Assembly: GCA_018268195.1 (NCBI GenBank)
Contig: JAFDWZ010000015.1
Span: 1 to 64,000, forward strand
DNA length: 64,000 nucleotides
Direction: 5' to 3'
Source of the DNA: Bacteroidota bacterium
Lineage (GTDB): Bacteria > Bacteroidota > Bacteroidia > AKYH767-A > OLB10
Of this stretch, positions 1 through 64,000 are shown piece after piece (positions within the stretch are counted from its first letter, which is position 1; each line of letters opens with the position of its first letter). The translations under genes were made by a program, and so were the position numbers. The notes beneath the pieces were generated by a model. That model worked only from the letters and a program-made list of their open reading frames with translations, ran no database searches and had not been told where the DNA came from.

Positions 1-1
1 C

Positions 2-91
2 AATCTGCAGACAGAAACTACCATACCACATATCAATCCCGGTAAGCGCAATGGATCTACTCCGGTAGTTATCGGCCCTATGAGCAAATAG
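2..91 (+). CDS. C-terminal end of an unidentified protein (partial)
   Basis: The frame is open from the first bases of the window to a TAG at 89-91, giving 29 residues ending in VVIGPMSK. The gene starts upstream of the window. It is followed by a clear hairpin terminator, which supports a real gene end here. Nothing in the tail identifies the family. Confidence 0.5.
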   Translation, partial: NLQTETTIPHINPGKRNGSTPVVIGPMSK

Positions 92-118
92 CATCTGACT
101 CATCTTCCCATACACAAA

Positions 119-147
119 AGGCTTTCCTCTTCGGAAAGCCTTTTTTT
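119..147 (+). terminator. Rho-independent terminator
   Basis: A 9-bp perfect stem, AGGCTTTCC (119-127) pairing with GGAAAGCCT (133-141), closes a 5-nt loop and runs into seven T residues on the + strand. It ends the partial gene at the window start; glnN converges on it from the other side. Confidence 0.85.
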
Positions 148-210
148 GTTTTTCGTGTATCCGGTTTAGTAACTACTCAACCGAAAAAAACACACCTAAC
201 TTATTAAAAA

Positions 211-2400
211 TTAGCGGATAGTTACAAGCTCACGGTATTTTACAATTGGCCACATTTCATCATCCACTATCAGTTCCAGTTTATCAATATGCTTACGAAT
301 GACATCGAGGTAAGGTCTTACCTTATCGCAATAGGCAAAAGCTCTCTTGCGCACATCGGTAATTTTATTTGCCTTCTTGCGCTCTTCAATCATTTCGTCC
401 ACTCCGGTTTGTATATGCGAAATGTGGTTACTGATGTCGCGGATGAGTTTCAGTTGGGTTGCATAAGAGTCTTCCTTAAGCCCACAGTTTTGCAATTTGT
501 TCACACAACCTGCCATAAAATTCTGATAACGGAAAGCTGCCGGAATAATATGATTCTGAGCAAGGTCGCCCATAACACGGCTTTCAATCTGAATTTTTTT
601 AATGTAGGTCTCAAGCATAATTTCATGTCGTGCTTCGGTTTCGCGGTGCGAGAATATTCCGTTTTCTTCGAAAAGCTTCAGTGACTTGGGCGTAACATAA
701 GCATCTAATGCTTCAGGTGTGGTTTTATAATTAGAGAGACCTCTGCGTTTGGCTTCTTCCACCCACTCATCGCTGTAACCATTGCCTTCAAAACGGATGT
801 TTTTTGTTTCAACAATATACTCACGCAACACGCGAAGAATGGCTTCGTCTTTCTTAATGTTTTTGTCAATAAGAGCATCCACTGCTTCGCGGAAATGTCG
901 CAGCTGGTCGGCAACAATGGTATTGAGCACTACCATAGGTCCGCTGGAATTTGCAGAACTTCCAACAGCACGAAACTCAAATTTATTACCTGTAAAAGCA
1001 AAAGGTGATGTGCGGTTGCGGTCGGTGTTGTCCAAAAGAATTTCAGGAATTTTACCGATGTTTAGTTTAAGGGCTGTTTTTTCTTCGATACTCATTTTTA
1101 CAGTGCCTACTTTTTTCTCAATATCGTCAAGAACCTGACTTAATTGTGCACCTAAAAACACACTCATAATAGCGGGAGGAGCTTCATTGGCACCAAGCCT
1201 GTGGTCGTTGGGTGCTGATGCAATGCTGGCACGCAACAGGTCGGCATGTTCATACACGGCCTTAATGGTGTTGATGAAAAAAGTGAGGAACATTAAGTTT
1301 GACTTGGGGTTACCTCCTGGCGACAACAAATTTTTGCCGGTGTTGGTGCTCATGCTCCAGTTGTTATGTTTACCGCTGCCATTAATTCCGGCATAAGGTT
1401 TTTCATGAAACAACACTTTAAAATAATGCCTGCGCGCTACTTTGTCCATCAGGTCCATAAGCAGCTGATTGTGATCCACAGCAAGGTTTATCTCTTCAAA
1501 AAGCGGTGCACATTCAAACTGACAGGGAGCCACTTCATTGTGTCGAGTTTTAAGAGGAATACCGAGTTTATATGCTTCATTTTCGAAGTCGTGCATAAAG
1601 GCATTTACTCTTGAAGGAATAGAACCGAAATAGTGATCTTCGAGTTGTTGACCTTTGGCAGGAGCATGACCGAACAAGGTTCGACCGGTGACTTCCATAT
1701 CAGGTCGAGCATGGAAAAGTGCAGTGTCAACCAGAAAATATTCCTGCTCAATACCCAGCGTAGGAGTAATACGTGTAATATCCTTATCGAAATACTGTGC
1801 TACCGGTACGGCAGCAGTATTGAGGGCATGTTGTGCTTTTAGCAAAGGAGCTTTGTTATCCAGTGTTTCACCGGTGTATGAAACATAAATGGTAGGAATG
1901 CACAGCGTTTTTCCGTTGAGGCTTTCCATAATAAATGCAGGAGAACCGGGATCCCATGCCGTATAACCTCTTGCTTCAAAAGTATTGCGTATGCCACCGC
2001 TGGGGAAACTGCTGGCATCAGGCTCTTGCTGAACCAGAGAACCACCTGAAAAATGCTCGAAAGAGCTTTCGCCATCCATTTCAAAGAAACTGTCGTGTTT
2101 TTCGGCAGTAGTTCCGGTAAGAGGTTGAAACCAGTGGGTGTAATGTTTGGCTCCTTTGCTGATTGCCCATTCTTTCATACCATGAGCTATATCATTGGCA
2201 ATTTTGCGGTCAATTTTTTCGCCCGTTTCAATGGCTGATACCACTGCTTTATAGGCGTTTTTGGGTAAAAACTTCAGCATGGCTTCGTTATTGAAAACAT
2301 TGATGCCGAAGTAATCAGAAATTTTGTTGGAAGGTGCTTCAACCTTTACCGGAGGGCGCGAGTTTAAGGATTCGAGCGCGCGAAAGCGAACATTGCTCAT
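211..2400 (-). CDS. glnN: Glutamine synthetase type III (GSIII)
   Basis: ATP-dependent ligation of ammonia to glutamate in the cytoplasm, the main entry of ammonium into nitrogen metabolism. The product is about 729 residues, the length of the large GSIII form rather than the ~450-residue GSI. It begins SNVRFRALESLNSRPPV, the usual Bacteroidota GSIII N-terminus, and contains the GS catalytic core with GIEQEYFLVD, ETRHNEVAPCQFE-like (here KTRHNEVAPCQFE) and NGSGKHNNWS segments. The start was set at the ATG at 2400; a longer reading from 2463 would begin on TTG inside the promoter and adds a non-conserved extension. The leader between the promoter box and the ATG is short, about 30 nt. It is monocistronic, converging with the gene at the window start. 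Complete and intact. Confidence 0.96.
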   Translation of the reverse strand: MSNVRFRALESLNSRPPVKVEAPSNKISDYFGINVFNNEAMLKFLPKNAYKAVVSAIETGEKIDRKIANDIAHGMKEWAISKGAKHYTHWFQPLTGTTAEKHDSFFEMDGESSFEHFSGGSLVQQEPDASSFPSGGIRNTFEARGYTAWDPGSPAFIMESLNGKTLCIPTIYVSYTGETLDNKAPLLKAQHALNTAAVPVAQYFDKDITRITPTLGIEQEYFLVDTALFHARPDMEVTGRTLFGHAPAKGQQLEDHYFGSIPSRVNAFMHDFENEAYKLGIPLKTRHNEVAPCQFECAPLFEEINLAVDHNQLLMDLMDKVARRHYFKVLFHEKPYAGINGSGKHNNWSMSTNTGKNLLSPGGNPKSNLMFLTFFINTIKAVYEHADLLRASIASAPNDHRLGANEAPPAIMSVFLGAQLSQVLDDIEKKVGTVKMSIEEKTALKLNIGKIPEILLDNTDRNRTSPFAFTGNKFEFRAVGSSANSSGPMVVLNTIVADQLRHFREAVDALIDKNIKKDEAILRVLREYIVETKNIRFEGNGYSDEWVEEAKRRGLSNYKTTPEALDAYVTPKSLKLFEENGIFSHRETEARHEIMLETYIKKIQIESRVMGDLAQNHIIPAAFRYQNFMAGCVNKLQNCGLKEDSYATQLKLIRDISNHISHIQTGVDEMIEERKKANKITDVRKRAFAYCDKVRPYLDVIRKHIDKLELIVDDEMWPIVKYRELVTIR

Positions 2401-2431
2401 ATATGGATGTATTTTGTTTGTTTGTGCGTTG

Positions 2432-2463
2432 CAAACATACATCATAAATAATGCCGATGTCAA
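2432..2463 (-). promoter_or_regulatory. Predicted Bacteroidota promoter of glnN
   Basis: On the minus strand TATGTTTG (2439 to 2432) matches the -7 consensus TAnnTTTG. A TTG at 2463-2461, about 21 nt upstream, is placed like the -33 element. It lies about 30 nt before the glnN ATG. Confidence 0.7.
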
Positions 2464-2532
2464 GAAATTTTTTACTTTTTTTCACACACCCCCCCTGTTT
2501 TTTTAGGCTGATGGGTGAATTTTTGGCATTTT

Positions 2533-2847
2533 TTAGGGTGTTGATGTCAAATTTGAGGGGGTGTTGTCAGAAATTTCTGTTTTTTGATCTTCCGGGACAT
2601 TTATTTCTTCAGGCAGGGGTTTTTCGGCTTCTGTTACCGCTTTTTGAGGAGGAACAGCAGGTTTCATGCTTTGTTCTATCTCGCGTTGTACGCCATTCAT
2701 GGCATCTTTGAATTCACGGCTTGCGCGGCCTAATCCACGAGCCAGGTCAGGAACTTTTTTAGAACCAAAAAAGAATAAAACAAATACCATAATAACCAGC
2801 AACTCACCGCCACCAAGATTATCGAGAAAAAGAAGCATGGACAACAT
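2533..2847 (-). CDS. tatA: Sec-independent (twin-arginine) translocase subunit TatA/E
   Basis: Pore-forming component of the twin-arginine export system in the inner membrane. The 104-residue product has one N-terminal transmembrane helix (GGGELLVIMVFVLFFFG, about residues 12-28), the hinge FFGSKKVPDLARGLGRASREF and an amphipathic helix, then a charged proline-rich tail ending in NLTSTP. This is the TatA/TatE plan; the conserved FG hinge is present. The start could be the ATG at 2847 or the ATG three codons later at 2838; both lie just downstream of the promoter box. It is separated from glnN by about 130 nt and is probably its own transcript. No tatC is in the window. Confidence 0.9.
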   Translation of the reverse strand: MLSMLLFLDNLGGGELLVIMVFVLFFFGSKKVPDLARGLGRASREFKDAMNGVQREIEQSMKPAVPPQKAVTEAEKPLPEEINVPEDQKTEISDNTPSNLTSTP

Positions 2848-2863
2848 TCAATTTAATTTTTTG

Positions 2864-2871
2864 CAAAGGTA
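2864..2871 (-). promoter_or_regulatory. Predicted -7 promoter box of tatA
   Basis: TACCTTTG on the minus strand fits TAnnTTTG and lies 17 nt upstream of the tatA ATG. No good -33 box is visible. Confidence 0.5.
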
Positions 2872-2900
2872 TATGATTGTAAAATGGTTTTTACATAAAG

Positions 2901-3692
2901 ATGTTTCACCACTATCAATTTAATTTCTTTATTTGTGAAAGAAATTTTTGTTTGAACAGCAAAGAAAGTAACAATGACGTGAAGGCATCATTAAAAACTA
3001 TAAGATTGATAATCTCCTTGTATATATGTGTGTCAACCATGTCGTGCAAACATGAAGTTCCGCAAATAACTCCTGCTACTGCCGACAGTACGCTATCTGA
3101 CATTTGCAACAGCGATACGGTTTATTTCAAAAACACCATTCAGCCTTTGCTGCAAACAGCATGTGCTTACAGCGGATGTCATGATGCCGCTTCGCATGAG
3201 GATGATGTAATTCTTGATACTTATGAAAATATTATACGCAGTGGAAAAGTAAAAGCCGGTAATCCTGACGACAGCAAACTGTATAAGGTAATTGTTACCA
3301 CTGATGCTGATGATATTATGCCTCCACCACCTAATCAGCCACTTAGTGCAGCACAGATAAGCACCATTTATACATGGATTATGCAAGGAGCAAAAAACAA
3401 CGGTTGCCTGCAATGCGACAGTATGAGCGTAACCTACTCGCAAACGATAAAACCGATTATTGAAAGCATTTGCAAAACGTGCCATAATCCGTATATGCTT
3501 TCTGGAAATCTGATATTAAATGACTACAGCGATGTGGCCGTTATAGCAGCCAATGGAAAATTAACAGGAACCATAACACATGCTCCCGGTTATGTAACCA
3601 TGCCCGACTTTGCCGACTCTACTAAATATATCGGTCAATGCCAGATTAAACAAATAATAAAATGGGTGAATGATGGTTATCCGAATAATTAA
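2901..3692 (+). CDS. Lipoprotein with two c-type-haem-like domains
   Basis: Predicted exported haem lipoprotein. A signal segment IRLIISLYICVSTMSC places a lipobox cysteine at residue 49. Two domains follow: the first has a CAYSGCH motif (C88, C93, H94; four residues between the cysteines instead of two) with downstream DDIMPPPP; the second has CKTCH (C191, C194, H195) with VTMPDF. The conserved methionine-proline after each motif would serve as distal haem ligand. The ATG at 2901 gives an N-terminal extension ahead of the signal; a GTG at 2979 would give a shorter, more normal signal peptide and may be the true start. It heads a four-gene run (2901-5542) with 6-12 nt spacings. Family: the cytochrome-c-like domains of membrane-anchored Bacteroidota/planctomycete proteins. 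The electron partner is unknown. Confidence 0.75.
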   Translation: MFHHYQFNFFICERNFCLNSKESNNDVKASLKTIRLIISLYICVSTMSCKHEVPQITPATADSTLSDICNSDTVYFKNTIQPLLQTACAYSGCHDAASHEDDVILDTYENIIRSGKVKAGNPDDSKLYKVIVTTDADDIMPPPPNQPLSAAQISTIYTWIMQGAKNNGCLQCDSMSVTYSQTIKPIIESICKTCHNPYMLSGNLILNDYSDVAVIAANGKLTGTITHAPGYVTMPDFADSTKYIGQCQIKQIIKWVNDGYPNN

Positions 3693-3698
3693 TGCAAC

Positions 3699-4067
3699 AT
3701 GAATAGAAAAATTTTTTACCTTGCAGGCACACTCCTTGTAATGACATTCAGCAGTTGTTATTACGATGTGGAAGATGAATTATATCCTGCAAGCAATTGC
3801 GATACAACCGATGTTACTTACCGGCAAAGTGTGGTGCCTGTGCTAAAAAACAATTGTTACAGCTGCCACTCAACAGCCATGGCCAATGGCAGTGTGGTGT
3901 TAGACAATTACCAATCGGTGAAAGCAGTTGCTGCTGACGGACGTCTGTTGGGATCCATCAATCATGAAAGCGGATACATTGCCATGCCTCAGGATCAGGG
4001 AAAACTGAGCGATTGTGATATCAGAAAAATAACTATCTGGATAGAAAACGGAATTCAAGACAACTAA
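3699..4067 (+). CDS. Small mono-haem c-type-like lipoprotein
   Basis: A 122-residue exported protein similar in layout to the second domain of its upstream neighbour. The signal peptide ends in a lipobox (VMTFSSC, C20). The haem motif is CYSCH (C53, C56, H57), and YIAMPQDQGKLS carries the likely methionine ligand. The C-terminal stretch CDIRKITIWIENG parallels QIKQIIKWVNDG of the preceding gene, which suggests duplication. It starts 6 nt after the upstream stop and is surely co-transcribed. Probable periplasmic or outer-membrane electron carrier; the substrate is not evident. Confidence 0.75.
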   Translation: MNRKIFYLAGTLLVMTFSSCYYDVEDELYPASNCDTTDVTYRQSVVPVLKNNCYSCHSTAMANGSVVLDNYQSVKAVAADGRLLGSINHESGYIAMPQDQGKLSDCDIRKITIWIENGIQDN

Positions 4068-4079
4068 ACAATAAAAATC

Positions 4080-4634
4080 ATGAAACGAAAAATTTGGCTG
4101 ACACTTATGACGCTGATGCCATGCACACTCATGGCGCAAACTGTTTTTATGACCAACAGCGGAACAGTAACATTTTATTCCAAAGCACCGCTTGAAGATA
4201 TTGAAGCAACGTCCAGCAAGGCTAACTGCATTGTGAATACCTCCAATGGCGAAGTATTATCCATTATTGCCATACGTACTTTTAAGTTTGCCAAAGCACT
4301 GATGGAAGAACACTTCAATGAAAAATATTTAGAGAGTGATAAATATAAAGATGCTACTTTTAAGGGTAAAATTGCCGAAACACTGGTTACCGACAGAGAC
4401 ACCAGCTATAAAGTAAATGTAAGCGGCACAATGAAAATTCACGGTGTGGAACAACCGGCAGCGTACACTGCCGACTACAGCGTGAAAAGCGGTACCCCTT
4501 CTTTAGAGGGGAGTTTTAACATAGCCCTGAAAGATTACAACATCACCATACCTAAGCTGGTAATTGAAAATATAGCCGAAGTAGTAAAGGTAACCTGTAA
4601 ATTTGACCTCCCACCATATCAAAAGAAAAACTGA
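4080..4634 (+). CDS. YceI-like periplasmic protein
   Basis: A 184-residue protein with a cleavable signal peptide (ending CTLMAQ at about residue 20). The body is a single lipocalin-like beta-barrel domain of the YceI family: FMTNSGTVTFYSKAPLEDIEA near the start, FKFAKALMEEHFNEKYLESD in the middle, and VSGTMKIHGVEQP. YceI proteins bind isoprenoid or other amphiphilic ligands in the periplasm; several are linked to electron-carrier metabolism. Its place between haem lipoproteins and a barrel protein fits a role beside the electron carriers. It starts 12 nt after the previous stop and overlaps the next gene by 1 nt. Intact. Confidence 0.8.
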   Translation: MKRKIWLTLMTLMPCTLMAQTVFMTNSGTVTFYSKAPLEDIEATSSKANCIVNTSNGEVLSIIAIRTFKFAKALMEEHFNEKYLESDKYKDATFKGKIAETLVTDRDTSYKVNVSGTMKIHGVEQPAAYTADYSVKSGTPSLEGSFNIALKDYNITIPKLVIENIAEVVKVTCKFDLPPYQKKN

Positions 4635-5542
4635 TGAGAAATTACCTGACCGGAATTTTTACAAAGAAAAAACTATTTGCCTGCTGTTTAATATTTTCAT
4701 CATCGGCACTTTTTGCACAAGACGACCTTATGAAAATAATGGAGCAGCAAAATGCCAAAACAAAAAAAGAAGAAGTTACTGCCACATTTAAATCTATACG
4801 CCTGATAAATGGCCACGACATTGAAACCTGCAAACAAGGAGAGTTACTCTTTTCGGTTCAACATCGCTTCGGACAAATTAATCAGGGAAGTTATGAGTTT
4901 TTCGGTCTGGATCAAGCCACCATGCGCTTGGGGTTTGACTATGGCGTGTGGGACCGCCTCACAGTAGGCGTTGGGCGCAGTACGTTTGAGAAAACCTATG
5001 ACGGATTTGTAAAAGTAAAATTGCTGAAGCAGCGCGAAAAGGGAACTCCGGTAACCATAACAGGAGTGAGCGCCATGCAGATAAACACCCTGAAGTTTGC
5101 AAACCCCGACCGCAACAATTTTTTTTCGTCAAGGCTTACGTATTCACATCAGCTGCTGATAGCTTCAAAAGTATCGAATACATTTTCGCTACAACTGATG
5201 CCAAGTTATATACACAGAAATATGGTACCTACTGCATCAGAAAAAAATGATGTATTTGCACTGGGTGGCGGAGGTCGCATAAGACTTTCGCGCAGTATCA
5301 ACTTCACTGCCGAGTACTATTACGTTTTCCCCGGGCAGATAAGTTCCACTTATAAGAATTCACTTGCCGTAGGTTTTGATATTGAAACGGGAGGACACGT
5401 TTTTCAGATACATTTTACCAACTCACGCAGTATGGTGGAGAAAGGATTTATTGCCGAAACCACCGGTGACTGGCTTGACGGAGGCATACACTTTGGGTTT
5501 AACCTGAACCGTGTGTTTACGGTTTACACGCCAAAGGAATAG
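4634..5542 (+). CDS. Predicted outer-membrane beta-barrel protein (DUF5777-like)
   Basis: A 302-residue exported protein with a signal peptide ending SSSALFAQ. Alternating strand-like segments (FSVQHRFGQINQGSYEFFGL, MRLGFDYGVWDRLTVGVGR, FTAEYYYVFPGQIS) and a final strand ending in an aromatic-rich region indicate a barrel. The overall pattern matches the Bacteroidota DUF5777 family as I remember it, often found with YceI and haem proteins. The ATG overlaps the yceI-like stop (ATGA), so the two are translationally coupled. Last gene of the 2901-5542 operon. Function unknown; a porin-like or assembly role for the haem lipoproteins is only inference. Confidence 0.65.
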   Translation: MRNYLTGIFTKKKLFACCLIFSSSALFAQDDLMKIMEQQNAKTKKEEVTATFKSIRLINGHDIETCKQGELLFSVQHRFGQINQGSYEFFGLDQATMRLGFDYGVWDRLTVGVGRSTFEKTYDGFVKVKLLKQREKGTPVTITGVSAMQINTLKFANPDRNNFFSSRLTYSHQLLIASKVSNTFSLQLMPSYIHRNMVPTASEKNDVFALGGGGRIRLSRSINFTAEYYYVFPGQISSTYKNSLAVGFDIETGGHVFQIHFTNSRSMVEKGFIAETTGDWLDGGIHFGFNLNRVFTVYTPKE

Positions 5543-5618
5543 TGACAAATAACATTCCTTGTGATTTTTTAATCACTTAACAGAATATGCTCAAAAGAAA
5601 TAACAAATAACACTAAAA

Positions 5619-5891
5619 ATGTACAGAATACTTGTTTTGATTACGCTTTCGGACAGTGGTATAGAAACCATCATAAGCACACCTGAATTACCTAAAAAAG
5701 AAATGGAATATGTAAACAAATGGAAATCAGAAAATCTTTTGGAGAGTTTTTATATTTCTCTGACTAAAAAGGACGCAGTATTAATATTTCAAAATGTTGA
5801 CGAGCCGCAAACAAAAGAGCTGATCGAAAAACTGCCTTACTTCCCGTATATGTCAAAAATTGAATATCATTCATTAAATAAACAATTCTAG
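5619..5891 (+). CDS. Small ferredoxin-fold-like protein (muconolactone isomerase/YCII-like)
   Basis: A 90-residue cytoplasmic protein with no signal peptide or membrane helix. The pattern beta (YRILVLITL), helix (PKKEMEYVNKWKSENL), beta (LLESFYISLTKKDAVLIFQN), helix (EPQTKELIEKLPY), beta (MSKIEYHSL) resembles dimeric alpha/beta ferredoxin-like proteins of the muconolactone delta-isomerase or YCII type. This is a fold-level guess; no catalytic residue can be assigned. It lies 76 nt downstream of the barrel gene and may be a separate transcript. Confidence 0.5.
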   Translation: MYRILVLITLSDSGIETIISTPELPKKEMEYVNKWKSENLLESFYISLTKKDAVLIFQNVDEPQTKELIEKLPYFPYMSKIEYHSLNKQF

Positions 5892-5972
5892 TGCTAATCA
5901 GAACAGCAAACTGATTTACTTATAGATTATTTAAGAGAAATTAAAAACAACTCAACAAGTGTGCATTAAATC

Positions 5973-6440
5973 TTACTTGCCGATGTAAGCATTATACATC
6001 CAAACAAGTTTTTCCTGTTCGCGGATATAGTCGCTCATCATGGCATTGGTTCCTTCATCGCCCGCTTCGGATGCCAATACAAGTATTTCACGCTGTTTTT
6101 CCAAAATGATGCTAAATGCATCGAGCACAGACTTCACTGAAGGTGTTGCCCCGGTTACGTTTTTTGTAACTTTCACATCGGCCACTTTCATAAAATCATC
6201 AAACGTGTGCAAAGGTGTTCCGTCAAGTGTAAGAATACGCTCAGCTATTTCATCAATTTTCAAAAACAAATTATTGTACAATTCTTCAAACTTAACGTGC
6301 AGCTCGAAAAATTTTTCACCTCTGATATTCCAATGCAAGCCGCGGGCATTCTGATAAAATATCATATAGTCAGCTAACAGATGATTCAGTCTATTTGCCA
6401 ATTCTTTAGTTAATTTTTTATTTAATCCTATATTAATCAT
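5973..6440 (-). CDS. dps: Dps/ferritin-like DNA-protection protein
   Basis: Starvation-inducible mini-ferritin that stores iron and protects DNA by oxidising Fe(II) with peroxide. The 155-residue, all-helical product shows the inter-subunit ferroxidase signature: LHWNIRGEKFFELHVKFEELY (His and acidic residues of helices A and B) and KIDEIAERILTLDG. The length is normal for the family. The short lysine-containing N-terminus MINIGLNKKLTKEL could contact DNA. A TATATTTG box lies 24 nt upstream of the ATG. Transcribed alone, convergent with the small gene at 5619. Confidence 0.93.
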   Translation of the reverse strand: MINIGLNKKLTKELANRLNHLLADYMIFYQNARGLHWNIRGEKFFELHVKFEELYNNLFLKIDEIAERILTLDGTPLHTFDDFMKVADVKVTKNVTGATPSVKSVLDAFSIILEKQREILVLASEAGDEGTNAMMSDYIREQEKLVWMYNAYIGK

Positions 6441-6463
6441 AATTATTCCGTTTTTGATTTGTT

Positions 6464-6471
6464 CAAATATA
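6464..6471 (-). promoter_or_regulatory. Predicted -7 promoter box of dps
   Basis: TATATTTG on the minus strand is an exact TAnnTTTG match, giving a leader of roughly 17 nt before the dps ATG. Confidence 0.6.
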
Positions 6472-6778
6472 ACAAGGTAAAGACCATCCTGTTTGAAATA
6501 ACAGCTATGATAGTTATCATTTTGCGCTATCCGGCAATTAACTTGGAACTATTTTCCATGAAAAAATCGGGGTTTTCGTATTGGCCATAAAAATGAAAAA
6601 TGAGGGCAAAACAATAGGCACATCGGCCATTGAGCAAAAAAACTAACGATTTGAAGGCATAATACAGCCAACCTTGCGGCTAACTTGCTGAAAATGTGCC
6701 ATAAATAATCAAATGTGCATTTGTTAAAAACTTCTATATTTGCCGCTCTTAAAAAATTTACCGAAAAATCTATTATTC
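6472..6778. other. Intergenic region between divergent dps and secDF
   Basis: About 300 nt without a convincing gene. It holds the dps promoter at one end and, at 6735-6742, TATATTTG on the + strand, the likely -7 box of secDF. I see no RNA element or repeat in it. Confidence 0.6.
6735..6742 (+). promoter_or_regulatory. Predicted -7 promoter box of secDF
   Basis: TATATTTG matches TAnnTTTG and lies 36 nt before the secDF ATG at 6779. The -33 element is weak. Because the box includes the in-frame TTG at 6740, that TTG cannot be the translation start. Confidence 0.65.
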
Positions 6779-9700
6779 ATGCAAAGCAAAGGCGCTATTA
6801 AATTTTTTGCCATCCTGGTAACCATCATCTGCCTGTTTCAGTTATCGTTCACATTTGTAACACTACGTGTAGAGAAGAAAGCACATGCTGCTACCAATGG
6901 CGATCCTGAGGCATACAAGGCGTATATTGACTCCATCAGTCCGTTGACGGCATATAACCTTGGGGTGAAAAAGTATTCTTATCAAGAATGTAAAGAAAGA
7001 GAAATTAATCTGGGTCTTGACCTTAAGGGTGGTATGAACGTTACGATGGAAATCAGTATTACGGATCTTATCCGCAATCTGTCGAACAACCCTAACGACC
7101 CCATGCTGGTGAAAGCTCTTGATGATGCTCATCAGGCAAAACGTACCAGCCAGAAAGGACTTGTTCAGCTTTTTGGCGAAGCATTTGAACGAAATAACCC
7201 CAATGCAAAACTCGCTGCACTTTACAGCACCATGGATTTGCAAAACCGTGTTAATTTCAACTCTACCAATCAGGAAGTTCTTAAAGTTATACAGGGTGAA
7301 GCCGATGCTGCCATCAGCCGTACCTACAACATTCTGCGTACCCGTATTGACAAATTCGGGGTAGCACAGCCCAATATTCAGCAATTAGGCGGTGGACGTA
7401 TTTTGATTGAACTTCCCGGTGTTAAAGAGCCGGATCGTGTAAGAAAACTTCTTCAGGGAACTGCACAGCTGGAGTTTTGGGAAACCTATGATAATGCTGA
7501 GATTTTCCCAAAGCTGGAAGAAGTAAACAAAAAACTTGTGGCACTGGATACACCTCTTAATGGCGAAGGTCGTTCCACAGACAGCACAGCTGTTACAGAC
7601 ACATTGCAAACCACAACTGTTGCCGATGCTGATACCGGAGCCAATAAAAAACCGGCCCTGCTGAGCAAACTTAACAGCGATACTTCGGCTAAAGACACTT
7701 CGGCACAGGCACAATTTGCCAAATTTTCTAAAGAAAATCCATTGTTTGCCCTTCTTACTCCTGCAATATTTACCAACCAACAAAACCAAAGCGAATATCG
7801 CAAGGGTCCGGTGGTGGGTTACGCTGCAATTAAAGACACTGGCAGACTCAATTCAATTTTTCAGCGTCCTGAGATTAAAAATATTTTACCACGCGACCTA
7901 CGTTTGTTGTGGACAGCTAAGCCACCTACAAAAGAGTCGAAATTCTTAGAACTTATTGCTATTCGTGTAAAAAGCCGTGATGGCAAAGCTCCTCTCGATG
8001 GAGCCGCCATTACAGATGCTACACAGGAATTCGGTCAGTTTAACAGTGCTCCGGAAATATCCATGAGCATGAATCCTGAAGGTGCTAAAACATGGAAGCG
8101 ACTTACCAGCGAAAACATCGGAAAAAGTATTGCTATTGTACTTGACAATTATGTGTACTCATATCCGAATGTACAAGGTGAAATTGCCGGAGGGCGTTCG
8201 TCTATCACCGGAAACTTTGAAATTTCGGAAGCACAGGATTTGGCCAACATTCTTAAAGCCGGTAAACTTCCTGCTCCTGCCCACATTGTTGAAGAAGCCA
8301 TTGTAGGACCATCACTTGGAGATGAAGCTATTCAAAACAGCTGGATATCCTTTGCAGGTGCCTTTGTGGTAATTCTGCTGTTCATGGGATTTTATTACAT
8401 GCGTGCAGGATGGGTTGCCAACCTTGCATTGTTTGCCAACATCTTTTTCATCATGGGTGTGCTTGCTTCGCTTGGGGCAGTGCTTACCTTACCCGGTATA
8501 GCAGGTATCGTACTTACGATAGGTCTGTCCGTGGACGCCAACATTCTTATCTTTGAGCGTGTGCGAGAGGAGTTGCGCGCAGGAAAAGGTATCCGCCTTG
8601 CAATTTCCGATGGATTTAAACATGCCATGCCTTCCATCCTCGACTCTAACTTTACACTTCTTATTCTCGGTATCGTACTTTATATTTTCGGTTCAGGACC
8701 GGTACAGGGTTTTGCTACCACACTTGTTATTGGTGTATTGACTTCGCTGTTTTCGGCAGTGCTGCTTTCACGACTTGTATTCGAAGGATTATTGGACAAA
8801 AACAAACCTATTTCTTTCGGAAACAACTTCTCTAACAACGTTTATAAAAACATTCATTTCAACTTCGTTGATAACAGAAAGAAATACTACATCTTCTCTT
8901 CTATAATTATCATTGCTGGGATTGTAGCTTTCAGTATGAAAGGTCTTAACTACGGTGTTGACTTTGAAGGAGGACGTACCTACACCATTCAGATGGATAA
9001 ATCTCTTTCTACAGAAGATATCCGTTTGGCATTGCACCCGTTATTGGTTGAAGCACCTGAAGTAAAATCTGTTGGTACCTCCGATCGTTTTAAAATTACA
9101 ACAGCTTATCTGATTCATGATACAGCGTCTAATGTTGAAAACATCATTGTGGACAAACTGTACACCGGATTAAAACCTTTGTATCAGACAGCTCCCGATT
9201 TTGAAACATTCAAAACCAAGGATGTAATTTCATCACAGAAAGTAGGACCAACCATTGCTGATGATATCAAGAAAAGTGCCGTATGGGCTGTATTGATTTC
9301 ATGTGCACTGATGTTTGGATATATCTTTATCCGATTCAAAAAATGGCAATATGGACTTGGTGCCGTAATTGCATTATTCCATGACGTTTTAATAGTACTT
9401 TCATTCTTTGCCATCTTCAACGGAATTTTACCTATTGCGTTGGAAATAGACCAGCACTTCATAGCGGCCATTCTTACGGTGATGGGCTACACAATGACCG
9501 AGTCGGTGGTTGTGTTTGACCGTATCCGCGAATATCTAGGACACCATCACACCGCCCCTGACGAAGAGGTGATAAACGAAGCGTTGAATGCAACACTGAG
9601 CCGAACTATCAATACCACACTTACCGTATTCTTCGTACTTATTGTGATATTTATTTTCGGTGGTGAGGTGATTCGCGGATTTATCTTCGCCTTGCTTATA

Positions 9701-9796
9701 GGACGTATCATCGGTACTTACTCATCACTTTGTATTTCTACTCCAATAGTAATTGATTTCGGAGGAAAAGCAAATGCAAGTGTTGCCAAGAAATAA
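6779..9796 (+). CDS. secDF: Fused protein-export membrane protein SecDF
   Basis: Proton-driven RND-type accessory of the Sec translocon that pulls preproteins across the inner membrane. The ~1005-residue product is the natural SecD-SecF fusion common in Bacteroidota. It has an N-terminal helix (FFAILVTIICLFQLSF), the SecD signature GLDLKGGMNV, and LRTRIDKFGVAQPNIQ with a large periplasmic P1 region. SecD helices follow with LTIGLSVDANILIFERVREEL, then the SecF half with LNYGVDFEGGRTY and MGYTMTESVVVFDRIREYL. A Ser/Thr/Asp-rich linker lies around residues 270-330 of P1. The start is the ATG at 6779 (QSKGAIKFF); upstream reading would start in the promoter. A strong terminator follows. Intact. 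Confidence 0.96.
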   Translation: MQSKGAIKFFAILVTIICLFQLSFTFVTLRVEKKAHAATNGDPEAYKAYIDSISPLTAYNLGVKKYSYQECKEREINLGLDLKGGMNVTMEISITDLIRNLSNNPNDPMLVKALDDAHQAKRTSQKGLVQLFGEAFERNNPNAKLAALYSTMDLQNRVNFNSTNQEVLKVIQGEADAAISRTYNILRTRIDKFGVAQPNIQQLGGGRILIELPGVKEPDRVRKLLQGTAQLEFWETYDNAEIFPKLEEVNKKLVALDTPLNGEGRSTDSTAVTDTLQTTTVADADTGANKKPALLSKLNSDTSAKDTSAQAQFAKFSKENPLFALLTPAIFTNQQNQSEYRKGPVVGYAAIKDTGRLNSIFQRPEIKNILPRDLRLLWTAKPPTKESKFLELIAIRVKSRDGKAPLDGAAITDATQEFGQFNSAPEISMSMNPEGAKTWKRLTSENIGKSIAIVLDNYVYSYPNVQGEIAGGRSSITGNFEISEAQDLANILKAGKLPAPAHIVEEAIVGPSLGDEAIQNSWISFAGAFVVILLFMGFYYMRAGWVANLALFANIFFIMGVLASLGAVLTLPGIAGIVLTIGLSVDANILIFERVREELRAGKGIRLAISDGFKHAMPSILDSNFTLLILGIVLYIFGSGPVQGFATTLVIGVLTSLFSAVLLSRLVFEGLLDKNKPISFGNNFSNNVYKNIHFNFVDNRKKYYIFSSIIIIAGIVAFSMKGLNYGVDFEGGRTYTIQMDKSLSTEDIRLALHPLLVEAPEVKSVGTSDRFKITTAYLIHDTASNVENIIVDKLYTGLKPLYQTAPDFETFKTKDVISSQKVGPTIADDIKKSAVWAVLISCALMFGYIFIRFKKWQYGLGAVIALFHDVLIVLSFFAIFNGILPIALEIDQHFIAAILTVMGYTMTESVVVFDRIREYLGHHHTAPDEEVINEALNATLSRTINTTLTVFFVLIVIFIFGGEVIRGFIFALLIGRIIGTYSSLCISTPIVIDFGGKANASVAKK

Positions 9797-9820
9797 TTAA
9801 ATAACATTTGTTTCGAAAAA

Positions 9821-9849
9821 GGGTTGCTGATATCAGCAACCCTTTTTTT
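9821..9849 (+). terminator. Rho-independent terminator of secDF
   Basis: GGGTTGCTGATATCAGCAACCC (two self-complementary halves around GATATC, 9821-9842) forms an 11-bp stem followed by seven T residues. It lies 25 nt after the secDF stop and separates it from the convergent permease gene. Confidence 0.9.
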
Positions 9850-9886
9850 ATTAGACCTAATTTAAACCCTCTCTGACTGCGCCTTA

Positions 9887-11107
9887 CTAAGCTTGATAAC
9901 GCTTGCGTACCAAATGCCCTGATACCACAAAGGAAGCTATAGCACCAATGAAAAATACCACTGCAAAAACATTGATGAAATCCATCAGTTGCATGTCAAC
10001 GGGATAAGCCTCCACCACAAACGATTCAGCATTTCCGAGTTTAACAAATCCGAAAGTCTGCTGAAGATAACATATCAATGCGCCACTCAACAAGCCTCCT
10101 ACAATACCGGTGAAGGCAATCATCAGCCCCTGATAAAAAAACACATTTCTGATAAGCAGAAAAGGCGCACCCAGATATTTTAAAGTGAGAATATCTTCTT
10201 TCTTTTCAATTACAAGCATGGTGAGCGTGCCGAGAATATTGAAGATGCCTATAACCATAATGAAAGACAGAATAAGAAATACAGCCCATTTTTCGGAGTG
10301 AAGAATTTTGTACATGAACTCATGTTGCTCCAGGCGGCTTTTTACCACAAATTTTTCTCCGCTTATTTTTTTTAATGCCGCAATTACCGATGCTTCATCA
10401 GCATTTTTATTTATCATGACTTCAACAGCTGAAGAACGATTGGTTTCTCCTGCAAGTTCGCGGATAAAATCAACAGGAACCAGCACATATTTCGAATCAA
10501 AATCCTGCTGAATGGAAAAAACACCTCCCGGAATTATGTCATTTTCTCTGAAAGCCGATTCGGGGTTGGTGAGCGAAGTAGCCTTTTTATCAGGCATATA
10601 AATTGACAATTGCGACCAGTCGCCTTCTATATGAATGCCTAGCGAATAAGCAATACCACTGCCAATGATAGCATTTTTGCGGCTGCCTTCTTCAACCTTA
10701 TCGGTTCCAGAAACTACAGACTGAGCAATACCCGTACGATTGATAAGTGTGTTGTCCACGCCTTTGATGGTGGCAATAAATTGTTTGTCGTTATATTTCA
10801 CCAAACCATTTTCTTCGAGTGTATAAGCAGCATAAGTCACTCCCGGTACCGAACGAATAGCGCTCATGTCGAGTGTGGCATTATCAAACGTTTTACCCTT
10901 TGCGGTAACAATTTTTATATCGGGGTCGAAGGTGTCATAGAGGGAAATGACTAAATTTCCAAAGCCATTGAACACACTCAGCACAATAATCAGCGCCATG
11001 GTGCCGGTAAATACGCCCATTACCGAAACAAGGCTTATGAGATTAATGATGTTGTGCGACTTTTTACCTAAAAGGTAACGCTTAGCTATTTTAAACGACA
11101 GATTCAT
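9887..11107 (-). CDS. ABC transporter permease, LolC/LolE (FtsX) family
   Basis: Inner-membrane permease of a LolCDE-type system that releases lipoproteins for transport to the outer membrane. The 406-residue product has the classic plan: one N-terminal transmembrane helix (VMGVFTGTMALIIVLSVFNG), a large periplasmic domain of about 220 residues, and three C-terminal helices (AVFLILSFIMVIGIFNILG; FYQGLMIAFTGIVGGLLSGA; FINVFAVVFFIGAIASFVVS). The N-terminal LSFKIAKRYLLGKKSHNIIN is typical of LolC/E. The ATPase partner is not adjacent. A TACCTTTA box lies about 10 nt upstream of the start, at 11125-11118 on the minus strand. Convergent with secDF. MacB-like efflux is a less likely alternative. 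Confidence 0.88.
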   Translation of the reverse strand: MNLSFKIAKRYLLGKKSHNIINLISLVSVMGVFTGTMALIIVLSVFNGFGNLVISLYDTFDPDIKIVTAKGKTFDNATLDMSAIRSVPGVTYAAYTLEENGLVKYNDKQFIATIKGVDNTLINRTGIAQSVVSGTDKVEEGSRKNAIIGSGIAYSLGIHIEGDWSQLSIYMPDKKATSLTNPESAFRENDIIPGGVFSIQQDFDSKYVLVPVDFIRELAGETNRSSAVEVMINKNADEASVIAALKKISGEKFVVKSRLEQHEFMYKILHSEKWAVFLILSFIMVIGIFNILGTLTMLVIEKKEDILTLKYLGAPFLLIRNVFFYQGLMIAFTGIVGGLLSGALICYLQQTFGFVKLGNAESFVVEAYPVDMQLMDFINVFAVVFFIGAIASFVVSGHLVRKRYQA

Positions 11108-11245
11108 ACTGACGGGCTAAAGGTACAACTTGCATTTTTAACACCACAATGACAATGTAACCCTTTATCCTCATGCTATTTATACTTTTGAATATTCTAA
11201 ATAAGCGGCCTTTCGCTTATCTTCGCAGCCGTTAAAAAAAGTAAG

Positions 11246-12373
11246 ATGAGAAAAATACACATGGTTGACTTAATCAGCCAATACCAGAAAATAAAACCTG
11301 AAATAGACAAAGCCGTACTTGACACCATTGCAAGTTCAGCATATATCAACGGACCCGAAGTAAAATCTTTTCAGCAGGAACTGGAAACTTACCTGAACTG
11401 CAAACATGTGATACCCTGTGCCAACGGAACCGATGCCTTGCAAATTGCAATGATGGCATTGAACCTGCAACCGGGTGACGAAGTGATTACTGCAAGTTTC
11501 ACTTATGTGGCCACTGCCGAAGTAATTGCTCTGCTCAAACTAAAGCCTGTTTTGGTAGAAGTTATTCCCGGAACATTTACCATTGACCCTGCCGCTATTG
11601 AAAAAGCTATTACGCCAAAAACCAAAGCCATTGTTCCCGTGCATCTGTTTGGACAATGTGCCGATATGGAACGAATCATGCAGATTGCCGATAAGCACAA
11701 ACTCTACGTGATTGAAGACACTGCACAGGCTATTGGTGCTGACTATATTTTTGCTGACGGACACAAACAAAAAGCAGGAACTATCGGAACTATTGGATGC
11801 ACTTCGTTTTTCCCAAGTAAGAATCTGGGATGTATGGGTGATGGAGGAGCTATATTTACCAATGATGATACCCTTGCAAAAAAACTGCGTATGGTAGCCA
11901 ACCACGGACAGTCTGTTCAGTATGTGCATGACGAAATAGGTTGTAACTCACGATTAGACAGTTTGCAGGCGGCAATACTGCGCATCAAACTGCGCCACCT
12001 TGATGAGTATGCTGCAGCACGACAAAAAGCTGCTGCTTATTACGACAAAGCTTTTAGCGGTAATGCAAAAATTAAAACTCCTGAGCGTGATGCGAAATCT
12101 ACGCATGTGTTTCATCAGTACACTCTTTTGCTCAATGGTGTGAAACGAGATGAACTTCGTCAGTATCTGGCAACCAAAGATATTCCTGCCATGATTTATT
12201 ACCCCATACCGTTGCACATGCAAAACGCTTATAAGGACGACCGATATAAAGAAGGTGCATTCCCTATAACGGAAGAACTTTGTGCAGGAGTAATTTCACT
12301 GCCTATGCACACCGAGCTGGATGAGGAGCAATTAGAATACATCACACGCTCTGTACTTGACTTTTGTAAATAA
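11246..12373 (+). CDS. DegT/DnrJ/EryC1 sugar aminotransferase
   Basis: PLP-dependent aminotransferase acting on a nucleotide-linked keto-sugar, for surface polysaccharide or glycan synthesis. The 375-residue length is normal. Substrate/PLP landmarks: CANGTDALQIAMMAL (phosphate loop), VIEDTAQAIGA (the Asp that contacts the PLP ring), and SFFPSKNLGCMGDGGA, whose lysine is the expected Schiff-base residue. LPMHTEL and the C-terminal hydrophobic helix are also typical. A TACTTTTG box lies at 11183-11190. The gene is first in an operon with ugd (30-nt gap) and a UDP-sugar decarboxylase, so the amino sugar and UDP-glucuronate or xylose precursors are probably made for the same glycan. The exact sugar cannot be read from sequence. 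Confidence 0.88.
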   Translation: MRKIHMVDLISQYQKIKPEIDKAVLDTIASSAYINGPEVKSFQQELETYLNCKHVIPCANGTDALQIAMMALNLQPGDEVITASFTYVATAEVIALLKLKPVLVEVIPGTFTIDPAAIEKAITPKTKAIVPVHLFGQCADMERIMQIADKHKLYVIEDTAQAIGADYIFADGHKQKAGTIGTIGCTSFFPSKNLGCMGDGGAIFTNDDTLAKKLRMVANHGQSVQYVHDEIGCNSRLDSLQAAILRIKLRHLDEYAAARQKAAAYYDKAFSGNAKIKTPERDAKSTHVFHQYTLLLNGVKRDELRQYLATKDIPAMIYYPIPLHMQNAYKDDRYKEGAFPITEELCAGVISLPMHTELDEEQLEYITRSVLDFCK

Positions 12374-12403
12374 TAATTTTTATCTAATAAGATTTATTGA
12401 ATA

Positions 12404-13714
12404 ATGAATATTGCTGTAGTAGGAACCGGATATGTAGGATTGGTAACAGGAACGTGTTTTGCCGAAATGGGCAATCATGTCATCTGTGTTGACATTGATA
12501 AAGCGAAAGTGGAACGCATGAGAAACGGAGAAATTCCGATTTACGAACCACACCTTGACGTATTGTTTGAACGTAACATCAAACAAAGCCGTTTGTCGTT
12601 TACGACAGACCTCAGCGAAGCAGTAAAAAAATCTTCTATTATTTTTCTTGCACTGCCCACACCTCCTGGCGAAGATGGCTCTGCCGATTTATCATACGTA
12701 TTGGGAGTAGCCGATCAGTTAGGCGGAATTCTTTCCGACTATAAAATTGTCATCAACAAGAGTACGGTACCTGTGGGAACAGCAGAGAAAGTGCATGACG
12801 CCATTGCAAAAAAATATAAAGGAGAATTTGATGTAATATCTAACCCTGAGTTTCTGCGTGAAGGATTTGCAGTAGATGATTTTATGAAACCCGACAGAGT
12901 GGTTATAGGTACACGCTCGGAAAGAGCTAAAAAAGTTATGCAGGATTTATATGCACCTTTTTTACGTCAGGGCAACCCCATATATTTTATGGATGAGCGC
13001 AGTGCTGAACTTACCAAGTATGCAGCCAACTCATTCCTCGCCACCAAAATTACTTTTATGAATGAGATTGCCAATCTCTGCGAGAAAGTTGGTGCCAACG
13101 TTGATGCCGTGCGTATAGGTATTGGTTCTGATGACCGCATCGGTAAAAGATTTTTATTTGCCGGCATCGGTTATGGCGGAAGCTGTTTCCCTAAAGATGT
13201 TCAGGCATTGGAGCACACCTCCAAACAATATGATTATGATTTCCGTATTCTGCAATCGGTAATGCAGGTAAACAATGCACAAAAATTGGTGCTAGCAGAA
13301 AAACTGAAAAACTATTTCAAAGGCGACCTGAAAGGAAAACATTTTGCACTCTGGGGACTTGCCTTTAAACCGGATACCGATGACATTCGCGAAGCTCCGT
13401 CATTATACATCATTGATGAATTGCTGAAAGCAGGAGCTACCGTAAAAGCATTTGACCCCGAAGCGATGAGCAATGTAAAAAAACTGCTGGGCGATAAAAT
13501 TGAATTTGCAACAGATGAGTATGATGCTATAAACAATGCCGATGCTTTGCTGATTGCTACAGAATGGAGCCTTTTCCGTACGCCCGACTTTGCGAGAATA
13601 GACAAACTGCTGAAGAATAAAATTATTTTTGACGGTCGCAATTTGTATGACCCTGTTAAGATGAAGGAGATGGGATATTATTACAGTAGCATTGGCCGTG
13701 AAATAATCAGTTAA
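12404..13714 (+). CDS. ugd: UDP-glucose 6-dehydrogenase
   Basis: Oxidises UDP-glucose to UDP-glucuronate with two NAD+ in the cytoplasm. The 436-residue protein begins with a Rossmann motif (GTGYVGLVTGTCFAEMG). It contains the substrate/active-site segments NPEFLREGFAVDDF and FAGIGYGGSCFPKDVQAL, where the Cys is the catalytic thiol, and LWGLAFKPDTDDIREAPS. All expected catalytic residues are visible. It sits between the DegT aminotransferase and the UDP-glucuronate decarboxylase-like gene, 9 nt before the latter, and its product is that enzyme's expected substrate. Intact. Confidence 0.95.
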   Translation: MNIAVVGTGYVGLVTGTCFAEMGNHVICVDIDKAKVERMRNGEIPIYEPHLDVLFERNIKQSRLSFTTDLSEAVKKSSIIFLALPTPPGEDGSADLSYVLGVADQLGGILSDYKIVINKSTVPVGTAEKVHDAIAKKYKGEFDVISNPEFLREGFAVDDFMKPDRVVIGTRSERAKKVMQDLYAPFLRQGNPIYFMDERSAELTKYAANSFLATKITFMNEIANLCEKVGANVDAVRIGIGSDDRIGKRFLFAGIGYGGSCFPKDVQALEHTSKQYDYDFRILQSVMQVNNAQKLVLAEKLKNYFKGDLKGKHFALWGLAFKPDTDDIREAPSLYIIDELLKAGATVKAFDPEAMSNVKKLLGDKIEFATDEYDAINNADALLIATEWSLFRTPDFARIDKLLKNKIIFDGRNLYDPVKMKEMGYYYSSIGREIIS

Positions 13715-13723
13715 AAAAATTTT

Positions 13724-14692
13724 ATGAAAAGAATTCTTATCACCGGTGCTGCCGGTTTTTTGGGGTCGCATTTATGTGACCGCTTTATTAAAGAAGGTTT
13801 TGAAGTAGTAGGGATGGACAACCTTATTACCGGAGATCTTAAAAACATAGAACATCTTTTCAAACTAAAAGAGTTTGTATTCTATCATCACGATGTGTCG
13901 AAGTTTGTACATGTACCCGGAACGATAGATTACATTTTACATTTTGCATCACCCGCATCGCCTATTGACTATCTGAAAATTCCTATTCAGACATTGAAAG
14001 TGGGTTCGCTGGGAACACATAACCTGCTTGGTTTTGCACTGGCAAAAAAAGCACGCATACTTGTTGCAAGCACTTCTGAAGTTTATGGCGATCCGCAGGT
14101 ACATCCGCAAAACGAAGACTACTGGGGCAATGTGAATCCAATAGGACCTCGCGGAGTGTATGACGAAGCTAAAAGATTTCAGGAAGCTATAACAATGGCT
14201 TATCATACCTATCATAAATTAGAAACACGCATTGTAAGAATTTTCAATACCTACGGGCCACGTATGAGGCTGAATGACGGAAGGGCATTGCCTGCATTTA
14301 TTGGTCAGGCACTGCGCGGAGAAGATATCACCGTTTTTGGTGACGGCAGTCAGACACGCTCGTTTTGTTATGTGGATGATTTGGTAGAAGGCATTTACCG
14401 TTTGCTGATGAGCGATTACGTTTATCCGGTGAACATTGGTAACCCTGTTGAAATTACGATTAAACAATTTGCAGAAGAAATTATTCAGCTGACAGGTACC
14501 AAACAAAAAATAATTTACAAACCATTACCACAGGACGACCCTAAACAAAGGCGCCCTGACATTACACGAGCCAAGAAATTGCTCGGCTGGGAACCCAAAA
14601 TAGAGCGGGAAGAAGGATTGAAAAGAACTTATGAGTACTTTAAGTCGCTAACACCTGCAGAACTTACCAAATCGGCACACCGTTTCAGTTAA
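13724..14692 (+). CDS. UDP-glucuronate decarboxylase-like (UDP-xylose synthase) SDR
   Basis: Extended short-chain dehydrogenase converting UDP-glucuronate to UDP-xylose via a 4-keto intermediate. The 322-residue protein starts with the NAD-binding [14 protein letters not shown], has [15 protein letters not shown] (catalytic Ser/Thr region) and [10 protein letters not shown], where the YxxxK dyad is Tyr-Asp-Glu-Ala-Lys. [10 protein letters not shown] and [12 protein letters not shown] are hallmarks of the UXS subgroup. It lies directly behind ugd, which makes its substrate. The gene ends in an 11-base sequence repeated in inverse just downstream (see 14678-14728). A dTDP-glucose dehydratase-like role is a less likely alternative because of the operon context. 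Confidence 0.9.
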
Positions 14693-14728
14693 TTAATTGT
14701 TTTTAAAAACTTTTATTCTGAAACGGTG
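14678..14728. repeat. Inverted repeat at the end of the sugar operon
   Basis: CACCGTTTCAG (14678-14688, inside the last codons of the decarboxylase gene) is exactly complementary to CTGAAACGGTG (14718-14728). The loop is about 29 nt and there is no T-run after the right arm. It may be a loose transcription terminator. It also marks the edge of the A+T-rich insertion that follows. Confidence 0.5.
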
Positions 14729-15440
14729 CTGACGGAAGTGGAGTAACATCTGCTTCTTGCAAAAGTGTTCAACAAAAAGATTTTAGTCAACGGAATTTTT
14801 CTTCGTAAACGAGTACATTTTTTTCTATCGTTATTGGAATAATTGGCTGCACACCAAGCCGCATATTCATCAAGAAAAAGTTTTCAATATTTCTATAGCT
14901 CAATCAGGAGCTTGTATTTCCAAACAAGTTTGAGACGGAAAACAAACATGATATTTGCCCATAGTAAGTTCGAAAAAGAGAACACCCTAAACACAAACAG
15001 CGACCAATGCTTCGCGCCAGTGCGGATTAAATTAAATATAACTCATTTTTTTATATCACTAAAAAGCATGCCGAGTGTTTGTATGATAAAAATCAGCAAC
15101 CAGCTAGTCTTGCATATCCTAAGGCTGCATTTGAGGTTGTACTTTATAATCAGATAATAAAATCCGATAATGGCGAGGATAAATAAGAATAAGAAAATTA
15201 ATTTCAAGAAAAACAAACATTCGTTTTTATGAAATCACAGAATTATTATTTTTGACAAATGATGGCCAATATTATACACGTTAATTTCGGATATATGGAT
15301 TTATAATACTAAAAGGAACCATTAGTGAACTTAAAAACAAATAGAATAAAAAGCCAATACAAAGTTACACCAAACTTGCTTATACCCAATAAGCATTAGA
15401 AATATTACATGTTTTTTAAACCTAAAATTAATTGCTTTCA
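14729..15440. other. A+T-rich intergenic region upstream of the GHKL/helicase pair
   Basis: About 700 nt with no convincing gene. A stop-free stretch on the + strand (15052-15186) encodes a plausible-looking C-terminal peptide ending IIKSDNGEDK, possibly a gene relic. A TTGACA at about 15253 and later TAnn boxes are possible promoter parts, but none is clear. The region begins where the composition changes from the sugar operon. Confidence 0.4.
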
Positions 15441-18400
15441 ATGAAAATAAAAAGTGCAAAATCATTTCGGTTTTGGTTTAAAACCGAACATAAAAAGAAG
15501 AAACCGAACGATACATCTTATAATGAAAACTTCATAGGGACATATTACGATGAAGACGGAGGAGGTAGAATAAACGGGTTTTACGAACTCTTTCATGGAG
15601 ATAAACCAAACATTCCAAATGATTTAATGGACGGGCTGAAAAATGCCCAAGACAGCCAAGCAATATACGAATTCGTTCAAAACGCTGCCGATTGTAACAG
15701 CGATTATTTTGCGGTTTTCTATGATGAAAATTATTTTTTAGCTATAAATAATGGAAGTCCATTTAACACTAATGATTTGCGTTCCATTTTAAATGCAAAT
15801 CAATCAACAAAAACAAATAATGAAGGACAAGCAATCGATTGCAGTAAAATAGGAAGGTTTGGTATCGGCTTTAAACTTGTGCATCGTTTAGTAGGAGAAA
15901 ACGATGGTAAAAATGAATTAGTAAACGATTACAAAGGTCCTATACTATTTAGTTGGAATCAACCAGAGCAATTTAAAAATTTTATCCAACTCAACAACCT
16001 AAATGATATTGAATACATTGACGATATAAACTCAAATGAACCTACATTTTTTAAAATCCTTATTACTAATTTCCCTACCCAACCACTTGAGCAAATTAGA
16101 GATATTAATTACAATCAAAAATGCCTATTTTCTGAAGATGAATTTCTTGAGTTTAAAACTTTTTTAACAAAACCAGAACATCATATTGATTTAACTCAAT
16201 TAAATCAAGGTTCATTATTTTTTCTAAAATTAGGCAAAGGAAAAAGTAACCTTTTAAATGAAAACTTATCATCATTGGACAATGGTGTTGCTTGCAGTTT
16301 AAATTTTCTAAATAAGCTAAATAAAGTAGAATTAGGGAAAGAAAATACAATAGGAAAACTCCCTTTAAATTTAATTTCATTTGATATAAAACCCAATGAA
16401 ATAAAAAGTCCAGAAGATGAATTTTGCCCTGCAAAAATCACATTTGGATATTTCTCTGACTACAAAAAGGGTTTAGAACATCTAAAAGGCAGTCCAAATT
16501 TTTACAAATTCTTTCCATTAAGCAAAGAAAATCACGGGTTAAATTTTGTCATACACTCAACTGCGTTTCGTATAAAAACTGATAGAACTCAATTTGAAGA
16601 AGATTCCGACAGCACCAATACTTCATTATTTAGTCTTTTTTGGGATAAGTTTAAACAGCAATTAGACGAATTAAGAGATAATGATATTCAAAAGTTTAAA
16701 TGCTTATATTCTAACTTATTGGTTTCTAAACCACTTGTAGATGAAAACAATAGAAAAAAATGGTTCTATAAATCACTGTATGAACCAATGATTAATTATT
16801 TAAAATCAAATATTCCAACCAAAAACGGCTATTCCGACAATCCTCAAAACGTAAAAATCAAAAATACCAAACAGCAATTAAACTTTTCTGATTTTGGCTT
16901 AAATAATATTAAGTGGTTTGAATGGGATAATGAAGCCGACAATTTATTGATTGATGAATCAAAAAATAAATTAGGAATTGAAAGTTGGGACATTAGAGAT
17001 ATTGTAGAGAACGCAAACCTTGAAAGCATAAACAATTGGATTGAGGAGAATTTCGAAAGTGAAACTTATAAAACATTTCTGAAAGAATTAGAAGATAGTT
17101 CTTTACGAATAAAAACAAAAGAACGTATTTGTCAAATCAAACTTTTTAAATTTTCAAATGGCGAATTTTGTTCGTTCAATGAAATTATTTCGCTAAAAGA
17201 TATATTTGGAAAAACATCTTTCAAGTTTACTAATTGTTTTTTCAACAACAATAAAACAAAAGGAATAAAAAACGAACTAATCAAATTAGGATTTGTAGTT
17301 TCTGAATTGCTTGTTGAAGATTATCCTTATATATTCTCATCTGTCATTCTCCCTGATGACAAAACACATTATGACTTGATTGCGAAATGGTGTGTCGAAA
17401 ATGCAAATAAACTAATAGCCGAAGAAAAGAAAAACTTATTTCTCAACTTCTTAAATGAAATTACAAAGTTTGACAATGTAGCCGAAGGCACTTTGAAAGA
17501 TTTGTGTTTATTTTGCGATGGCAAGTCAGAAATAAAACCATTAAACAAGCTTGTTGATTTCAACTTCAACACACCAAGTTGGCTTAACACATACAAAATA
17601 AAAAAAGATGAGTTTTTTCCCGAACTCAAACCCTTTTTAATTTCTGAAACAAAAACTTTGTTTAAGGATATTTATTTGCCGAGACAAGACATAATTCTTT
17701 CCGAATTAACCGAAACAAACGAAATAAAATCGCTTATCAAACTTTATCAAGAAAATCAAAAACAATTCTTCAAAGAGTTTATCATAAAGAAAACTGAAAG
17801 TGGATTTTTAATAACAAAGAAAACAAACACTACGTATCAAGTTCAATCCCCCGACCCAGAAACAAGGAAATTTATTGACAAGAATTGTGCAAATAATTTA
17901 TTCGTTCTTCCAAATGAATTTTTGAGCTACAAGGAAGAAGATGGGATTATTAAAACATTTGACTTATATAGTTTAATTTTAGATTTTGTTGATGTAAATG
18001 AACACAAGGAAACCCTCGTAAAGATTATTCATTATAATGACCCAAAACGTAAATTTTTACAAAAACTAACAGAGTTTAAATTTAATTCAGAAACAACCTA
18101 TACAAAAGATGATTATGAGTTCAAAATTTTGGATTGGGCTTGTAGCGACAATATCTTAAATGAAAAAGATTATCTGGAATTCAGAAAAAAGGTTGTTATT
18201 GAAGCTAAAAATCAAAAACTAACTCTTTCGGAAATTCCACCTTTTACCGACAAGATAAAAATTGACGATTACGAAATTAGTCTTGCCAAAATCCTCCCTG
18301 ACAATTATGAAAACAGCGATATTTTAAGCAGTTTGATAAATCAGTTTATAGGTCTTGGTTTAAAAAAAGAGCGAATTGAAAATTTATTTGGCATAAGTGA

Positions 18401-20222
18401 AGAAGCAGAACTATGTGAAATTTTTCAAATATTTTCTGAACAAAAAGAAACATTAGAAAATGCCGAACAATTGGCGTTTGTCATTTTGTACAATGAATAC
18501 GAAGAAGAAATTGAATTAAAATCGTTTAAAGTATTGGCAAAAGGTGGTGGAGAATATGATTTAACATACAACTTTTACACAAAGTCTTATGATTTTCTTG
18601 TTGCTGATGCTTCGCTTGATGATAAGTACAAAGGAATTAAAAAGATTTTGAAAGAATTGCCGTATGTAATATCAGAAGACAATCAACTTTTAGAAGAACC
18701 TTATTTTGATGATGAAAAATTTATTTGTCCTGATTTAATTAAAAAGAATTTATCTGATGAACAGAAGTTAAGCCTTGTAAACTTATTATACAATCAATGG
18801 GATAAGAAAAATAAAAAAACAGCCATCAGAAACATTGATTGGAGTAAAATTGATGATGTAGAAACAGAAAACATTTTAGGTTTCAATCCAATCCATTCTG
18901 TATTTCCGAGCAAATACGCTTGTGAAAGTGAAGTGTTGCCTGATTATTTAATAAAATGGATTGGTAAAGATAAAAATAAAATTTCCTTTCTATCAGACTT
19001 GGGTGTTTGGACAGAAAACTCTGTTGTCGTTGAATTGAGGAAATTCTTAAAAGACAAAAGTAAAGGATTTCAAAATAATCGTTTAGCGCAAGAAACTCGA
19101 TTTAACGATGATGAAACAATGCTTTTCAATTCGTTTGAATGGTTAAAAGAAAACGATTTAACACTAAAAACGGTAGGACAATTTGAAACCTTTAAAAAAG
19201 TTGTTGAAGTTGTAAATTGTAATAGATCTGAAGGAATGGGGTTAGGAATTTGGGATGAATACGACTTCGTGTTTTTAAAAGAAAACTCAAAAAAGAAATG
19301 GGAAAATGTAGAAAGCTATACAATATATGTGTACGATGGTGAAATGCCTAAAAAACTTTATATGTATTGTAATATCCTCTATAAAAAACATCTAACAAAT
19401 GAAGATATTGATTGGACATTCTCGAATTATGTATTTTACCGTTACAATGAAGATAATTATGCAGTAAACAAAGAAGATAAAATAATTTATCTAAACAAGA
19501 ACGAAGACGAAAAGAAGACACTTCAAAAAATCGCTTCCGATGAGGAAAATGATTTTTCTTTTGAAGATTTGTGGGCATTGTTTGGCGAAAGTTCAAATAG
19601 AGAGCAAGAGCTTGAAAAAGAAATTGCGAAGTTAAAAAAATTACAAGGCGATAAAAAACAAGATGACCCAAACCCAAACAATTCTTTTTTAGATGATGTA
19701 AAAGAATTTATTTCAGAACTTGAAGGTACAGAATGGAATGTCTTTATTCCTGAATTGAAAAACATATTGGAGTTGTCCGTTTCACACCCACAAGAGAAAC
19801 AAAGACTTTTTAATTTGATTGCTAAAATAAAACTGACTAAAGAAAAAAATGTAAAATTTGAAGATATAGACGAATATAATGTTGTAAGAATTGCCGATGA
19901 AAGATACTTTGTTCACAGTGCAAGAGGGGCTTTTGCTTATATTCATCCGTCTGAATTATTGAAGATGCAAAGTGATGAATATAAGATGGCCATTGATTAT
20001 GGAAAAAATTTCAAAATTTACGATACAGCCGAGGAAATACTACAGCTAAACACAACTCACATTTTGGCTTATCAATATGAAAAATCAATGGAAGAATTAT
20101 TTAGCTTTTGTCAAGCGAATAGAGATGCAAACAAACATCTTTTAATCATTGACAAAAATTATTCGGGAGAAAAATCGAGAGCTTTGTTGAAACTACTAAA
20201 TATTGAAGATGATTATCAATAA
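15441..20222 (+). CDS. Giant GHKL-ATPase protein (sacsin/MORC/HSP90-like N-terminal domain), putative defence protein
   Basis: A ~1593-residue cytoplasmic protein, no signal peptide or membrane helices. Near the N-terminus are the GHKL/Bergerat ATPase motifs: N-box IYEFVQNAADC (E77, N81, D84), G1-type box AINNGSPF (about 101-108, NNG in place of DxG), and the glycine-rich lid GRFGIGFK (138-145). The N-box form EFVQNAAD is the one seen in sacsin-like proteins. After the ATPase and transducer-like region there is a long alpha-rich body, a charged coiled coil (REQELEKEIAKLKKLQ, around 1395-1410), and a C-terminal domain I cannot name. Start: ATG at 15441; a TTG at 15432 is possible. The last 20 nt overlap the helicase gene, so the two are coupled. 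Codons are much more A/T-rich than the flanks. Known GHKL proteins of this kind couple ATP-driven clamp closure to nucleic-acid or client handling; a phage-defence role is inference from size, partner and mobility. Confidence 0.8.
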   Translation: MKIKSAKSFRFWFKTEHKKKKPNDTSYNENFIGTYYDEDGGGRINGFYELFHGDKPNIPNDLMDGLKNAQDSQAIYEFVQNAADCNSDYFAVFYDENYFLAINNGSPFNTNDLRSILNANQSTKTNNEGQAIDCSKIGRFGIGFKLVHRLVGENDGKNELVNDYKGPILFSWNQPEQFKNFIQLNNLNDIEYIDDINSNEPTFFKILITNFPTQPLEQIRDINYNQKCLFSEDEFLEFKTFLTKPEHHIDLTQLNQGSLFFLKLGKGKSNLLNENLSSLDNGVACSLNFLNKLNKVELGKENTIGKLPLNLISFDIKPNEIKSPEDEFCPAKITFGYFSDYKKGLEHLKGSPNFYKFFPLSKENHGLNFVIHSTAFRIKTDRTQFEEDSDSTNTSLFSLFWDKFKQQLDELRDNDIQKFKCLYSNLLVSKPLVDENNRKKWFYKSLYEPMINYLKSNIPTKNGYSDNPQNVKIKNTKQQLNFSDFGLNNIKWFEWDNEADNLLIDESKNKLGIESWDIRDIVENANLESINNWIEENFESETYKTFLKELEDSSLRIKTKERICQIKLFKFSNGEFCSFNEIISLKDIFGKTSFKFTNCFFNNNKTKGIKNELIKLGFVVSELLVEDYPYIFSSVILPDDKTHYDLIAKWCVENANKLIAEEKKNLFLNFLNEITKFDNVAEGTLKDLCLFCDGKSEIKPLNKLVDFNFNTPSWLNTYKIKKDEFFPELKPFLISETKTLFKDIYLPRQDIILSELTETNEIKSLIKLYQENQKQFFKEFIIKKTESGFLITKKTNTTYQVQSPDPETRKFIDKNCANNLFVLPNEFLSYKEEDGIIKTFDLYSLILDFVDVNEHKETLVKIIHYNDPKRKFLQKLTEFKFNSETTYTKDDYEFKILDWACSDNILNEKDYLEFRKKVVIEAKNQKLTLSEIPPFTDKIKIDDYEISLAKILPDNYENSDILSSLINQFIGLGLKKERIENLFGISEEAELCEIFQIFSEQKETLENAEQLAFVILYNEYEEEIELKSFKVLAKGGGEYDLTYNFYTKSYDFLVADASLDDKYKGIKKILKELPYVISEDNQLLEEPYFDDEKFICPDLIKKNLSDEQKLSLVNLLYNQWDKKNKKTAIRNIDWSKIDDVETENILGFNPIHSVFPSKYACESEVLPDYLIKWIGKDKNKISFLSDLGVWTENSVVVELRKFLKDKSKGFQNNRLAQETRFNDDETMLFNSFEWLKENDLTLKTVGQFETFKKVVEVVNCNRSEGMGLGIWDEYDFVFLKENSKKKWENVESYTIYVYDGEMPKKLYMYCNILYKKHLTNEDIDWTFSNYVFYRYNEDNYAVNKEDKIIYLNKNEDEKKTLQKIASDEENDFSFEDLWALFGESSNREQELEKEIAKLKKLQGDKKQDDPNPNNSFLDDVKEFISELEGTEWNVFIPELKNILELSVSHPQEKQRLFNLIAKIKLTKEKNVKFEDIDEYNVVRIADERYFVHSARGAFAYIHPSELLKMQSDEYKMAIDYGKNFKIYDTAEEILQLNTTHILAYQYEKSMEELFSFCQANRDANKHLLIIDKNYSGEKSRALLKLLNIEDDYQ

Positions 20223-22461
20223 CACCAAACATATAAACCTTATTCAAGACGAACTCATTTATCAAACAAATGAGTTTGAAAAGTTGTTAAAAAGACAAGC
20301 AGCCAAAATGTTTATTGAAAATCAGCTTTACTTGTGCAGATACCAAGGTTATGATGAAGCAAGAGGAAATATTATTGTGAAGTTTGACCACAAAATATGT
20401 TCTGCACCACGCAAAAATGAAAACTTATTATGCTTTGTTTCTTCCATTCAAGACGATAATGTAAAAAACTGGGGAGGTCTCACTTATGAAAGTTTACGAA
20501 CCCGGGTTGCAACGAAATTTGAATGTAAAACTGTATTTTTTTCTTACGAAAATAACCATACTATTGTAGGTTTATCAGGTGTAAAAGTTGAAGATATTGA
20601 AAAGTATGAAAGAAATGCTCTGGTGTTTTTAGCACCAACTGACCCACCTTTACAGTATTTAATAAACCTTGTTGATTTCCTAAAACAAGCAAGAAATAAC
20701 ACCAATAAAATATTAGAACTAAACATTGAAAAACCAAACTGGAAACCGCAACTTTTGGTAGTTGATGAGAATTTTGTTTCAAATATCCAGTTTGATTTTA
20801 TTGAGAATGACACTATAATTATTCAAGGTCCTCCGGGAACAGGGAAAACTTACCTAATGGCTTTATTATGCGAAGCTTTGCTAAAATCAGATTTTAGAAT
20901 ACTCGTAACTGCATTAACGAATAGAGCACTTATTGAATTAGCCGAAAAGGAACATTTAAAATCGTCTTTGGAGAAAGGCAAAGTTTTCAAATCGGCATTA
21001 ACAGCAGATGAAAGCAAAAACAAAAAAATTAAAGGTATTCAATCATTTAAAAGTTTGAGTAAACAACAACCACCATTGCTTTTGACGACTTATTACATAA
21101 TGAGCCAAATTGCAACAAAAGCTGTCGAGGGCGAGCATTTTGACTATATAATTATTGAAGAAGCAAGTCAGGCATTTTTATCTACTATTGCATTAGCAAG
21201 AAAACTCGGTAAAAAATGTATTATCATTGGTGACATCAAACAACTTGAACCAATTTTTCACAAGGAATATGCGCCCGAAGACACAAATAATTATCATTGG
21301 ATGATATGCGGACTTAAAGCAATTAGTTACTATTTGCCAAATGCAAAACAATACATTTTAACCGATTCTTACCGTTTAACGGAAAAATCCATTATAGGAA
21401 CGAATTTGTTTTACGGAGATGTATTAAAAAGCAAATCTGATGTAAAACTGCCACTTGACTTTTCAAATTTTCAAAACCTTAAAAGATATTTGAACAATTA
21501 TGGAGGTTCAAGTTTGGTAAAATTTAAACTTCCTGGTGGAAGATTGCCTTCCTTTGAATGTTCCGAATTTATTGTAAACATAATAGACCAAATAAAGCAG
21601 TTTAACAATAAAGCTGAAATTGCTGTATTAGCTTTTCATAAAGACACCATTCGTTTTCTTCAAAAAGAAATTTATTCTAAATGTGATAATTCCGAAAACA
21701 TTCTTATAGAAACCATTGATAGAATACAAGGTCTTACGACTGACTTTTGTATTTTCTTTGTTCCAATAGAAGGTATTCCGTTTGCCTTAGAAGCAAACCA
21801 TTTTAATGTTGCTACATCAAGAGCAAAATTGTGTACGCTAATAATTTCTGATGAAAATATTGCTTCGTTTTATCCCTTTATTGAAAGTAACGTAAAGCAA
21901 TATTTATTGTCATTAAATGACACATCTTATAGTAAAGAGGCCGTCAAATCGACAGAACCAAAAGAAAGCAAAGAAACTGAACAACCTCAAATAGGTTTAA
22001 AAGTTCTTGGCAAAATTGACATCTCGCAATTTGAGAAGCCAAAAAAAGAAATCAAAAAGGGAAAAGAAAATATCTACATAATTGACACGAATGTTTTTGT
22101 GGATTATCCCGACATCATTTCAAAAATTGACAAGCAATATCAAATCGTTTTATCTGCAAAAGTCATTGATGAATTGGACTATTTGAAAATTTCATTGTCC
22201 GAAGAACAAAATAAAAACGTTCGTAAAGCATTGAAACTAATCAACTTATGTTTAGACAATCGGAATATTAAAATGGATACAGCCGACTTTACTTTGCTTC
22301 CTAAAGACTTCAATAAAAACTCTCCTGATAATTTTATATTATCTGTTGCATTAAAATATAAAAACGAAAATCCAATAATATTAACATCAGACAATGGATT
22401 ACAAATTAAAGCTAAAGGATTAGGGATATCAACCATCACTCTTAATAAATTCTTAAAGTAA
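20203..22461 (+). CDS. Upf1-like SF1 helicase fused to a C-terminal PIN nuclease
   Basis: A 752-residue protein. Residues 1-170 are a non-catalytic N-terminal part. The SF1 helicase core has Walker A GPPGTGKT (209-216), ALTNRAL (motif Ia, 237-243), Walker B-like IIIEEASQA (316-324), motif III IIGDIKQLEP (341-350), motif V TIDRIQGLTTD (504-514) and motif VI VATSRAK (536-542). This is the DNA2/Upf1-like order. A lysine-rich linker (about 580-620) leads to a PIN domain: IYIIDTNVFVDYP (D628), KVIDELDYLK (E657), NSPDNFILSVAL (D709) and ILTSDNGLQIKAKGLGI (D730), the same pattern as the PIN half of PhoH-type ATPases. So one chain combines an RNA/DNA translocase and a likely RNase. The ATG at 20203 lies inside the upstream gene. 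All catalytic residues are present. I know no named system with this exact pair. Confidence 0.88.
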   Translation: MKMIINNTKHINLIQDELIYQTNEFEKLLKRQAAKMFIENQLYLCRYQGYDEARGNIIVKFDHKICSAPRKNENLLCFVSSIQDDNVKNWGGLTYESLRTRVATKFECKTVFFSYENNHTIVGLSGVKVEDIEKYERNALVFLAPTDPPLQYLINLVDFLKQARNNTNKILELNIEKPNWKPQLLVVDENFVSNIQFDFIENDTIIIQGPPGTGKTYLMALLCEALLKSDFRILVTALTNRALIELAEKEHLKSSLEKGKVFKSALTADESKNKKIKGIQSFKSLSKQQPPLLLTTYYIMSQIATKAVEGEHFDYIIIEEASQAFLSTIALARKLGKKCIIIGDIKQLEPIFHKEYAPEDTNNYHWMICGLKAISYYLPNAKQYILTDSYRLTEKSIIGTNLFYGDVLKSKSDVKLPLDFSNFQNLKRYLNNYGGSSLVKFKLPGGRLPSFECSEFIVNIIDQIKQFNNKAEIAVLAFHKDTIRFLQKEIYSKCDNSENILIETIDRIQGLTTDFCIFFVPIEGIPFALEANHFNVATSRAKLCTLIISDENIASFYPFIESNVKQYLLSLNDTSYSKEAVKSTEPKESKETEQPQIGLKVLGKIDISQFEKPKKEIKKGKENIYIIDTNVFVDYPDIISKIDKQYQIVLSAKVIDELDYLKISLSEEQNKNVRKALKLINLCLDNRNIKMDTADFTLLPKDFNKNSPDNFILSVALKYKNENPIILTSDNGLQIKAKGLGISTITLNKFLK

Positions 22462-22702
22462 ATAAATTAGAGCGATTATAGCCGTTGCGAAAAAGCCTGC
22501 TGCAAAAAAATAGCCCCGATAGAAACCTGCAAGTATGGAAACGGTGGCATTGTCATACACCGGGGTCTTGCAATGCTGTGGGAAAGGTCTGAATGCTGAG
22601 AGGAGTTACTGCAGGCCATGCTCCGAAAAAAAGAAAAATATTTTTGCATACGAGTGAAGGCATGATGTAAAGGGAATGCGTTTTTCTTAGCATATTTGCA
22701 GA
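22462..22702. other. Right edge of the insertion; possible membrane-protein relic
   Basis: About 240 nt between the helicase and the mutase gene. Read on the minus strand, 22560 to 22453 is open and encodes a very hydrophobic C-terminus (YFFAAGFFATAIIALIYLL, then stop) with no start, as if the tail of a membrane protein was left at the junction. CATATTTG at about 22690 may be part of the mutase promoter. Confidence 0.35.
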
Positions 22703-24265
22703 ATGACAGAGCAAGATAAAAACCATAATCCGAAGACTGAATCGGAGATTGAAATTGAGCGTGTTTACACTACGTGCAAGGCGATGAATGATTTGCCGGG
22801 GAAGTTTCCGTTTACGCGGGGCGTGCAGCCGGATATGTATCGCACCAAGTTGTGGACCATGCGTCAGTATGCAGGGTTTTCGACTGCGGAAGAGTCGAAC
22901 AAGCGTTATCATTATTTGCTGGAGCAGGGCACTACAGGATTGAGTGTGGCTTTTGACCTGCCAACACAGATAGGTTATGACTCGGATCACCAGCTTGCCG
23001 AGGGTGAAGTAGGAAAGTCGGGGGTGGCAATAGATTCGCTGCGCGATATGGAAGTGTTGTTTGACGGAATAAAGCTGCAGGACATCACCACTTCGATGAC
23101 GATAAATTCAACAGCAGCAGTGTTGTTGAGCATGTATGTTGCACTGGCAAAGAAACAGGGTGCTGACCTGAAAAAAATTTCAGGGACAATACAAAATGAT
23201 ATTCTGAAAGAATATGCAGCGCGCGGCACATATATATATCCACCCAAACCTTCAATGCGGATTATTACGGATATTTTTGATTTCTGCAGTCGTGAGGTGC
23301 CAAAGTGGAATACGATTTCGGTATCGGGTTATCACATTCGCGAAGCCGGAAGTACAGCCGTGCAGGAGCTGGCATTTACGCTGGCTGACGGAAAAGCTTA
23401 TCTGAAAGCGGCTATTGATGCCGGTTTGGATATAAATGTTTTTGCAAGGAGAATTTCTTTTTTCTTTAATGCTCATAATAATTTTTTCGAAGAGGTTGCT
23501 AAGTTTAGAGCTGCGCGCAGAATGTGGGCAACAATAACCAAGGAACTTGGTGCCACAGATGAGCGTGCCATGATGCTGCGTTTTCATACACAAACAGGCG
23601 GAAGCACGCTGACAGCACAACAACCTCAGAACAACATTATACGAGTGACGTTGCAGGCGTTGAGTGCCGTAATGGGCGGAACACAGTCGTTACACACCAA
23701 TGGTTTTGACGAAGCACTGTCGTTGCCAACAGAAAACGCAGCACGCATAGCATTGCGCTCGCAACAAATTATAGCTTATGAAAGTGGAGTGACACAAACA
23801 GTGGATCCGCTGGGCGGCTCTTATTTTGTGGAGACACTTACCGATGAAGTGGAAGCAGCAGCATGGGAGTATCTGAAAAAAATTGATGAAATGGGTGGAG
23901 CAGTGGCTGCAATAGAAGCAGGTTACATACAGAATGAAATTGCCAATGCAGCATATCGTTATCAGTCACAGGTGCAGAGCAGAGAAAAAATTATTGTTGG
24001 GGTGAATCGTTTTCATGTAGATGAGCCTGCATTTGATGATTTGCTGAAGATAGATGACAGCATAAGAAAAGTGCAGATACTGAAACTGCAACAACTGAAA
24101 GCGGAACGTGATGACGAAAAAGTAATAGTTGCACTGACCGGATTGCGGACAGCAGCAAAAGAAAACACCAACCTGATGCCACACATTATTGAAAGTGTGG
24201 AGCACTATGCCACACTGGGAGAAATTTCGGATACACTGAGAAGTGTGTTTGGTGAGTACCGTTGA
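22703..24265 (+). CDS. Methylmalonyl-CoA mutase, catalytic (TIM-barrel) subunit
   Basis: Adenosylcobalamin enzyme family interconverting methylmalonyl-CoA and succinyl-CoA. The 520-residue product covers only the CoA-binding catalytic domain; the ~130-residue B12-binding domain is absent and must be encoded elsewhere, as in two-subunit mutases of the acyl-CoA mutase large-subunit type. Diagnostic: [16 protein letters not shown] (the YAGFST tyrosine is typical of methylmalonyl- rather than isobutyryl-CoA mutases), [52 protein letters not shown] and [10 protein letters not shown]-like ([10 protein letters not shown]). Monocistronic, at the right edge of the A+T-rich insertion. A related acyl-CoA mutase specificity cannot be excluded. 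Confidence 0.92.
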
Positions 24266-24355
24266 TGTAAAAAAAATAGAGTATTGATAAAACTCTGTTG
24301 CCGATTATGATGTTAGTCATCTGGGATGTTGGCATCTTGTTATACTTTTGCATAA

Positions 24356-24727
24356 GTGAAAATCATAGTTTCAGTTTTTCTGTCGGCAATAATACTATCA
24401 GGCACTTTCAGCCGAAGTATGTTGTTTTTGCATTATGTGATGAACAAAAGCTATTATGCCACCGTGCTATGCGAGAATAAAGCTAAACCTAAAATGCATT
24501 GCAATGGTCATTGCAGGCTGGCAAAAGAACTGAAGGAGCAGGAAAAACAAGAGAAGTTGCCATTAAGTAATCTGAAAGAAAAAACAGAAACGATAGTGTA
24601 TGTGCAGCCGGTAAAAATATCGGTAACCAATACGGTACAAAACCCCGATACAAAATTTGTAAGCTATGAAGAAAACATTCAACAGGGTTTTGGTCAGGCA
24701 ATTTTTCATCCGCCAATAGTCGCGTAA
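24356..24727 (+). CDS. Small Cys-rich hypothetical protein of Bacteroidota metal loci
   Basis: A 123-residue protein with a hydrophobic N-terminal helix (VSVFLSAIILSGTFSRSMLF) and a cysteine/histidine cluster, CENKAKPKMHCNGHCRLAKE, followed by a charged lysine/glutamate helix. I recognise the CNGxC pattern from small Bacteroidota proteins near metal-handling genes but know no function. The arrangement suggests an exported or membrane-anchored metal- or redox-binding peptide. It is first in a + strand series with a barrel protein, MbnP-like lipoproteins and a di-haem peroxidase, which supports a metal link. A second ATG at 24422 or 24443 could serve if the N-terminal helix is not real. Confidence 0.6.
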   Translation: MKIIVSVFLSAIILSGTFSRSMLFLHYVMNKSYYATVLCENKAKPKMHCNGHCRLAKELKEQEKQEKLPLSNLKEKTETIVYVQPVKISVTNTVQNPDTKFVSYEENIQQGFGQAIFHPPIVA

Positions 24728-24856
24728 TAAATTTTCTTTGGCTGATAAATTAAATTTTATCTAAGCAGTACGACAAGGGTTTATGCCTTTGCTTGTGTGA
24801 TTGCATCTTAATATGCAATGTAAAATACGTTTTTATTTAACAACAAATTTTTTAGT

Positions 24857-25825
24857 ATGAAAAAAACAATTTCAATATTGATGGTAATGCTGTTACCCTC
24901 GTACCTGATTGCCTGCGATTTCTGCAACTGTTATCTGGGGCTTAATCCGCATTCCAAAAAGAACAGCATTGGTTTCAGATATCATTACATGCCTTACAGC
25001 GGTACGGAGATGAGTAACTCTGAATTGCAGGAAATGGGTTTAAACAAAAAAGATTTTTTTGAAAACCGAAACGAGTATGAACTGCATGCACAGTATTATC
25101 CGACTCAGAAATTACAACTTACGGCATCACTTCCTTATATGTACAACCGTGACGGCATGAGCAATAAAGCCAAAGCCGCAATGGGAATTACACATCACGA
25201 TATGCATCACAGCGATGATATGAAAGCTGAGAATGTTTATCAGGGTGTTGGCGACCTTACATTGCTTGCACGCTACCAGGTGTTTAATTTTATTGGTAAT
25301 GATTCAAGCGGCATTAGCCATCGCCTGTTTGCCGGACTTGGATTAAAAGCTCCTACAGGAAAACTTTCTGCAAATGAAATGTCGGAAGCACATTTATTCA
25401 CACATCAGCCGGGCATGGGCAGCTGGAATCCTATGGCAGCTATTACATATCTCGCCCGCTACAAAAACATAGGAGCCATGATGAATGCCACCTATATGCT
25501 GGGAACAGAAAACAAATACACTTTTATTCCCGGAAATAAGCTGAACATAAATGTAACCGGATACTATGAAATTGCACTGGGAAAAAGCAGTGTGTATCCG
25601 AGCGTTGGTGTGTATTGGGAAAATGCTGCTAAAGACAACTACCATTCTGAAAAAGTAGATAACAGCGGTGGCGAAATTACTTATGTGCATATTGGTACTG
25701 ACTGGTATTATCGCAGGTTTGCCCTCGAAGCGGCATTTCAGTTGCCGCTACAATCAAAATTAAACGGCTACCAGGCGGAAAACAATTTCAGATTAATCAC
25801 CGGAGTATCTTATACTTTTAATTAA
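24857..25825 (+). CDS. Predicted outer-membrane beta-barrel protein with N-terminal CxxCxC
   Basis: A 322-residue exported protein. The signal peptide (ISILMVMLLPSYLIA) is followed immediately by CDFCNCYLGLNPH, a conserved cysteine cluster at the mature N-terminus. The rest is built of short amphipathic strands (IGFRYHYMPYSG, ELHAQYYPTQKLQLTASLPY, WYYRRFALEAAFQLPL) ending in ISYTFN-like GVSYTFN, the terminal-aromatic signature of outer-membrane barrels. A His/Met-rich loop (HHDMHHSDDMKAEN, about 115-128) may bind metal. It precedes two MbnP-like genes with a 39-nt gap, so copper or haem handling at the outer membrane is a reasonable inference. Function is not proven. Confidence 0.65.
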   Translation: MKKTISILMVMLLPSYLIACDFCNCYLGLNPHSKKNSIGFRYHYMPYSGTEMSNSELQEMGLNKKDFFENRNEYELHAQYYPTQKLQLTASLPYMYNRDGMSNKAKAAMGITHHDMHHSDDMKAENVYQGVGDLTLLARYQVFNFIGNDSSGISHRLFAGLGLKAPTGKLSANEMSEAHLFTHQPGMGSWNPMAAITYLARYKNIGAMMNATYMLGTENKYTFIPGNKLNINVTGYYEIALGKSSVYPSVGVYWENAAKDNYHSEKVDNSGGEITYVHIGTDWYYRRFALEAAFQLPLQSKLNGYQAENNFRLITGVSYTFN

Positions 25826-25864
25826 TTTTATATTTACTATTAATATTTAAAAAATTCGAAAAAA

Positions 25865-26614
25865 ATGAAAAAGAATATCGTAAATATTTTCATCATAACA
25901 TTACTTGCTGCAACCGTAATTACAGGATGCAAAAAAGATAAAGACAACGGGCCAACAGAAAGAATGCTATCATTTCATTTGCACACACTGGTAGGAAATA
26001 CAGTTGCAAATTATACTTCAGTATTCTCTGATGCTACCGGAAGGTCGTTCACGCTGAGTGATTGCAGATATTATCTCAGCAATATTGTATTGATAAAAGA
26101 TGACGGCACAGAGTTGCCAATGACAGGAAAAGTTTTAATTGCAAACCCATCAACAATGGGATACGAAATAGGAAATGTTCCGGTAGGGAAATACAAAGGT
26201 TTCCGGTTTTTATTTGGACTTGACTCCGTAACCAATCATGCAGACCCTGCAACGTATCCTTCAACCAGTCCGTTAAGTTATCAAAATCCTTCCATGCACT
26301 GGGGATGGAATTCAGGTTATATTTTTATGATTATGGAGGGCAAGGTAGATTCTACGGCAGCAGCTAATGGCACACCTGATTTTGATTTTTACTATCACTT
26401 AGGTCTCGATCAGATGAAACGTACCATAGATTTCAGCACTACGGCTTTTGAAGTTAAAAGCACTGAAGACATGGAACTGGGAATTGTATTCGACTTAAGA
26501 AAGGTGCTGAATGGCGTGAATATTCCGCAGGAATATTTTACGCACACAATGGATAATATGCCTCTGGCAAATAAAATTGTAAACAACATTACCACTGCCT
26601 TTGAAGTAGAATAA
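25865..26614 (+). CDS. MbnP-like lipoprotein (first copy)
   Basis: A 249-residue lipoprotein with signal and lipobox VITGCKKDK (C22). The body matches the MbnP family as I know it: FTLSDCRYYLSNIVLI, PVGKYKGFRFLFGLDS, NPSMHWGWNSGYIFMIMEG and FYYHLGLDQM. MbnP proteins bind copper in the periplasm and work with the di-haem protein MbnH, which modifies a tryptophan in them; the conserved MHWGWN here contains two tryptophans. The MbnH-like partner lies two genes downstream. This copy and the next share the same motif series and are tandem paralogues. Location: periplasmic face of a membrane. Confidence 0.8.
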   Translation: MKKNIVNIFIITLLAATVITGCKKDKDNGPTERMLSFHLHTLVGNTVANYTSVFSDATGRSFTLSDCRYYLSNIVLIKDDGTELPMTGKVLIANPSTMGYEIGNVPVGKYKGFRFLFGLDSVTNHADPATYPSTSPLSYQNPSMHWGWNSGYIFMIMEGKVDSTAAANGTPDFDFYYHLGLDQMKRTIDFSTTAFEVKSTEDMELGIVFDLRKVLNGVNIPQEYFTHTMDNMPLANKIVNNITTAFEVE

Positions 26615-26747
26615 CAGAATTGGGTTCTGAAATCATGAACGTTTAACACTGTAATATAATTGCACGATTTTTATTCGCAGATGTTAAGTAATCGGCAACG
26701 GAATTAAATAATTTGGCTTAAATTCGTAGAGTTAAAATCAGATATTT

Positions 26748-27521
26748 ATGAGACAGGGGTTTCTTTTATGGCTATTGTGTATTGCGTTGTTTGCGTCCTG
26801 CAAAAAGGACGATGCCGTGGTGCAACCGATAAACATTTCAGACTCTTCTAATCATGCTAATGCAACGCAGACTCTGTCATTAAAAATTTCTCATAAATGC
26901 GGTAACAATCCATTATCATTAAACACAACTTATGCTGATACAACGGGAAGAATTTTTTCTTTCTCGGATTTCCGTTATTACATCAGCAATATTGTTCTGA
27001 TAAAAAACGATGGTAGTGAGTTGCCTCTTACGGGTAAAATTCTGCTGGCAGATGTCCAACAGTCTGATTATACATTAGGTCAAATTCCCATAGGGCAATA
27101 TCAGGGATTCCGATTTATGATAGGCATAGACTCGTCCATGAATCACAGCGACCCTGCATTGTATCCATCTTCCAGTCCGCTGAGTTATCAAAACCCTCCC
27201 ATGCACTGGGGGTGGAATGTAGGATATATCTTTATGAGAGCTGAGGGAAGTGTAGATACTTCGTTGGTACCATCAGGAAATTTAAACGGAGTACTTTCCT
27301 ATCATCTGGGCACGGACGAACTGGCTCGTGTGATAGACTTTCCTCAACACTCTTTCAACGTAACGGAATCTGCAGCAGCAACCATTCAGCTACAATTTGA
27401 TTTTCTGAAAATGCTGAGTAATGTGGATTTGCAAAGCGAAAACATTACACATTCTCTGCCACGCACCGGCCTCGAAGGAAAATTAGCAGATAACTGGTTA
27501 TCATCTTTCACCGTTCAATAA
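26748..27521 (+). CDS. MbnP-like lipoprotein (second copy)
   Basis: A 257-residue lipoprotein with lipobox LFASCKKDD (C18). It repeats the signatures of the upstream paralogue: FSFSDFRYYISNIVLIK, IGQYQGFRFMIGIDSSMNH, NPPMHWGWNVGYIFMRAEG and LSYHLGTDEL. It differs by an extra internal segment near the N-terminus (residues 25-55) with HKCGNN. The stop is only 2 nt before the start of the di-haem peroxidase gene, so this copy is the more likely direct partner of that enzyme. Copper-binding role is family knowledge; nothing here shows which metal is bound. Confidence 0.8.
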   Translation: MRQGFLLWLLCIALFASCKKDDAVVQPINISDSSNHANATQTLSLKISHKCGNNPLSLNTTYADTTGRIFSFSDFRYYISNIVLIKNDGSELPLTGKILLADVQQSDYTLGQIPIGQYQGFRFMIGIDSSMNHSDPALYPSSSPLSYQNPPMHWGWNVGYIFMRAEGSVDTSLVPSGNLNGVLSYHLGTDELARVIDFPQHSFNVTESAAATIQLQFDFLKMLSNVDLQSENITHSLPRTGLEGKLADNWLSSFTVQ

Positions 27522-27523
27522 TC

Positions 27524-28534
27524 ATGAGCAATAAAATTACAGGTGTCCTTTCGATAATAATTTTTGTAATTATTTCATCCATACTCATTACCTCCTGTCA
27601 TAAAGATGATGCAATAGATACGGGCAATGAAATATTAGAATTACCTGTTCCGACAGGGTTCCCATATCCTGATATTCCTGAAGACAATCAACCTACAAAA
27701 AATCGTATTGCATTAGGTAAGAAACTTTTTTTCGACCCCATCCTTTCACGCGACAGCACTATTTCATGTGCAAGTTGTCATCATGAGGATAAAAAAATGA
27801 CCGATGGTTTACCTGTATCGCAAGGCATAGACGGACGCCATGTGTTGCGCAATGGCATGACGGTGCTGAACGCAGCCTATCAACCCAATATGTTCTGGGA
27901 TGGAGGGTCGCCCACTCTTGAGCAACAGGTAACTGCTCCTATCGAGAGCCATGAAGAGATGGATTTTAATGTGCTTAAAGTTGTAGAACGATTAAAAAAT
28001 CATCCTGAATATCCGGCTCTCTTTTTAAAAGCGTACAACCTGGAGCCTTCGCCTTATACACTTACTCGTGCCATTGCAAATTTTGAGCGTACACTGTTTA
28101 CCGGAAAATCAAAATATGACGAATACCAGTACGATAAAAACATGAATGCTTTATCAGAATCAGAGAAGAGAGGTATGGATTTATTTTTCGGTGAGCGCGC
28201 AGAATGTTTTCACTGCCATGGCGGGTTTAATTTTACGGATTTTAGTTTTAAGAACAATGGTCTTTATTTGGTATATGCCGATTCAGGCCGGGCGAGAATT
28301 ACAACCCTGCACAGTGATGTAGGAAAATTTAAAGTACCTTCACTTCGCAATGTAGCACTTACTGCACCTTACATGCATGATGGCAGCATGGCAACACTTG
28401 AAGAAGTGGTTGAACATTACAGCTCCGGAGGAAAGGCACACTTTAATAAAAGTTTTCTGATTCAACCACTGAATCTGACGGAACAAGAAAAAACTGACTT
28501 GGTTAATTTTATGAAAGCACTTACAGACAAATAA
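27524..28534 (+). CDS. Di-haem cytochrome c peroxidase family protein (MbnH-like)
   Basis: A 336-residue lipoprotein (lipobox LITSCHKDD, C25) with two c-type haem motifs: CASCH (C82, C85, H86) and CFHCH (C228, C231, H232). GKKLFFDPILSRDSTI, VLNAAYQPNMFWDGG and VPSLRNVALTAPYMHDGS are typical of bacterial di-haem peroxidases. Members next to MbnP genes are MbnH enzymes, which oxidise a tryptophan of MbnP rather than detoxify peroxide. The 2-nt gap to the MbnP-like gene makes that reading likely. Periplasmic, membrane anchored. Intact. Confidence 0.88.
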   Translation: MSNKITGVLSIIIFVIISSILITSCHKDDAIDTGNEILELPVPTGFPYPDIPEDNQPTKNRIALGKKLFFDPILSRDSTISCASCHHEDKKMTDGLPVSQGIDGRHVLRNGMTVLNAAYQPNMFWDGGSPTLEQQVTAPIESHEEMDFNVLKVVERLKNHPEYPALFLKAYNLEPSPYTLTRAIANFERTLFTGKSKYDEYQYDKNMNALSESEKRGMDLFFGERAECFHCHGGFNFTDFSFKNNGLYLVYADSGRARITTLHSDVGKFKVPSLRNVALTAPYMHDGSMATLEEVVEHYSSGGKAHFNKSFLIQPLNLTEQEKTDLVNFMKALTDK

Positions 28535-28559
28535 TATATTATTTTAAAAAATCAGAAAT

Positions 28560-28979
28560 ATGAAACGCATGTTTAAGCTCACCGGAATAACTCTTGCAAT
28601 AATAGTGCTAACCACATCGTGCAAAAAAAAATCGAAAGATTGCGTTGCAGGTACGGGCGGAACCAATAGCATGATGGTTTACCTGAAGCATCATTCCAAG
28701 TTGATAACTTCACTGCCGGAACATGCTGATACCTTATTTATAAAATACAATTCAAACGATTTGCCCGGAGAAAATATTTCCGATTTTGACACCTATTATG
28801 TAGGCGATACGCTTACCGATCATTTTATGATTGACGGGTTAAACTGTGGCAATTATTATCTTTTTGGTGCAGCTTGGGACACTTCTATCACACAACGTGT
28901 GAAAGGTGGTATTCCGGTAACGATAGATGAAAATGCAGGTCAGGTTATGGTGAATATTCCTGTAACCGAAGTACATTAA
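28560..28979 (+). CDS. Small hypothetical lipoprotein
   Basis: A 139-residue protein with a lipoprotein signal (LAIIVLTTSCKKKSKDC). The mature part is mostly predicted strands (SMMVYLKHHSKLITSLPE, YYLFGAAWDTSITQRVKGGIPVTI) and may be one Ig-like or transthyretin-like beta domain. No enzyme motif is visible. It follows the di-haem peroxidase gene by 25 nt and is last in the metal/haem run; its stop overlaps the end of the convergent nadE gene by 4 nt. Function unknown. Confidence 0.55.
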   Translation: MKRMFKLTGITLAIIVLTTSCKKKSKDCVAGTGGTNSMMVYLKHHSKLITSLPEHADTLFIKYNSNDLPGENISDFDTYYVGDTLTDHFMIDGLNCGNYYLFGAAWDTSITQRVKGGIPVTIDENAGQVMVNIPVTEVH

Positions 28980-30601
28980 GAAAGATATTTCCCGGCAACA
29001 GGCATTCGTCTTCCAAATCCGAAAGCCTTTGTTGAAACTCTTAATACAGGCGCCAGTTGTCTGCGTTTATATTCATTGCGGTTAACCATCTTCAGCACGC
29101 GATGCACCAATTGCTCATCATGTCCTTCGGCAATTATACGTGCAGGGCCTTTACGCAGTTCAATATAATCATAAAGGATTTTGTCCAACACTTCATAAGG
29201 AGGAAGGGAGTCTGAATCTTTTTGTCCCGGACGCAATTCGGCACTGGGAGCTTTGGTAATTATGTTGCGAGGAATAATTTCTTTCTCGCGATTGATGTAT
29301 TCACATAGCTGATAAACTTCTGTTTTATACAAATCACCAATCACACTCAACCCCCCGCACATATCACCATACAGCGTACCATAACCCACCGCTATCTCAC
29401 TTTTGTTGGATGTGTTGAGCAGTATGTGACCAAATTTATTGCTGAGTGCCATGAGCAAATTTCCGCGAATTCGTGCCTGCAGGTTTTCTTCCGTAACATC
29501 AAACGGCCTGTTACCGAACAAAGGCTTGAGCAAATGAATCATAGATTCATACGCAGAATTAATTTCAATTTTTTCGACTTTAATTCCCATATTCCTGCAC
29601 AACTCTTCTGAATCTGAAACAGAGTGGCTGCTTGAAAATGCCGAAGGCAACATCACCGGTAAAATATTTTCAGGTCCGAGCACATGACCAGCAAGAACCG
29701 TTACCAATGCGCTATCAACTCCTCCCGAAAGACCCAATATGGCTTTGGTAAATCCCATTTTCGAAAAGTAATCTTTGATACCAAGCGTCAGAGCCCGATA
29801 GATAAGTTCATACTTTTCGTTTTTAGATTCTTGTATAGCAATCTGTTTTTCGGTATCAAGTAAAATTAATTTCTCTTCGAAATACGGGCCTTCATGGATA
29901 AGTTCGCCTGCTGCATTAAATGCCAGTGAACCTCCATCAAAAATTATCTCTGTTTGTGCGCCAACATGATTTACGTAAATCAGCGGCAATTTATATTGCT
30001 TTACATTTCGCAACAGTATGGCCTTGCGTTTCTGAGCATGCTCATAATCAAACGGAGATGCTGCAATATTGATAATGAGAGAAGGTTTCTCTTTTATCAA
30101 CTCTTCCATTGGCGAATGAATATACATCGGGTCATCCTCCACATTCCACAAATCTTCGCAAATGGTAAGAGCAATCTTCTGTCCTTTAAAAGAAATACAT
30201 TCAAAATTTCTTCCCGGTTCAAAATAACGGTATTCATCAAAAATATCATACGTTGGCAGCAATGCCTTGTGCACGATGGATTGTACCTTTCCGCTATGAA
30301 TAAAGTAAGCAGAGTTAAACAGGTTTTTACCTTCGAGCACAGGGTTGCGTGACGGGCATCCTACAATAGCTGCTATATGGGTGCATGATGCTGCAATTTT
30401 TTCAATAGCCATGTTACACCGCTCAATAAAATCATCAAACTCCAGAAAATCCAGAGGAGGGTAAGCCGTAACGGCAAGTTCAGGGAAAACAATCAGATCG
30501 GCACCGGCAGCTTCTGCCCGGGCAATAGCATCGGTAATTTTTTGTGTGTTCTGTTCAAAATTGCCCACATGAAAGTTGGTTTGGGCAAGAGCTATTTGCA
30601 T
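28976..30601 (-). CDS. nadE: Glutamine-dependent NAD+ synthetase
   Basis: Last step of NAD biosynthesis: amidates deamido-NAD+ using ammonia from glutamine. The 541-residue two-domain form has an N-terminal nitrilase-like glutaminase with the Glu-Lys-Cys triad in VFPELAVTAYPPLD, KALLPTYDIFDEYRYFEPG and LTICEDLWN. The C-terminal ATP-pyrophosphatase synthetase domain has LGLSGGVDSALVTVLAGHVLG (SGGxDS loop), NTSNKSEIAVGYGTLYGDMCGG and a C-terminal KRRQLAPVLRVSTKAFG. The start at 30601 (QIALAQTNFHVGNF) fits the family. The TACCTTTG promoter box lies about 18 nt upstream. Intact and monocistronic. Confidence 0.95.
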   Translation of the reverse strand: MQIALAQTNFHVGNFEQNTQKITDAIARAEAAGADLIVFPELAVTAYPPLDFLEFDDFIERCNMAIEKIAASCTHIAAIVGCPSRNPVLEGKNLFNSAYFIHSGKVQSIVHKALLPTYDIFDEYRYFEPGRNFECISFKGQKIALTICEDLWNVEDDPMYIHSPMEELIKEKPSLIINIAASPFDYEHAQKRKAILLRNVKQYKLPLIYVNHVGAQTEIIFDGGSLAFNAAGELIHEGPYFEEKLILLDTEKQIAIQESKNEKYELIYRALTLGIKDYFSKMGFTKAILGLSGGVDSALVTVLAGHVLGPENILPVMLPSAFSSSHSVSDSEELCRNMGIKVEKIEINSAYESMIHLLKPLFGNRPFDVTEENLQARIRGNLLMALSNKFGHILLNTSNKSEIAVGYGTLYGDMCGGLSVIGDLYKTEVYQLCEYINREKEIIPRNIITKAPSAELRPGQKDSDSLPPYEVLDKILYDYIELRKGPARIIAEGHDEQLVHRVLKMVNRNEYKRRQLAPVLRVSTKAFGFGRRMPVAGKYLS

Positions 30602-30618
30602 AATAAAATATTGTGATG

Positions 30619-30626
30619 CAAAGGTA
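30619..30626 (-). promoter_or_regulatory. Predicted -7 promoter box of nadE
   Basis: TACCTTTG on the minus strand matches TAnnTTTG and lies 18 nt upstream of the nadE ATG. Confidence 0.55.
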
Positions 30627-30756
30627 GGGTTCTCCGTGAAATGTTTAAATTAAAATATCTTGACCTATATCAAAACTTATTGCTTAAATTCGCGTTTATA
30701 CCGTTTCATTTATCTTACAGACAAACCAATTTAAACATTCCATAAAAAACACGTGT

Positions 30757-31185
30757 ATGAACAAAATTCTGAATCCCTGGTCAAATGACAGAGTTAAAGA
30801 TTTTTTAGTGCTATTTTTAAGATTGGCAGTAGGTGCATTATTGCTATCACATGGTTACCCCAAGTTACAGAAATTGTTATCAGGCGATCCTATAGAGTTT
30901 GCTTCGGTGATGGGTATGAGTCAGAAAACATCTCTGATGCTGGCTATGTTTGCAGAATATATTTGTGCAATAATGGTGATGCTGGGTTTGTTCACAAGGC
31001 TTGCTGCAATTCCAATAATAATTACCATGCTGGTTATTGTTTTGCATATAAAAAGTAATGGAACCCTATCGGAGAGAGAATTGCCTCTTCTGTATTTGAT
31101 TTTTTACATTTTCATCCTTTTCTCCGGAGCAGGAAAACACTCCTTAGATAATATTATTTGCAAGTTTTTAAAGCGTAAAAATTAA
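30757..31185 (+). CDS. DoxX-family membrane protein
   Basis: A 142-residue inner-membrane protein with four predicted helices: LVLFLRLAVGALLLSHGYPK, SLMLAMFAEYICAIMVMLG, AAIPIIITMLVIVLHI and LLYLIFYIFILFSGAG. The HGYPKLQKL motif at the end of the first helix and the GKHSLD near the C-terminus are typical of DoxX. The role of most DoxX proteins is unsettled; some are linked to quinone redox or oxidative stress. Single gene. Confidence 0.82.
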   Translation: MNKILNPWSNDRVKDFLVLFLRLAVGALLLSHGYPKLQKLLSGDPIEFASVMGMSQKTSLMLAMFAEYICAIMVMLGLFTRLAAIPIIITMLVIVLHIKSNGTLSERELPLLYLIFYIFILFSGAGKHSLDNIICKFLKRKN

Positions 31186-31436
31186 ATTGTTAGGGTGAGA
31201 GTTAACTCCTCCTTCTATTTAAAAACTTATAATTATGTAAGTTAGAAAAATCATTCTTACGTACAGTTGTTTATTACTACAACCGGGAAACCTATGGGCC
31301 TACAACTTCCGTATTATTATTATAATTCATTGCCCAATTATTTTTGAGGATGTGATGCAACACAAACCAGTTGTGCCTGTTTGACAACGAACCTCCCCAG
31401 CCCTTTACCCCCGAAGGTGGAACTGCCCGCGTGAAT

Positions 31437-31658
31437 GCCAATCCAACTACAGTAAGTTTTACTTTGTAATTGAATGTGCAACCGGTTGCAGGAGAAATGC
31501 AGGTTTAGGATGTGATGGGCAAACTTTTGTTAAAAGAATATGTGGCACCATAGAGTCAGTTTAAAAAGGTTGATATAAGCCACTTTTCAAATGGGATTTA
31601 CTTATGTAAGTTGAAATGGGGAAATATTCTTTCAACTGTGGAGGTTGTGAAGGAGTAG
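31437..31658 (+). pseudogene. Relic of a type IX secretion C-terminal sorting domain
   Basis: One frame over about 74 codons encodes a recognisable T9SS type A sorting domain: ANPTTVSFTL, then VQPVAGEMQV, DVMGKLLLKEYV and FKKVDISHFSNGIYLC, with the terminal VEVVKE before a stop. Three in-frame stops interrupt it (TAA 31467-31469, TAG 31506-31508, TAG 31551-31553) and no upstream coding body is left. It is the decayed tail of a large secreted protein gene and implies that the ancestor used T9SS. Confidence 0.8.
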
Positions 31659-31709
31659 TTCCTTTTTTGAGAGGAGGAGAAAATTTTGCAATGTCGTGTC
31701 GTTTTGTGT

Positions 31710-32204
31710 TCATAACGTTTGGATAAAGTAAGCTAAAAGTAAAACGAAAATTATAAGGTCGGTCCATAATGCAAATCTTTCATTTATGCCCGAAGTATTT
31801 TTCAGTCCGTGTTGAACGCCTGCTATGCCGTAATAAAGTCCGCTTGCAAATGCACTTACCGTTCTCCACTCCGGTTTGAATAACGAAACAATGCCAACAA
31901 GTCCGAAACAAATGTTGGCGAAACCTAACTCACGAAGTATTGGAAAACTGTCAGGGCTGTCAATATGAAAAATTTGTTTAGCGGTAAACTCCGGGTTTTT
32001 CACTTGTTTGATACCTGCCAAAAATAAACGAAGTCCAACTGCTGAAAAAATAAACCACTTACTAAAAAGTTCAAACGTCAGCGCTGTGTCAGTTATGATA
32101 TGTTCTGCTATAAAACCAATTGTCGGAATAACTAATGTCAAAGTCGTTACACTAATGATGTAAAACTTGTTTGGTTTATCGTCATTATTTTCTGTAGTCA
32201 TCAT
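31710..32204 (-). CDS. Small multi-helix membrane protein (DUF6790-like)
   Basis: A 164-residue protein with about four membrane helices: FYIISVTTLTLVIPTIGFIA, WFIFSAVGLRLFLAG, GFANICFGLVGIVSLF and WTDLIIFVLLLAYFIQ, and a conserved-looking ASGLYYGIAGVQHGLKN between them. The GLxYGIAGxxH pattern recalls the uncharacterised DUF6790 family; I am not certain of this. First gene of the accessory region, followed (at its 5' side) by a copy of the cassette repeat. Function unknown. Confidence 0.6.
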   Translation of the reverse strand: MMTTENNDDKPNKFYIISVTTLTLVIPTIGFIAEHIITDTALTFELFSKWFIFSAVGLRLFLAGIKQVKNPEFTAKQIFHIDSPDSFPILRELGFANICFGLVGIVSLFKPEWRTVSAFASGLYYGIAGVQHGLKNTSGINERFALWTDLIIFVLLLAYFIQTL

Positions 32205-32277
32205 TTTGTATTTAACAGTTAGTTTCTAGCAATCACTTTCAAGTTTGCACTGTCGCGCAGCGGTTGCCGATAACCCT

Positions 32278-32572
32278 CAGTCCATCTAAAAACTTCCGGT
32301 ACCCTTCAAAAGTAATTATTTTCCGTTTCGGAAAGTAATTAGAAGGCTTTTAAAAAAGTAAACTTGGAAAGTGCAAAGTGAGTTGTGAAAATTATCGTGC
32401 GGCATTTTTGAGCTAAATGCGTTAATCAATACAGCCTGTGTGCGGTTGGCTCCTTGTATGTATAAGATGAAGTAAATATACATCAACACATACGTTCGTG
32501 GTTACTTTCCTTTAAAAAGTATTCAACAAATACATTTGGAGTGTTCATACGGTTCGAGCATTTGCGAAGTGG
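32278..32572. repeat. Intergenic cassette repeat, copy 1 (near full length)
   Basis: Starts CAGTCCATCTAAAAACTTCC and ends near TTTGCGAAGTGG. It shares with the copies at 44143, 54274, 57892 and 59553 the landmarks CCCTTCAAAAGTAATTATTT, TTTCGGAAAGT, TTTTAAAAAAGTAAA, TCCTTGTATGTAT, CATCAACACATACGTT and ATTCAACAAATACATT, in the same order and orientation. TGCCCTTC-type and GAAGGGC-type segments make an internal inverted repeat in several copies. It lies immediately 3' of the type III res gene. Confidence 0.85.
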
Positions 32573-32587
32573 ATGGTTTTGAAAACT

Positions 32588-35164
32588 CTATTCGTTCAAT
32601 GTGTTTTCTAAAGTCTTTTTAAATTCGTTTTCGTTGTTGTAGTTGTAGAACGGAACTGCTGTTATCAAATAAGTGTCTGTATGGATCTTGATAGTCTTTT
32701 GTTCGGTTCTTATTTCTTTCAAAAAGTCTTCTTTCCATTTGTCGTGTCCTAAAAGGTGGTTTCCTTTCGGCTCTATGAAAACCTGAAATGTCATTTGCTC
32801 TCCGCCAAGTTGTTTGCAAAACAATAAAAAGTCTGGTTCAAAAGCTCGTCCGAGTTTGTCAAAGATTTTGATTTCTCTCTCGTTTCGGATTAGGTAAATG
32901 TTTTCAAACTTTTGATTGAGACCTTCAAAACGTCTGGAAAACAGTTCTACAAATTTCTTCTCTTCACTTGTACCATAGTTGGCATTGTAAACATACCAAG
33001 GCTCGTTGGCTACTAAAGTTTCTTGTCGGTCTGCTCTTTCGCTGTCTTTGTAAACTTTGATTTCCTTGTCCTTGAAAACTTTATGAATTGGCTCTTTGAT
33101 ATAGTCTGAGCCTTCGTATTCTGTTGAATTGCTCTTTATATCTGCTTCAATGCTTTGCAAAAGTCCGTTTAAGGCTTGTAAATAGTCGAAATGGTTTATT
33201 TCCTTTAATCTGTCTGCTGTCCCGCTAAATGTAATTTCTAAGCCTGCTAAAAAGGCTGTGCTTTCAATGAAATTGGATAGAGAACCAACACTCGGAAAGT
33301 AATGAGATAAACTGTCAAAGTAGAAAAAAGGGTTTTGACTTAAAGCAAAGCGAATAGTGTTCTTTCGAATTTCAGTTAGTTTAGTGTCTTTGGCTTTGAT
33401 TGCTTCCGATTCAGTAATATCAGCACCTGCAAACGCACTAGTCATACGACCAACACCTGAAGATAAAGTGTGGCGATAGTTAGTTCTATTTACTCCCAAA
33501 TCTGCAAATGATTTTATGTTGTCAAAGCTCTTAGGGAGTTTTTTGTTGTAGAAAACGTGTCCGTCACGATAAAAATCTGTTTCCTTAAAGTCCATTTTTA
33601 AGGTTAGCTGTTTGGTTACAAGGTTTTCATCATCTTCATAAATACCCGAATCCACAAGTGCTTTCTTCAATTCAGAAATGTATCGGCTATCTTCTTTGGT
33701 ATGGTAATACAGTTCTTCCAATGTTTTTAAGTCATTGGAAATATCATCATCAAATTTTCGGGTAAACTTGTCTTGTCCTTCTTCCAATGCAAAAGGATAA
33801 TATCTTGCACCTCTACCAATTAATTGGGCTTCTGAAAGTGTTGTTTTGCCCGGCTTTCCATTTTTTCCATCTCGGTCTTCATAAAGGCGAACAATGTCAA
33901 ACAAATTCAAAACGTCCCAGCCTTCATTTAATTTCTGCACGGCAAAAACGGCACGGATTGGATTGTTGGGTTCTTCAAGTGTGTTTAATAGTCTATCACT
34001 TTCAGCTCCTTCCTGCTGTTTCTTTTTATCCTTACTGTCTGACTCATTGGCACTCAAACAATTTTCAAATCTAAAATTGGCTTGAATGCGTTTTACAATT
34101 TCATTTGCTGAAATGCCTTTGGCTTCAAAAAATCGGAAAGCCTTTTGAACGATTGGAACAGTAGAGGTTTTATGAATTTTCTCCACCATTGCCACCGAAA
34201 AATCATCAATCAGTTTATGAAAGTTCTCTTTGTTCTTTTCCGATTCTGCAATGGTTTTTTTTGCTTTGAAAAGAATTACGGGCTTTAAATTGATATTGTT
34301 TGAAGTTGCCAATTCCTGACGATACAAGTTCAAAATCAAGGCTTGAATGATTCTCTCTTGCTCGTCATACAAAGAACGGATAAGATTAATTTCTTTTGAA
34401 TACTTGTCTTTACGAAACTCGGCAAGGTCGTATTTAAAAATTACTTTGTCTTGATAGTGTTTTACCAATTCCGCTGTTTCAGTGTCAATGGTTGCCGTGA
34501 ACTCCAACAAGATATTTTCAAAATTGGAATCGTGAATTTTCTTTACGGTGTCTTCCCAACTGCCGAACAGTTTACCCGACCTTGTTCCTGCTACCAAGTG
34601 GTGAGCTTCGTCAGCAATCAAAACCAATTTTTTGTCCTTAAAATCTTCATAGGTTACGCTGTTTTCTTTTGTATTGTTCAGGTCAATATGAAGCTGTTGA
34701 ATAGTTGTAAACTTCAAATTGATATTTTGAATGTCTGCTTCTTCAAAGTTTTCAATTTCTTTGATTAAGACTTCTTTTCCATCAATCACAATTTTGTCAT
34801 TAAACAAGTATTTTGAAGCCTGAGGATTCAGAAAATTGTCTTTGGTTTTTTGAATGATATTGTTGCTGTTTACAAAAAACAAAAAATTGCGATAGCCTTT
34901 TTGGTATAGGTGCAACATCAAACCTGCCATTATCAAAGTCTTACCGCTACCTGTTGCCATATTGTAGAGCAAGTGAAACGGTCTTTTAGGTTTGCCTCCA
35001 AAATCTTCTGAATCGCACAATATAAAACGCTGAAAAGCTTCAATTTGATAAGGTCGCTGACCAAATCCGGACTTTAAATTGTCGGTTATGTGATTAGGAA
35101 CAGTAACTTGTGCTATGGCTCTTTTACCAAATTCCTGTACCAATATGTCATATAAAAACGCCAT
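32588..35164 (-). CDS. Type III restriction enzyme, Res subunit (helicase-nuclease)
   Basis: Restriction subunit that, with Mod, translocates along DNA and cuts unmethylated foreign DNA. The 858-residue protein has an SF2 helicase: Walker A YNMATGSGKTLIMAGLMLHL, Walker B VLIADEAHHLV, FTATIDTETAE (motif III) and AQLIGRGARYYPF (motif VI). At the C-terminus a PD-(D/E)xK-type nuclease is indicated by FEPDFLLF, followed by QVFIEPKGNHL (the E-x-K pair). Length and order match Res. The start overlaps the BRO-type gene's stop by 1 nt, so it is translated from the same five-gene operon as Mod. All core motifs look intact. Confidence 0.93.
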   Translation of the reverse strand: MAFLYDILVQEFGKRAIAQVTVPNHITDNLKSGFGQRPYQIEAFQRFILCDSEDFGGKPKRPFHLLYNMATGSGKTLIMAGLMLHLYQKGYRNFLFFVNSNNIIQKTKDNFLNPQASKYLFNDKIVIDGKEVLIKEIENFEEADIQNINLKFTTIQQLHIDLNNTKENSVTYEDFKDKKLVLIADEAHHLVAGTRSGKLFGSWEDTVKKIHDSNFENILLEFTATIDTETAELVKHYQDKVIFKYDLAEFRKDKYSKEINLIRSLYDEQERIIQALILNLYRQELATSNNINLKPVILFKAKKTIAESEKNKENFHKLIDDFSVAMVEKIHKTSTVPIVQKAFRFFEAKGISANEIVKRIQANFRFENCLSANESDSKDKKKQQEGAESDRLLNTLEEPNNPIRAVFAVQKLNEGWDVLNLFDIVRLYEDRDGKNGKPGKTTLSEAQLIGRGARYYPFALEEGQDKFTRKFDDDISNDLKTLEELYYHTKEDSRYISELKKALVDSGIYEDDENLVTKQLTLKMDFKETDFYRDGHVFYNKKLPKSFDNIKSFADLGVNRTNYRHTLSSGVGRMTSAFAGADITESEAIKAKDTKLTEIRKNTIRFALSQNPFFYFDSLSHYFPSVGSLSNFIESTAFLAGLEITFSGTADRLKEINHFDYLQALNGLLQSIEADIKSNSTEYEGSDYIKEPIHKVFKDKEIKVYKDSERADRQETLVANEPWYVYNANYGTSEEKKFVELFSRRFEGLNQKFENIYLIRNEREIKIFDKLGRAFEPDFLLFCKQLGGEQMTFQVFIEPKGNHLLGHDKWKEDFLKEIRTEQKTIKIHTDTYLITAVPFYNYNNENEFKKTLENTLNE

Positions 35165-36003
35165 TATTCTATTTCCTTGTTTTTATTAGGTAAAATCATT
35201 TTTTTTGCAGATAATTTAGAAACAACTTTTTTCCCTGTTTTTTCTTCAATTTCTTTTCGAGTATTACCGGCAATAGTTCCTCCTTGTTTGGCTATTTTTT
35301 TGCTTTCAAAAAAGTGTTTTGGTTTTTTCTCTTTACTGATTTCGGTAGTGGTAGCTTCTGCCAACATATTAAGAACCAGTTCCAGGTTGGTCATATTATC
35401 ACGCAGATTTTCCTTTTTCAGGTCTTTGAATTTTTTGTATTGTCTGACCGAAAATCCACTCCATGCCTTAGTAATTTCATCGGTTAAAATAGCGTATTCC
35501 TGCCCTTTTTTTACACCTCGTTTATCCCATTCATCGGTAAGCTCTTTTCTTATTTCAATGCTTTTGAGCCGTTGATTAATCCATTCTTTACTATATCCTT
35601 TTTTCAGATAGGTTTCCATCAGTCGGTCAATACCGATTTCCGGATCTTCTATTTCGTCAATTCGTTCTCGTGCTACTTGGGCTATCCACAATTTGAAAGG
35701 CTCTGCTTTTGGTGACGGAATACTTTGTATCAATCTAAAAAGTTGTTCTGTATTTGCTACATCGGTTAATCTCATTTTGCCGTCTTCTGCCATCATTTTC
35801 AACTGTCCGATTTTTTCGGACAGTTCACTTCCTTCTTTTTTGAGTTTAGTTTTTAGGTCGTTCCAGTATTTTCTGGGTCTGTCGGTTTGTGTTAAAATCT
35901 CAATCACATCTATAATAGAAAAATACCATTTTTCTTCTTCTTCATTCCACGAAGTTCTTACCCTTTTATCTTCAAATACCTTGAGTGCAAATCTGTTAGT
36001 CAT
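35164..36003 (-). CDS. BRO/antirepressor-like protein inside the type III R-M operon
   Basis: A 279-residue cytoplasmic protein. The first ~110 residues resemble the Bro-N fold: FEDKRVRTSWNEEEEKWYFS, then VIEILTQTDRPRKYWNDLKT and LRLTDVANTEQLFRLI-like text (here MRLTDVANTEQLFRLIQ). The middle is helical, and the C-terminus is basic (KKPKHFFESKKIAKQGGTIA, KKVVSKLSAKK), suggesting DNA binding. Such proteins occur in phages as antirepressors and in genomic islands. Position between mod and res, with gaps of 5 nt and -1 nt, implies co-expression in fixed ratio with the R-M enzyme. Whether it regulates or modifies the system is unknown. Confidence 0.75.
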   Translation of the reverse strand: MTNRFALKVFEDKRVRTSWNEEEEKWYFSIIDVIEILTQTDRPRKYWNDLKTKLKKEGSELSEKIGQLKMMAEDGKMRLTDVANTEQLFRLIQSIPSPKAEPFKLWIAQVARERIDEIEDPEIGIDRLMETYLKKGYSKEWINQRLKSIEIRKELTDEWDKRGVKKGQEYAILTDEITKAWSGFSVRQYKKFKDLKKENLRDNMTNLELVLNMLAEATTTEISKEKKPKHFFESKKIAKQGGTIAGNTRKEIEEKTGKKVVSKLSAKKMILPNKNKEIE

Positions 36004-36008
36004 ACTGA

Positions 36009-37928
36009 TTATTTCTTTATTTGGTAAAAATCTTGGGTTACTTTCTTTTCATCTTCGGTGCAAGCAAAGTCGGCATCATTGAGCGAAGAAAGATTGACAT
36101 ACAATTGGTTTTTGTCTAACAATTCCACCAAATGTTGCTTTTGCTCTGCTAATGTAAGGGCTTTAAATTCATCAATGTGTTGTTCTTGTTTTTGCAAGTC
36201 AACATTGTAGTTAAGGAAAGATTTTTCTTTCATCTGCTCCCAAATTTTCAAAAGGGCTTTGGTGTCTTTGGCGGATTCAATTTGCTCAATAAAAGTTTGA
36301 TTGTATTTTTTGAGTTCGAGATATATAAATTCATCTGAACCATTTTGCTCAATTACTCTCTGAACACGTTTTGACGTTACAGTTTCAACATAGTCCATTT
36401 GTTCACACAAAATAAATTTGCGATTTCCACCATCTTCTTTGTTTAATTCTAAAACAGCGTGTGCAGTTGTGCCACTGCCTGCGTGATAATCCAAAACAAT
36501 TGCATCTTTATCGTTACCAACAACTGCATAAACACAATCTTTTACATTGTATAATGATTTTGGGAAACTAAATTTATTCTCTGGAACTAATCTGCTAACA
36601 ATTTTTGTCCCATATTCATTAGCATCGTATTTAGGGTCAATCCATACAGTTTTGTATTGTCCAAAATTCTTACCGATTTCAACATCCCATTGACCACTTT
36701 TTTTTCTTGCTCGAAGTAGGTCTCTTATTTCTTCAACGGATTGTCTCGCATATCTCCATTTTCTTTCAATATTATCATTATCTATTGGATAAATATAAAC
36801 CTTACCGTCTTTGATAATTTCTCTTTTACTTGGGTGAAAATCGTCTTCACATACTTCACCAAATTCAATGATTTCGGAAGTCTTTGGGTCAACAACAATA
36901 GGATAAAAACAGTTTTTTGCATCACTTCTTAAACTCTCTCCGCCCCAATTTCTCAAATTTGAAAAATCAATTTCTCTTTCGTCAATTATTCTATTCCCAA
37001 TTAATTTCTTTCCTTTTGGAACAACAAAAAATGCGTATTCGTGTGTGTATGAGAAATTCGTCCCTTGTACACCCCTTGGATTATGTACGATTGTTATGCA
37101 ATGAACTTCATAATCCTTGAAAAACTCTTTAAGCATTACGCCCAAATGAGGTTGTTCATTCTCATCAATTGCCACTATCAAAATACCATCTTTTCTCAAT
37201 AGTTCTTTTGCCGCTATTAACCTGTTATACATAAAGGTTAGCCAAGTTGAACGCTTGAAATTATTATTGTAAGTGAAAGTATCCCCCAATCCACCTGTAT
37301 TATATGGCGGGTCTATGTAAATGAGTTTTACTTTCCCTGCAAATTCATTCTTAAGCGTATGCAATGCTAAAAGATTGTTGCCTTTAATAATCAGGTTGTC
37401 AGTAATAACCCCTTCATCGTCACGATTAAATTTATCAAGTGGTTTTTCTCCGTCTTTGTCAATGCGTTTGGCATTTGTCAACACCTTTGGCTCTAAAAGT
37501 TGGGTAATTTCATCTTGTGCTAAAATTTCATTGAAGAAAATTTCTTCTCGTTTGTCTTCTTCACGGCTTTGTCCGCCTTCCAAAATGCAGTCTCTAAATG
37601 GCCAAACCAAAGCCACTTCGTTGCGTTGCTTTAAATATTTGCCGTCAATAGTTAGTCCAACTTTGTTTTTATACTGCGTGTAGCTGTCGTTCAGGTAGTT
37701 TTTCTGTTCCAAAAACTGCACAAATAAGTTTTGGTTAAAAACCAATGTGCCTTTTACGTTTACAAAAAACTTGTCTTTCAGGTCTGCATTGTCGAGCAAC
37801 AGTCCAATCAATTCTTCATCAAAATTCTGTGCTTTATTAAGCACCACCCATTTTTTCAGCTCTCCGTTGTCGGTAAAGTAGTTGGTTTCTTTTTTCAGTT
37901 GCTTTTCAAGTGTTTCGTATAATTTCAT
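36009..37928 (-). CDS. Type III DNA methyltransferase, Mod subunit
   Basis: Adenine-N6 methyltransferase that also gives sequence recognition to the Res complex. The 639-residue protein has the beta-class order: catalytic IDPPYNTGGLGDTFTYNN (DPPY) first, then target-recognition region, then the AdoMet-binding LDYHAGSGTTAHAVLELN and FILCEQMDYV. DSFIFAVD-like motifs were not needed; VAIDENEQPHL follows DPPY as in Mod/LlaHI-like enzymes. The 5' end overlaps the nucleotidase stop by 4 nt (ATGA). No homopolymer or tandem tetranucleotide tract is visible in the reading frame, so the phase variation known in some mod genes is not suggested here. Target sequence cannot be deduced. Confidence 0.94.
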   Translation of the reverse strand: MKLYETLEKQLKKETNYFTDNGELKKWVVLNKAQNFDEELIGLLLDNADLKDKFFVNVKGTLVFNQNLFVQFLEQKNYLNDSYTQYKNKVGLTIDGKYLKQRNEVALVWPFRDCILEGGQSREEDKREEIFFNEILAQDEITQLLEPKVLTNAKRIDKDGEKPLDKFNRDDEGVITDNLIIKGNNLLALHTLKNEFAGKVKLIYIDPPYNTGGLGDTFTYNNNFKRSTWLTFMYNRLIAAKELLRKDGILIVAIDENEQPHLGVMLKEFFKDYEVHCITIVHNPRGVQGTNFSYTHEYAFFVVPKGKKLIGNRIIDEREIDFSNLRNWGGESLRSDAKNCFYPIVVDPKTSEIIEFGEVCEDDFHPSKREIIKDGKVYIYPIDNDNIERKWRYARQSVEEIRDLLRARKKSGQWDVEIGKNFGQYKTVWIDPKYDANEYGTKIVSRLVPENKFSFPKSLYNVKDCVYAVVGNDKDAIVLDYHAGSGTTAHAVLELNKEDGGNRKFILCEQMDYVETVTSKRVQRVIEQNGSDEFIYLELKKYNQTFIEQIESAKDTKALLKIWEQMKEKSFLNYNVDLQKQEQHIDEFKALTLAEQKQHLVELLDKNQLYVNLSSLNDADFACTEDEKKVTQDFYQIKK

Positions 37929-38884
37929 TTCTCGTCTTTTGCTTTACTGAGTGTTATATTTCCATTTAGTTTCAGTAATGGAGAATCTGATGTGTAAGGC
38001 ACTTTTCCAGATGGAACAACTTTAGAAGATTCAGTCAAATGAACTTCTTGGTCGTCAAAAAATATGTGAGCTCCAAATGCTTTTAAAACATTGTCTTTTG
38101 AAAGCCCACCTAAAAAGTAGGCTTCGTCAACATAAACACCCCATTTGCGAAGTGTTTTGATAACTCTCATATGTGATGGAGCATTTCTTGCAGTAACAAT
38201 TGCCAGCCTCAAAGGAGAAAGCTCAATTGGTGGTGGCATCTCTTCTTGAATTTTTGAAAGTTTGATTAGCAATTTTGCAAAAGGACCTTCTGCCAATGGT
38301 TCGTCTTGATGTTCTTGCTCGTATTTGTGAAAGGCTTCAATACCTTCTGTTTTGTATCTGTGTTCTGATTCGTCCGAAAACAAAACTGCGTCAGCATCAA
38401 AAGCAATTTTCACTCTGTTGTCTGTTGGTTTAAATTCGGTAGGTGGCTCATAAATATATGCAGCAGCCGACTTTTTAGAATCAATTACACTTTGAACATC
38501 TTTAAGGTCTTTGCTTAAAAATAAGTCAATATCAAAAGCATCAATGTAAGGTGCTAAAGGTTCGCCACCACTAAAAGCCATTCTAGTTATGTCCAAATTG
38601 TATTTGCCAACCGAGTTCATAATTCTTACACCTGTTTCAGGACTGTTTCTAGACATTACAACAACTTCAACAATTCTTTTTTTTGCGTTTTCATTCAAGT
38701 GAAGTAAACTTTGAATTAGGTGAAACGCTGTTCCTGGTTCTAATGGTTCATTTTCGTGTTCAAGTTGATATTTTCTGAAACCGGAAATACCTTCGGTATT
38801 GAAAATTTCATTTTCCCTTTCAAGATTGAAAAGTGCTCGACTGGATACTCCAACTACTAATATTTCTGAAAAGTCTACTGGCAT
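37925..38884 (-). CDS. Cytosolic 5'-nucleotidase (NT5C1-like) in the R-M operon
   Basis: A 319-residue HAD-fold protein of the 5'-nucleotidase family related to eukaryotic NT5C1. Motif I-like VKIAFDADAVLFSDESEHRY (about 158-177), PLAEGPFAKLL, LRLAIVTARNAPSHMRVIKT (motif II-like, Thr-Ala-Arg), DEAYFLGGLSKDNVLKAFGA and HIFFDDQEVHL (acidic motif) follow the family. An N-terminal half repeats a similar pattern (VVGVSSRALFNLERENEIF). It would hydrolyse nucleoside monophosphates. It starts inside a TAATG overlap with the XRE stop and ends overlapping mod, so it is a full member of the R-M operon. A defence role (nucleotide depletion or signal removal) is inference. Confidence 0.85.
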   Translation of the reverse strand: MPVDFSEILVVGVSSRALFNLERENEIFNTEGISGFRKYQLEHENEPLEPGTAFHLIQSLLHLNENAKKRIVEVVVMSRNSPETGVRIMNSVGKYNLDITRMAFSGGEPLAPYIDAFDIDLFLSKDLKDVQSVIDSKKSAAAYIYEPPTEFKPTDNRVKIAFDADAVLFSDESEHRYKTEGIEAFHKYEQEHQDEPLAEGPFAKLLIKLSKIQEEMPPPIELSPLRLAIVTARNAPSHMRVIKTLRKWGVYVDEAYFLGGLSKDNVLKAFGAHIFFDDQEVHLTESSKVVPSGKVPYTSDSPLLKLNGNITLSKAKDEK

Positions 38885-39186
38885 TATTTAGGTTTCTTTT
38901 TGTTGTATTTAATTTTCTCTTCTGCTACTTGCATTGCTTGTAATGCCAAATCTTCGTCTTGAACTTCGTAATATAGTTTGTCTGAAAGCCAAGCTATGAT
39001 TACTTCATTCTTTTGGTTCTTATAAAAGTTGGCAAGTGATTTTACTTGCTCTTTTGTCGGCATTCGTTTGTCCTGCTCAATTTTACTTAAGATAGTCGGG
39101 TCAAGCGAAAGTTTGGCCCCAACCTCTCTAAGGAGTAGTCCTTTTCTTTCTCTTAATTCTCGTAATGTCGTCCCAATTGTTTTCAA
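38884..39186 (-). CDS. XRE-family transcriptional regulator of the type III operon
   Basis: About 100 residues with an N-terminal helix-turn-helix: IGTTLRELRERKGLLLREVG, AKLSLDPTILSKIEQDKR and MPTKEQVKSLANFY. A TTG at 39186 (followed by KTIGTTLREL) is preferred as start: the longer reading begins with a TTG at 39219 that lies inside the TACATTTG promoter box. The C-terminal part (LSDKLYYEVQDEDLALQAMQ) is typical of XRE regulators found with restriction or nucleotidase genes. First gene of the operon, overlapping the nucleotidase ATG by 1 nt. Likely autoregulator and timing factor. Confidence 0.8.
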   Translation of the reverse strand: MKTIGTTLRELRERKGLLLREVGAKLSLDPTILSKIEQDKRMPTKEQVKSLANFYKNQKNEVIIAWLSDKLYYEVQDEDLALQAMQVAEEKIKYNKKKPK

Positions 39187-39216
39187 TGTGCTTTGTTTTG
39201 ACTTGACAAATATTGG

Positions 39217-39224
39217 CAAATGTA
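39217..39224 (-). promoter_or_regulatory. Predicted -7 promoter box of the type III R-M operon
   Basis: TACATTTG on the minus strand is a TAnnTTTG match about 30 nt upstream of the TTG at 39186. It is the only good box between the operon and the hsdM relic. Confidence 0.5.
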
Positions 39225-39253
39225 AAAATTATTTTTCGTTTCATTGTCAAAAG

Positions 39254-39490
39254 TTACCTTCTATTTTTCAGGCGAAGTGGCCGGTTTTCGGCAAACTCAG
39301 CAAAAGTTAAATCGCCATCGCTTTCGTCTAAAGCGTTTTGGTATTCTTCATCCCACAAGTCGCTTACCCGTTTGAAGAATAGCAGAGGGAAAATATATTG
39401 TTTAAAGTCAGCCGCATAAATCATTCCTCGTAGAATATTGGCTGCTCCCCAGAGATAATCTTCTAATTGTTTTTGTGTCCTAATTTCAGT
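39254..39490 (-). pseudogene. Truncated type I methylase hsdM (N-terminal fragment)
   Basis: A frame overlapping the 3' end of the AbiEii gene and ending at TAA 39254-39256 encodes QLEDYLWGAANILRG, then MIYAADFKQYIFPLLFFKRV and SDLWDEEYQNALDES, then FAEFAENRPLRLKNRR. This is the N-terminal helical domain of HsdM, the DNA methylase subunit of type I restriction. The ~500 residues that should follow, with the AdoMet and NPPF motifs, are missing. The cut lies where the type III operon promoter begins, so that operon probably replaced the rest. Exact 5' end uncertain. Confidence 0.85.
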
Positions 39491-40281
39491 TTCTTTAAAT
39501 GTCTTTGCACTTCTCGTTCTACTTGGTCAAAGTCGGGTAAGTCTTTTATTTGTTCACTCATGGAACTTTGCCAGCGACCTTTGTATTGTGGTAAGCGTTC
39601 GGTTATTTTTTTCGGAAAATCGGCAGGATTTAATTCTTTGCTTTTACACTTGCTTTCAAATTCACTCTTGTAAAAATCAACATCCATTCCGTGTTGCTCC
39701 AATAAATACCATAAGTCGTAAAAATCACGGGCTTGCATTCGCTGCATTACCGAACGCATTTTTTCAACCAATGCTTCTTCCAACGTGTAACATAATAATT
39801 GATAATCTTCCAAGTCCGAATAATCCACAAAAACACTTTTCATTATAGGATTAAATACTAATTGTTCACTTCGTGAAATATCTATTTTTACACGCTTATT
39901 ACTCCCTTGCCCACCAAGTGGACCAATGTAGCTGATGTAAAAATTGACACCTCCATCTTCGTGTTGGTTGTCATCAACGATTTCAAGCGGGATGTTGGCT
40001 TCTTCTTTTATAAACTCAAATGTTTGATTAAACCATTCAAAAATTTGTTCGTTAGAAATTTCATTTTTCAACAATGTAAAACCAAGGTCTTCCGAAAAAC
40101 GGTAATCCTCAAAATAGATTTTTTTCAATACCGTTCCGCCTTTGAACACAATTGCTCTGGAAAGTTGTTCGTGTTGTGAAATTCCAAACAATATCCACGA
40201 AAGAATATAGTCTTTTTCGATTTGTTGGTCTCGAACACCAATTGCTCTTGCTTTTTGCTGTATTTCTCCTGGCTTTATCAC
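39463..40281 (-). CDS. AbiEii/AbiGii-family nucleotidyltransferase toxin
   Basis: Toxin half of a type IV-like abortive-infection module; AbiEii proteins are DUF1814 nucleotidyltransferases. The 272-residue protein has the family landmarks GVRDQQIEKDYILSWIL, AIVFKGGTVLKKIYFEDYRF and MRSVMQRMQARDFYDLWYLL. In the nucleotidyltransferase motif it reads SEDLGF where the family has SEDxDF: the second aspartate of the metal-binding pair is glycine (codon GGT). This may cripple the enzyme. The start overlaps the AbiEi stop by 4 nt. It reads into the hsdM relic at its 3' end. Confidence 0.88.
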   Translation of the reverse strand: MIKPGEIQQKARAIGVRDQQIEKDYILSWILFGISQHEQLSRAIVFKGGTVLKKIYFEDYRFSEDLGFTLLKNEISNEQIFEWFNQTFEFIKEEANIPLEIVDDNQHEDGGVNFYISYIGPLGGQGSNKRVKIDISRSEQLVFNPIMKSVFVDYSDLEDYQLLCYTLEEALVEKMRSVMQRMQARDFYDLWYLLEQHGMDVDFYKSEFESKCKSKELNPADFPKKITERLPQYKGRWQSSMSEQIKDLPDFDQVEREVQRHLKKLKLGHKNN

Positions 40282-41150
40282 GTGTAAATTGCCGATTTAA
40301 TGGTTTCTGTTTCTAAATTTTGTAACACGCTCCAACGTCTATTGAATGTTCCTTTCTTGGGTAATTCTGTATCAAGTACGATATAGGAATCCGTTTTTAG
40401 TTTTTGCAATTCATCTATGATGTTGGTTTGCACTTTCAACACTTCCAACAAAAAACCCAAACGTTTTATCACTGCTTGCGAACCAAAACGATTTGAATAG
40501 TCAAGCAAAGTATCATATTTAATCTTGTCTTTTGAAATGTAGATGGCTCTCGCTATTTCTACAATTCCACCTGCGTAGTCGGGTTTAAACAAGCAATCAA
40601 TAAATGTCTTTTCCAAATCAGAACACAGCACTTTATGAAAACTGTCAATCCGTATTTTTTTTGCTCCGAAAAAATGTTTGTCGTTGTGGTAAATAAATTG
40701 AAAAGGAACATTTTTGATTTCAATTTGAGAAGGTCTGATTTGTTTTGATACAACAATTTGCTCTTTCAAAGAAGGTTGTGTTATAAGATTATGAATCTGC
40801 AATGCAGAATAATAACCGATGTAATGTTTCGCATCATTAACTAAATGTTCCGCAATCAAATGCCAGTCGGGCATAAAGGTTTCGGCATTTGTTTCATAAG
40901 GAATAATGTGATAAACACCTTCTTTCAAACGCATCAAAAGCCCACGTCTGGTCATATCACTCAACAGTTCCCGAATTGTTCCTACTTTTGAATTTGGTAA
41001 CGCTTTTTGAGCCAAATCAATATCAAAACAAGTCTTGTTCTGCTCGTTGAAGTACGATAGAAGTTGGGCAGATTGTGTCGATATGTTTTTACTTTCTATA
41101 TTCAATATGTCAGGTATATCCTGATTATAAATATATAAAATATTATTCAA
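40278..41150 (-). CDS. AbiEi-family antitoxin/transcriptional regulator
   Basis: Cognate antitoxin of AbiEii, in the family a transcriptional autorepressor with an N-terminal winged helix and a C-terminal AbiEi_1/4-type domain. The 290-residue protein shows a winged-helix segment (SAQLLSYFNEQNKTCFDIDL, SKVGTIRELLSDMTRRGLLM, RLKEGVYHIIP) and then YIGYYSALQIHNL and RIDSFHKVLCSDLEKTFIDC. The first codon at 41150 is TTG; a TTG or internal start slightly later is possible. It is coupled to the toxin gene by a 4-nt overlap. A palindrome overlaps its start and is a likely operator. Confidence 0.85.
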   Translation of the reverse strand: MNNILYIYNQDIPDILNIESKNISTQSAQLLSYFNEQNKTCFDIDLAQKALPNSKVGTIRELLSDMTRRGLLMRLKEGVYHIIPYETNAETFMPDWHLIAEHLVNDAKHYIGYYSALQIHNLITQPSLKEQIVVSKQIRPSQIEIKNVPFQFIYHNDKHFFGAKKIRIDSFHKVLCSDLEKTFIDCLFKPDYAGGIVEIARAIYISKDKIKYDTLLDYSNRFGSQAVIKRLGFLLEVLKVQTNIIDELQKLKTDSYIVLDTELPKKGTFNRRWSVLQNLETETIKSAIYT

Positions 41151-41160
41151 TAATGGATAT
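41115..41160. promoter_or_regulatory. Palindromic operator-like site at the abiEi start
   Basis: ATATCC (41116-41121) faces GGATAT (41155-41160), and inside lies the palindrome ATTATTCAATAAT (41142-41154). AbiEi proteins are known to repress their own operon through inverted repeats, so this is the probable binding site. Confidence 0.45.
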
Positions 41161-41234
41161 TATTTTGTTTTAAAGTTTAAATATCAGGTTTTGGCTGATT
41201 ATTCTGATGTGAAACATTATTACTTGGGTGTGTT

Positions 41235-41463
41235 GGCAAAAAACGGCTTCCCGAAAAATCGGAACAGGCTTTTTGGTTTTGCGAAGGGGCTGTACCTATA
41301 TCAATCGGGATGTTGGGCAAAACCAAATCCTGTAAAAACGGGACAAGTTGTGCTTGAAAGTGCGTTGGCTGTTTTTTTACACTTGTCCACAACCCCAGTC
41401 TATCTAAAAACTTCGATTACCCTTCAAAAGTAATTATTTTCTGTTTCAGAAAGTCATCAGAGA
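41235..41463. repeat. Cassette repeat, copy 2 (5' part plus upstream module)
   Basis: Two pieces. 41235-41345 (GGCAAAAAACGGCTTCCCGA through ATCAATCGGGATGT and GTAAAAACGGGA) is found again, shorter, at 57786-57850. 41396-41463 (CAGTCTATCTAAAAACTTCG to TTTCAGAAAGTCATCAGAG) is the beginning of the main intergenic repeat, which then stops. It lies between the abiE operon and the methyltransferase cassette. Confidence 0.7.
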
Positions 41464-41482
41464 GGATTGGGGCGGATAAAAT

Positions 41483-42007
41483 TTAGTTTTTAGAAAAATA
41501 GCAAGCGTACATACTACCGCCATAAACAGATTTTTGTTCACCTAATTTCTCAATTATTCTATAGTTTAATTTTTGAAACAACTTGTTTATTTCTTCAAAA
41601 GGAATAGGAAATGGCACCCATTGACTAGCCTGAGTTTGGTCATATTCTACCATTAGAAAAGCTGGAGTTGAATGAAAGTATTTTTCTAATTTTAAAATCA
41701 ATTTTTCTTTTTCTTGTATAAAATGAAAAGCGTTTGCCATTAGTATTCCATCTATGCGTTCCAACGGTAAATTGTCTTTTTCGAAATCGCCTTTTTTGAA
41801 ATCTATGTTTACTGAGTTGGCAAATGCTTTAGGTAGTTGTTGAGCATATTTGTCTATAGCAGTGATGCTGCTTCCTTTAGGTAAAAAGGAGGCCAAAGCC
41901 TCAGTGAATACCCCATTTCCACAACCCAAATCTGTCCAATGCAAAGGTTGCTTGCTCTTGAGACGAGAAGAAACCGGCTGAATAAGTTGAGTATATTTAT
42001 TTCTCAA
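41483..42007 (-). CDS. Class I SAM-dependent methyltransferase
   Basis: A 174-residue soluble methyltransferase. Motif I is LHWTDLGCGNGVFTEALASF, acidic ribose-binding AIDKYAQQL follows, then KKGDFEKDNLPLERIDGILM and FHFIQEKEKLILKLEKYFH. The SAM fold is compact and lacks an obvious substrate domain, so the substrate (small molecule likely) is unknown. First of a three-gene minus-strand group ending 18 nt from the SnoaL-like gene; flanked by cassette repeat copies. Confidence 0.82.
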   Translation of the reverse strand: MRNKYTQLIQPVSSRLKSKQPLHWTDLGCGNGVFTEALASFLPKGSSITAIDKYAQQLPKAFANSVNIDFKKGDFEKDNLPLERIDGILMANAFHFIQEKEKLILKLEKYFHSTPAFLMVEYDQTQASQWVPFPIPFEEINKLFQKLNYRIIEKLGEQKSVYGGSMYACYFSKN

Positions 42008-42024
42008 AATAAAATGTGATAGGC

Positions 42025-42462
42025 TTAATGCACCTGCCCAATGTCTAAACGCTTAATTTTCCCTTCAGCATTTAGTTGAAATTTAAAAAACACTTTAAAA
42101 GTACCCCATTGGCCTGCATAGAAATTACCAGTAATCTCTTTCCCTTGGTTTTCTACTTTGTCAATAGTCAGGAATTTTTCTTTATGATTAAAAGCGTTGT
42201 CGAAAAATGATTTGAAATTCATTGTGTTTCCATCATCGGTAAAAACAGCATCTGCTGTAAAATAAGAATACCATGATTTTAAATCGTTTGATTGCAAAGC
42301 CTCTATTGCTTGTTTTACGTTTGGGTTAGTGAGTTTTGATAAGTCCATTGTATTTTGATTTTTTAAATGATTAGATTTCTTTTGAGAGTTTTTCTGCTCT
42401 GTCGGTTGTGCACCGGAATTCAATACCAATGTCGTGCATAATATTAAAATAATTGTTCTCAT
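42025..42462 (-). CDS. Exported SnoaL/NTF2-like protein
   Basis: A 145-residue protein with a signal peptide (IILILCTTLVLNSGAQPT). After a lysine/asparagine-rich linker the domain (NVKQAIEALQSNDLKSWYSY, FTADAVFTDDGNTMNF, KEITGNFYAGQWGTFKVFFK) follows the SnoaL-like, NTF2-fold pattern of small ligand-binding or hydrolytic proteins. No catalytic residue can be assigned. It overlaps the DoxX-like gene upstream by 1 nt and is co-transcribed with it. Confidence 0.65.
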   Translation of the reverse strand: MRTIILILCTTLVLNSGAQPTEQKNSQKKSNHLKNQNTMDLSKLTNPNVKQAIEALQSNDLKSWYSYFTADAVFTDDGNTMNFKSFFDNAFNHKEKFLTIDKVENQGKEITGNFYAGQWGTFKVFFKFQLNAEGKIKRLDIGQVH

Positions 42463-42818
42463 TAAGTCGTTTTTAATGGGTGTTGCAAATAAATAATCAC
42501 CAAATTAAGCAAAAGAAAAGGCAATTCAATAGCTACGCCTTTCAAATCTTTGTCTAACAAGTGTAAGCAGATAATCATTAAAATTCCTGCTGCCATTAAA
42601 AAATTACCCCATACAAATGTTTTAGGAAATAAAATGAGGATTGCACTAAGCATGGTAATCGCTCCGTTAACCATCAAAGCGTTTCTGCTAAAGTTCCATT
42701 TGCTGAACATGTCCATCATTTCAGGTTTTGCTGTCAGCATTGCGTAGCCTTGTTTTAGTCCCATAAAAATGGCACAAAGCATCAGGATTGAATTAATAAT
42801 TTTAATTGCTGTTATCAT
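42462..42818 (-). CDS. Small DoxX-like membrane protein
   Basis: A 118-residue protein with four membrane helices: IKIINSILMLCAIFMGLKQG, ALMVNGAITMLSAILILFP, FLMAAGILMIICLHLL and IELPFLLLNLVIIYLQ. The layout and the GLKQGYAMLTAKPEM loop resemble DoxX-related small proteins. It heads the cluster with the SnoaL-like protein and the methyltransferase. Function unknown. Confidence 0.6.
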   Translation of the reverse strand: MITAIKIINSILMLCAIFMGLKQGYAMLTAKPEMMDMFSKWNFSRNALMVNGAITMLSAILILFPKTFVWGNFLMAAGILMIICLHLLDKDLKGVAIELPFLLLNLVIIYLQHPLKTT

Positions 42819-43014
42819 ATTTTTTTGTTTGTCTGTTGAATGTTAACTCTGTCGTCCATCAGGTGCCGTATATAACGGCAGTTAACCTATGAACTTTCAA
42901 TAATTTTTTTTCAAATGTAATTAACTTGTGGTTTTAAAAAAGCCATCAGGGCATTTTTAGGCGGATTTAAAGAAATTAAATTTAAGGTGTATGGTATAAG
43001 TTACAAAAAATGCA

Positions 43015-43258
43015 ATTTATTCCTTGTATGTAATGCATGCAATAAATTCACATCAACATATACGTTAATGGCTATCTTATTTTAATAAAATATTCAACAA
43101 ATACATTTGGAGTGTCCAGACGGTACTGGATTTGGCGAAGTGGCGCATTTTTTAGCTCCACGCGGGATTCTATAGATGCACTGTCGTAGGTTTGCCCACA
43201 AAAGTTTCATAGAAGCAATTCCCCCTCCATTGCGGCAAACAACCCTTGCGCGTTCGGC
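43015..43258. repeat. Cassette repeat, copy 3 (3' half)
   Basis: Only the second half is recognisable: TTCCTTGTATGTAATGCATG, CATCAACATATACGTTAATG, ATTCAACAAATACATTTGGA, GGCGAAGTGG, CACAAAAGTTTCATAGAAGC and CCTCCATTGCGGCAAAC. The last bases, GTTCGGC (43252-43258), are close to GTTRRRY and stop 4 nt before the 3' end of the esterase gene. Confidence 0.75.
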
Positions 43259-43261
43259 TTT

Positions 43262-44080
43262 TTATTCTGTTTTGTTTAATGTCCAGATAATTGCTTTTTC
43301 TTTTGTCGCCCTGAAAATTGTTGTGTGTTCTTCCTTTGGTTCATCAGAAAATTTCCATTTTAGGTTTACTTTATTTTCAACTTTGAATATGTTGGCTAAT
43401 TCTTTTGTATATGGTGAAATGTCTTCTGCATCCGAACCTGCAAACCAAATTCGCTTTTCAGTTTCAGGGAAATTTGTCAAATGTTCTTTTGCCGTTCTCA
43501 CTAAATAATGGTTATTCCACCATAATGAAGGGTCAAAAGCAATATAATTGTTAAACATTTCGGGTGTCAAAAAGAACGTTTCCATCACAAAAAGTCCTGA
43601 TGCTGATTCGCCAATGATACTTTTTTCATTCGTTGTTTTATATCTTTTGCTGATTTCAGGAAAAAGTTCTTCTTTAATGAATGCTCTAAATTTTTCTGAA
43701 CCACCAACAACCGGAGCAATTTCTTTGTCTTGCGCCACTTCTGTAAAGCCTGTCAAATCTCTTCTTCGTTGAGTGTTTTCAATTCCGACAAGTATTAAAG
43801 GTTTTATTTTATTTTCTTTAATCAGTTTAGCCAAAGTATTTGCAATGTGAGGAAAGTCTTCTTTTATTCCACCATCTGCCATATACATTACGGGCAAAGA
43901 GTCTTTACTTGCTTTGTAATTTTCTGGTATCCAAACGTTAATTACTCTTTCTTCTCCAACTTGTTTAGATTGTATTTTAAAAGTTTCGTGTACCGGAATA
44001 GGGTCCTTTGGTTGTGATGCGTCTGAGCAACAGGTCAATGTTACAAGAATAAAAAATAAGTTGTAATAAATAAATTTCAT
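43262..44080 (-). CDS. Esterase-like alpha/beta-hydrolase lipoprotein (siderophore-esterase type)
   Basis: A 272-residue lipoprotein (signal ending LVTLTCCSDAS). The catalytic domain resembles the esterase D/Fes/BesA group: RVINVWIPENYKASKDSLPV, LPVMYMADGG, LVGIENTQRRRDLT, and the nucleophile elbow SIIGESASGLFVMETFF (Ser in GESAS). AFDPSLWWNN follows and is typical of the group. The C-terminal His candidate is in EEHTTIFRATKEKAI. Substrate unknown; ferri-siderophore, acyl-peptide or ester drug are all possible. Single gene bounded by repeat copies on both sides. Confidence 0.8.
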   Translation of the reverse strand: MKFIYYNLFFILVTLTCCSDASQPKDPIPVHETFKIQSKQVGEERVINVWIPENYKASKDSLPVMYMADGGIKEDFPHIANTLAKLIKENKIKPLILVGIENTQRRRDLTGFTEVAQDKEIAPVVGGSEKFRAFIKEELFPEISKRYKTTNEKSIIGESASGLFVMETFFLTPEMFNNYIAFDPSLWWNNHYLVRTAKEHLTNFPETEKRIWFAGSDAEDISPYTKELANIFKVENKVNLKWKFSDEPKEEHTTIFRATKEKAIIWTLNKTE

Positions 44081-44142
44081 GTTTTTTTGAATTTTGTCTG
44101 TTTATATTTTTTACGTTGTCGTTTTAGGCTGACGCACTACGT

Positions 44143-44548
44143 CAGTCCGTCAAAAAACTTCGATTGCCCTTCAAAAGTAATTATTTTCCGTTTCGGAAAG
44201 TAATTAAAAGGCTTTTAAAAAAGTAAACTTGGGAAGGGCAAAGTGAGTTGTGAAAATTTTAGTGGGCATTTTTGAGTTAAATGCGGTTAACAATACAGCC
44301 TGTATTCGGTTTGTTCTTTGTATGTATAACATGAAGTAAATACACATCAACATATACGTTAATGGCTATCTTCTTTTAAAAAAATATTCAACAAATACAT
44401 TTGGAGTTTATAGAGTTTGACGATGCTGGGCTTGGCGAAGTGGTGTATTTTTTAGCTTCCCTCTCCACGCGGGATTCTATAGATGCACTGTCGTACGTTT
44501 GCCCACAAAAGTTTCATAGAAGCACTTCACCCTCCATTGCGGCAAACA
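44143..44548. repeat. Cassette repeat, copy 4 (full length)
   Basis: Carries all landmarks from CAGTCCGTCAAAAAACTTCG through CCTTCAAAAGTAATTATTTT, CATCAACATATACGTTAATG, ATTCAACAAATACATTTGGA, GGCGAAGTGGTG, CCACGCGGGATTCTATAGAT and TTTCATAGAAGCACTTCACC to TGCGGCAAACAT. The left edge is preceded by TGACGCACTACGTCA, a small hairpin. It abuts the methyltransferase relic at its right side. Confidence 0.85.
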
Positions 44549-44772
44549 TTAAATTCAGATTTTTCAGGGCATCCTTCTATAAAACTTAAACAAAATAGTC
44601 CGTTGCCATTTAGCAAGTTATACGCATTTGAAATTAGTTCGTTACTTTCTGTTTGCGACAAATACGATAAACAAAATTCACTAGTAATTCTGTCATATTT
44701 TTTGTCAAGACTACTGATTTGTCGCCTGCCCGTAAAAGCAAAATTTGCTGTTGAGTTATTTTTTCTTAAGGA
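44549..44772 (-). pseudogene. Truncated class I SAM methyltransferase relic
   Basis: On the minus strand the frame encodes NFAFTGRRQISSLDKKYDRI, SEFCLSYLSQTESNEL and NLLNGNGLFCLSFIEGCPEK, the central beta4-beta5 part of a class I methyltransferase (FCLPYLS and LFYLSFIEG are typical). No motif I and no start are left upstream, and its C-terminal part ends at the repeat boundary. The fragment therefore appears cut on both sides, one cut being the repeat. Confidence 0.7.
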
Positions 44773-44830
44773 TATATAACCAGCAAAGACATAGATTTTA
44801 CAATGCTATTCGTTTTCATTACATTGTTTC

Positions 44831-45247
44831 TTAATGCTTATTCTTTTTACTGTCGGTTTGTTCTATTATTTCTTGACTTCGAGTTTTGTAATAATACGCA
44901 AACCAAAATATAGAAAATATCGTCATTCCAATTAAATTATATTTTAAATCATTAGGGTCAAATTTTCCATGTATTGTTTTATGTAATAATTTATTTGAAT
45001 AATCTTGTGCAAACTCAATAAGAGTGCCAAACAATAATAGCATTCCAAATATCATTAAATGATTGTTGAGCTTTTTTACTTTGAACAAAATATTCAAAAA
45101 AGCAGCTGCCATAAAGAAAAACAGAGCGTGTAATTCGGTGTCAATATCTCTAAACGGCACCGGTAATTTAATTAAAAACCCACAACAAGATATTGCAAAG
45201 CAAATAGCTACAATGCTATATTTAATTTTATCAGACAATTTAATCAT
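44831..45247 (-). CDS. VanZ-like small membrane protein
   Basis: A 138-residue protein with four helices: YSIVAICFAISCCGFLI, LHALFFFMAAAFLNILF, HLMIFGMLLLFGTLIEFAQD and NLIGMTIFSIFWFAYYY. The pattern FGTLIEFAQDY after helix 3 and the DxxDLKYNLIG before helix 4 match VanZ-like proteins, which are linked to glycopeptide tolerance in Gram-positives but have no settled function in Bacteroidota. Single cassette between repeat copies. Confidence 0.75.
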   Translation of the reverse strand: MIKLSDKIKYSIVAICFAISCCGFLIKLPVPFRDIDTELHALFFFMAAAFLNILFKVKKLNNHLMIFGMLLLFGTLIEFAQDYSNKLLHKTIHGKFDPNDLKYNLIGMTIFSIFWFAYYYKTRSQEIIEQTDSKKNKH

Positions 45248-45282
45248 TAATTACTCCTTTTTATATTAAATTACTGTTCGCG

Positions 45283-45457
45283 TATTGGCGAAGTGGTGTA
45301 TTTTTTAGCTTCCCTCTCCACGCGAGATTCAATAGATGCACTGTCGTACGTTTGACCACAAAAGTTTCATAGAAGCACAAATGCTCAATTTTGCACAAAT
45401 TGTCCAATGAGAGCCGAACGGGATAGGCACCGCAATTGTAAAACAGCTTGTTGTAGG
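45283..45457. repeat. Cassette repeat, copy 5 (3' end only)
   Basis: Begins GTATTGGCGAAGTGGTG, continues CCACGCGAGATTCAATAGAT and TTTCATAGAAGCAC, and ends with ACAGCTTGTTGTAGGC (the GTT core at about 45450) 10 nt from the end of the next gene. The first two thirds of the repeat are absent. Confidence 0.7.
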
Positions 45458-45466
45458 CAGTAATAT

Positions 45467-45901
45467 TTATTCGTCTTTTATTTCGTTGGTTTTTTTAGAG
45501 TTTTGGTATTCATCTTCAGTTTTGATTCTAAAGGCTTTTCCTTCAGCAGTAACTTTTTTTGTTGTCCAACTTACAACAATCAATGGGATTGTGATTTTCT
45601 TATAAGTGTATCTTGGCTCTAAAAGCCCGTCAGCTTTTTGCCCAACTGCTGATTTGACAGCTTTGTCATATGCTTTTTCGTAAAGTTTTTGGTCAGATTT
45701 TCCGCCAAATGGAATGAACAAAAGCCAAAACCTGTTTGATTTAGCTTCTCCTTTCAGATTGTCCAAGACTACATATTCATCTCTTTTGAATTTTTGTATT
45801 TCAATTGGCTGATGATTTACTGTACTTTTGGAAGAGCTACAACTTGAGAACATAATAGTTGCAGCGAGGAATGGTAAAATAATAAAATTTAAATTTTTCA
45901 T
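45467..45901 (-). CDS. Hypothetical lipoprotein
   Basis: A 144-residue lipoprotein (signal LPFLAATIMFSSCSSSKS). Residues 45-100 hold YVVLDNLKGEAKSNRFWLLF and LYEKAYDKAVKSAVGQKADG, then RYTYKKITIPLIVVSWTTKK. The pattern suggests a small alpha/beta domain like that of several uncharacterised Bacteroidota surface lipoproteins. No enzyme motif. Ends next to a cassette-repeat boundary. Confidence 0.6.
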   Translation of the reverse strand: MKNLNFIILPFLAATIMFSSCSSSKSTVNHQPIEIQKFKRDEYVVLDNLKGEAKSNRFWLLFIPFGGKSDQKLYEKAYDKAVKSAVGQKADGLLEPRYTYKKITIPLIVVSWTTKKVTAEGKAFRIKTEDEYQNSKKTNEIKDE

Positions 45902-45992
45902 TTTTTTATGTGCTAATATTTTTTTTAATGTTTGATATTGTTTTAATTTAAATGAATTTCAAGTTGAAATTGGTCGATTTTTTTACTGTTAC

Positions 45993-46337
45993 CTATTTTA
46001 CTTTTGTTTTATATATTCCATTAACAGAATAGTGAGTTGAAAATCTAAAGTTGTTTTGACTATTGTTGATAGAATTAAAAACTGTGGGATAATCCATTTT
46101 GCTAAAAACAACAATACCATCGGAGTTGGATGTAGGTTGCCCTGTTGCGAAAGATTTATTATCACCGTGTATATTCCTAGCATCTTGGTCGTTGGTATAA
46201 AAAGTAATTCTTGAAACTGTACTTGTAGCAGAGGTTTGTTTTATGTTTGCAGTAGTTGTTTTAGTGATTTCTTCTTTTTCGCAAGAAGTTAAGGTATTTG
46301 AAGAAATTGCTAAAAGTCCAAATAGTGTTTCTTTCAT
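45993..46337 (-). CDS. Hypothetical lipoprotein
   Basis: A 114-residue protein with a short lipoprotein signal (FGLLAISSNTLTSCEKEE). The mature part is Ser/Thr/Asn-rich with strand-like segments (SRITFYTNDQDARNI, DGIVVFSKMDYPTVF, FRFSTHYSVNGIYKTKVK). It resembles no family I can name. It lies 91 nt upstream of the preceding lipoprotein gene on the same strand. Confidence 0.5.
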   Translation of the reverse strand: MKETLFGLLAISSNTLTSCEKEEITKTTTANIKQTSATSTVSRITFYTNDQDARNIHGDNKSFATGQPTSNSDGIVVFSKMDYPTVFNSINNSQNNFRFSTHYSVNGIYKTKVK

Positions 46338-46872
46338 TTTAATTTTTTTTGCCTACTCGTTCAGAATTATGGTTTTCGGCTTCTTCGTTTGTAGACTATT
46401 TTCAAGATGTTTAATCTAAGGAAACTGCTTGGGGATTATTACCGTTAACATTCTAATATCAGCAACAAAGATATATTTTATTGCGCTTTTCATGCAATAA
46501 TACGGAAATACTCCGCAAGTTTTGGCTTTTTGAGGTTGCATTTTTTTACAATAGTTTATCTAAGGGGCTTGATGTTTTACTCAAGTGCTTCCGGCTGCTA
46601 TTGAGGCTAAACTCTTCTATATGATAACAGAACTATGCTTTAACCAATATAACGCAACAGGCTTTTTTATCCCCGATTTTTCGAGTGTATGCTTAAATAC
46701 GCTTTGTAAAATACCGGAAGGTTTTGAATACACAATAAATCATTCATTGCAACAATGTACCGGCATTACACTTGAAATTTGGGTTGTGATGCCAGCGGAA
46801 TCGCTTACATCAATCTAATGTTGCAATAAATTGTTGAGCAGAAAAACTTTAAGATTGCGAGGTGAAGTATTA
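46338..46872. other. Junction between cassette region and the infB operon
   Basis: About 530 nt with no gene I would support. The sequence lacks the cassette-repeat landmarks. Two short stop-free stretches occur but show no protein character. It marks the change from accessory DNA to the core translation operon. Confidence 0.5.
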
Positions 46873-47115
46873 TCAGGAAGAGTGGTTTTCTTTCTCTTTT
46901 CTTTTTTTATAAATAATATAAAATCCCGCTCCCACCAAAACATAAGGTACTGCCATCAGATAAAGGATGCCCTTGTTAAGGCCTTTTCCGGCAGAATAAC
47001 CATGTTCCACATTACTCTCAGCACCTATACGGCAAACACTGCACTGCGCCAATGCCTGATGCGTTGTGGTGGCTAAAATCAATATGGTAAGAAGAGAAAA
47101 TATCCTGCGTTTCAT
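46873..47115 (-). CDS. Small conserved membrane protein downstream of infB
   Basis: An 80-residue protein with a signal-like first helix (FSLLTILILATTTHQALAQ), a mature start CSVCRIGAES with two cysteines, and a second helix (GILYLMAVPYVLVGAGFYII) with a lysine-rich cytoplasmic tail. The CxxC at the mature N-terminus and GLNKGILYLM are seen in similar Bacteroidota proteins. The gene starts 2 nt after infB and is the last member of its operon. Function unknown. Confidence 0.65.
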   Translation of the reverse strand: MKRRIFSLLTILILATTTHQALAQCSVCRIGAESNVEHGYSAGKGLNKGILYLMAVPYVLVGAGFYIIYKKRKEKENHSS

Positions 47116-47117
47116 TT

Positions 47118-50100
47118 TTACACCGTTAAAGTTCTTTTTACAGCTACTTGCTCATAACCTTCTATAATATCGCCTACTTTAATATCGTTGAAGTTTTCAA
47201 TATTCAGTCCGCATTCAAATCCTCCTAATACTTCTTTCACATCATCCTTAAAGCGTTTGAGCGATGCAAGTTTACCGGTATAGGTAACAATCCCGTCACG
47301 TACAACCCTGATGGCTGTGTTTCGTGTAACTTTTCCGTCAAGCACCATACATCCGGCAATGGTTCCCACCTTAGGAATTTTGAAGGTTTCGCGTACTTCG
47401 ATGTTGCAAACAATTTTTTCTTCAAACTCCGGAGCAAGCATTCCTTCCATAGCGGCTTTAATCTCGTTGATGGCATCGTAGATGATGGAGTAAAGACGAA
47501 TTTCAATTTCTTCTTTCTCTGCCAGTTTACGTGCATTAACAGAAGGTCGCACTTGGAAACCGATGATGATAGCCTCGGAAGCCGATGCCAACAACACATC
47601 TGATTCGGTAATGGCACCTACCGATTTATGGATAATATTTACCTGTACTTCTGCTGTTGAAAGTTTAAGCAATGAGTCAGAAAGTGCTTCAATAGAACCA
47701 TCCACATCACCTTTTACAATAACATTCAGTTCCTTGAAATTACCTATAGCCAGACGTCTTCCGATTTCATCAAGCGTAATGTGTTTATGGGTACGTATGC
47801 CTTGCTCACGCTGCAATTGAAGACGTTTGTTGGCAATTTCTCTTGCCTCACGTTCATCGTTCATCACATTAAACTGGTCGCCCGCCTGAGGTGCACCACT
47901 CAATCCGAGAATGAGTGCCGGTGTAGAGGGTCCTGCTTCGCTGCGCTTTTGTCCGCGCTCGTTGAACATGGCTTTTACTCTTCCGCTGAAGGATCCTGCA
48001 AGTATTGCATCGCCTACATGAAGTGTTCCAGACTGCACAAGTATGGTTGCCAGATATCCGCGTCCTTTATCAAGTGACGATTCTACAACCGTTCCTTTAG
48101 CATTTTTATCGGGATTTGCTTTCAAATCAAGAAGATCTGCTTGGAGTAATACTTTCTCGAGAAGCAAATCAATATTCAATCCTTTCTTGGCACTGATTTC
48201 CTGTACCTGATATTTTCCTCCCCAGTCTTCAACAAGAATATTCATCTTGGAAAGCTGTTCCTTTATTTTATCGGGATTAGCTCCCGGTTTATCAATTTTA
48301 TTAATGGCAAAAACTATAGGCACGCCTGCAGCCTGAGCATGGTTAATAGCCTCAACGGTTTGCGGCATTACGCTGTCGTCAGCTGCAATTACAATAATAG
48401 CTACGTCAGTAATTTTGGCTCCGCGGGCACGCATTGCAGTAAACGCTTCGTGACCGGGTGTATCGAGGAATGCTATTTTCTTACCGTTGTCGAGTTTAAC
48501 TTCGTAAGCACCTATGTGCTGAGTGATACCTCCTGCTTCGCCAGAAATTACATTGGTTTTACGAATGTAATCCAGCAATGATGTTTTTCCGTGATCTACG
48601 TGTCCCATAACCGTAACTATGGGGGCTCTTGGTTTTAAATCTTCGGGATTATCAACATCTTCTTTAATCGCTTCTTGCACTTCCACATCCACAAATTCAG
48701 CTTTCGCGCCAAACTCATCGGCAATAACTTCCATTGTCTCGGCATCTAATCGCTGATTGATTGAAACAAAAATTCCGAGCTTCATACACTTGGAGATAAT
48801 TTCGTTTACCGAAACATCCAACAACTTCGCCAATTCGTTAGCCGTTACAAATTCAGTTACTTTAATAACCTTATTTTCCGAAAGTTCTTTGTCAAGATTC
48901 TCCTGCCTTTCAAGATTTTCATCTCTCTTCATTCTGCTTCGTTTGGAAGCAGCTGTTTTGCCACCTTTAGCATTCAAACGCGCAAGGGTAGCTTTTATCT
49001 GATCCTGAATTTCTTTATCCGTTACTTCATGCTTAGGCTCCTCATGTTTGCCGGGTTTACCTCTGAAATCACCTCTGCGTTTGAAATCACCTCTGTTTGG
49101 TCCTCCTGGATGGCGATTTCCGGATGTCTGACTCTGCTGCTGATTACCAGGTTTTGTGGCATCAACTTTCTTATCCTTGCGTTTGCGTTTCTTCTTTGTT
49201 TCGTTCTCTGCCGAAGTAGCAACAGGTTTCTTTTTAACCGGCTCTTGAGGCAAATCAATCTTGTCCACAATTTTAGGGCCCGTCAGTTTACTTATCTCTC
49301 TGCGATAAATCTCAGGAGGAGTATTTTTCGGTTCTGTATCTGTTACAGGAGGCTTTGTTTCGGCTGCTACCGGTGGAATTTCGGGTTCCACTGGTGCAAC
49401 GGTTTCTTGCTTAATTTCAGAAGAAGTTTCGCTCTTTACTTCAGCCAACTCATCCGTACCGGCTTGTGGTATTTCAATAGTTTTTTCTCTAACCTCTTCG
49501 GCAACGGGTTCTTCACTCTTACTCTTTTTCTTCTGAACATCTTCTTCGCTGTCCTTTGTCTTGGCCGATTTTGCTGAAGATTTCTTTTTGGGTTTTTCTT
49601 CGAGGTCTATCTTACCCTGAATTTTAGGACCTTCCAGTTTAGAAGCTTTTGCTTTTATAACTTTCTCTTCCTGTTGTTCTTCTTTCTTCTCCTCTGTTTT
49701 TACTTCACTTACCGCCACAGCAGGTGTTTCAGCTATGGTAGAGTTCACTTCTTCTATTTCGGGTTTTGTCTTAGTGGTTTTTTCTTTTACTTCTTTGGTT
49801 TTGGGTTTTGCAGCCTGTTTTTCTGAAGCCTTTTGTTTTATGTTTAAAAGTTTGGAGGCAAGGTCTTCGTCTGATTCAGACTCTTGATTTGCTTTATCCG
49901 TAGAAACAGGTTTTGCTTCAATAATGGTGTTTTCGCGAGTCTGTTTTGCTTTGGTAATTTCAATAGCTTCCTGTCGCGCATGCATATCAGGAGCAAACTC
50001 CTGTGTGAGCAGCGAAAAGGCGTCTGCAGAAATTTTGGTATTAGGGCTGCGATCCACAGAAACTCCCTTTTTTCCAAGAAAGTCCACAATGTGGTCAATC

Positions 50101-50159
50101 CCTACTCCCAAATCCTTAGCGGCTTTGCTTAATCGTACGTCCTTTTTTTCTCCTGACAT
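47118..50159 (-). CDS. infB: Translation initiation factor IF-2
   Basis: GTPase that places initiator tRNA on the 30S subunit. The 1013-residue protein has a very long, charged, Lys/Glu/Pro-rich N-terminal region (about residues 70-420) after the small IF2N helical domain [21 protein letters not shown] second IF2N-like domain ([20 protein letters not shown]) precedes the G domain: G1 [15 protein letters not shown]2/G3 [17 protein letters not shown] and NKIDKPG (G4). Domains III-IV end in [17 protein letters not shown]. Co-transcribed with rimP and nusA. Intact; the N-terminal length is normal for this phylum. Confidence 0.97.
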
Positions 50160-50215
50160 TAATTGCTATTTATTTCAAAAATTCTCGTAAAAACCAACCG
50201 GTTTTCCGCACAAAG

Positions 50216-51454
50216 TTATTCAAACTCTTCTTTCAATATGCGCACAACTTCTTTTATCGTTTCTTCTTCCAAATCAGCACGTGTTACCAATTCCTCAACC
50301 GGAATTGCCAAAACGTCTTTAGCTGTATCGCAACCTATCTTTTTAAATTCTTCAATAATCCATGGTTCAATCTCGTCTGTAAACTCTTCCAAATCCACAT
50401 CTTCATCGTCCTCCACATCTGAATCGCGATAAACATCTATCTCATATCCTGTAAGTTTGCCGGCAAGTTTGATGTTATTTCCCCCTTTACCTATAGCCAA
50501 TGATACCTGGTCAGACTTCATAAATACAGAGGCCTTTTTGTTTTCCTCATCAATTTTAATATCGGTAATTTTTGCAGGACTTAACGCTCTTTGTATGTAC
50601 AGTGAAATGTTGGTGGTATAGTTGATTACATCAATATTTTCATTTCTCAGCTCTCTTACTATACCATGAATGCGTGAACCTTTCATTCCCACACAAGCTC
50701 CTACCGGGTCAATTCTGTCGTCATAAGATTCAACAGCAACTTTTGCTCTTTCTCCGGGTTCGCGCACAATATTTTTTATGGTTATCAAACCATCAAACAC
50801 CTCCGGAACTTCCAGTTCGAACAAACGCTCCAAAAACACGGGTGCTGTGCGTGATAAAATAATTTTGGGGCTGCCACTTTGCATTTCTACTCGTAAAACA
50901 ACAGCTCTTATGTTGTCGCCTTTTTTGAAAAAGTCAGCAGGTATCTGCTCCACTTTAGGCAATATCAGTTCGTTGCCTTCATCATCAATCACAAGAATCT
51001 CTTTCTTCCAAGCCTGATACACTTCTCCGGTGATAATATCGCCAACACGGTCCTTGTATTTCTGATAAATAGATTCCTTTTCAAGCTCCATAATACGCGC
51101 CACCAGATTCTGACGTGCGCTGAGTACGGCTCTTCTGCCGAAGTCTTCCAGGTGGATGATATCAGAAACTTCCTCTCCTAATTCAAAGTCGTCCTCTATT
51201 TTCAAAGCATCACTCAGCGAAATCTGTGTGTTTTCATCTTCCACCATACCATCTTCTACAATTGTACGGTTGCGAAGAATTTCGACATCGCCCTTCTCGG
51301 TATTAATTACGACATCAATATTATTTCCTTCGCCATATTTTTTGCGAACCATAGCACGGAAAACATCTTCCATGATGCTCATCAATGTGGCACGATCAAT
51401 ATTTTTTGAGTCTTTAAACTCACTAAACGAATCTATGAGGACTGCGTGATCCAT
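50216..51454 (-). CDS. nusA: Transcription elongation/termination factor NusA
   Basis: RNA polymerase-binding factor for pausing, termination and antitermination. The 412-residue protein has the N-terminal polymerase-binding domain (ALIDSFSEFKDSKNIDRATL), an S1 domain (YQKYKDRVGDIITGEVYQ), two KH domains (DPVGACVGMKGSRIHGIVRE; LAIGKGGNNIKLAGKLTGYE with GxxG loops) and an acidic C-terminal helical part (VEDDEDVDLEEFTDEIEPWI). It lies between rimP and infB, the usual order, with a 9-nt gap to rimP. Intact. Confidence 0.96.
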   Translation of the reverse strand: MDHAVLIDSFSEFKDSKNIDRATLMSIMEDVFRAMVRKKYGEGNNIDVVINTEKGDVEILRNRTIVEDGMVEDENTQISLSDALKIEDDFELGEEVSDIIHLEDFGRRAVLSARQNLVARIMELEKESIYQKYKDRVGDIITGEVYQAWKKEILVIDDEGNELILPKVEQIPADFFKKGDNIRAVVLRVEMQSGSPKIILSRTAPVFLERLFELEVPEVFDGLITIKNIVREPGERAKVAVESYDDRIDPVGACVGMKGSRIHGIVRELRNENIDVINYTTNISLYIQRALSPAKITDIKIDEENKKASVFMKSDQVSLAIGKGGNNIKLAGKLTGYEIDVYRDSDVEDDEDVDLEEFTDEIEPWIIEEFKKIGCDTAKDVLAIPVEELVTRADLEEETIKEVVRILKEEFE

Positions 51455-51463
51455 TGTACTTTA

Positions 51464-51922
51464 TTATTTAAAATTTAAATCAAGTTTTGTTTCTTTTATT
51501 TGATTCATCGGAATTACTGTATGCACAGGTTCCGTTGATTTTCCTTTTTTAGCTCCTTTGGGTGTCTGAACTAATTCTATTTTTTCTTCCGTAGCATTTT
51601 GCAATACTCCTTTGTAATGCTGCCCTTCGGTAGTAATAACCTTCACTGTTTTGCCTACTCGTTTCAAATATTGTTTGAAAACTTTCAGCGGTTGGTCCAT
51701 TCCGGGGGAGCCTACTTCAAGCTCATGTTTTTCGAATATGCCTGTACTCTCGAGCGACTGATATAAATGTCTGCTTAGCGAAGCACATTCGTCAATGGTG
51801 ATACCCGAAGACTTATCAATGGAAACCAATATTTTTCCGGGAGTAATTTTTGACTCCACCAGAAAGATATCCTTATCCTGAATATAATCCGTAATGTGTT
51901 GATTTATAATCGTGATATCCAT
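51464..51922 (-). CDS. rimP: Ribosome maturation factor RimP
   Basis: Needed for late maturation of the 30S subunit. About 152 residues with the RimP N-terminal domain (ITPGKILVSIDKSSGITIDE, CASLSRHLYQSLES, LEVGSPGMDQPLKVFKQYLK) and the C-terminal Sm-like barrel (GKTVKVITTEGQHYKGVLQN). The ATG at 51922 (DITIINQHITDYI) fits the family best; upstream in-frame ATGs at 51955 and 51967 would add a non-conserved leader. First gene of the rimP-nusA-infB operon, with a TACTTTTG box at 51986-51993. Confidence 0.93.
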   Translation of the reverse strand: MDITIINQHITDYIQDKDIFLVESKITPGKILVSIDKSSGITIDECASLSRHLYQSLESTGIFEKHELEVGSPGMDQPLKVFKQYLKRVGKTVKVITTEGQHYKGVLQNATEEKIELVQTPKGAKKGKSTEPVHTVIPMNQIKETKLDLNFK

Positions 51923-51985
51923 TTTTTTTGATATGTCTATAAGAAAAGGGGACATCGTCCCCTTCATCTCATCCTAATAACCCCA

Positions 51986-52029
51986 CAAAAGTAAGAAAAT
52001 AATTAACAAGTTGTGTAACGATAATTTTG
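51986..52029. promoter_or_regulatory. Divergent promoter pair rimP / exonuclease
   Basis: On the minus strand TACTTTTG (51993 to 51986) and on the + strand TAATTTTG (52022-52029) both match TAnnTTTG and point away from each other, one to rimP and one to the exonuclease gene. Confidence 0.55.
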
Positions 52030-52054
52030 TTTATTTTTAGCGTAAAATAAAACT

Positions 52055-52771
52055 ATGCTCGAAAAAACACGTCTTGAGAAAATACTTTTCCTTGATATTG
52101 AGACGGTTCCGCAGGCACCCTCATTTGAAAAGTTAGATGCCAAGAGTCGTGAACTCTGGCTGAATAAATCAAAATTTATAAACAAAGCTGCTACTGACGA
52201 AGATGAATTGTACAACAGAGCAGGCATTTATGCTGAGTTTGGAAAGATTGTATGTATATCTACCGGCCATTTTATCCAAAATGGAAAGGAAAAACAACTC
52301 AATCTTCAGTCGTTTTATGGTGATGATGAAAAAGTGTTGCTTAGCGAATTCAAAGAGTTGCTCGATACGCAGTTTTTTAAATCCGATCACCTCTTGTGCG
52401 CTCACAATGGCAAAGAGTTCGACTTCCCTTATCTGTGCAGAAGAATGTTGGTGAATAGGTTAAAACTTCCGGCAATACTTGATATTGCAGGAAAAAAACC
52501 ATGGGATGTACAGCATTTAGACACGATGGAACTTTGGCGTTTTGGCGATTATAAAAACTATACTCCACTGGCTTTGTTAGCACACATTTTCGGTATTCCC
52601 AGCCCTAAGGAAGATATGGACGGCAGCCAGGTGTGGAAGGTTTACTGGCAGGAAAAAAACCTGAAAAGAATAGCCGAATACTGTCAGAAAGATGTGATTA
52701 CGATTGTGCAGCTCATGCTTGCTTTCCGCAATGAAAAACCACTTGCCGATGAGGATGTGGTAATTGTATGA
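52055..52771 (+). CDS. DEDDy 3'-5' exonuclease domain protein (PolB-exonuclease-like)
   Basis: A 238-residue protein consisting of one RNase H-fold exonuclease domain of the kind found in family B polymerases, without a polymerase domain. Motif I FLDIETVPQAPS (D and E), motif II LLCAHNGKEFDFPYLCRRML, and motif III EYCQKDVITIVQLML (YxxxD) are all present, so it should be an active metal-dependent exonuclease. YTPLALLAHIFGIPSPKEDMD is typical of this group. Transcribed away from rimP; last core gene before the IS element. The biological role (repair or RNA processing) is not known. Confidence 0.88.
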   Translation: MLEKTRLEKILFLDIETVPQAPSFEKLDAKSRELWLNKSKFINKAATDEDELYNRAGIYAEFGKIVCISTGHFIQNGKEKQLNLQSFYGDDEKVLLSEFKELLDTQFFKSDHLLCAHNGKEFDFPYLCRRMLVNRLKLPAILDIAGKKPWDVQHLDTMELWRFGDYKNYTPLALLAHIFGIPSPKEDMDGSQVWKVYWQEKNLKRIAEYCQKDVITIVQLMLAFRNEKPLADEDVVIV

Positions 52772-52972
52772 TTTGAAAATGTGATATTATTATGTGAACA
52801 GAAATGGTGCTTCTGAACACAAAGAAAAATTCATTTTCGTTTTTTGAAAATGTAAATATGGCTGGAATAGAATAAACCAAACTTCACAGCAAGATGAATA
52901 AAACAACAACCCTATGTAATGTACCCCATAGTTTAGACTGGAATTAGCAAAGTTAAATAGATAATTCATTTA

Positions 52973-53695
52973 TTATTGTTGTTGTAGAATTTCTTTTTTG
53001 TTACTTTTTTCTTTGTTAATACTTGTTAATATGTTCAAAACTATAGGTTGACCAGTCTGTTCGGTATTCAGGTAAACCTGTGCCGGTGTTTTGTAAGCGA
53101 GCGATTGGTGTGAGCGGTCATGATTGTAAAAATTAAAATATTCCGTTAACGCTAACCAAAGGTCCGTTCCGGTTTTAAATTTATTGGCGTAAATCTTTTC
53201 TTGTTTTACACTGCGCCATACACGCTCTATAAACGCATTGTCGGTGGCTCTGCCTCTGCCATCCATGCTTATTTGAACGTTTTCTAATTTGTTTTCTTGC
53301 CAGATGTTGGTAAAGCGCTCGCTGGTGAACTGACTGCCCTGATCTGTGTTAAATATTTGAGGTGAACCATAGTTGTCAATAGCTTCCTGCTTACAGCTTT
53401 TGCAAAATTCAACGGTCATTGTATTGCTCAATTTGTAGCTGAGTATGTAGCGGCTGTGCCAGTCTATCACTGCTGTCAGGTACATAAAGCCGTTGCTTAA
53501 CGGTATATATGTAATATCCATGCTCCAGACCTGATTGTTTTGTGTAATGCTCATGTTGCGCAATATGTAAGGATATTTTTTGTGACCGGGTGCAATCCTA
53601 CTTGTGTTGCGTTTGGGATATTGTGCTATTAATCCCATTTTGTACATCAGCCTGCGTATGCGTTTGATGTTATACACGTTTCCATCGCGTTGCAA
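52973..53695 (-). CDS. IS3-family transposase OrfB, catalytic part
   Basis: A 240-residue reading with the DDE integrase core: VWSMDITYIPLSNGFMYL (first D), QIFNTDQGSQFTSERF (second D) and GRATDNAFIERVWRSVKQEK (E), and the C-terminal HQSLAYKTPAQVYLN. The preceding helical part of OrfB (HPYYG... region) lies in another frame at 53647-54183, and the ORF's first methionine is absent, so it can only be made by frameshifting or is dead. The residues RIQNQLQRDGNVYNIKRIR continue the N-terminal side in this frame. Confidence 0.9.
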   Translation of the reverse strand: MQRDGNVYNIKRIRRLMYKMGLIAQYPKRNTSRIAPGHKKYPYILRNMSITQNNQVWSMDITYIPLSNGFMYLTAVIDWHSRYILSYKLSNTMTVEFCKSCKQEAIDNYGSPQIFNTDQGSQFTSERFTNIWQENKLENVQISMDGRGRATDNAFIERVWRSVKQEKIYANKFKTGTDLWLALTEYFNFYNHDRSHQSLAYKTPAQVYLNTEQTGQPIVLNILTSINKEKSNKKEILQQQ

Positions 53696-54183
53696 CTGGT
53701 TCTGTATGCGCCTCCGTAATACGGATGCGCGGTATGTATGGCATCCATCCGGTGCATCAGGGCTATGTTGTGTTCAGACTCTGCTCGTTTTTCGTAATAG
53801 AGCGATGATTTGTTAACCCCCGCAAGCTCACATTGACGTGTAAGCGTTAGCTTTTTATTTTCCTTGCTTATCATCCGCTTACGAATATTTTTGTCCAAGA
53901 AACTGTGCAGATTTTTTTTAAGCCACTCGTTTTCCACGCGTAGCTGTCCTATTTGTTTATATAGTTCCTCTTGCAATTTCTCCACACTGTCGTCTTTTAC
54001 CTCTTGTGGTTTCTCAAAAACCTGACTGCTCTGCTCCTGCAGTTGCTTTTTCCATGAGCTAATTTGGTTGGCATGTACATTATATTCTGCCGCCAGTTGT
54101 ACTATGGTTTTCTTTTCTTGTAATGCCTCTAAGGCTACTTTCGCTTTAAACGACCCTGTTAGTTTTCTTCTTTCTTTTCGCAT
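53647..54183 (-). CDS. IS3-family transposase OrfA fused to start of OrfB
   Basis: A 178-residue frame. Residues 1-90 are a typical IS3 OrfA: HTH (LTGSFKAKVALEALQEKKTI, VQLAAEYNVHANQISSWKKQ) and a leucine-zipper helix (VEKLQEELYKQIGQLRVENE). The frame then runs on without break through RKRMISKENKKLTLTRQCEL and AGVNKSSLYYEKRAE, which belong to OrfB, until HPYYGG, after which the sequence loses homology. The true continuation is in the other frame. In normal IS3 elements the two frames change about 80 residues earlier. Confidence 0.85.
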   Translation of the reverse strand: MRKERRKLTGSFKAKVALEALQEKKTIVQLAAEYNVHANQISSWKKQLQEQSSQVFEKPQEVKDDSVEKLQEELYKQIGQLRVENEWLKKNLHSFLDKNIRKRMISKENKKLTLTRQCELAGVNKSSLYYEKRAESEHNIALMHRMDAIHTAHPYYGGAYRTSCNAMETCITSNAYAG

Positions 54184-54273
54184 TTTTTAAACTGATTTTG
54201 ATGTTAAATTTACATGTTATTTTATTTCAAACTCAGTCCAAATTTTGGGGAGCATTACATTGTTTAGCCTTGC

Positions 54274-54671
54274 ACCTAACGCCAGTCCGTCTAAAAACTT
54301 CCATTGCCCTTCAAAAGAAATTATTTTCCGGTTTCAGAAAGTCATTAGACGGCTTTTAAGCAACTTTTAAAAAAGTAAATTCTGGAAGGGCATTTTTGGG
54401 TTATATGCGGTAAACAATACGGCTTGTGTTCAGTTTGTTCCTTGTATGTATTGCATGAAGTAAATGTTCATCAACACATACGTTAATGGCTACCTTCCTT
54501 TAAAAAATATTCAACAAATATATTCAGAGTTTTTAGACAGTTTGACGGTTTTGGGATTTGCGTTGGTGGCGGCATTTTAGCACTGTCGTGCATTAGAATT
54601 ACTATCGTTCAATTTAGCACATACATTCAATAGAAATCCGTCACCCGCCATTACGCAAAACCGATGTTGGG
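54274..54671. repeat. Cassette repeat, copy 6 (full length) with attC-like ends
   Basis: Starts ACCTAAC (54274-54280, fits RYYYAAC) and ends GTTGGGC (54665-54671, fits GTTRRRY), 12 nt before the 3' end of the endonuclease gene. Between them are the common landmarks (CTAAAAACTTCCATTGCCCT, TTTCAGAAAGTCATTAGACG, TGGAAGGGCATTTTTG, CATCAACACATACGTTAATG, ATTCAACAAATATATTCAGA) and the end block CCCGCCATTACGCAAAACC. CCGTCTAA and TTAGACGG form an internal inverted pair, as do TGCCCTTC and GAAGGGCA. Confidence 0.85.
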
Positions 54672-54682
54672 CGTATGGCGTT

Positions 54683-55306
54683 CTATTTCAACGCTTTTAC
54701 TTTTTCTTTCGTGATGATTTGGTTACTTTCAATAACTTTTACTGTCGGTGGTTCTGAAAATTCAAATGCTTTCAGTTCTTTAATGAGTTCGTCAAATTCG
54801 CTTGTTGTCGCAACAATAACGTTGTCTAAGCCGATAACATCGCCACTTTTGATTTTTGCTTTTACACTTTTCGCTTCGTTTTCTTCAAGTGTTATTAAGT
54901 AACTCAATGCTTTTCTGTGAACGTATTTTAGTGCGATTGCTTCCAAATCTGCTTGTTTGTAGCGTTCACGCAAACTTGTTTTTACGCTCCAACAAATTGG
55001 ACCACGTTCCGAAGTGTAAAACATTAAATCGTAAATTACGTTTGGAACAAAAGCAACTTTTGCACTCATATAAATCGGCAAAATATTTTCACGAACGCAA
55101 AGCGTTGCTAAAATGTATTCAAAAACTTTTCCGTTTAAGTTGTTATTTCTGTCTGGGTGTTTTGAATATTCTTTCCAATATTTTGCAACATATTCAGACG
55201 GTTTTTTGTAATCAACTTTCAAAAAGTTTGGGAACAAACTGTCAAATACTTGTTCTGCTTTGTTGTCTTTTCCAATCGTTATACTTAACTCGTTTAATTT
55301 CCCCAT
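54683..55306 (-). CDS. Putative type II restriction endonuclease
   Basis: A 207-residue soluble protein overlapping the cytosine methylase gene by 1 nt. A PD-(D/E)xK-like core is suggested by NVIYDLMFYTSERGPICWSV, ending in KTS (D...x-V-K), with a preceding helix NNLNGKVFEYILATLCV whose glutamate may be a further ligand. LRERYKQADLEAIALKYVHR and YLITLEENEAKSVKAKI follow. I do not recognise the exact restriction family; the call rests on the position after Dcm and Vsr and on the motif. It would cut the sequence that the methylase protects. Confidence 0.75.
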   Translation of the reverse strand: MGKLNELSITIGKDNKAEQVFDSLFPNFLKVDYKKPSEYVAKYWKEYSKHPDRNNNLNGKVFEYILATLCVRENILPIYMSAKVAFVPNVIYDLMFYTSERGPICWSVKTSLRERYKQADLEAIALKYVHRKALSYLITLEENEAKSVKAKIKSGDVIGLDNVIVATTSEFDELIKELKAFEFSEPPTVKVIESNQIITKEKVKALK

Positions 55307-56577
55307 TATTTTATGATGTTGATTTGTCTTAAAATTTCTGTTGCTGTTGCTTGGATTGCAGGAACGGCAACGGAGTTGCCGAACTGCTTATATGCGGAAG
55401 CATCAGCAACCGGAATTAAAAAATTGTCGGGGAAGCCTTGAAGTCTTGCCCATTCACGGGGTGTCATTTTACGAATTCCTTCTCTGTTTACTTCGCCTTT
55501 TATGTGAGTAGTGGGAGTGAAGTCTTTTATTCGCTTATCAATTACTAAATTTCTTTCTCTGCCCATACCTCCACAAACAACTGCATTTGCAATTCCTGTG
55601 TCGGGAATTATCTCAAATCCAAAACCGTTTCCTTTGCTTTCGTGTCTTGACTTATGGTTGTGAAGTGTTTGTAAATATTGAGTTGACAGATAGAATTTTG
55701 TTGCTGGAACTTTTTTCTCTTTAATGTCTGCAAACTTTACTTTTTTATCAAGTGGTTTTGGGTATTCAAATTCTGAAACCTTTGTGCTTTTATGAAAGCC
55801 AACAATAAAAATTCGCTCTCTGTTTTGTGGAACACCAAAGTCTTTTGCATTTAAAATCTGTGGTTCGGGAACAAAATATCCTAGGTCATTTCTCAAAACA
55901 TTTAAAATTGTCGCCAAAGTTTTTCCACCATTATGATTTCTTAAACCTTTTACGTTTTCAAGGAAAATAGCTTTTGGTTGCTTTCTTTTTATGATTTCTG
56001 CAACGTCAAAAAATAATGTTCCTCTTGTGTCTTCAAATCCTCCACGTTTCCCTGCAATAGAAAATGCCTGACAAGGAAAACCTGCACACAAAACATCAAA
56101 ACCGTCAGGAATGAATTTTTTAGTTTGTTCTTTAGTAATGTCACCAAATGGAACTTCACCAAAATTTGCTCGGTATGTTCTCTGTGCTTCTTTGTCCCAT
56201 TCACTGGTGAACACACATTTGCCGCCTAAATTTTGCATTGCCATTCTGAAGCCACCAATGCCGGCAAACAAGTCTATAAATTTGAAAGTGTAATTATCCG
56301 GAGTTGGAAAAGGAACATCATTTACTTCAAAAAGTAATTGTTGCAAAGCATCTTCAGCAACCATTGAAAGATTGTTTTCTTCCTCTTGGAATTGAACATA
56401 TTCTTTCAAAAATTTCAGAGCATCTTTCTTGAAATGTTTTGCAACGCCATTATCAATATTGTGGAGATAATGAGTTATAACAGCCTTCTTGTGATTAGCC
56501 GGAACTGCTTCAACTAATCTGACTTGAAACCGTTTTCCGTCAAACTCGTCAATTGATATTTTTTCTTTCAGTTTCAT
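55306..56577 (-). CDS. DNA (cytosine-5)-methyltransferase
   Basis: Modification enzyme of the type II system. The 423-residue protein has an N-terminal extension of about 90 residues and then the C5-methylase motifs in order: I FIDLFAGIGGFRMAMQNLGG, IV VLCAGFPCQAFSIAGKRGG (catalytic Pro-Cys), VI AIFLENVKGLRNH, VIII VPQNRERIFIVGF, IX MTPREWARLQGFPDNF and X YKQFGNSVAVPAI. The target-recognition region lies between VIII and IX. It overlaps vsr by 29 nt and the endonuclease by 1 nt, a compact operon. Target sequence unknown. Confidence 0.95.
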   Translation of the reverse strand: MKLKEKISIDEFDGKRFQVRLVEAVPANHKKAVITHYLHNIDNGVAKHFKKDALKFLKEYVQFQEEENNLSMVAEDALQQLLFEVNDVPFPTPDNYTFKFIDLFAGIGGFRMAMQNLGGKCVFTSEWDKEAQRTYRANFGEVPFGDITKEQTKKFIPDGFDVLCAGFPCQAFSIAGKRGGFEDTRGTLFFDVAEIIKRKQPKAIFLENVKGLRNHNGGKTLATILNVLRNDLGYFVPEPQILNAKDFGVPQNRERIFIVGFHKSTKVSEFEYPKPLDKKVKFADIKEKKVPATKFYLSTQYLQTLHNHKSRHESKGNGFGFEIIPDTGIANAVVCGGMGRERNLVIDKRIKDFTPTTHIKGEVNREGIRKMTPREWARLQGFPDNFLIPVADASAYKQFGNSVAVPAIQATATEILRQINIIK

Positions 56578-56980
56578 TTATAATCTTTTGAATTTTATTA
56601 ATGCACTTGTCTAGATTTTTGGTAATGTCTTTACCCCAAAATCTTAATACTTTCCAACCTTCTTGAATAAGTTTTTGGTTAACTTCTTTGTCACGCTCTA
56701 TGTTGCGTTCAATTTTTGTCAGCCAAAATTCTTGATTGCTTTTGTGGTCAAATTTTTTGGTTTCCCAATCCTTGCCGTGCCAAAACTCACTGTCAACAAA
56801 AACTGCAAGTTTGAATTTTTTAAAGGTTAAATCGGGTTTGCCAAAAACGGTTCTGTCATTCTTTCTGTAACGTAAACCCTGAGCAAACAAAGCTTTTGCA
56901 AGAGCAGTTTCAATCTTAGAGCCGGAGGCTCTAACTGCTTGCATATTCTTTCTTCTTTGTTCTGCTGTTAGCCTGTCCAT
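56549..56980 (-). CDS. vsr: Very short patch repair endonuclease
   Basis: Nicks T:G mismatches that arise when 5-methylcytosine deaminates, guarding the modified sites. The 143-residue protein shows the family: TAEQRRKNMQAVRASGSKIE, LRYRKNDRTVFGKPDLTFKK (Asp of the PD-(D/E)xK-like site), LAVFVDSEFWHGKDW and VNQKLIQEGWKVLRFWGKDI. Its presence fits a C5 methylase next door, whose deamination products it would repair. It overlaps that gene by 29 nt. Intact. Confidence 0.94.
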   Translation of the reverse strand: MDRLTAEQRRKNMQAVRASGSKIETALAKALFAQGLRYRKNDRTVFGKPDLTFKKFKLAVFVDSEFWHGKDWETKKFDHKSNQEFWLTKIERNIERDKEVNQKLIQEGWKVLRFWGKDITKNLDKCINKIQKIINETERKNIN

Positions 56981-56984
56981 ATTT

Positions 56985-57224
56985 CTACTTTTCTACAACT
57001 TTAAATTCATAGTCAAGGAAAATTGAAAAGCGAACTAGATAGTCAACTGTAATGCTGAATTTTCCGTTTTCAATTTTTGAAATTGTCGAACGGTTAATGT
57101 TCATCAGTTCTGCTAATTGTTCTTGGCTGTAACCCCTTTGCTCTCGAACAATTCTAATTTTGTCGCCAAGTTTAAGCCGATAATCTTTTATTTGATTTTC
57201 TGTTGCCGTTAATTCTGCGTTCAT
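56985..57224 (-). CDS. XRE-family regulator (C-protein-like) of the type II R-M operon
   Basis: About 79 residues. The helix-turn-helix spans IRIVREQRGYSQEQLAELMN and INRSTISKIENGKF. Small XRE proteins in this position are controller (C) proteins that delay endonuclease expression until methylation is complete. The ATG at 57224 (NAELTATENQIKDYRLKLGD) is preferred over an upstream start that would overlap the preceding gene. It is 4 nt upstream of vsr. Here it lies second in the operon, after an unknown protein, rather than alone before the endonuclease. Confidence 0.85.
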   Translation of the reverse strand: MNAELTATENQIKDYRLKLGDKIRIVREQRGYSQEQLAELMNINRSTISKIENGKFSITVDYLVRFSIFLDYEFKVVEK

Positions 57225-57235
57225 AGAATTGTATG

Positions 57236-57634
57236 TTAATTCACAAATAAAGTTCCTGTGTGTTCTGTTCCGTTTTCGTCTTGAATTGTCAGCCAAACAT
57301 TTGTTTCAACTCCTTTAACTCCTTTGGTCAAGTCGAGCATAATTTTCTGTTCGCTCACTTTTACAACTTTTCCTGTCGCTTGTGAATAGTCCGCTTTGTT
57401 TATTGTAACTTGGTGTCCTACGAGGTCAGCTGTGTCAACTTCAACAACTTCTAGGTCGTCAAGCAAAACGGTATTAATGGGAGGGAATGAAAGCCCTGTG
57501 TTAAGAGCTTTAATGTCTGCTCTCGGTCTTTCAACGTCTTCTTTGATTTCTAAAACAACGTAAAGTTGGTTTGGATTTTCGTCTGGTAGCGGTGTGTGAA
57601 ACTTTGCTACTTGTCCAATTTTGTTTGGTCTCAT
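57236..57634 (-). CDS. Unknown protein heading the type II R-M operon
   Basis: About 132 residues from the ATG at 57634; a GTG at 57667 would add 11. No membrane helix or signal. The sequence is rich in beta-strands and acidic residues (QLYVVLEIKEDVERPRADI, NTVLLDDLEVVEVDTADLVG, KVVKVSEQKIMLDLTKG, TNVWLTIQDENGTEHTG), suggesting a small beta-barrel or SH3-like fold. I do not recognise it. It is first in an operon that continues with the C-like protein, vsr, dcm and the endonuclease, 11 nt apart from the regulator, so it is probably functionally tied to the system or its mobility. Confidence 0.6.
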   Translation of the reverse strand: MRPNKIGQVAKFHTPLPDENPNQLYVVLEIKEDVERPRADIKALNTGLSFPPINTVLLDDLEVVEVDTADLVGHQVTINKADYSQATGKVVKVSEQKIMLDLTKGVKGVETNVWLTIQDENGTEHTGTLFVN

Positions 57635-57689
57635 TTTCCTTTGTGCAGAATTTATAGCGTTGCCCACGCTGTTTAAATTACTATTGTGT

Positions 57690-57697
57690 CAAAGGTA
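57690..57697 (-). promoter_or_regulatory. Predicted promoter box of the type II R-M operon
   Basis: TACCTTTG on the minus strand matches TAnnTTTG about 55 nt upstream of the ATG at 57634. Two AACAATTTTT direct repeats lie just upstream (57729-57760) and could be regulator sites. Confidence 0.5.
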
Positions 57698-57785
57698 AAA
57701 ATCTCCGTTTAAAATGGTGCAATATATTGAACAATTTTTTCAACAATTTTTCACTGTCAAGTTTGTTGCTGTCAACTGGTGCGAT

Positions 57786-58260
57786 GGCAAAAAACGGCTA
57801 CCCGATATCAATCGGGATGTCGGGTAAAACCACCTCCAGTAAAAACGGGATTGGTTGTGTTTGAATGTGCGGCTGGCTTTTTACACTGACCTCCTAACGC
57901 CAGTCCCTCTAAAAACTTCCATGGCCCTTCAAAAGTAACTATTTTCCGGTTTCAGAAAGTCATTAGATGACTTTTAAGCAACTTTTAAAAAAGTAAATTC
58001 TGGAAGGGTATTTTTGAATTAAATGCGGTAAACAATACAGCCTGTGTTCGGTTTGTTCGTTGTATGTATAACTTGAAGTAAATGTTCTTCAACACATACG
58101 TTCGTGGTTACCATTTTTTAAAAAATATTCAACAAATACATTCGGAGTTTTTAGGCGGTTTGACGGTTTTGGGATTGGCGAAGTGTCTGATTTTTAGCAT
58201 CCTGATAGCTATCGAGATTGAATCTTGCACAATAGCCCAATCCCTGCCCATCTGTTAAGC
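57786..58260. repeat. Cassette repeat, copy 7 with upstream hairpin module
   Basis: 57786-57850 repeats the module of 41235-41345 and includes the hairpin CCCGATATCAATCGGG. The main repeat runs from TCCTAAC (57892-57898) through GTCCCTCTAAAAACTTCC, CATCAACACATACGTTCGTG-like (here CTTCAACACATACGTTCGTG) and ATTCAACAAATACATTCGGA to GTTAAGC (58254-58260, fits GTTRRRY), 29 nt from the end of the monooxygenase gene. Confidence 0.8.
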
Positions 58261-58288
58261 TGGGAATCAGTTCAGCCCTGCATCCTGA

Positions 58289-59518
58289 TTAATTGAGACG
58301 AGTATTGGCAATGCCTGGTTGGCAGCTTGTGCCTTCAATTGTATAGTCTTTTAATTTTAATTTATCCGTAAATTGTTTGATAAGCAATTTTGAAACAAAC
58401 GGCAAAAACATTAAGCCCACCACTACATTTCGCAACCATATTCCGAATTTACTTTTAGGAACAAATTGTTTGGCGAATTTTTGTGCCAACAGTTGTTTAT
58501 CATCTATGAAACCCTTGAAAATAGTTTGATATTGTTCAAACGCTACCTTAAAATTTCCATTTGCATTTTTCAATTCTCCTGCCAGAATATATGCGCCAAC
58601 CATTGCCAACGTAGAACCTTGACCTGATAGCAAAGACGGACAATCGCAAGCATCGCCAACCAACGCTACACGGTTTTTTGACCAATTTGTCATTTTAATT
58701 TGACTGACAACATCAAAATAAAAATCGGGTGCAGCATCCATTTCTGCAAGTAAATCTGTGCACTTCCAGCCGCTGTTTTTAAATTCATTGCGCAGAATTT
58801 GCTTTTGTTCTTCAATGTCGTGATGATTGTAAGTTAGTTTATCTGACGAAGCGAAAATGTAAAATACAGCAGATGTATTTTTGTTGGTAGGATAAAGCGC
58901 AACTTGTTTTCTTGGAACATTAAACATCGAAAAATCTTTATCGCCTTTTGGATTTGGAATCGTATAGGAAGCCGTATAATATCCGTAGTATTTTTCAAAT
59001 TGAGCTTCATCACCAAACACCATATTTCGTACGTTTGAGTGCAAGCCGTCAGCACCAACAACCAAATCAAAACTGCGAGTATTACCATTTTTAAACGTTA
59101 CCAAAACTTCATTTTCGTTTTGCTCTATTTTACTGATTGCATCATCAAAAATAATTTCAATGTCTTTGTCGAGGTTTTTGTAAATCGTTTTTGCCAAATC
59201 ACTGCGAAGCAAGGTAAATGCTCGCCCATTCATCCACTTTATTATTTTCCGGTAATTCATCCCTCCTCTACGTTTGTCGTTTTCGTCAACAAAAGTCAGT
59301 TCGGAAAGCTTGAGGTCAACGTTACTGAGGTCCGGCAAAATTCCCATTCTCTCAGCGACATCAAAGCCTGCTCCCCAAAAGTCAATAGCGTAACCGCCTT
59401 CGCGTAGTTTAGGTGCAATTTCTACAATAGTCGGATTGCAGCCAAATTTTTTTAACCAAAATGCAAGTGCTGTTCCTGCTATTCCTGCGCCTGAAATAAG
59501 AATGTTTTTGTTTTCCAT
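58289..59518 (-). CDS. FAD-dependent monooxygenase (aromatic hydroxylase type)
   Basis: A 409-residue flavoprotein of the PHBH-like class A monooxygenases. FAD-binding landmarks: LISGAGIAGTALAFWLKKFG (GxGxxG), LVVGADGLHSNVRNMVFG (DG motif) and RVALVGDACDCPSLLSGQGS (GD motif). The C-terminal part ends with hydrophobic segments (IWLRNVVVGLMFLPFVSKLL) that may tether it to a membrane. It belongs to the same broad fold as the tetracycline-inactivating TetX but is not close enough by eye to be called that. Substrate unknown. One gene between two repeat copies, consistent with a cassette. Confidence 0.88.
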   Translation of the reverse strand: MENKNILISGAGIAGTALAFWLKKFGCNPTIVEIAPKLREGGYAIDFWGAGFDVAERMGILPDLSNVDLKLSELTFVDENDKRRGGMNYRKIIKWMNGRAFTLLRSDLAKTIYKNLDKDIEIIFDDAISKIEQNENEVLVTFKNGNTRSFDLVVGADGLHSNVRNMVFGDEAQFEKYYGYYTASYTIPNPKGDKDFSMFNVPRKQVALYPTNKNTSAVFYIFASSDKLTYNHHDIEEQKQILRNEFKNSGWKCTDLLAEMDAAPDFYFDVVSQIKMTNWSKNRVALVGDACDCPSLLSGQGSTLAMVGAYILAGELKNANGNFKVAFEQYQTIFKGFIDDKQLLAQKFAKQFVPKSKFGIWLRNVVVGLMFLPFVSKLLIKQFTDKLKLKDYTIEGTSCQPGIANTRLN

Positions 59519-59552
59519 AGCTCTTTATTTGCCGAGGTGCCGTTTGGCATAG

Positions 59553-59895
59553 CACCTAATAACATTTCGTCTAAAAACTTCCATTGCCCTTCAAAAGTAA
59601 TTATTTTCCGGTTTCAGAAAGTCATTAGATGACTTTTAAGCAACTTTTAAAAAAGTAAATTCTGGAAGGCCTTTTTTAGTTATATGCGGTAAACAATACA
59701 GCCAGTGTTTGGTTTGTTCCTTGTATTTATTTAATGCAATAAATATACATCAACACATACGTTCGTGGCTACTTTCTTTTAAAAAATATTCAACAAATAT
59801 ATTCAGAGTTTTTAGACAGTTTGACGGTTTTGGGATTGGCGAAGTGTCTGATTTTTAACATCCCGCTCCAAGAAAAATTCAATCGAAGCACAAAA
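59553..59895. repeat. Cassette repeat, copy 8 (full length, 3' end diverged)
   Basis: Begins ACCTAATAAC at 59553, then TCGTCTAAAAACTTCC and the standard landmarks up to GATTGGCGAAGTGTCTG. The right end diverges (CTCCAAGAAAAATTCAATCG, CACAAAACTCATTC) and no clear GTTRRRY is seen before the GH25 gene end. Confidence 0.8.
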
Positions 59896-59929
59896 CTCAT
59901 TCTCTCACAAAACTATTGTCAGCACACGT

Positions 59930-60646
59930 TTATTTCTTTAAATATTTATTCCATTCGTTTAAGTTTCCATTGAAAGTATTTATATCAACCCAACCATCAG
60001 CAAAATCAAATTTTCCTTTATGCGAATGTTGCCAAAAGATCCATTTCTTTCCAATATTAGGTGGGTCATTAAATGAACAAATCCAGATTTTTTTTTGATC
60101 AAAATGTCCTAATATATATTTTTTAAAACCACTTTCATTAGTATAAATCATCAAACTTTTTGATGATTTATTCTCAAACTCCTTTATAAATATAGATATT
60201 TCGTCTATAACACCCCCTTTCTCTCTTTGTCCCCAATTGCCCCATTCTTCAATATCCAAAACATAAGGCAAATCAAAACTCTTTCCATTTACATTTGATA
60301 AAAAATTGTCTGCTTGAAGTTTCCCCGACTTGTTAAACCTAAAAAAATGTTAGGCTCCAACAGGTATTTTGTTCAACTTTGATTCGTGATAATACTTCTC
60401 AAAATTTTTATCAACGTAATTTTCTCCTTCACTAGCTTTTAAAAAGACAAAATGAATAGATTGCGTTTTTACTTTTTTAAAGTCAACTTTTCCCGTGTGT
60501 TCTGATATGTCAATTCCAGTAATTGGATATTTTATTTTATCTATTTCAATTCCATTGGGAATAAAAAATACCCTATAAATGATAACAATTCCTATTGCAA
60601 CTGCAATAAGTGTGATACCAAAAATTACTATGCATCCTTTTTTCAT
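59930..60646 (-). pseudogene. GH25 lysozyme-like gene interrupted by one in-frame stop
   Basis: A single reading frame of about 238 codons has one TAA (60350-60352). Before it: a membrane anchor (IVIFGITLIAVAIGIVIIYR) and GH25 start YPITGIDISEHTGKVDFKKV (catalytic Asp), then FVFLKASEGENYVDKNFEK and IPVGA. After the stop: HFFRFNKSGKLQADNFLSN and LPYVLDIEEWGNWGQ (DxE motif), then WICSFNDPP, WIFWQHSHKGKF and VDINTFNG. The stop stands where a tyrosine is expected (GAYHFFR), so a single TAT or TAC to TAA change explains it; the frame is otherwise continuous. Product would be a muramidase. Confidence 0.88.
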
Positions 60647-60657
60647 TTTAAATGTTT

Positions 60658-60770
60658 GCTAACAGCTTTGCAGCTTGGTGAATTGAGGTCTCGCACCACG
60701 CTGGATCGAACCTACCACAAAACTGTCATACGAAGTACTTAACCCGCCATTTTGCCAAACAGCTGTTAGC
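60658..60770. repeat. attC-like inverted-repeat site beside the metallo-beta-lactamase gene
   Basis: GCTAACAGCT (60658-60667) and AGCTGTTAGC (60761-60770) are perfect inverse complements 113 bp end to end. The right arm follows CCCGCCATTTTGCCAAAC, which matches the end block of the other cassette repeats, and lies 10 nt from the lactamase stop. The AAC and GTT cores and the position resemble an integron attC site; the flanking bases only partly fit the RYYYAAC/GTTRRRY consensus. Confidence 0.6.
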
Positions 60771-60780
60771 AGAAGTTCTT

Positions 60781-61536
60781 TTATTGTGTTTGAAATAATT
60801 TAATGGTGTAATCAAGCAATTTTTTATTTCCAAATTTTCCATGTCCGGGTACAATTACTTTAACGTCCGGATATTCCTTTTTTATTTTTTCAACTGTAGC
60901 CGACCAATCATTAACGTTTGCATCTTGTAAATAACCTTTGGTTGCATTCATTTCTTTTATTAAACAGCCTCCAAACATTACATTTTCACTTGGAAAATAT
61001 CCCACAACATTGTCTTTCGTATGTCCTTCTCCAAAGAACTTTGCTGTTACTTCTTGATTACCCATTTTAAGGACTAAAGAATCTTTAAAACTATTTTCAG
61101 GCACAACAAAATTACTTTCTTTGGCAAGTTCTATTGTTTTAAAATATGCATAAGACGGAATGCCTTTGTCGTGAAATGCTTTAAGTCCTCCTAAACAATC
61201 TGCATGAAAATGCGTAGCGATGACTGCAACAATCTTACATTGCAGCGTGTTTTCAACCCATTTTATGAGTTCGTCAGCACTTTTGTCGTCCGCAGGTGTG
61301 TCAAAAATAATTGCTTCGTTATTATTTCTCACAACAAGACCATTTCCCGGAACTAAACCATAATCCTTTGTTTGTAAAAATGAAGTGTGTTCAAATGCGT
61401 TTTTCGATACTTGAGTTATTATCAAATCACTTGTTTGATATAAAGGTTTCGTTATAGAAGCCGTCTTTCTGATAGTGCTACAACTTATAATTGTCAGCAA
61501 CAAGAATACTGATATGATTTTATTTACGCTTGTCAT
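60781..61536 (-). CDS. Subclass B1-type metallo-beta-lactamase
   Basis: Predicted zinc-dependent beta-lactamase. The 251-residue lipoprotein (lipobox LLTIISCSTI, C19) has the B1 zinc sites complete: THFHADCLGG (H109, H111, D113; the HxHxD motif), GEGHTKDNVVGYFPS (H172), FGGCLIKEM (C191) and VPGHGKFGN (H232). The three-His site and the Asp-Cys-His site correspond to standard B1 residues H116/H118/H196 and D120/C221/H263. VPGNGLVVRNNNEAIIFDTP and VNDWSATVEKI are also typical. Anchoring through a lipobox is also known for NDM. It is a single gene bounded by inverted-repeat sites. Carbapenem hydrolysis is expected from the class but unproven for this protein. Confidence 0.9.
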   Translation of the reverse strand: MTSVNKIISVFLLLTIISCSTIRKTASITKPLYQTSDLIITQVSKNAFEHTSFLQTKDYGLVPGNGLVVRNNNEAIIFDTPADDKSADELIKWVENTLQCKIVAVIATHFHADCLGGLKAFHDKGIPSYAYFKTIELAKESNFVVPENSFKDSLVLKMGNQEVTAKFFGEGHTKDNVVGYFPSENVMFGGCLIKEMNATKGYLQDANVNDWSATVEKIKKEYPDVKVIVPGHGKFGNKKLLDYTIKLFQTQ

Positions 61537-61564
61537 TTGTTTACGATGTTTGTGTAGAATTTAT

Positions 61565-61778
61565 GCCAACGGTTTGGGTATTGCCGCAGTGTTGAATTTC
61601 GAAGCACAAAAGTTGATGCGAAGCACAAAGCTGCAATTTTGGCTGAGAGGGAAAGGTGGAAGCTCTTTTGCAAACTTTGGTCTGTACTTTGGCTTGTGGG
61701 GCTTGCAATTTTCAAATCACGAACTCCAAAAACAAAATATAAATACGTGAGTAAATGTGCTTACACCTGTGCGTTGGC
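61565..61778. repeat. Second attC-like inverted-repeat pair
   Basis: GCCAACG (61565-61571) and CGTTGGC (61772-61778) are inverse complements 214 bp end to end, filling most of the gap between the lactamase start and the metallopeptidase stop at 61785. The right arm sits 7 nt from that stop, the same layout as at 60761-60781. Confidence 0.5.
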
Positions 61779-61784
61779 TTGTTC

Positions 61785-62468
61785 TCATAACGACATTTTT
61801 ACTCCGTTTTGTTTTAACCAATTTTCATGTTCACGATAGTCCGGCATTTTCTTGTCTAATTCATTCCAAAATTCTGTCGAATGGTTGGGGAATTTCAAAT
61901 GCACCATTTCATGCGTAATGATGTAGTCCAGAACTGAAACAGGAGCCATGATACATTTCCAATGAAAATTCAGTCTGTTCTTGGGTGTCCATGATGCCCA
62001 GCGATTTTGCAGTTCTAAGACTTTTATTGTTGTCGGTTTGTGCTGAAACTTTTCTTCAATCAGTTTCATTCTCTCCTTGATTTTCTTCTCTGCTTTGTCC
62101 CGATAGAAGTCTTTAAATACTTTGTCTGCCTTACTCAGATATTTTTTGTCAAGGTGAAAAAAGCCGCCACTAATTTTCAAAGGCACGTCTTGATTTTCAT
62201 TTAGCTTCAATCGGTAATTTCTTCCTAAATAAAGAAACGATTGTCCGTTTACGAATTCTCGTTTTACTTTTCCTTGATTGAATTCTTTCCACTTTGCCAG
62301 TTTTATAAAAATCTGATATTCTTTTGATTTTACTGCCGCTTCAACTTTCTCGTCTGATGATGTAATAGGAGCAAGCACTTTCACTGAACCATTGCGTTCA
62401 ATAAAAATACTCACCGTTTTTCTGCGGTCAGTTTTCTCAATCGTAATATCAATGCCCTCTAATATCAT
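61785..62468 (-). CDS. YgjP-like (DUF45) zinc metallopeptidase-domain protein
   Basis: A 227-residue cytoplasmic protein with a minimal zincin motif: VSVLDYIITHEMVHLKFPNH (HExxH), then STEFWNELDKKMPDYREHEN. Upstream LELQNRWASWTPKNRLNFHW is the other conserved block of the family (WGSCT.. in relatives, here WASWT). YgjP-like proteins are common partners of type I R-M operons but their substrate is unknown. The ATG overlaps the hsdR stop by 4 nt, so the two are coupled. Intact. Confidence 0.88.
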   Translation of the reverse strand: MILEGIDITIEKTDRRKTVSIFIERNGSVKVLAPITSSDEKVEAAVKSKEYQIFIKLAKWKEFNQGKVKREFVNGQSFLYLGRNYRLKLNENQDVPLKISGGFFHLDKKYLSKADKVFKDFYRDKAEKKIKERMKLIEEKFQHKPTTIKVLELQNRWASWTPKNRLNFHWKCIMAPVSVLDYIITHEMVHLKFPNHSTEFWNELDKKMPDYREHENWLKQNGVKMSL

Positions 62469-64000
62469 TTTAAATCTGCTTCTCTGTTTTTAGCCAACTT
62501 CATTAATTCAGTTGTCAATTCTGCTGCTTTTGCAGAAAATCCTTCAATCTGTGAATAGCGAATTTCATCTTCTAAATTGCCCGAAATAGTTCTTTGCTCT
62601 GCTGGCTTATTCCAGAAATTATTAATGGCTGCTGTTTCTTTCAAGAGCAAAAGCAAAGTGTGTGTCAGTTCTTTTGTTTTATGTATTTCGTCTTCGTTAT
62701 CGGTTGTTAAGTTTTCTTTCAGCAAATCATAAAAAGGTGCTTCAATTATTGAAATGCCTTCGGTTTCGGGTTTTCTTCCTTCCGACATTTCTTCTCTTAA
62801 TCCTTCCAGTTGCTTTACTATTTCTTCCCAGTTCTCTTTGTAAGAATTAAGGATTGTTTCAAGCCTATCTTTCAAGCGGTTGTAAAGTGTTGGGTCTTTG
62901 TCAAGGTTTACTTTAATGTGCCAACGAATGGCATGTTCCATTTCCGATGCTTTTGATTTCGGTGTTTTATTCAGATAGTCAACTTTGCTTTTGAATTCAT
63001 CTGATAAAATTGAAACCTGCTGCACCTTGGTGTCAATGCCTAATGAGAAAAGATGCTTATCAATTAACTGACGGACTTTTTGCGAAGCCCATTTTAAATC
63101 CATTGTATCGTCTTTGTAACGGTCTTTGATTCTCCAAAGAAGATAGCCCAATCGTTTTGCACGAATCCAATATTCGCCACCTGCTTGTGTATTGAAAAGC
63201 AAATCCAAACTGTCAAAGAAACTTTTGGAATAAGTAAGTAATTCAGCTCTGAACTTTATGTTCTTGGCTTGTTCAATACAACTTTCTGCAAATTCAAACT
63301 CGGCTGTGCCGTCTGTGAACTTTTGATTCAGGAAGTTTTCTATTTCGTTTAGCTTTTGTTCGGTAAATAAATTCAGGATGCGTTTGTATCGGGATTCTAG
63401 AACTGGAATTTCTTTATTGATGTCACGGAATACATCTAAGAAGTTTTTCAGTTTGTCTTTGTCTTTATCCGTAAAGATGGACAAGGCTTCCTGTAAGTGT
63501 TTGGTAACACCGATGTAGTCCACAATCAAGCCAAACGATTTTCCTTTCTTGGTTCTGTTCACTCGGGTAATTGCCTGAAACAAGTCATGCTCCCTCATTA
63601 TTTTGTCGAGATACATTACTTGCTCAATAGGTGCATCAAAGCCTGTAATCAAACGGTCGCAAACGCAAATAATGCCAATGCCTGATTCGGGTTTGTTGTA
63701 GTCGAAATCTTTTTTGAAACTGTTTTTGGCATCAACATCAATGGCTTCTCGTCTTGCTTTGCTGATGTAACCGGGTTCGTTGTTGCCAATGCTTGAAATA
63801 ATGGCGTGTACTTGCAAAAACTCTAATTGCTTTATTCGGTCTTCTTCTCTTTCTCCATCGGGCAACGCTTTTAGTTCTGCAATTTTATTCTGAATGGCAA
63901 TTTCCAATTCATACTTGTATCGCACGGCTGCCACAATGCTTGAAGCCACTACCTGTGCTTTAAAACCATTGATTAAAATATCGGTGTAATAATGTTCAAT
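62465..64000 (-). CDS. hsdR: Type I restriction enzyme HsdR, C-terminal part (runs off window)
   Basis: Open from the window edge at 64000 to the stop at 62465, about 511 residues; the N-terminal nuclease and helicase motifs I-III lie outside. Visible: GFKAQVVASSIVAAVRYKYE, then IGIICVCDRLITGFDAPIEQ and LDKIMREHDLFQAITRVNRT (helicase motifs V-VI, arginine fingers), LIVDYIGVTKHL, and the long helical C-terminal domain that binds the methylase core. A reading started at 63949 is only an internal codon. No hsdM or hsdS is in this end of the window. The gene is coupled to the YgjP-like gene. Confidence 0.9.
   Translation of the reverse strand: MEHYYTDILINGFKAQVVASSIVAAVRYKYELEIAIQNKIAELKALPDGEREEDRIKQLEFLQVHAIISSIGNNEPGYISKARREAIDVDAKNSFKKDFDYNKPESGIGIICVCDRLITGFDAPIEQVMYLDKIMREHDLFQAITRVNRTKKGKSFGLIVDYIGVTKHLQEALSIFTDKDKDKLKNFLDVFRDINKEIPVLESRYKRILNLFTEQKLNEIENFLNQKFTDGTAEFEFAESCIEQAKNIKFRAELLTYSKSFFDSLDLLFNTQAGGEYWIRAKRLGYLLWRIKDRYKDDTMDLKWASQKVRQLIDKHLFSLGIDTKVQQVSILSDEFKSKVDYLNKTPKSKASEMEHAIRWHIKVNLDKDPTLYNRLKDRLETILNSYKENWEEIVKQLEGLREEMSEGRKPETEGISIIEAPFYDLLKENLTTDNEDEIHKTKELTHTLLLLLKETAAINNFWNKPAEQRTISGNLEDEIRYSQIEGFSAKAAELTTELMKLAKNREADLK

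Follow-up and report, generated by a model that had tools for sequence, protein, structure and literature searches.

A two-gene form of the Tiamat family pairing a TmtA-type ATPase with a helicase-PIN protein

Closest described systems

Tiamat (TmtA), reportedly named by Millman et al. in 2022, is a single-gene system. PADLOC naming agrees; its Tiamat models (PDLC03964-03972) describe one protein and include no helicase-PIN gene. Mokosh (MkoA/MkoB, MkoC) joins an Upf1-like SF1 helicase to a nuclease, which in type II is a PLD nuclease; we know of no GHKL protein among its components. Eukaryotic analogues of both halves of the locus described below work in proteostasis and in nonsense-mediated decay. 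The mechanism of Tiamat has been described as unknown (PMC10482375, PMC12926258).

Control of a nuclease by a GHKL ATPase has been suggested for VcSduA (Shedu type I-D) and for paraMORCs, and VcSduA defence needs both ATPase and nuclease residues (PMC12137116, PMC3710099). Unlike the pair reported here, those proteins carry the nuclease in the same chain, as a PD-(D/E)xK domain (HEPN in Ymh paraMORC fusions), lack a helicase and are not sacsin-type; our Pfam scan found no DUF4263 nuclease fused to the GHKL protein. In CoCoNuT types II and III the UPF1-like helicase CnuH nearly always adjoins an NTPase of another family, with RNA as predicted target (PMC11090510), but that NTPase is an McrB GTPase, GHKL is missing, and PIN is absent from the text of PMC11090510. 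PhoH2 (PIN-PhoH) likewise joins a PIN_4 nuclease to a helicase-type NTPase, but the domain order is reversed in our protein, whose helicase is Upf1-like SF1 rather than PhoH.

The gene pair and its setting

The window analysed here is a 64,000-nt stretch of Bacteroidota DNA, in which the initial annotation had noted a two-gene module of a GHKL ATPase and a helicase-PIN protein. Both reading frames are present and linked (Table 1), the first running from an ATG at 15441 to a stop at 20222. The second frame is open from a TTG at 20203, from which an overlap of 20 nt had been counted; because the starts of relatives line up with the ATG at 20209, we begin the protein there, which gives it 750 residues and shortens the overlap to 14 nt, a length shared by L002, L003 and G194.

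Gene 1 belongs to a named family. It matched the PADLOC TmtA model PDLC03970 at 1168 bits in a profile search, and in the genome search the match covered model positions 1-732 and 828-1514 of 1552, most of the length of the protein. NCBIfam P_loop_sacsin scored 59.3 bits against a cutoff of 50. The GHKL motifs are intact, namely E77-FVQNAAD (the N-box), INNG at 102-105 and GRFGIGFK at 138-145, and residues E77, N81, D84, N103, G105, G138, G141, G143 and K145 are invariant among nine TmtA relatives, bearing out what had been read from the sequence. The initial annotation knew of no named system with this pairing and held that a match to one would speak against novelty. Since gene 1 matches TmtA, the locus is a two-gene form of the known Tiamat family and not a wholly undescribed system; what stands of the claim is the pairing with a helicase-PIN protein, which lies outside the PADLOC TmtA models and of which, together with the docking-tail logic set out below, we found no description in the literature searched. 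The resemblance to Tiamat lies in a GHKL/sacsin ATPase body spanning some 1500 positions, in size and in patchy presence in defence islands; the difference from the single-gene form lies in a second, overlapping gene for a helicase-PIN protein and a dedicated C-terminal tail that co-varies with it.

Gene 2 encodes a UPF1-like SF1 helicase, with an AAA_11/AAA_12 core bearing motifs I, II, III, V and VI (GPPGTGKT, EEASQ, GDIKQLEP, RIQGLTTD, NVATSRAK), followed by a PIN domain with the acidic residues D628, E657, D709 and D730 (numbered from the TTG). The catalytic motifs are present, as already noted, and the motif cores and the four acids are invariant in seven relatives. The PIN domain was earlier called PhoH-type, with PIN_9 named for the profile check; it is Pfam PIN_4 (81 bits against a gathering score of 21.9), the type found in PhoH2, and the PIN_9 assignment is dropped. 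The NCBIfam PhoH2 match of the gene is weak. A TIGR00376 score of 69, below the cutoff of 349, means that the helicase is not an orthologue of that IGHMBP2 family. Foldseek on an AlphaFold model, taken for fold class only (mean pLDDT 56), matched the helicase to Upf1/IGHMBP2 and the PIN domain to the SMG6 PIN, an analogy and no more to nonsense-mediated decay; here both parts form one polypeptide beside a GHKL protein. Dna2 and SMUBP-2 were also among the helicase matches.

Table 1. Features of the gene pair and its insertion region, in window coordinates
Feature	Coordinates	Strand	Basis
Decayed remains of an 87-aa gene, found intact at the G415 empty site; marks the insertion region	14912..15103	-	65% identity to L046:2456-2651
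TmtA-type GHKL (sacsin/HSP90-like) ATPase, 1593 aa; putative sensor/control component	15441..20222	+	PADLOC TmtA PDLC03970, 1168 bits; P_loop_sacsin, 59.3 bits; motifs
GHKL nucleotide-binding region, residues 73-150: N-box E77xxxNAAD, NNG 103-105, GxxGxGFK 138-145	15657..15890	+	P_loop_sacsin match, relatives' alignment, motif reading
Proposed docking tail at the C terminus (residues 1415-1593), co-inherited with the helicase	19683..20222	+	Identity comparisons among loci
Gene overlap, 14 nt, of equal length in four loci	20209..20222	+	ORF coordinates
Upf1/IGHMBP2-like SF1 helicase with C-terminal PIN_4 nuclease, 750 aa from ATG	20209..22461	+	Profiles, motifs, fold matches
SF1 helicase core: Walker A GPPGTGKT 20827, motif II EEASQ 21151, GDIKQLEP 21229, motif V 21709, motif VI 21805	20800..21900	+	Pfam scan, motif reading
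Exchangeable PIN cassette: linker KIDISQFEKPKKE and PIN_4 nuclease, four acidic residues intact	22012..22458	+	Pfam scan, cassette comparison, motifs

The pair is foreign in composition, at 29.8% GC against 37.1% in the window, where the other non-overlapping 7-kb stretches have at least 33.4%; the G/C counts of 14 and 23 first cited for this contrast are exact. As had been described, a UXS/sugar gene flanks the pair on one side and a mutase gene on the other. Its distribution is sporadic (one genome in 24 from the family), the site is conserved and empty in the congener G415, defence genes lie nearby, and conserved core synteny of the pair was not seen, all in keeping with the horizontally moving, defence-type locus first proposed. 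Direct repeats marking integration ends were not found at the flanks, each searched apart; the window holds no tRNA; plasmid and phage records gave no match at the limits used; and promoter-like sites were no more numerous than chance in a promoter scan.

Co-inheritance and exchange of parts

All nine helicase loci with a readable upstream side (eight full-length helicases and one split by assembly) have a TmtA-type gene, or the C-terminal end of one, directly upstream. The upstream TmtA is complete in the window, L002, L003 (where the contig cuts the 5' end), G194, L004, L005 and L050, whereas in G608 and G418 only part of it is visible or the assembly splits it; G448, an internal helicase fragment beside transposase-like ORFs, was left out of the counts. 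Across the seven complete pairs, helicase identity rises and falls with that of the ~180 C-terminal residues of TmtA (exact Mantel P=0.0006, r=0.98), whereas identity in the TmtA body is no guide to it (P=0.22, r=0.13); the test rests on few independent swaps, since the seven loci give three tail types. Two natural swaps illustrate this. In L050 an L002-like body (66%) is combined with a tail (72%) and a helicase (64-68%) of L005 type; in G194 the body belongs to TmtA model PDLC03972 and is 20% identical to that of the window, while tail (60%) and helicase (70%) resemble those of the window. Tail and helicase are thus inherited together, and the body is exchanged independently.

Window-type and L005-type tails gave an hhalign probability of only 16%, and none of the tails scanned matched a Pfam family; on these two results a DUF3883/NOV-type assignment of the tail was dropped. 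AlphaFold models of the middle and C-terminal part of TmtA (five sequences) were left unused because mean pLDDT was 50 and nothing in the PDB matched at E<=0.001.

The PIN cassette occurs on other N-termini as well and counts as a third exchangeable module. In G226 and L006, proteins adjoining MkoA-like helicases carry a fused PIN domain of this family, and the cassette is common to Tiamat-like, Mokosh-like and HD-containing loci. In G297, G033 and G594 an SF1 helicase is fused in one chain with TmtA relatives, which ties the two activities together independently.

Proposed mechanism and its alternatives

We favor, with a probability of about two in three, a two-gene variant of Tiamat whose TmtA sensor is gated by ATP and controls a helicase-PIN effector through a docking tail. 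The TmtA body, comprising the GHKL ATPase and the long middle region, would sense an infection cue and switch state with ATP; the last ~180 residues would be a dedicated docking tail for the helicase-PIN protein, which would be kept inactive until TmtA loads or releases it. Once loaded or released, it would move along a nucleic acid, RNA being the likeliest, and cleave it, so that either phage genes are no longer expressed or the cell is halted. From the comparisons above we infer anti-phage activity, physical docking, ATP gating and an RNA target; the interface of tail with helicase is a proposal, both AlphaFold models having low confidence (pLDDT averages of 50 and 56). The effector is predicted, probably, to be an RNase, RNA being preferred over DNA only by similarity of the Upf1/SMG6/PhoH2 type. 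The division of labor suggested at the outset, with the GHKL protein as ATP-driven control and the helicase-PIN protein as presumed effector, fits this evidence.

The same two-gene architecture might act on DNA, the helicase unwinding DNA of phages or plasmids while the PIN domain cuts single strands. Matches to Dna2 and SMUBP-2 suit this, and Upf1-like helicases include ssDNA enzymes (PMC11090510), but PIN_4 is a PhoH2-type domain, even if the NCBIfam PhoH2 match is weak, and the SMG6 PIN is among the fold matches; we regard a DNA target as unlikely.

Slightly less probable is that TmtA alone defends, as the one-protein Tiamat models imply, while the helicase-PIN gene is an independent defence gene travelling along. 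PDLC03970-type TmtA does occur without a helicase-PIN partner (G646 at 1214 bits, G373, G450), and since many TmtA relatives lack the partner, TmtA can act alone or with other effectors. Yet in readable loci the helicase was never seen without TmtA just upstream, often overlapping, and the tight co-variation of tail and helicase argues against mere co-travel.

No better odds attach to a Mokosh-like arrangement, with the helicase-nuclease as primary defence enzyme and TmtA as an accessory for specificity or a chaperone. The helicase does match MkoA (91 bits) and MkoC (50 bits), and the PIN family recurs beside MkoA-like helicases, but the MkoA matches are partial, short stretches of mostly generic SF1 core (best 632-686 of 1112), the partner is TmtA rather than MkoB, the nuclease is PIN_4 rather than PLD, and GHKL is foreign to Mokosh as we know it; membership was rejected. 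Least probable, and very improbable in itself, is a host stress or quality-control module that is not phage-specific, a sacsin/HSP90-like protein with Upf1/SMG6-like RNA decay, to which the eukaryotic analogues and the Upf1 and SMG6 fold matches point, but against which stand the rare and patchy occurrence, foreign composition, defence neighbours and a module shuffling typical of conflict systems.

Beyond the favored sensor-effector reading, we offer tentatively, as something we doubt more than believe, that Tiamat may be a plug-in sensor family whose interchangeable GHKL bodies have exchangeable outputs (a docked helicase-PIN protein, a fused SF1 helicase, a fused DarT-HD, or Zorya-like motor neighbours). 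The window form might then be a bacterial RNA surveillance machine of the Upf1-plus-SMG6 kind, where the GHKL protein switches upon infection and thereby permits RNA cutting guided by the helicase. The natural swaps divide the system into a sensor body, a docking tail with its helicase, and a PIN cassette, and they predict binding partners. Through these swap-defined parts the mechanism of a named and unexplained family becomes directly testable.

The TmtA and helicase-PIN genes

By its profile matches, gene 1 is a member of the Tiamat family: PADLOC matched it to the Tiamat protein TmtA (1168 bits), the sacsin ATP-binding domain of NCBIfam scored above its cutoff, and Pfam gave only a weak HATPase match. 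The initial annotation knew of no named system with the two genes combined; gene 1 by itself does match a named family, and of the pairing of TmtA with a helicase-PIN protein we found no description in the open-access literature searched. Gene 2 matched AAA_11/AAA_12 and PIN_4 (81 bits) in Pfam; the profile searches returned the predicted sacsin-type, helicase and PIN domains, the PIN being of PIN_4 type. The ATG of gene 2 at 20209 aligns with the starts of its relatives; from this codon the two genes overlap by 14 nt, the same length as in the related loci L002, L003 and G194. The complete set of GHKL, SF1 and PIN catalytic motifs that had been read in the two proteins was found again, with motif cores kept in relatives, and the reported low G+C content was likewise borne out: at 29.8%, the pair is below every other non-overlapping 7-kb stretch of the window.

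Features of the window
Feature	Position	Orientation	Remarks
Gene 1 ORF (TmtA type)	15441-20222	co-directional with gene 2	1593 aa
Gene 2 ORF (helicase-PIN)	20209-22461	co-directional with gene 1	750 aa from ATG; open from TTG 20203
Defence cluster of a type III restriction system (enzyme plus methylase), two PADLOC candidates (PDC-S13, PDC-S08) and the toxin-antitoxin genes AbiEi/AbiEii	32588-41150		
Transposase-like ORFs, type II cytosine methylase with Vsr, type I restriction	52973-63949		transposases IS3 type by eye; methylase/Vsr and type I genes at 55-64 kb
Within the preceding region: type I restriction-enzyme gene or fragment	62465-63949		

The pair is acquired and rare. No second copy of either protein was found in its own genome, and TmtA was not found in the 23 other genomes of the family that were searched, three congeners among them. 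One congener (G415) keeps the UXS and mutase flanks at a spacing of ~0.8 kb, against 8 kb in the window, where an 87-aa gene of the congener's interval persists as a remnant (65% identity). Counting its own genome, helicase-PIN occurred in 2 and a TmtA relative in 5 of the 395 genomes of a phylum sample. In a class sample, PDLC03970 matched in 6/395 and the helicase-PIN profile in 7/395, including PIN-only and fragmentary matches.

Defence genes also lie near the pair elsewhere. In G194 it is preceded by a YhcG nuclease, and a pAgo gene (PDLC02385, 897 bits; L018:10059-12137) lies directly upstream. The L050 pair, on a contig classed as viral, has SspABC genes nearby, and that of Aestuariibaculum marinum (L005) is followed by ORFs that are Vsr-like and DNA-methylase-like by eye.

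Partners of TmtA

A count of adjacency across genomes, as the initial annotation had proposed, placed a TmtA-type gene directly upstream of this helicase in 9 of 9 loci with a readable upstream region: the seven pairs compared below, G608 and G418. In G418 the partner helicase, split over two contigs (L065:6602-12910 and L064:205-1029), appears to have no PIN domain, which would make it a PIN-less form of the pair. The rule does not run the other way: some relatives of TmtA were found with other outputs. In three genomes (G297, G033, G594) the TmtA C-terminus itself bears an SF1 helicase, the G297 locus being BREX-like on our own reading of its neighbours; such fusions lend independent support to joint action of GHKL and SF1 activities. 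G373 TmtA (L016:7195-14351) includes two further domains, DarT (1442-1636) and an HD-like one (1746-1937), and a macro-domain-like gene adjoins it. Immediately upstream of G450 TmtA (L028:7295-14477; PDLC03970, 498 bits) are motor genes resembling ZorA and ZorB, so that this locus is possibly a Zorya-Tiamat hybrid. G646 TmtA seems solo.

Modular exchange

TmtA was readable over roughly its whole length at seven loci (window, L002, L003, L018 of G194, L004, L005 and L050); for G608 the contig covers just its C-terminal 219 aa. For the seven pairs, TmtA body, C-terminal tail (the last ~180 residues), helicase N-domain, helicase core and PIN were compared as separate segments. The helicase core followed the tail in its identity values (r=0.98, exact Mantel P=0.0006; the pattern was first seen with six pairs), and the N-domain of the helicase did likewise (r=0.97, P=0.0014). 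There was no correlation of body identity with that of helicase (r=0.13) or tail (r=0.10). Because there are only three tail types among the seven loci, independent swaps are few. Two of them carry the modular point without statistics, on identities alone. The L050 body is 66% identical to that of L002, its tail 72% and its helicase 64-68% identical to those of L005. The G194 body falls under a different TmtA profile (PDLC03972) with 20% identity to the window body, and its tail (60%) and helicase (70%) resemble their window counterparts. Sliding comparison put the switch at about residue 1400 of the window protein (against L005) and about 1500 in L050; in the multiple alignment used, the last 63 residues of L050/L005 appear misaligned, pairwise BLAST giving 66% over 199 residues.

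The PIN cassette (linker plus PIN_4) is 66-84% identical across pairs regardless of helicase divergence. It is also fused to an HD-like domain (L006, in G587), and in G445 (L062:405-1490) it sits on a different N-terminus, uracil-DNA glycosylase-like by eye, which Pfam did not confirm. At 90% protein identity and 82% identity at fourfold sites, where chance alone would give 32%, the PIN segments of L004 and L006 show that exchange between different cassette hosts is recent.

L006:793-10543 also holds, in one row, an MkoA-like (Mokosh) helicase, a DarT-containing protein, a macro-domain protein and the HD-PIN protein, whose HD part shares 38% identity with the end of G373 TmtA. At L070:5160-11016 an MkoA-like helicase is followed by a 740-aa protein with a terminal PIN_4 ~50% identical to this cassette.

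Proposed mechanism

Co-inheritance of tail and helicase is as expected of a specific binding interface, free exchange of TmtA bodies as expected of a sensor under phage pressure, and PIN cassette exchange as expected of an output domain. Defence by VcSduA requires both GHKL ATPase residues and nuclease residues (PMC12137116); by analogy, an ATP-driven change in TmtA may gate the helicase-PIN protein. A low-confidence predicted model of that protein matches Upf1/IGHMBP2 in its helicase (E ~1e-12) and the SMG6 PIN domain in its PIN part, and PIN_4 is the domain of PhoH2 type. Given these fold matches and the PhoH2 type, we lean somewhat towards RNA as the target (probability roughly 0.6). In the papers found, the mechanism of Tiamat is called unknown (PMC10482375, PMC12926258). 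We regard TmtA/helicase-PIN as a variant of Tiamat, for which the docking model of tail and helicase is testable.
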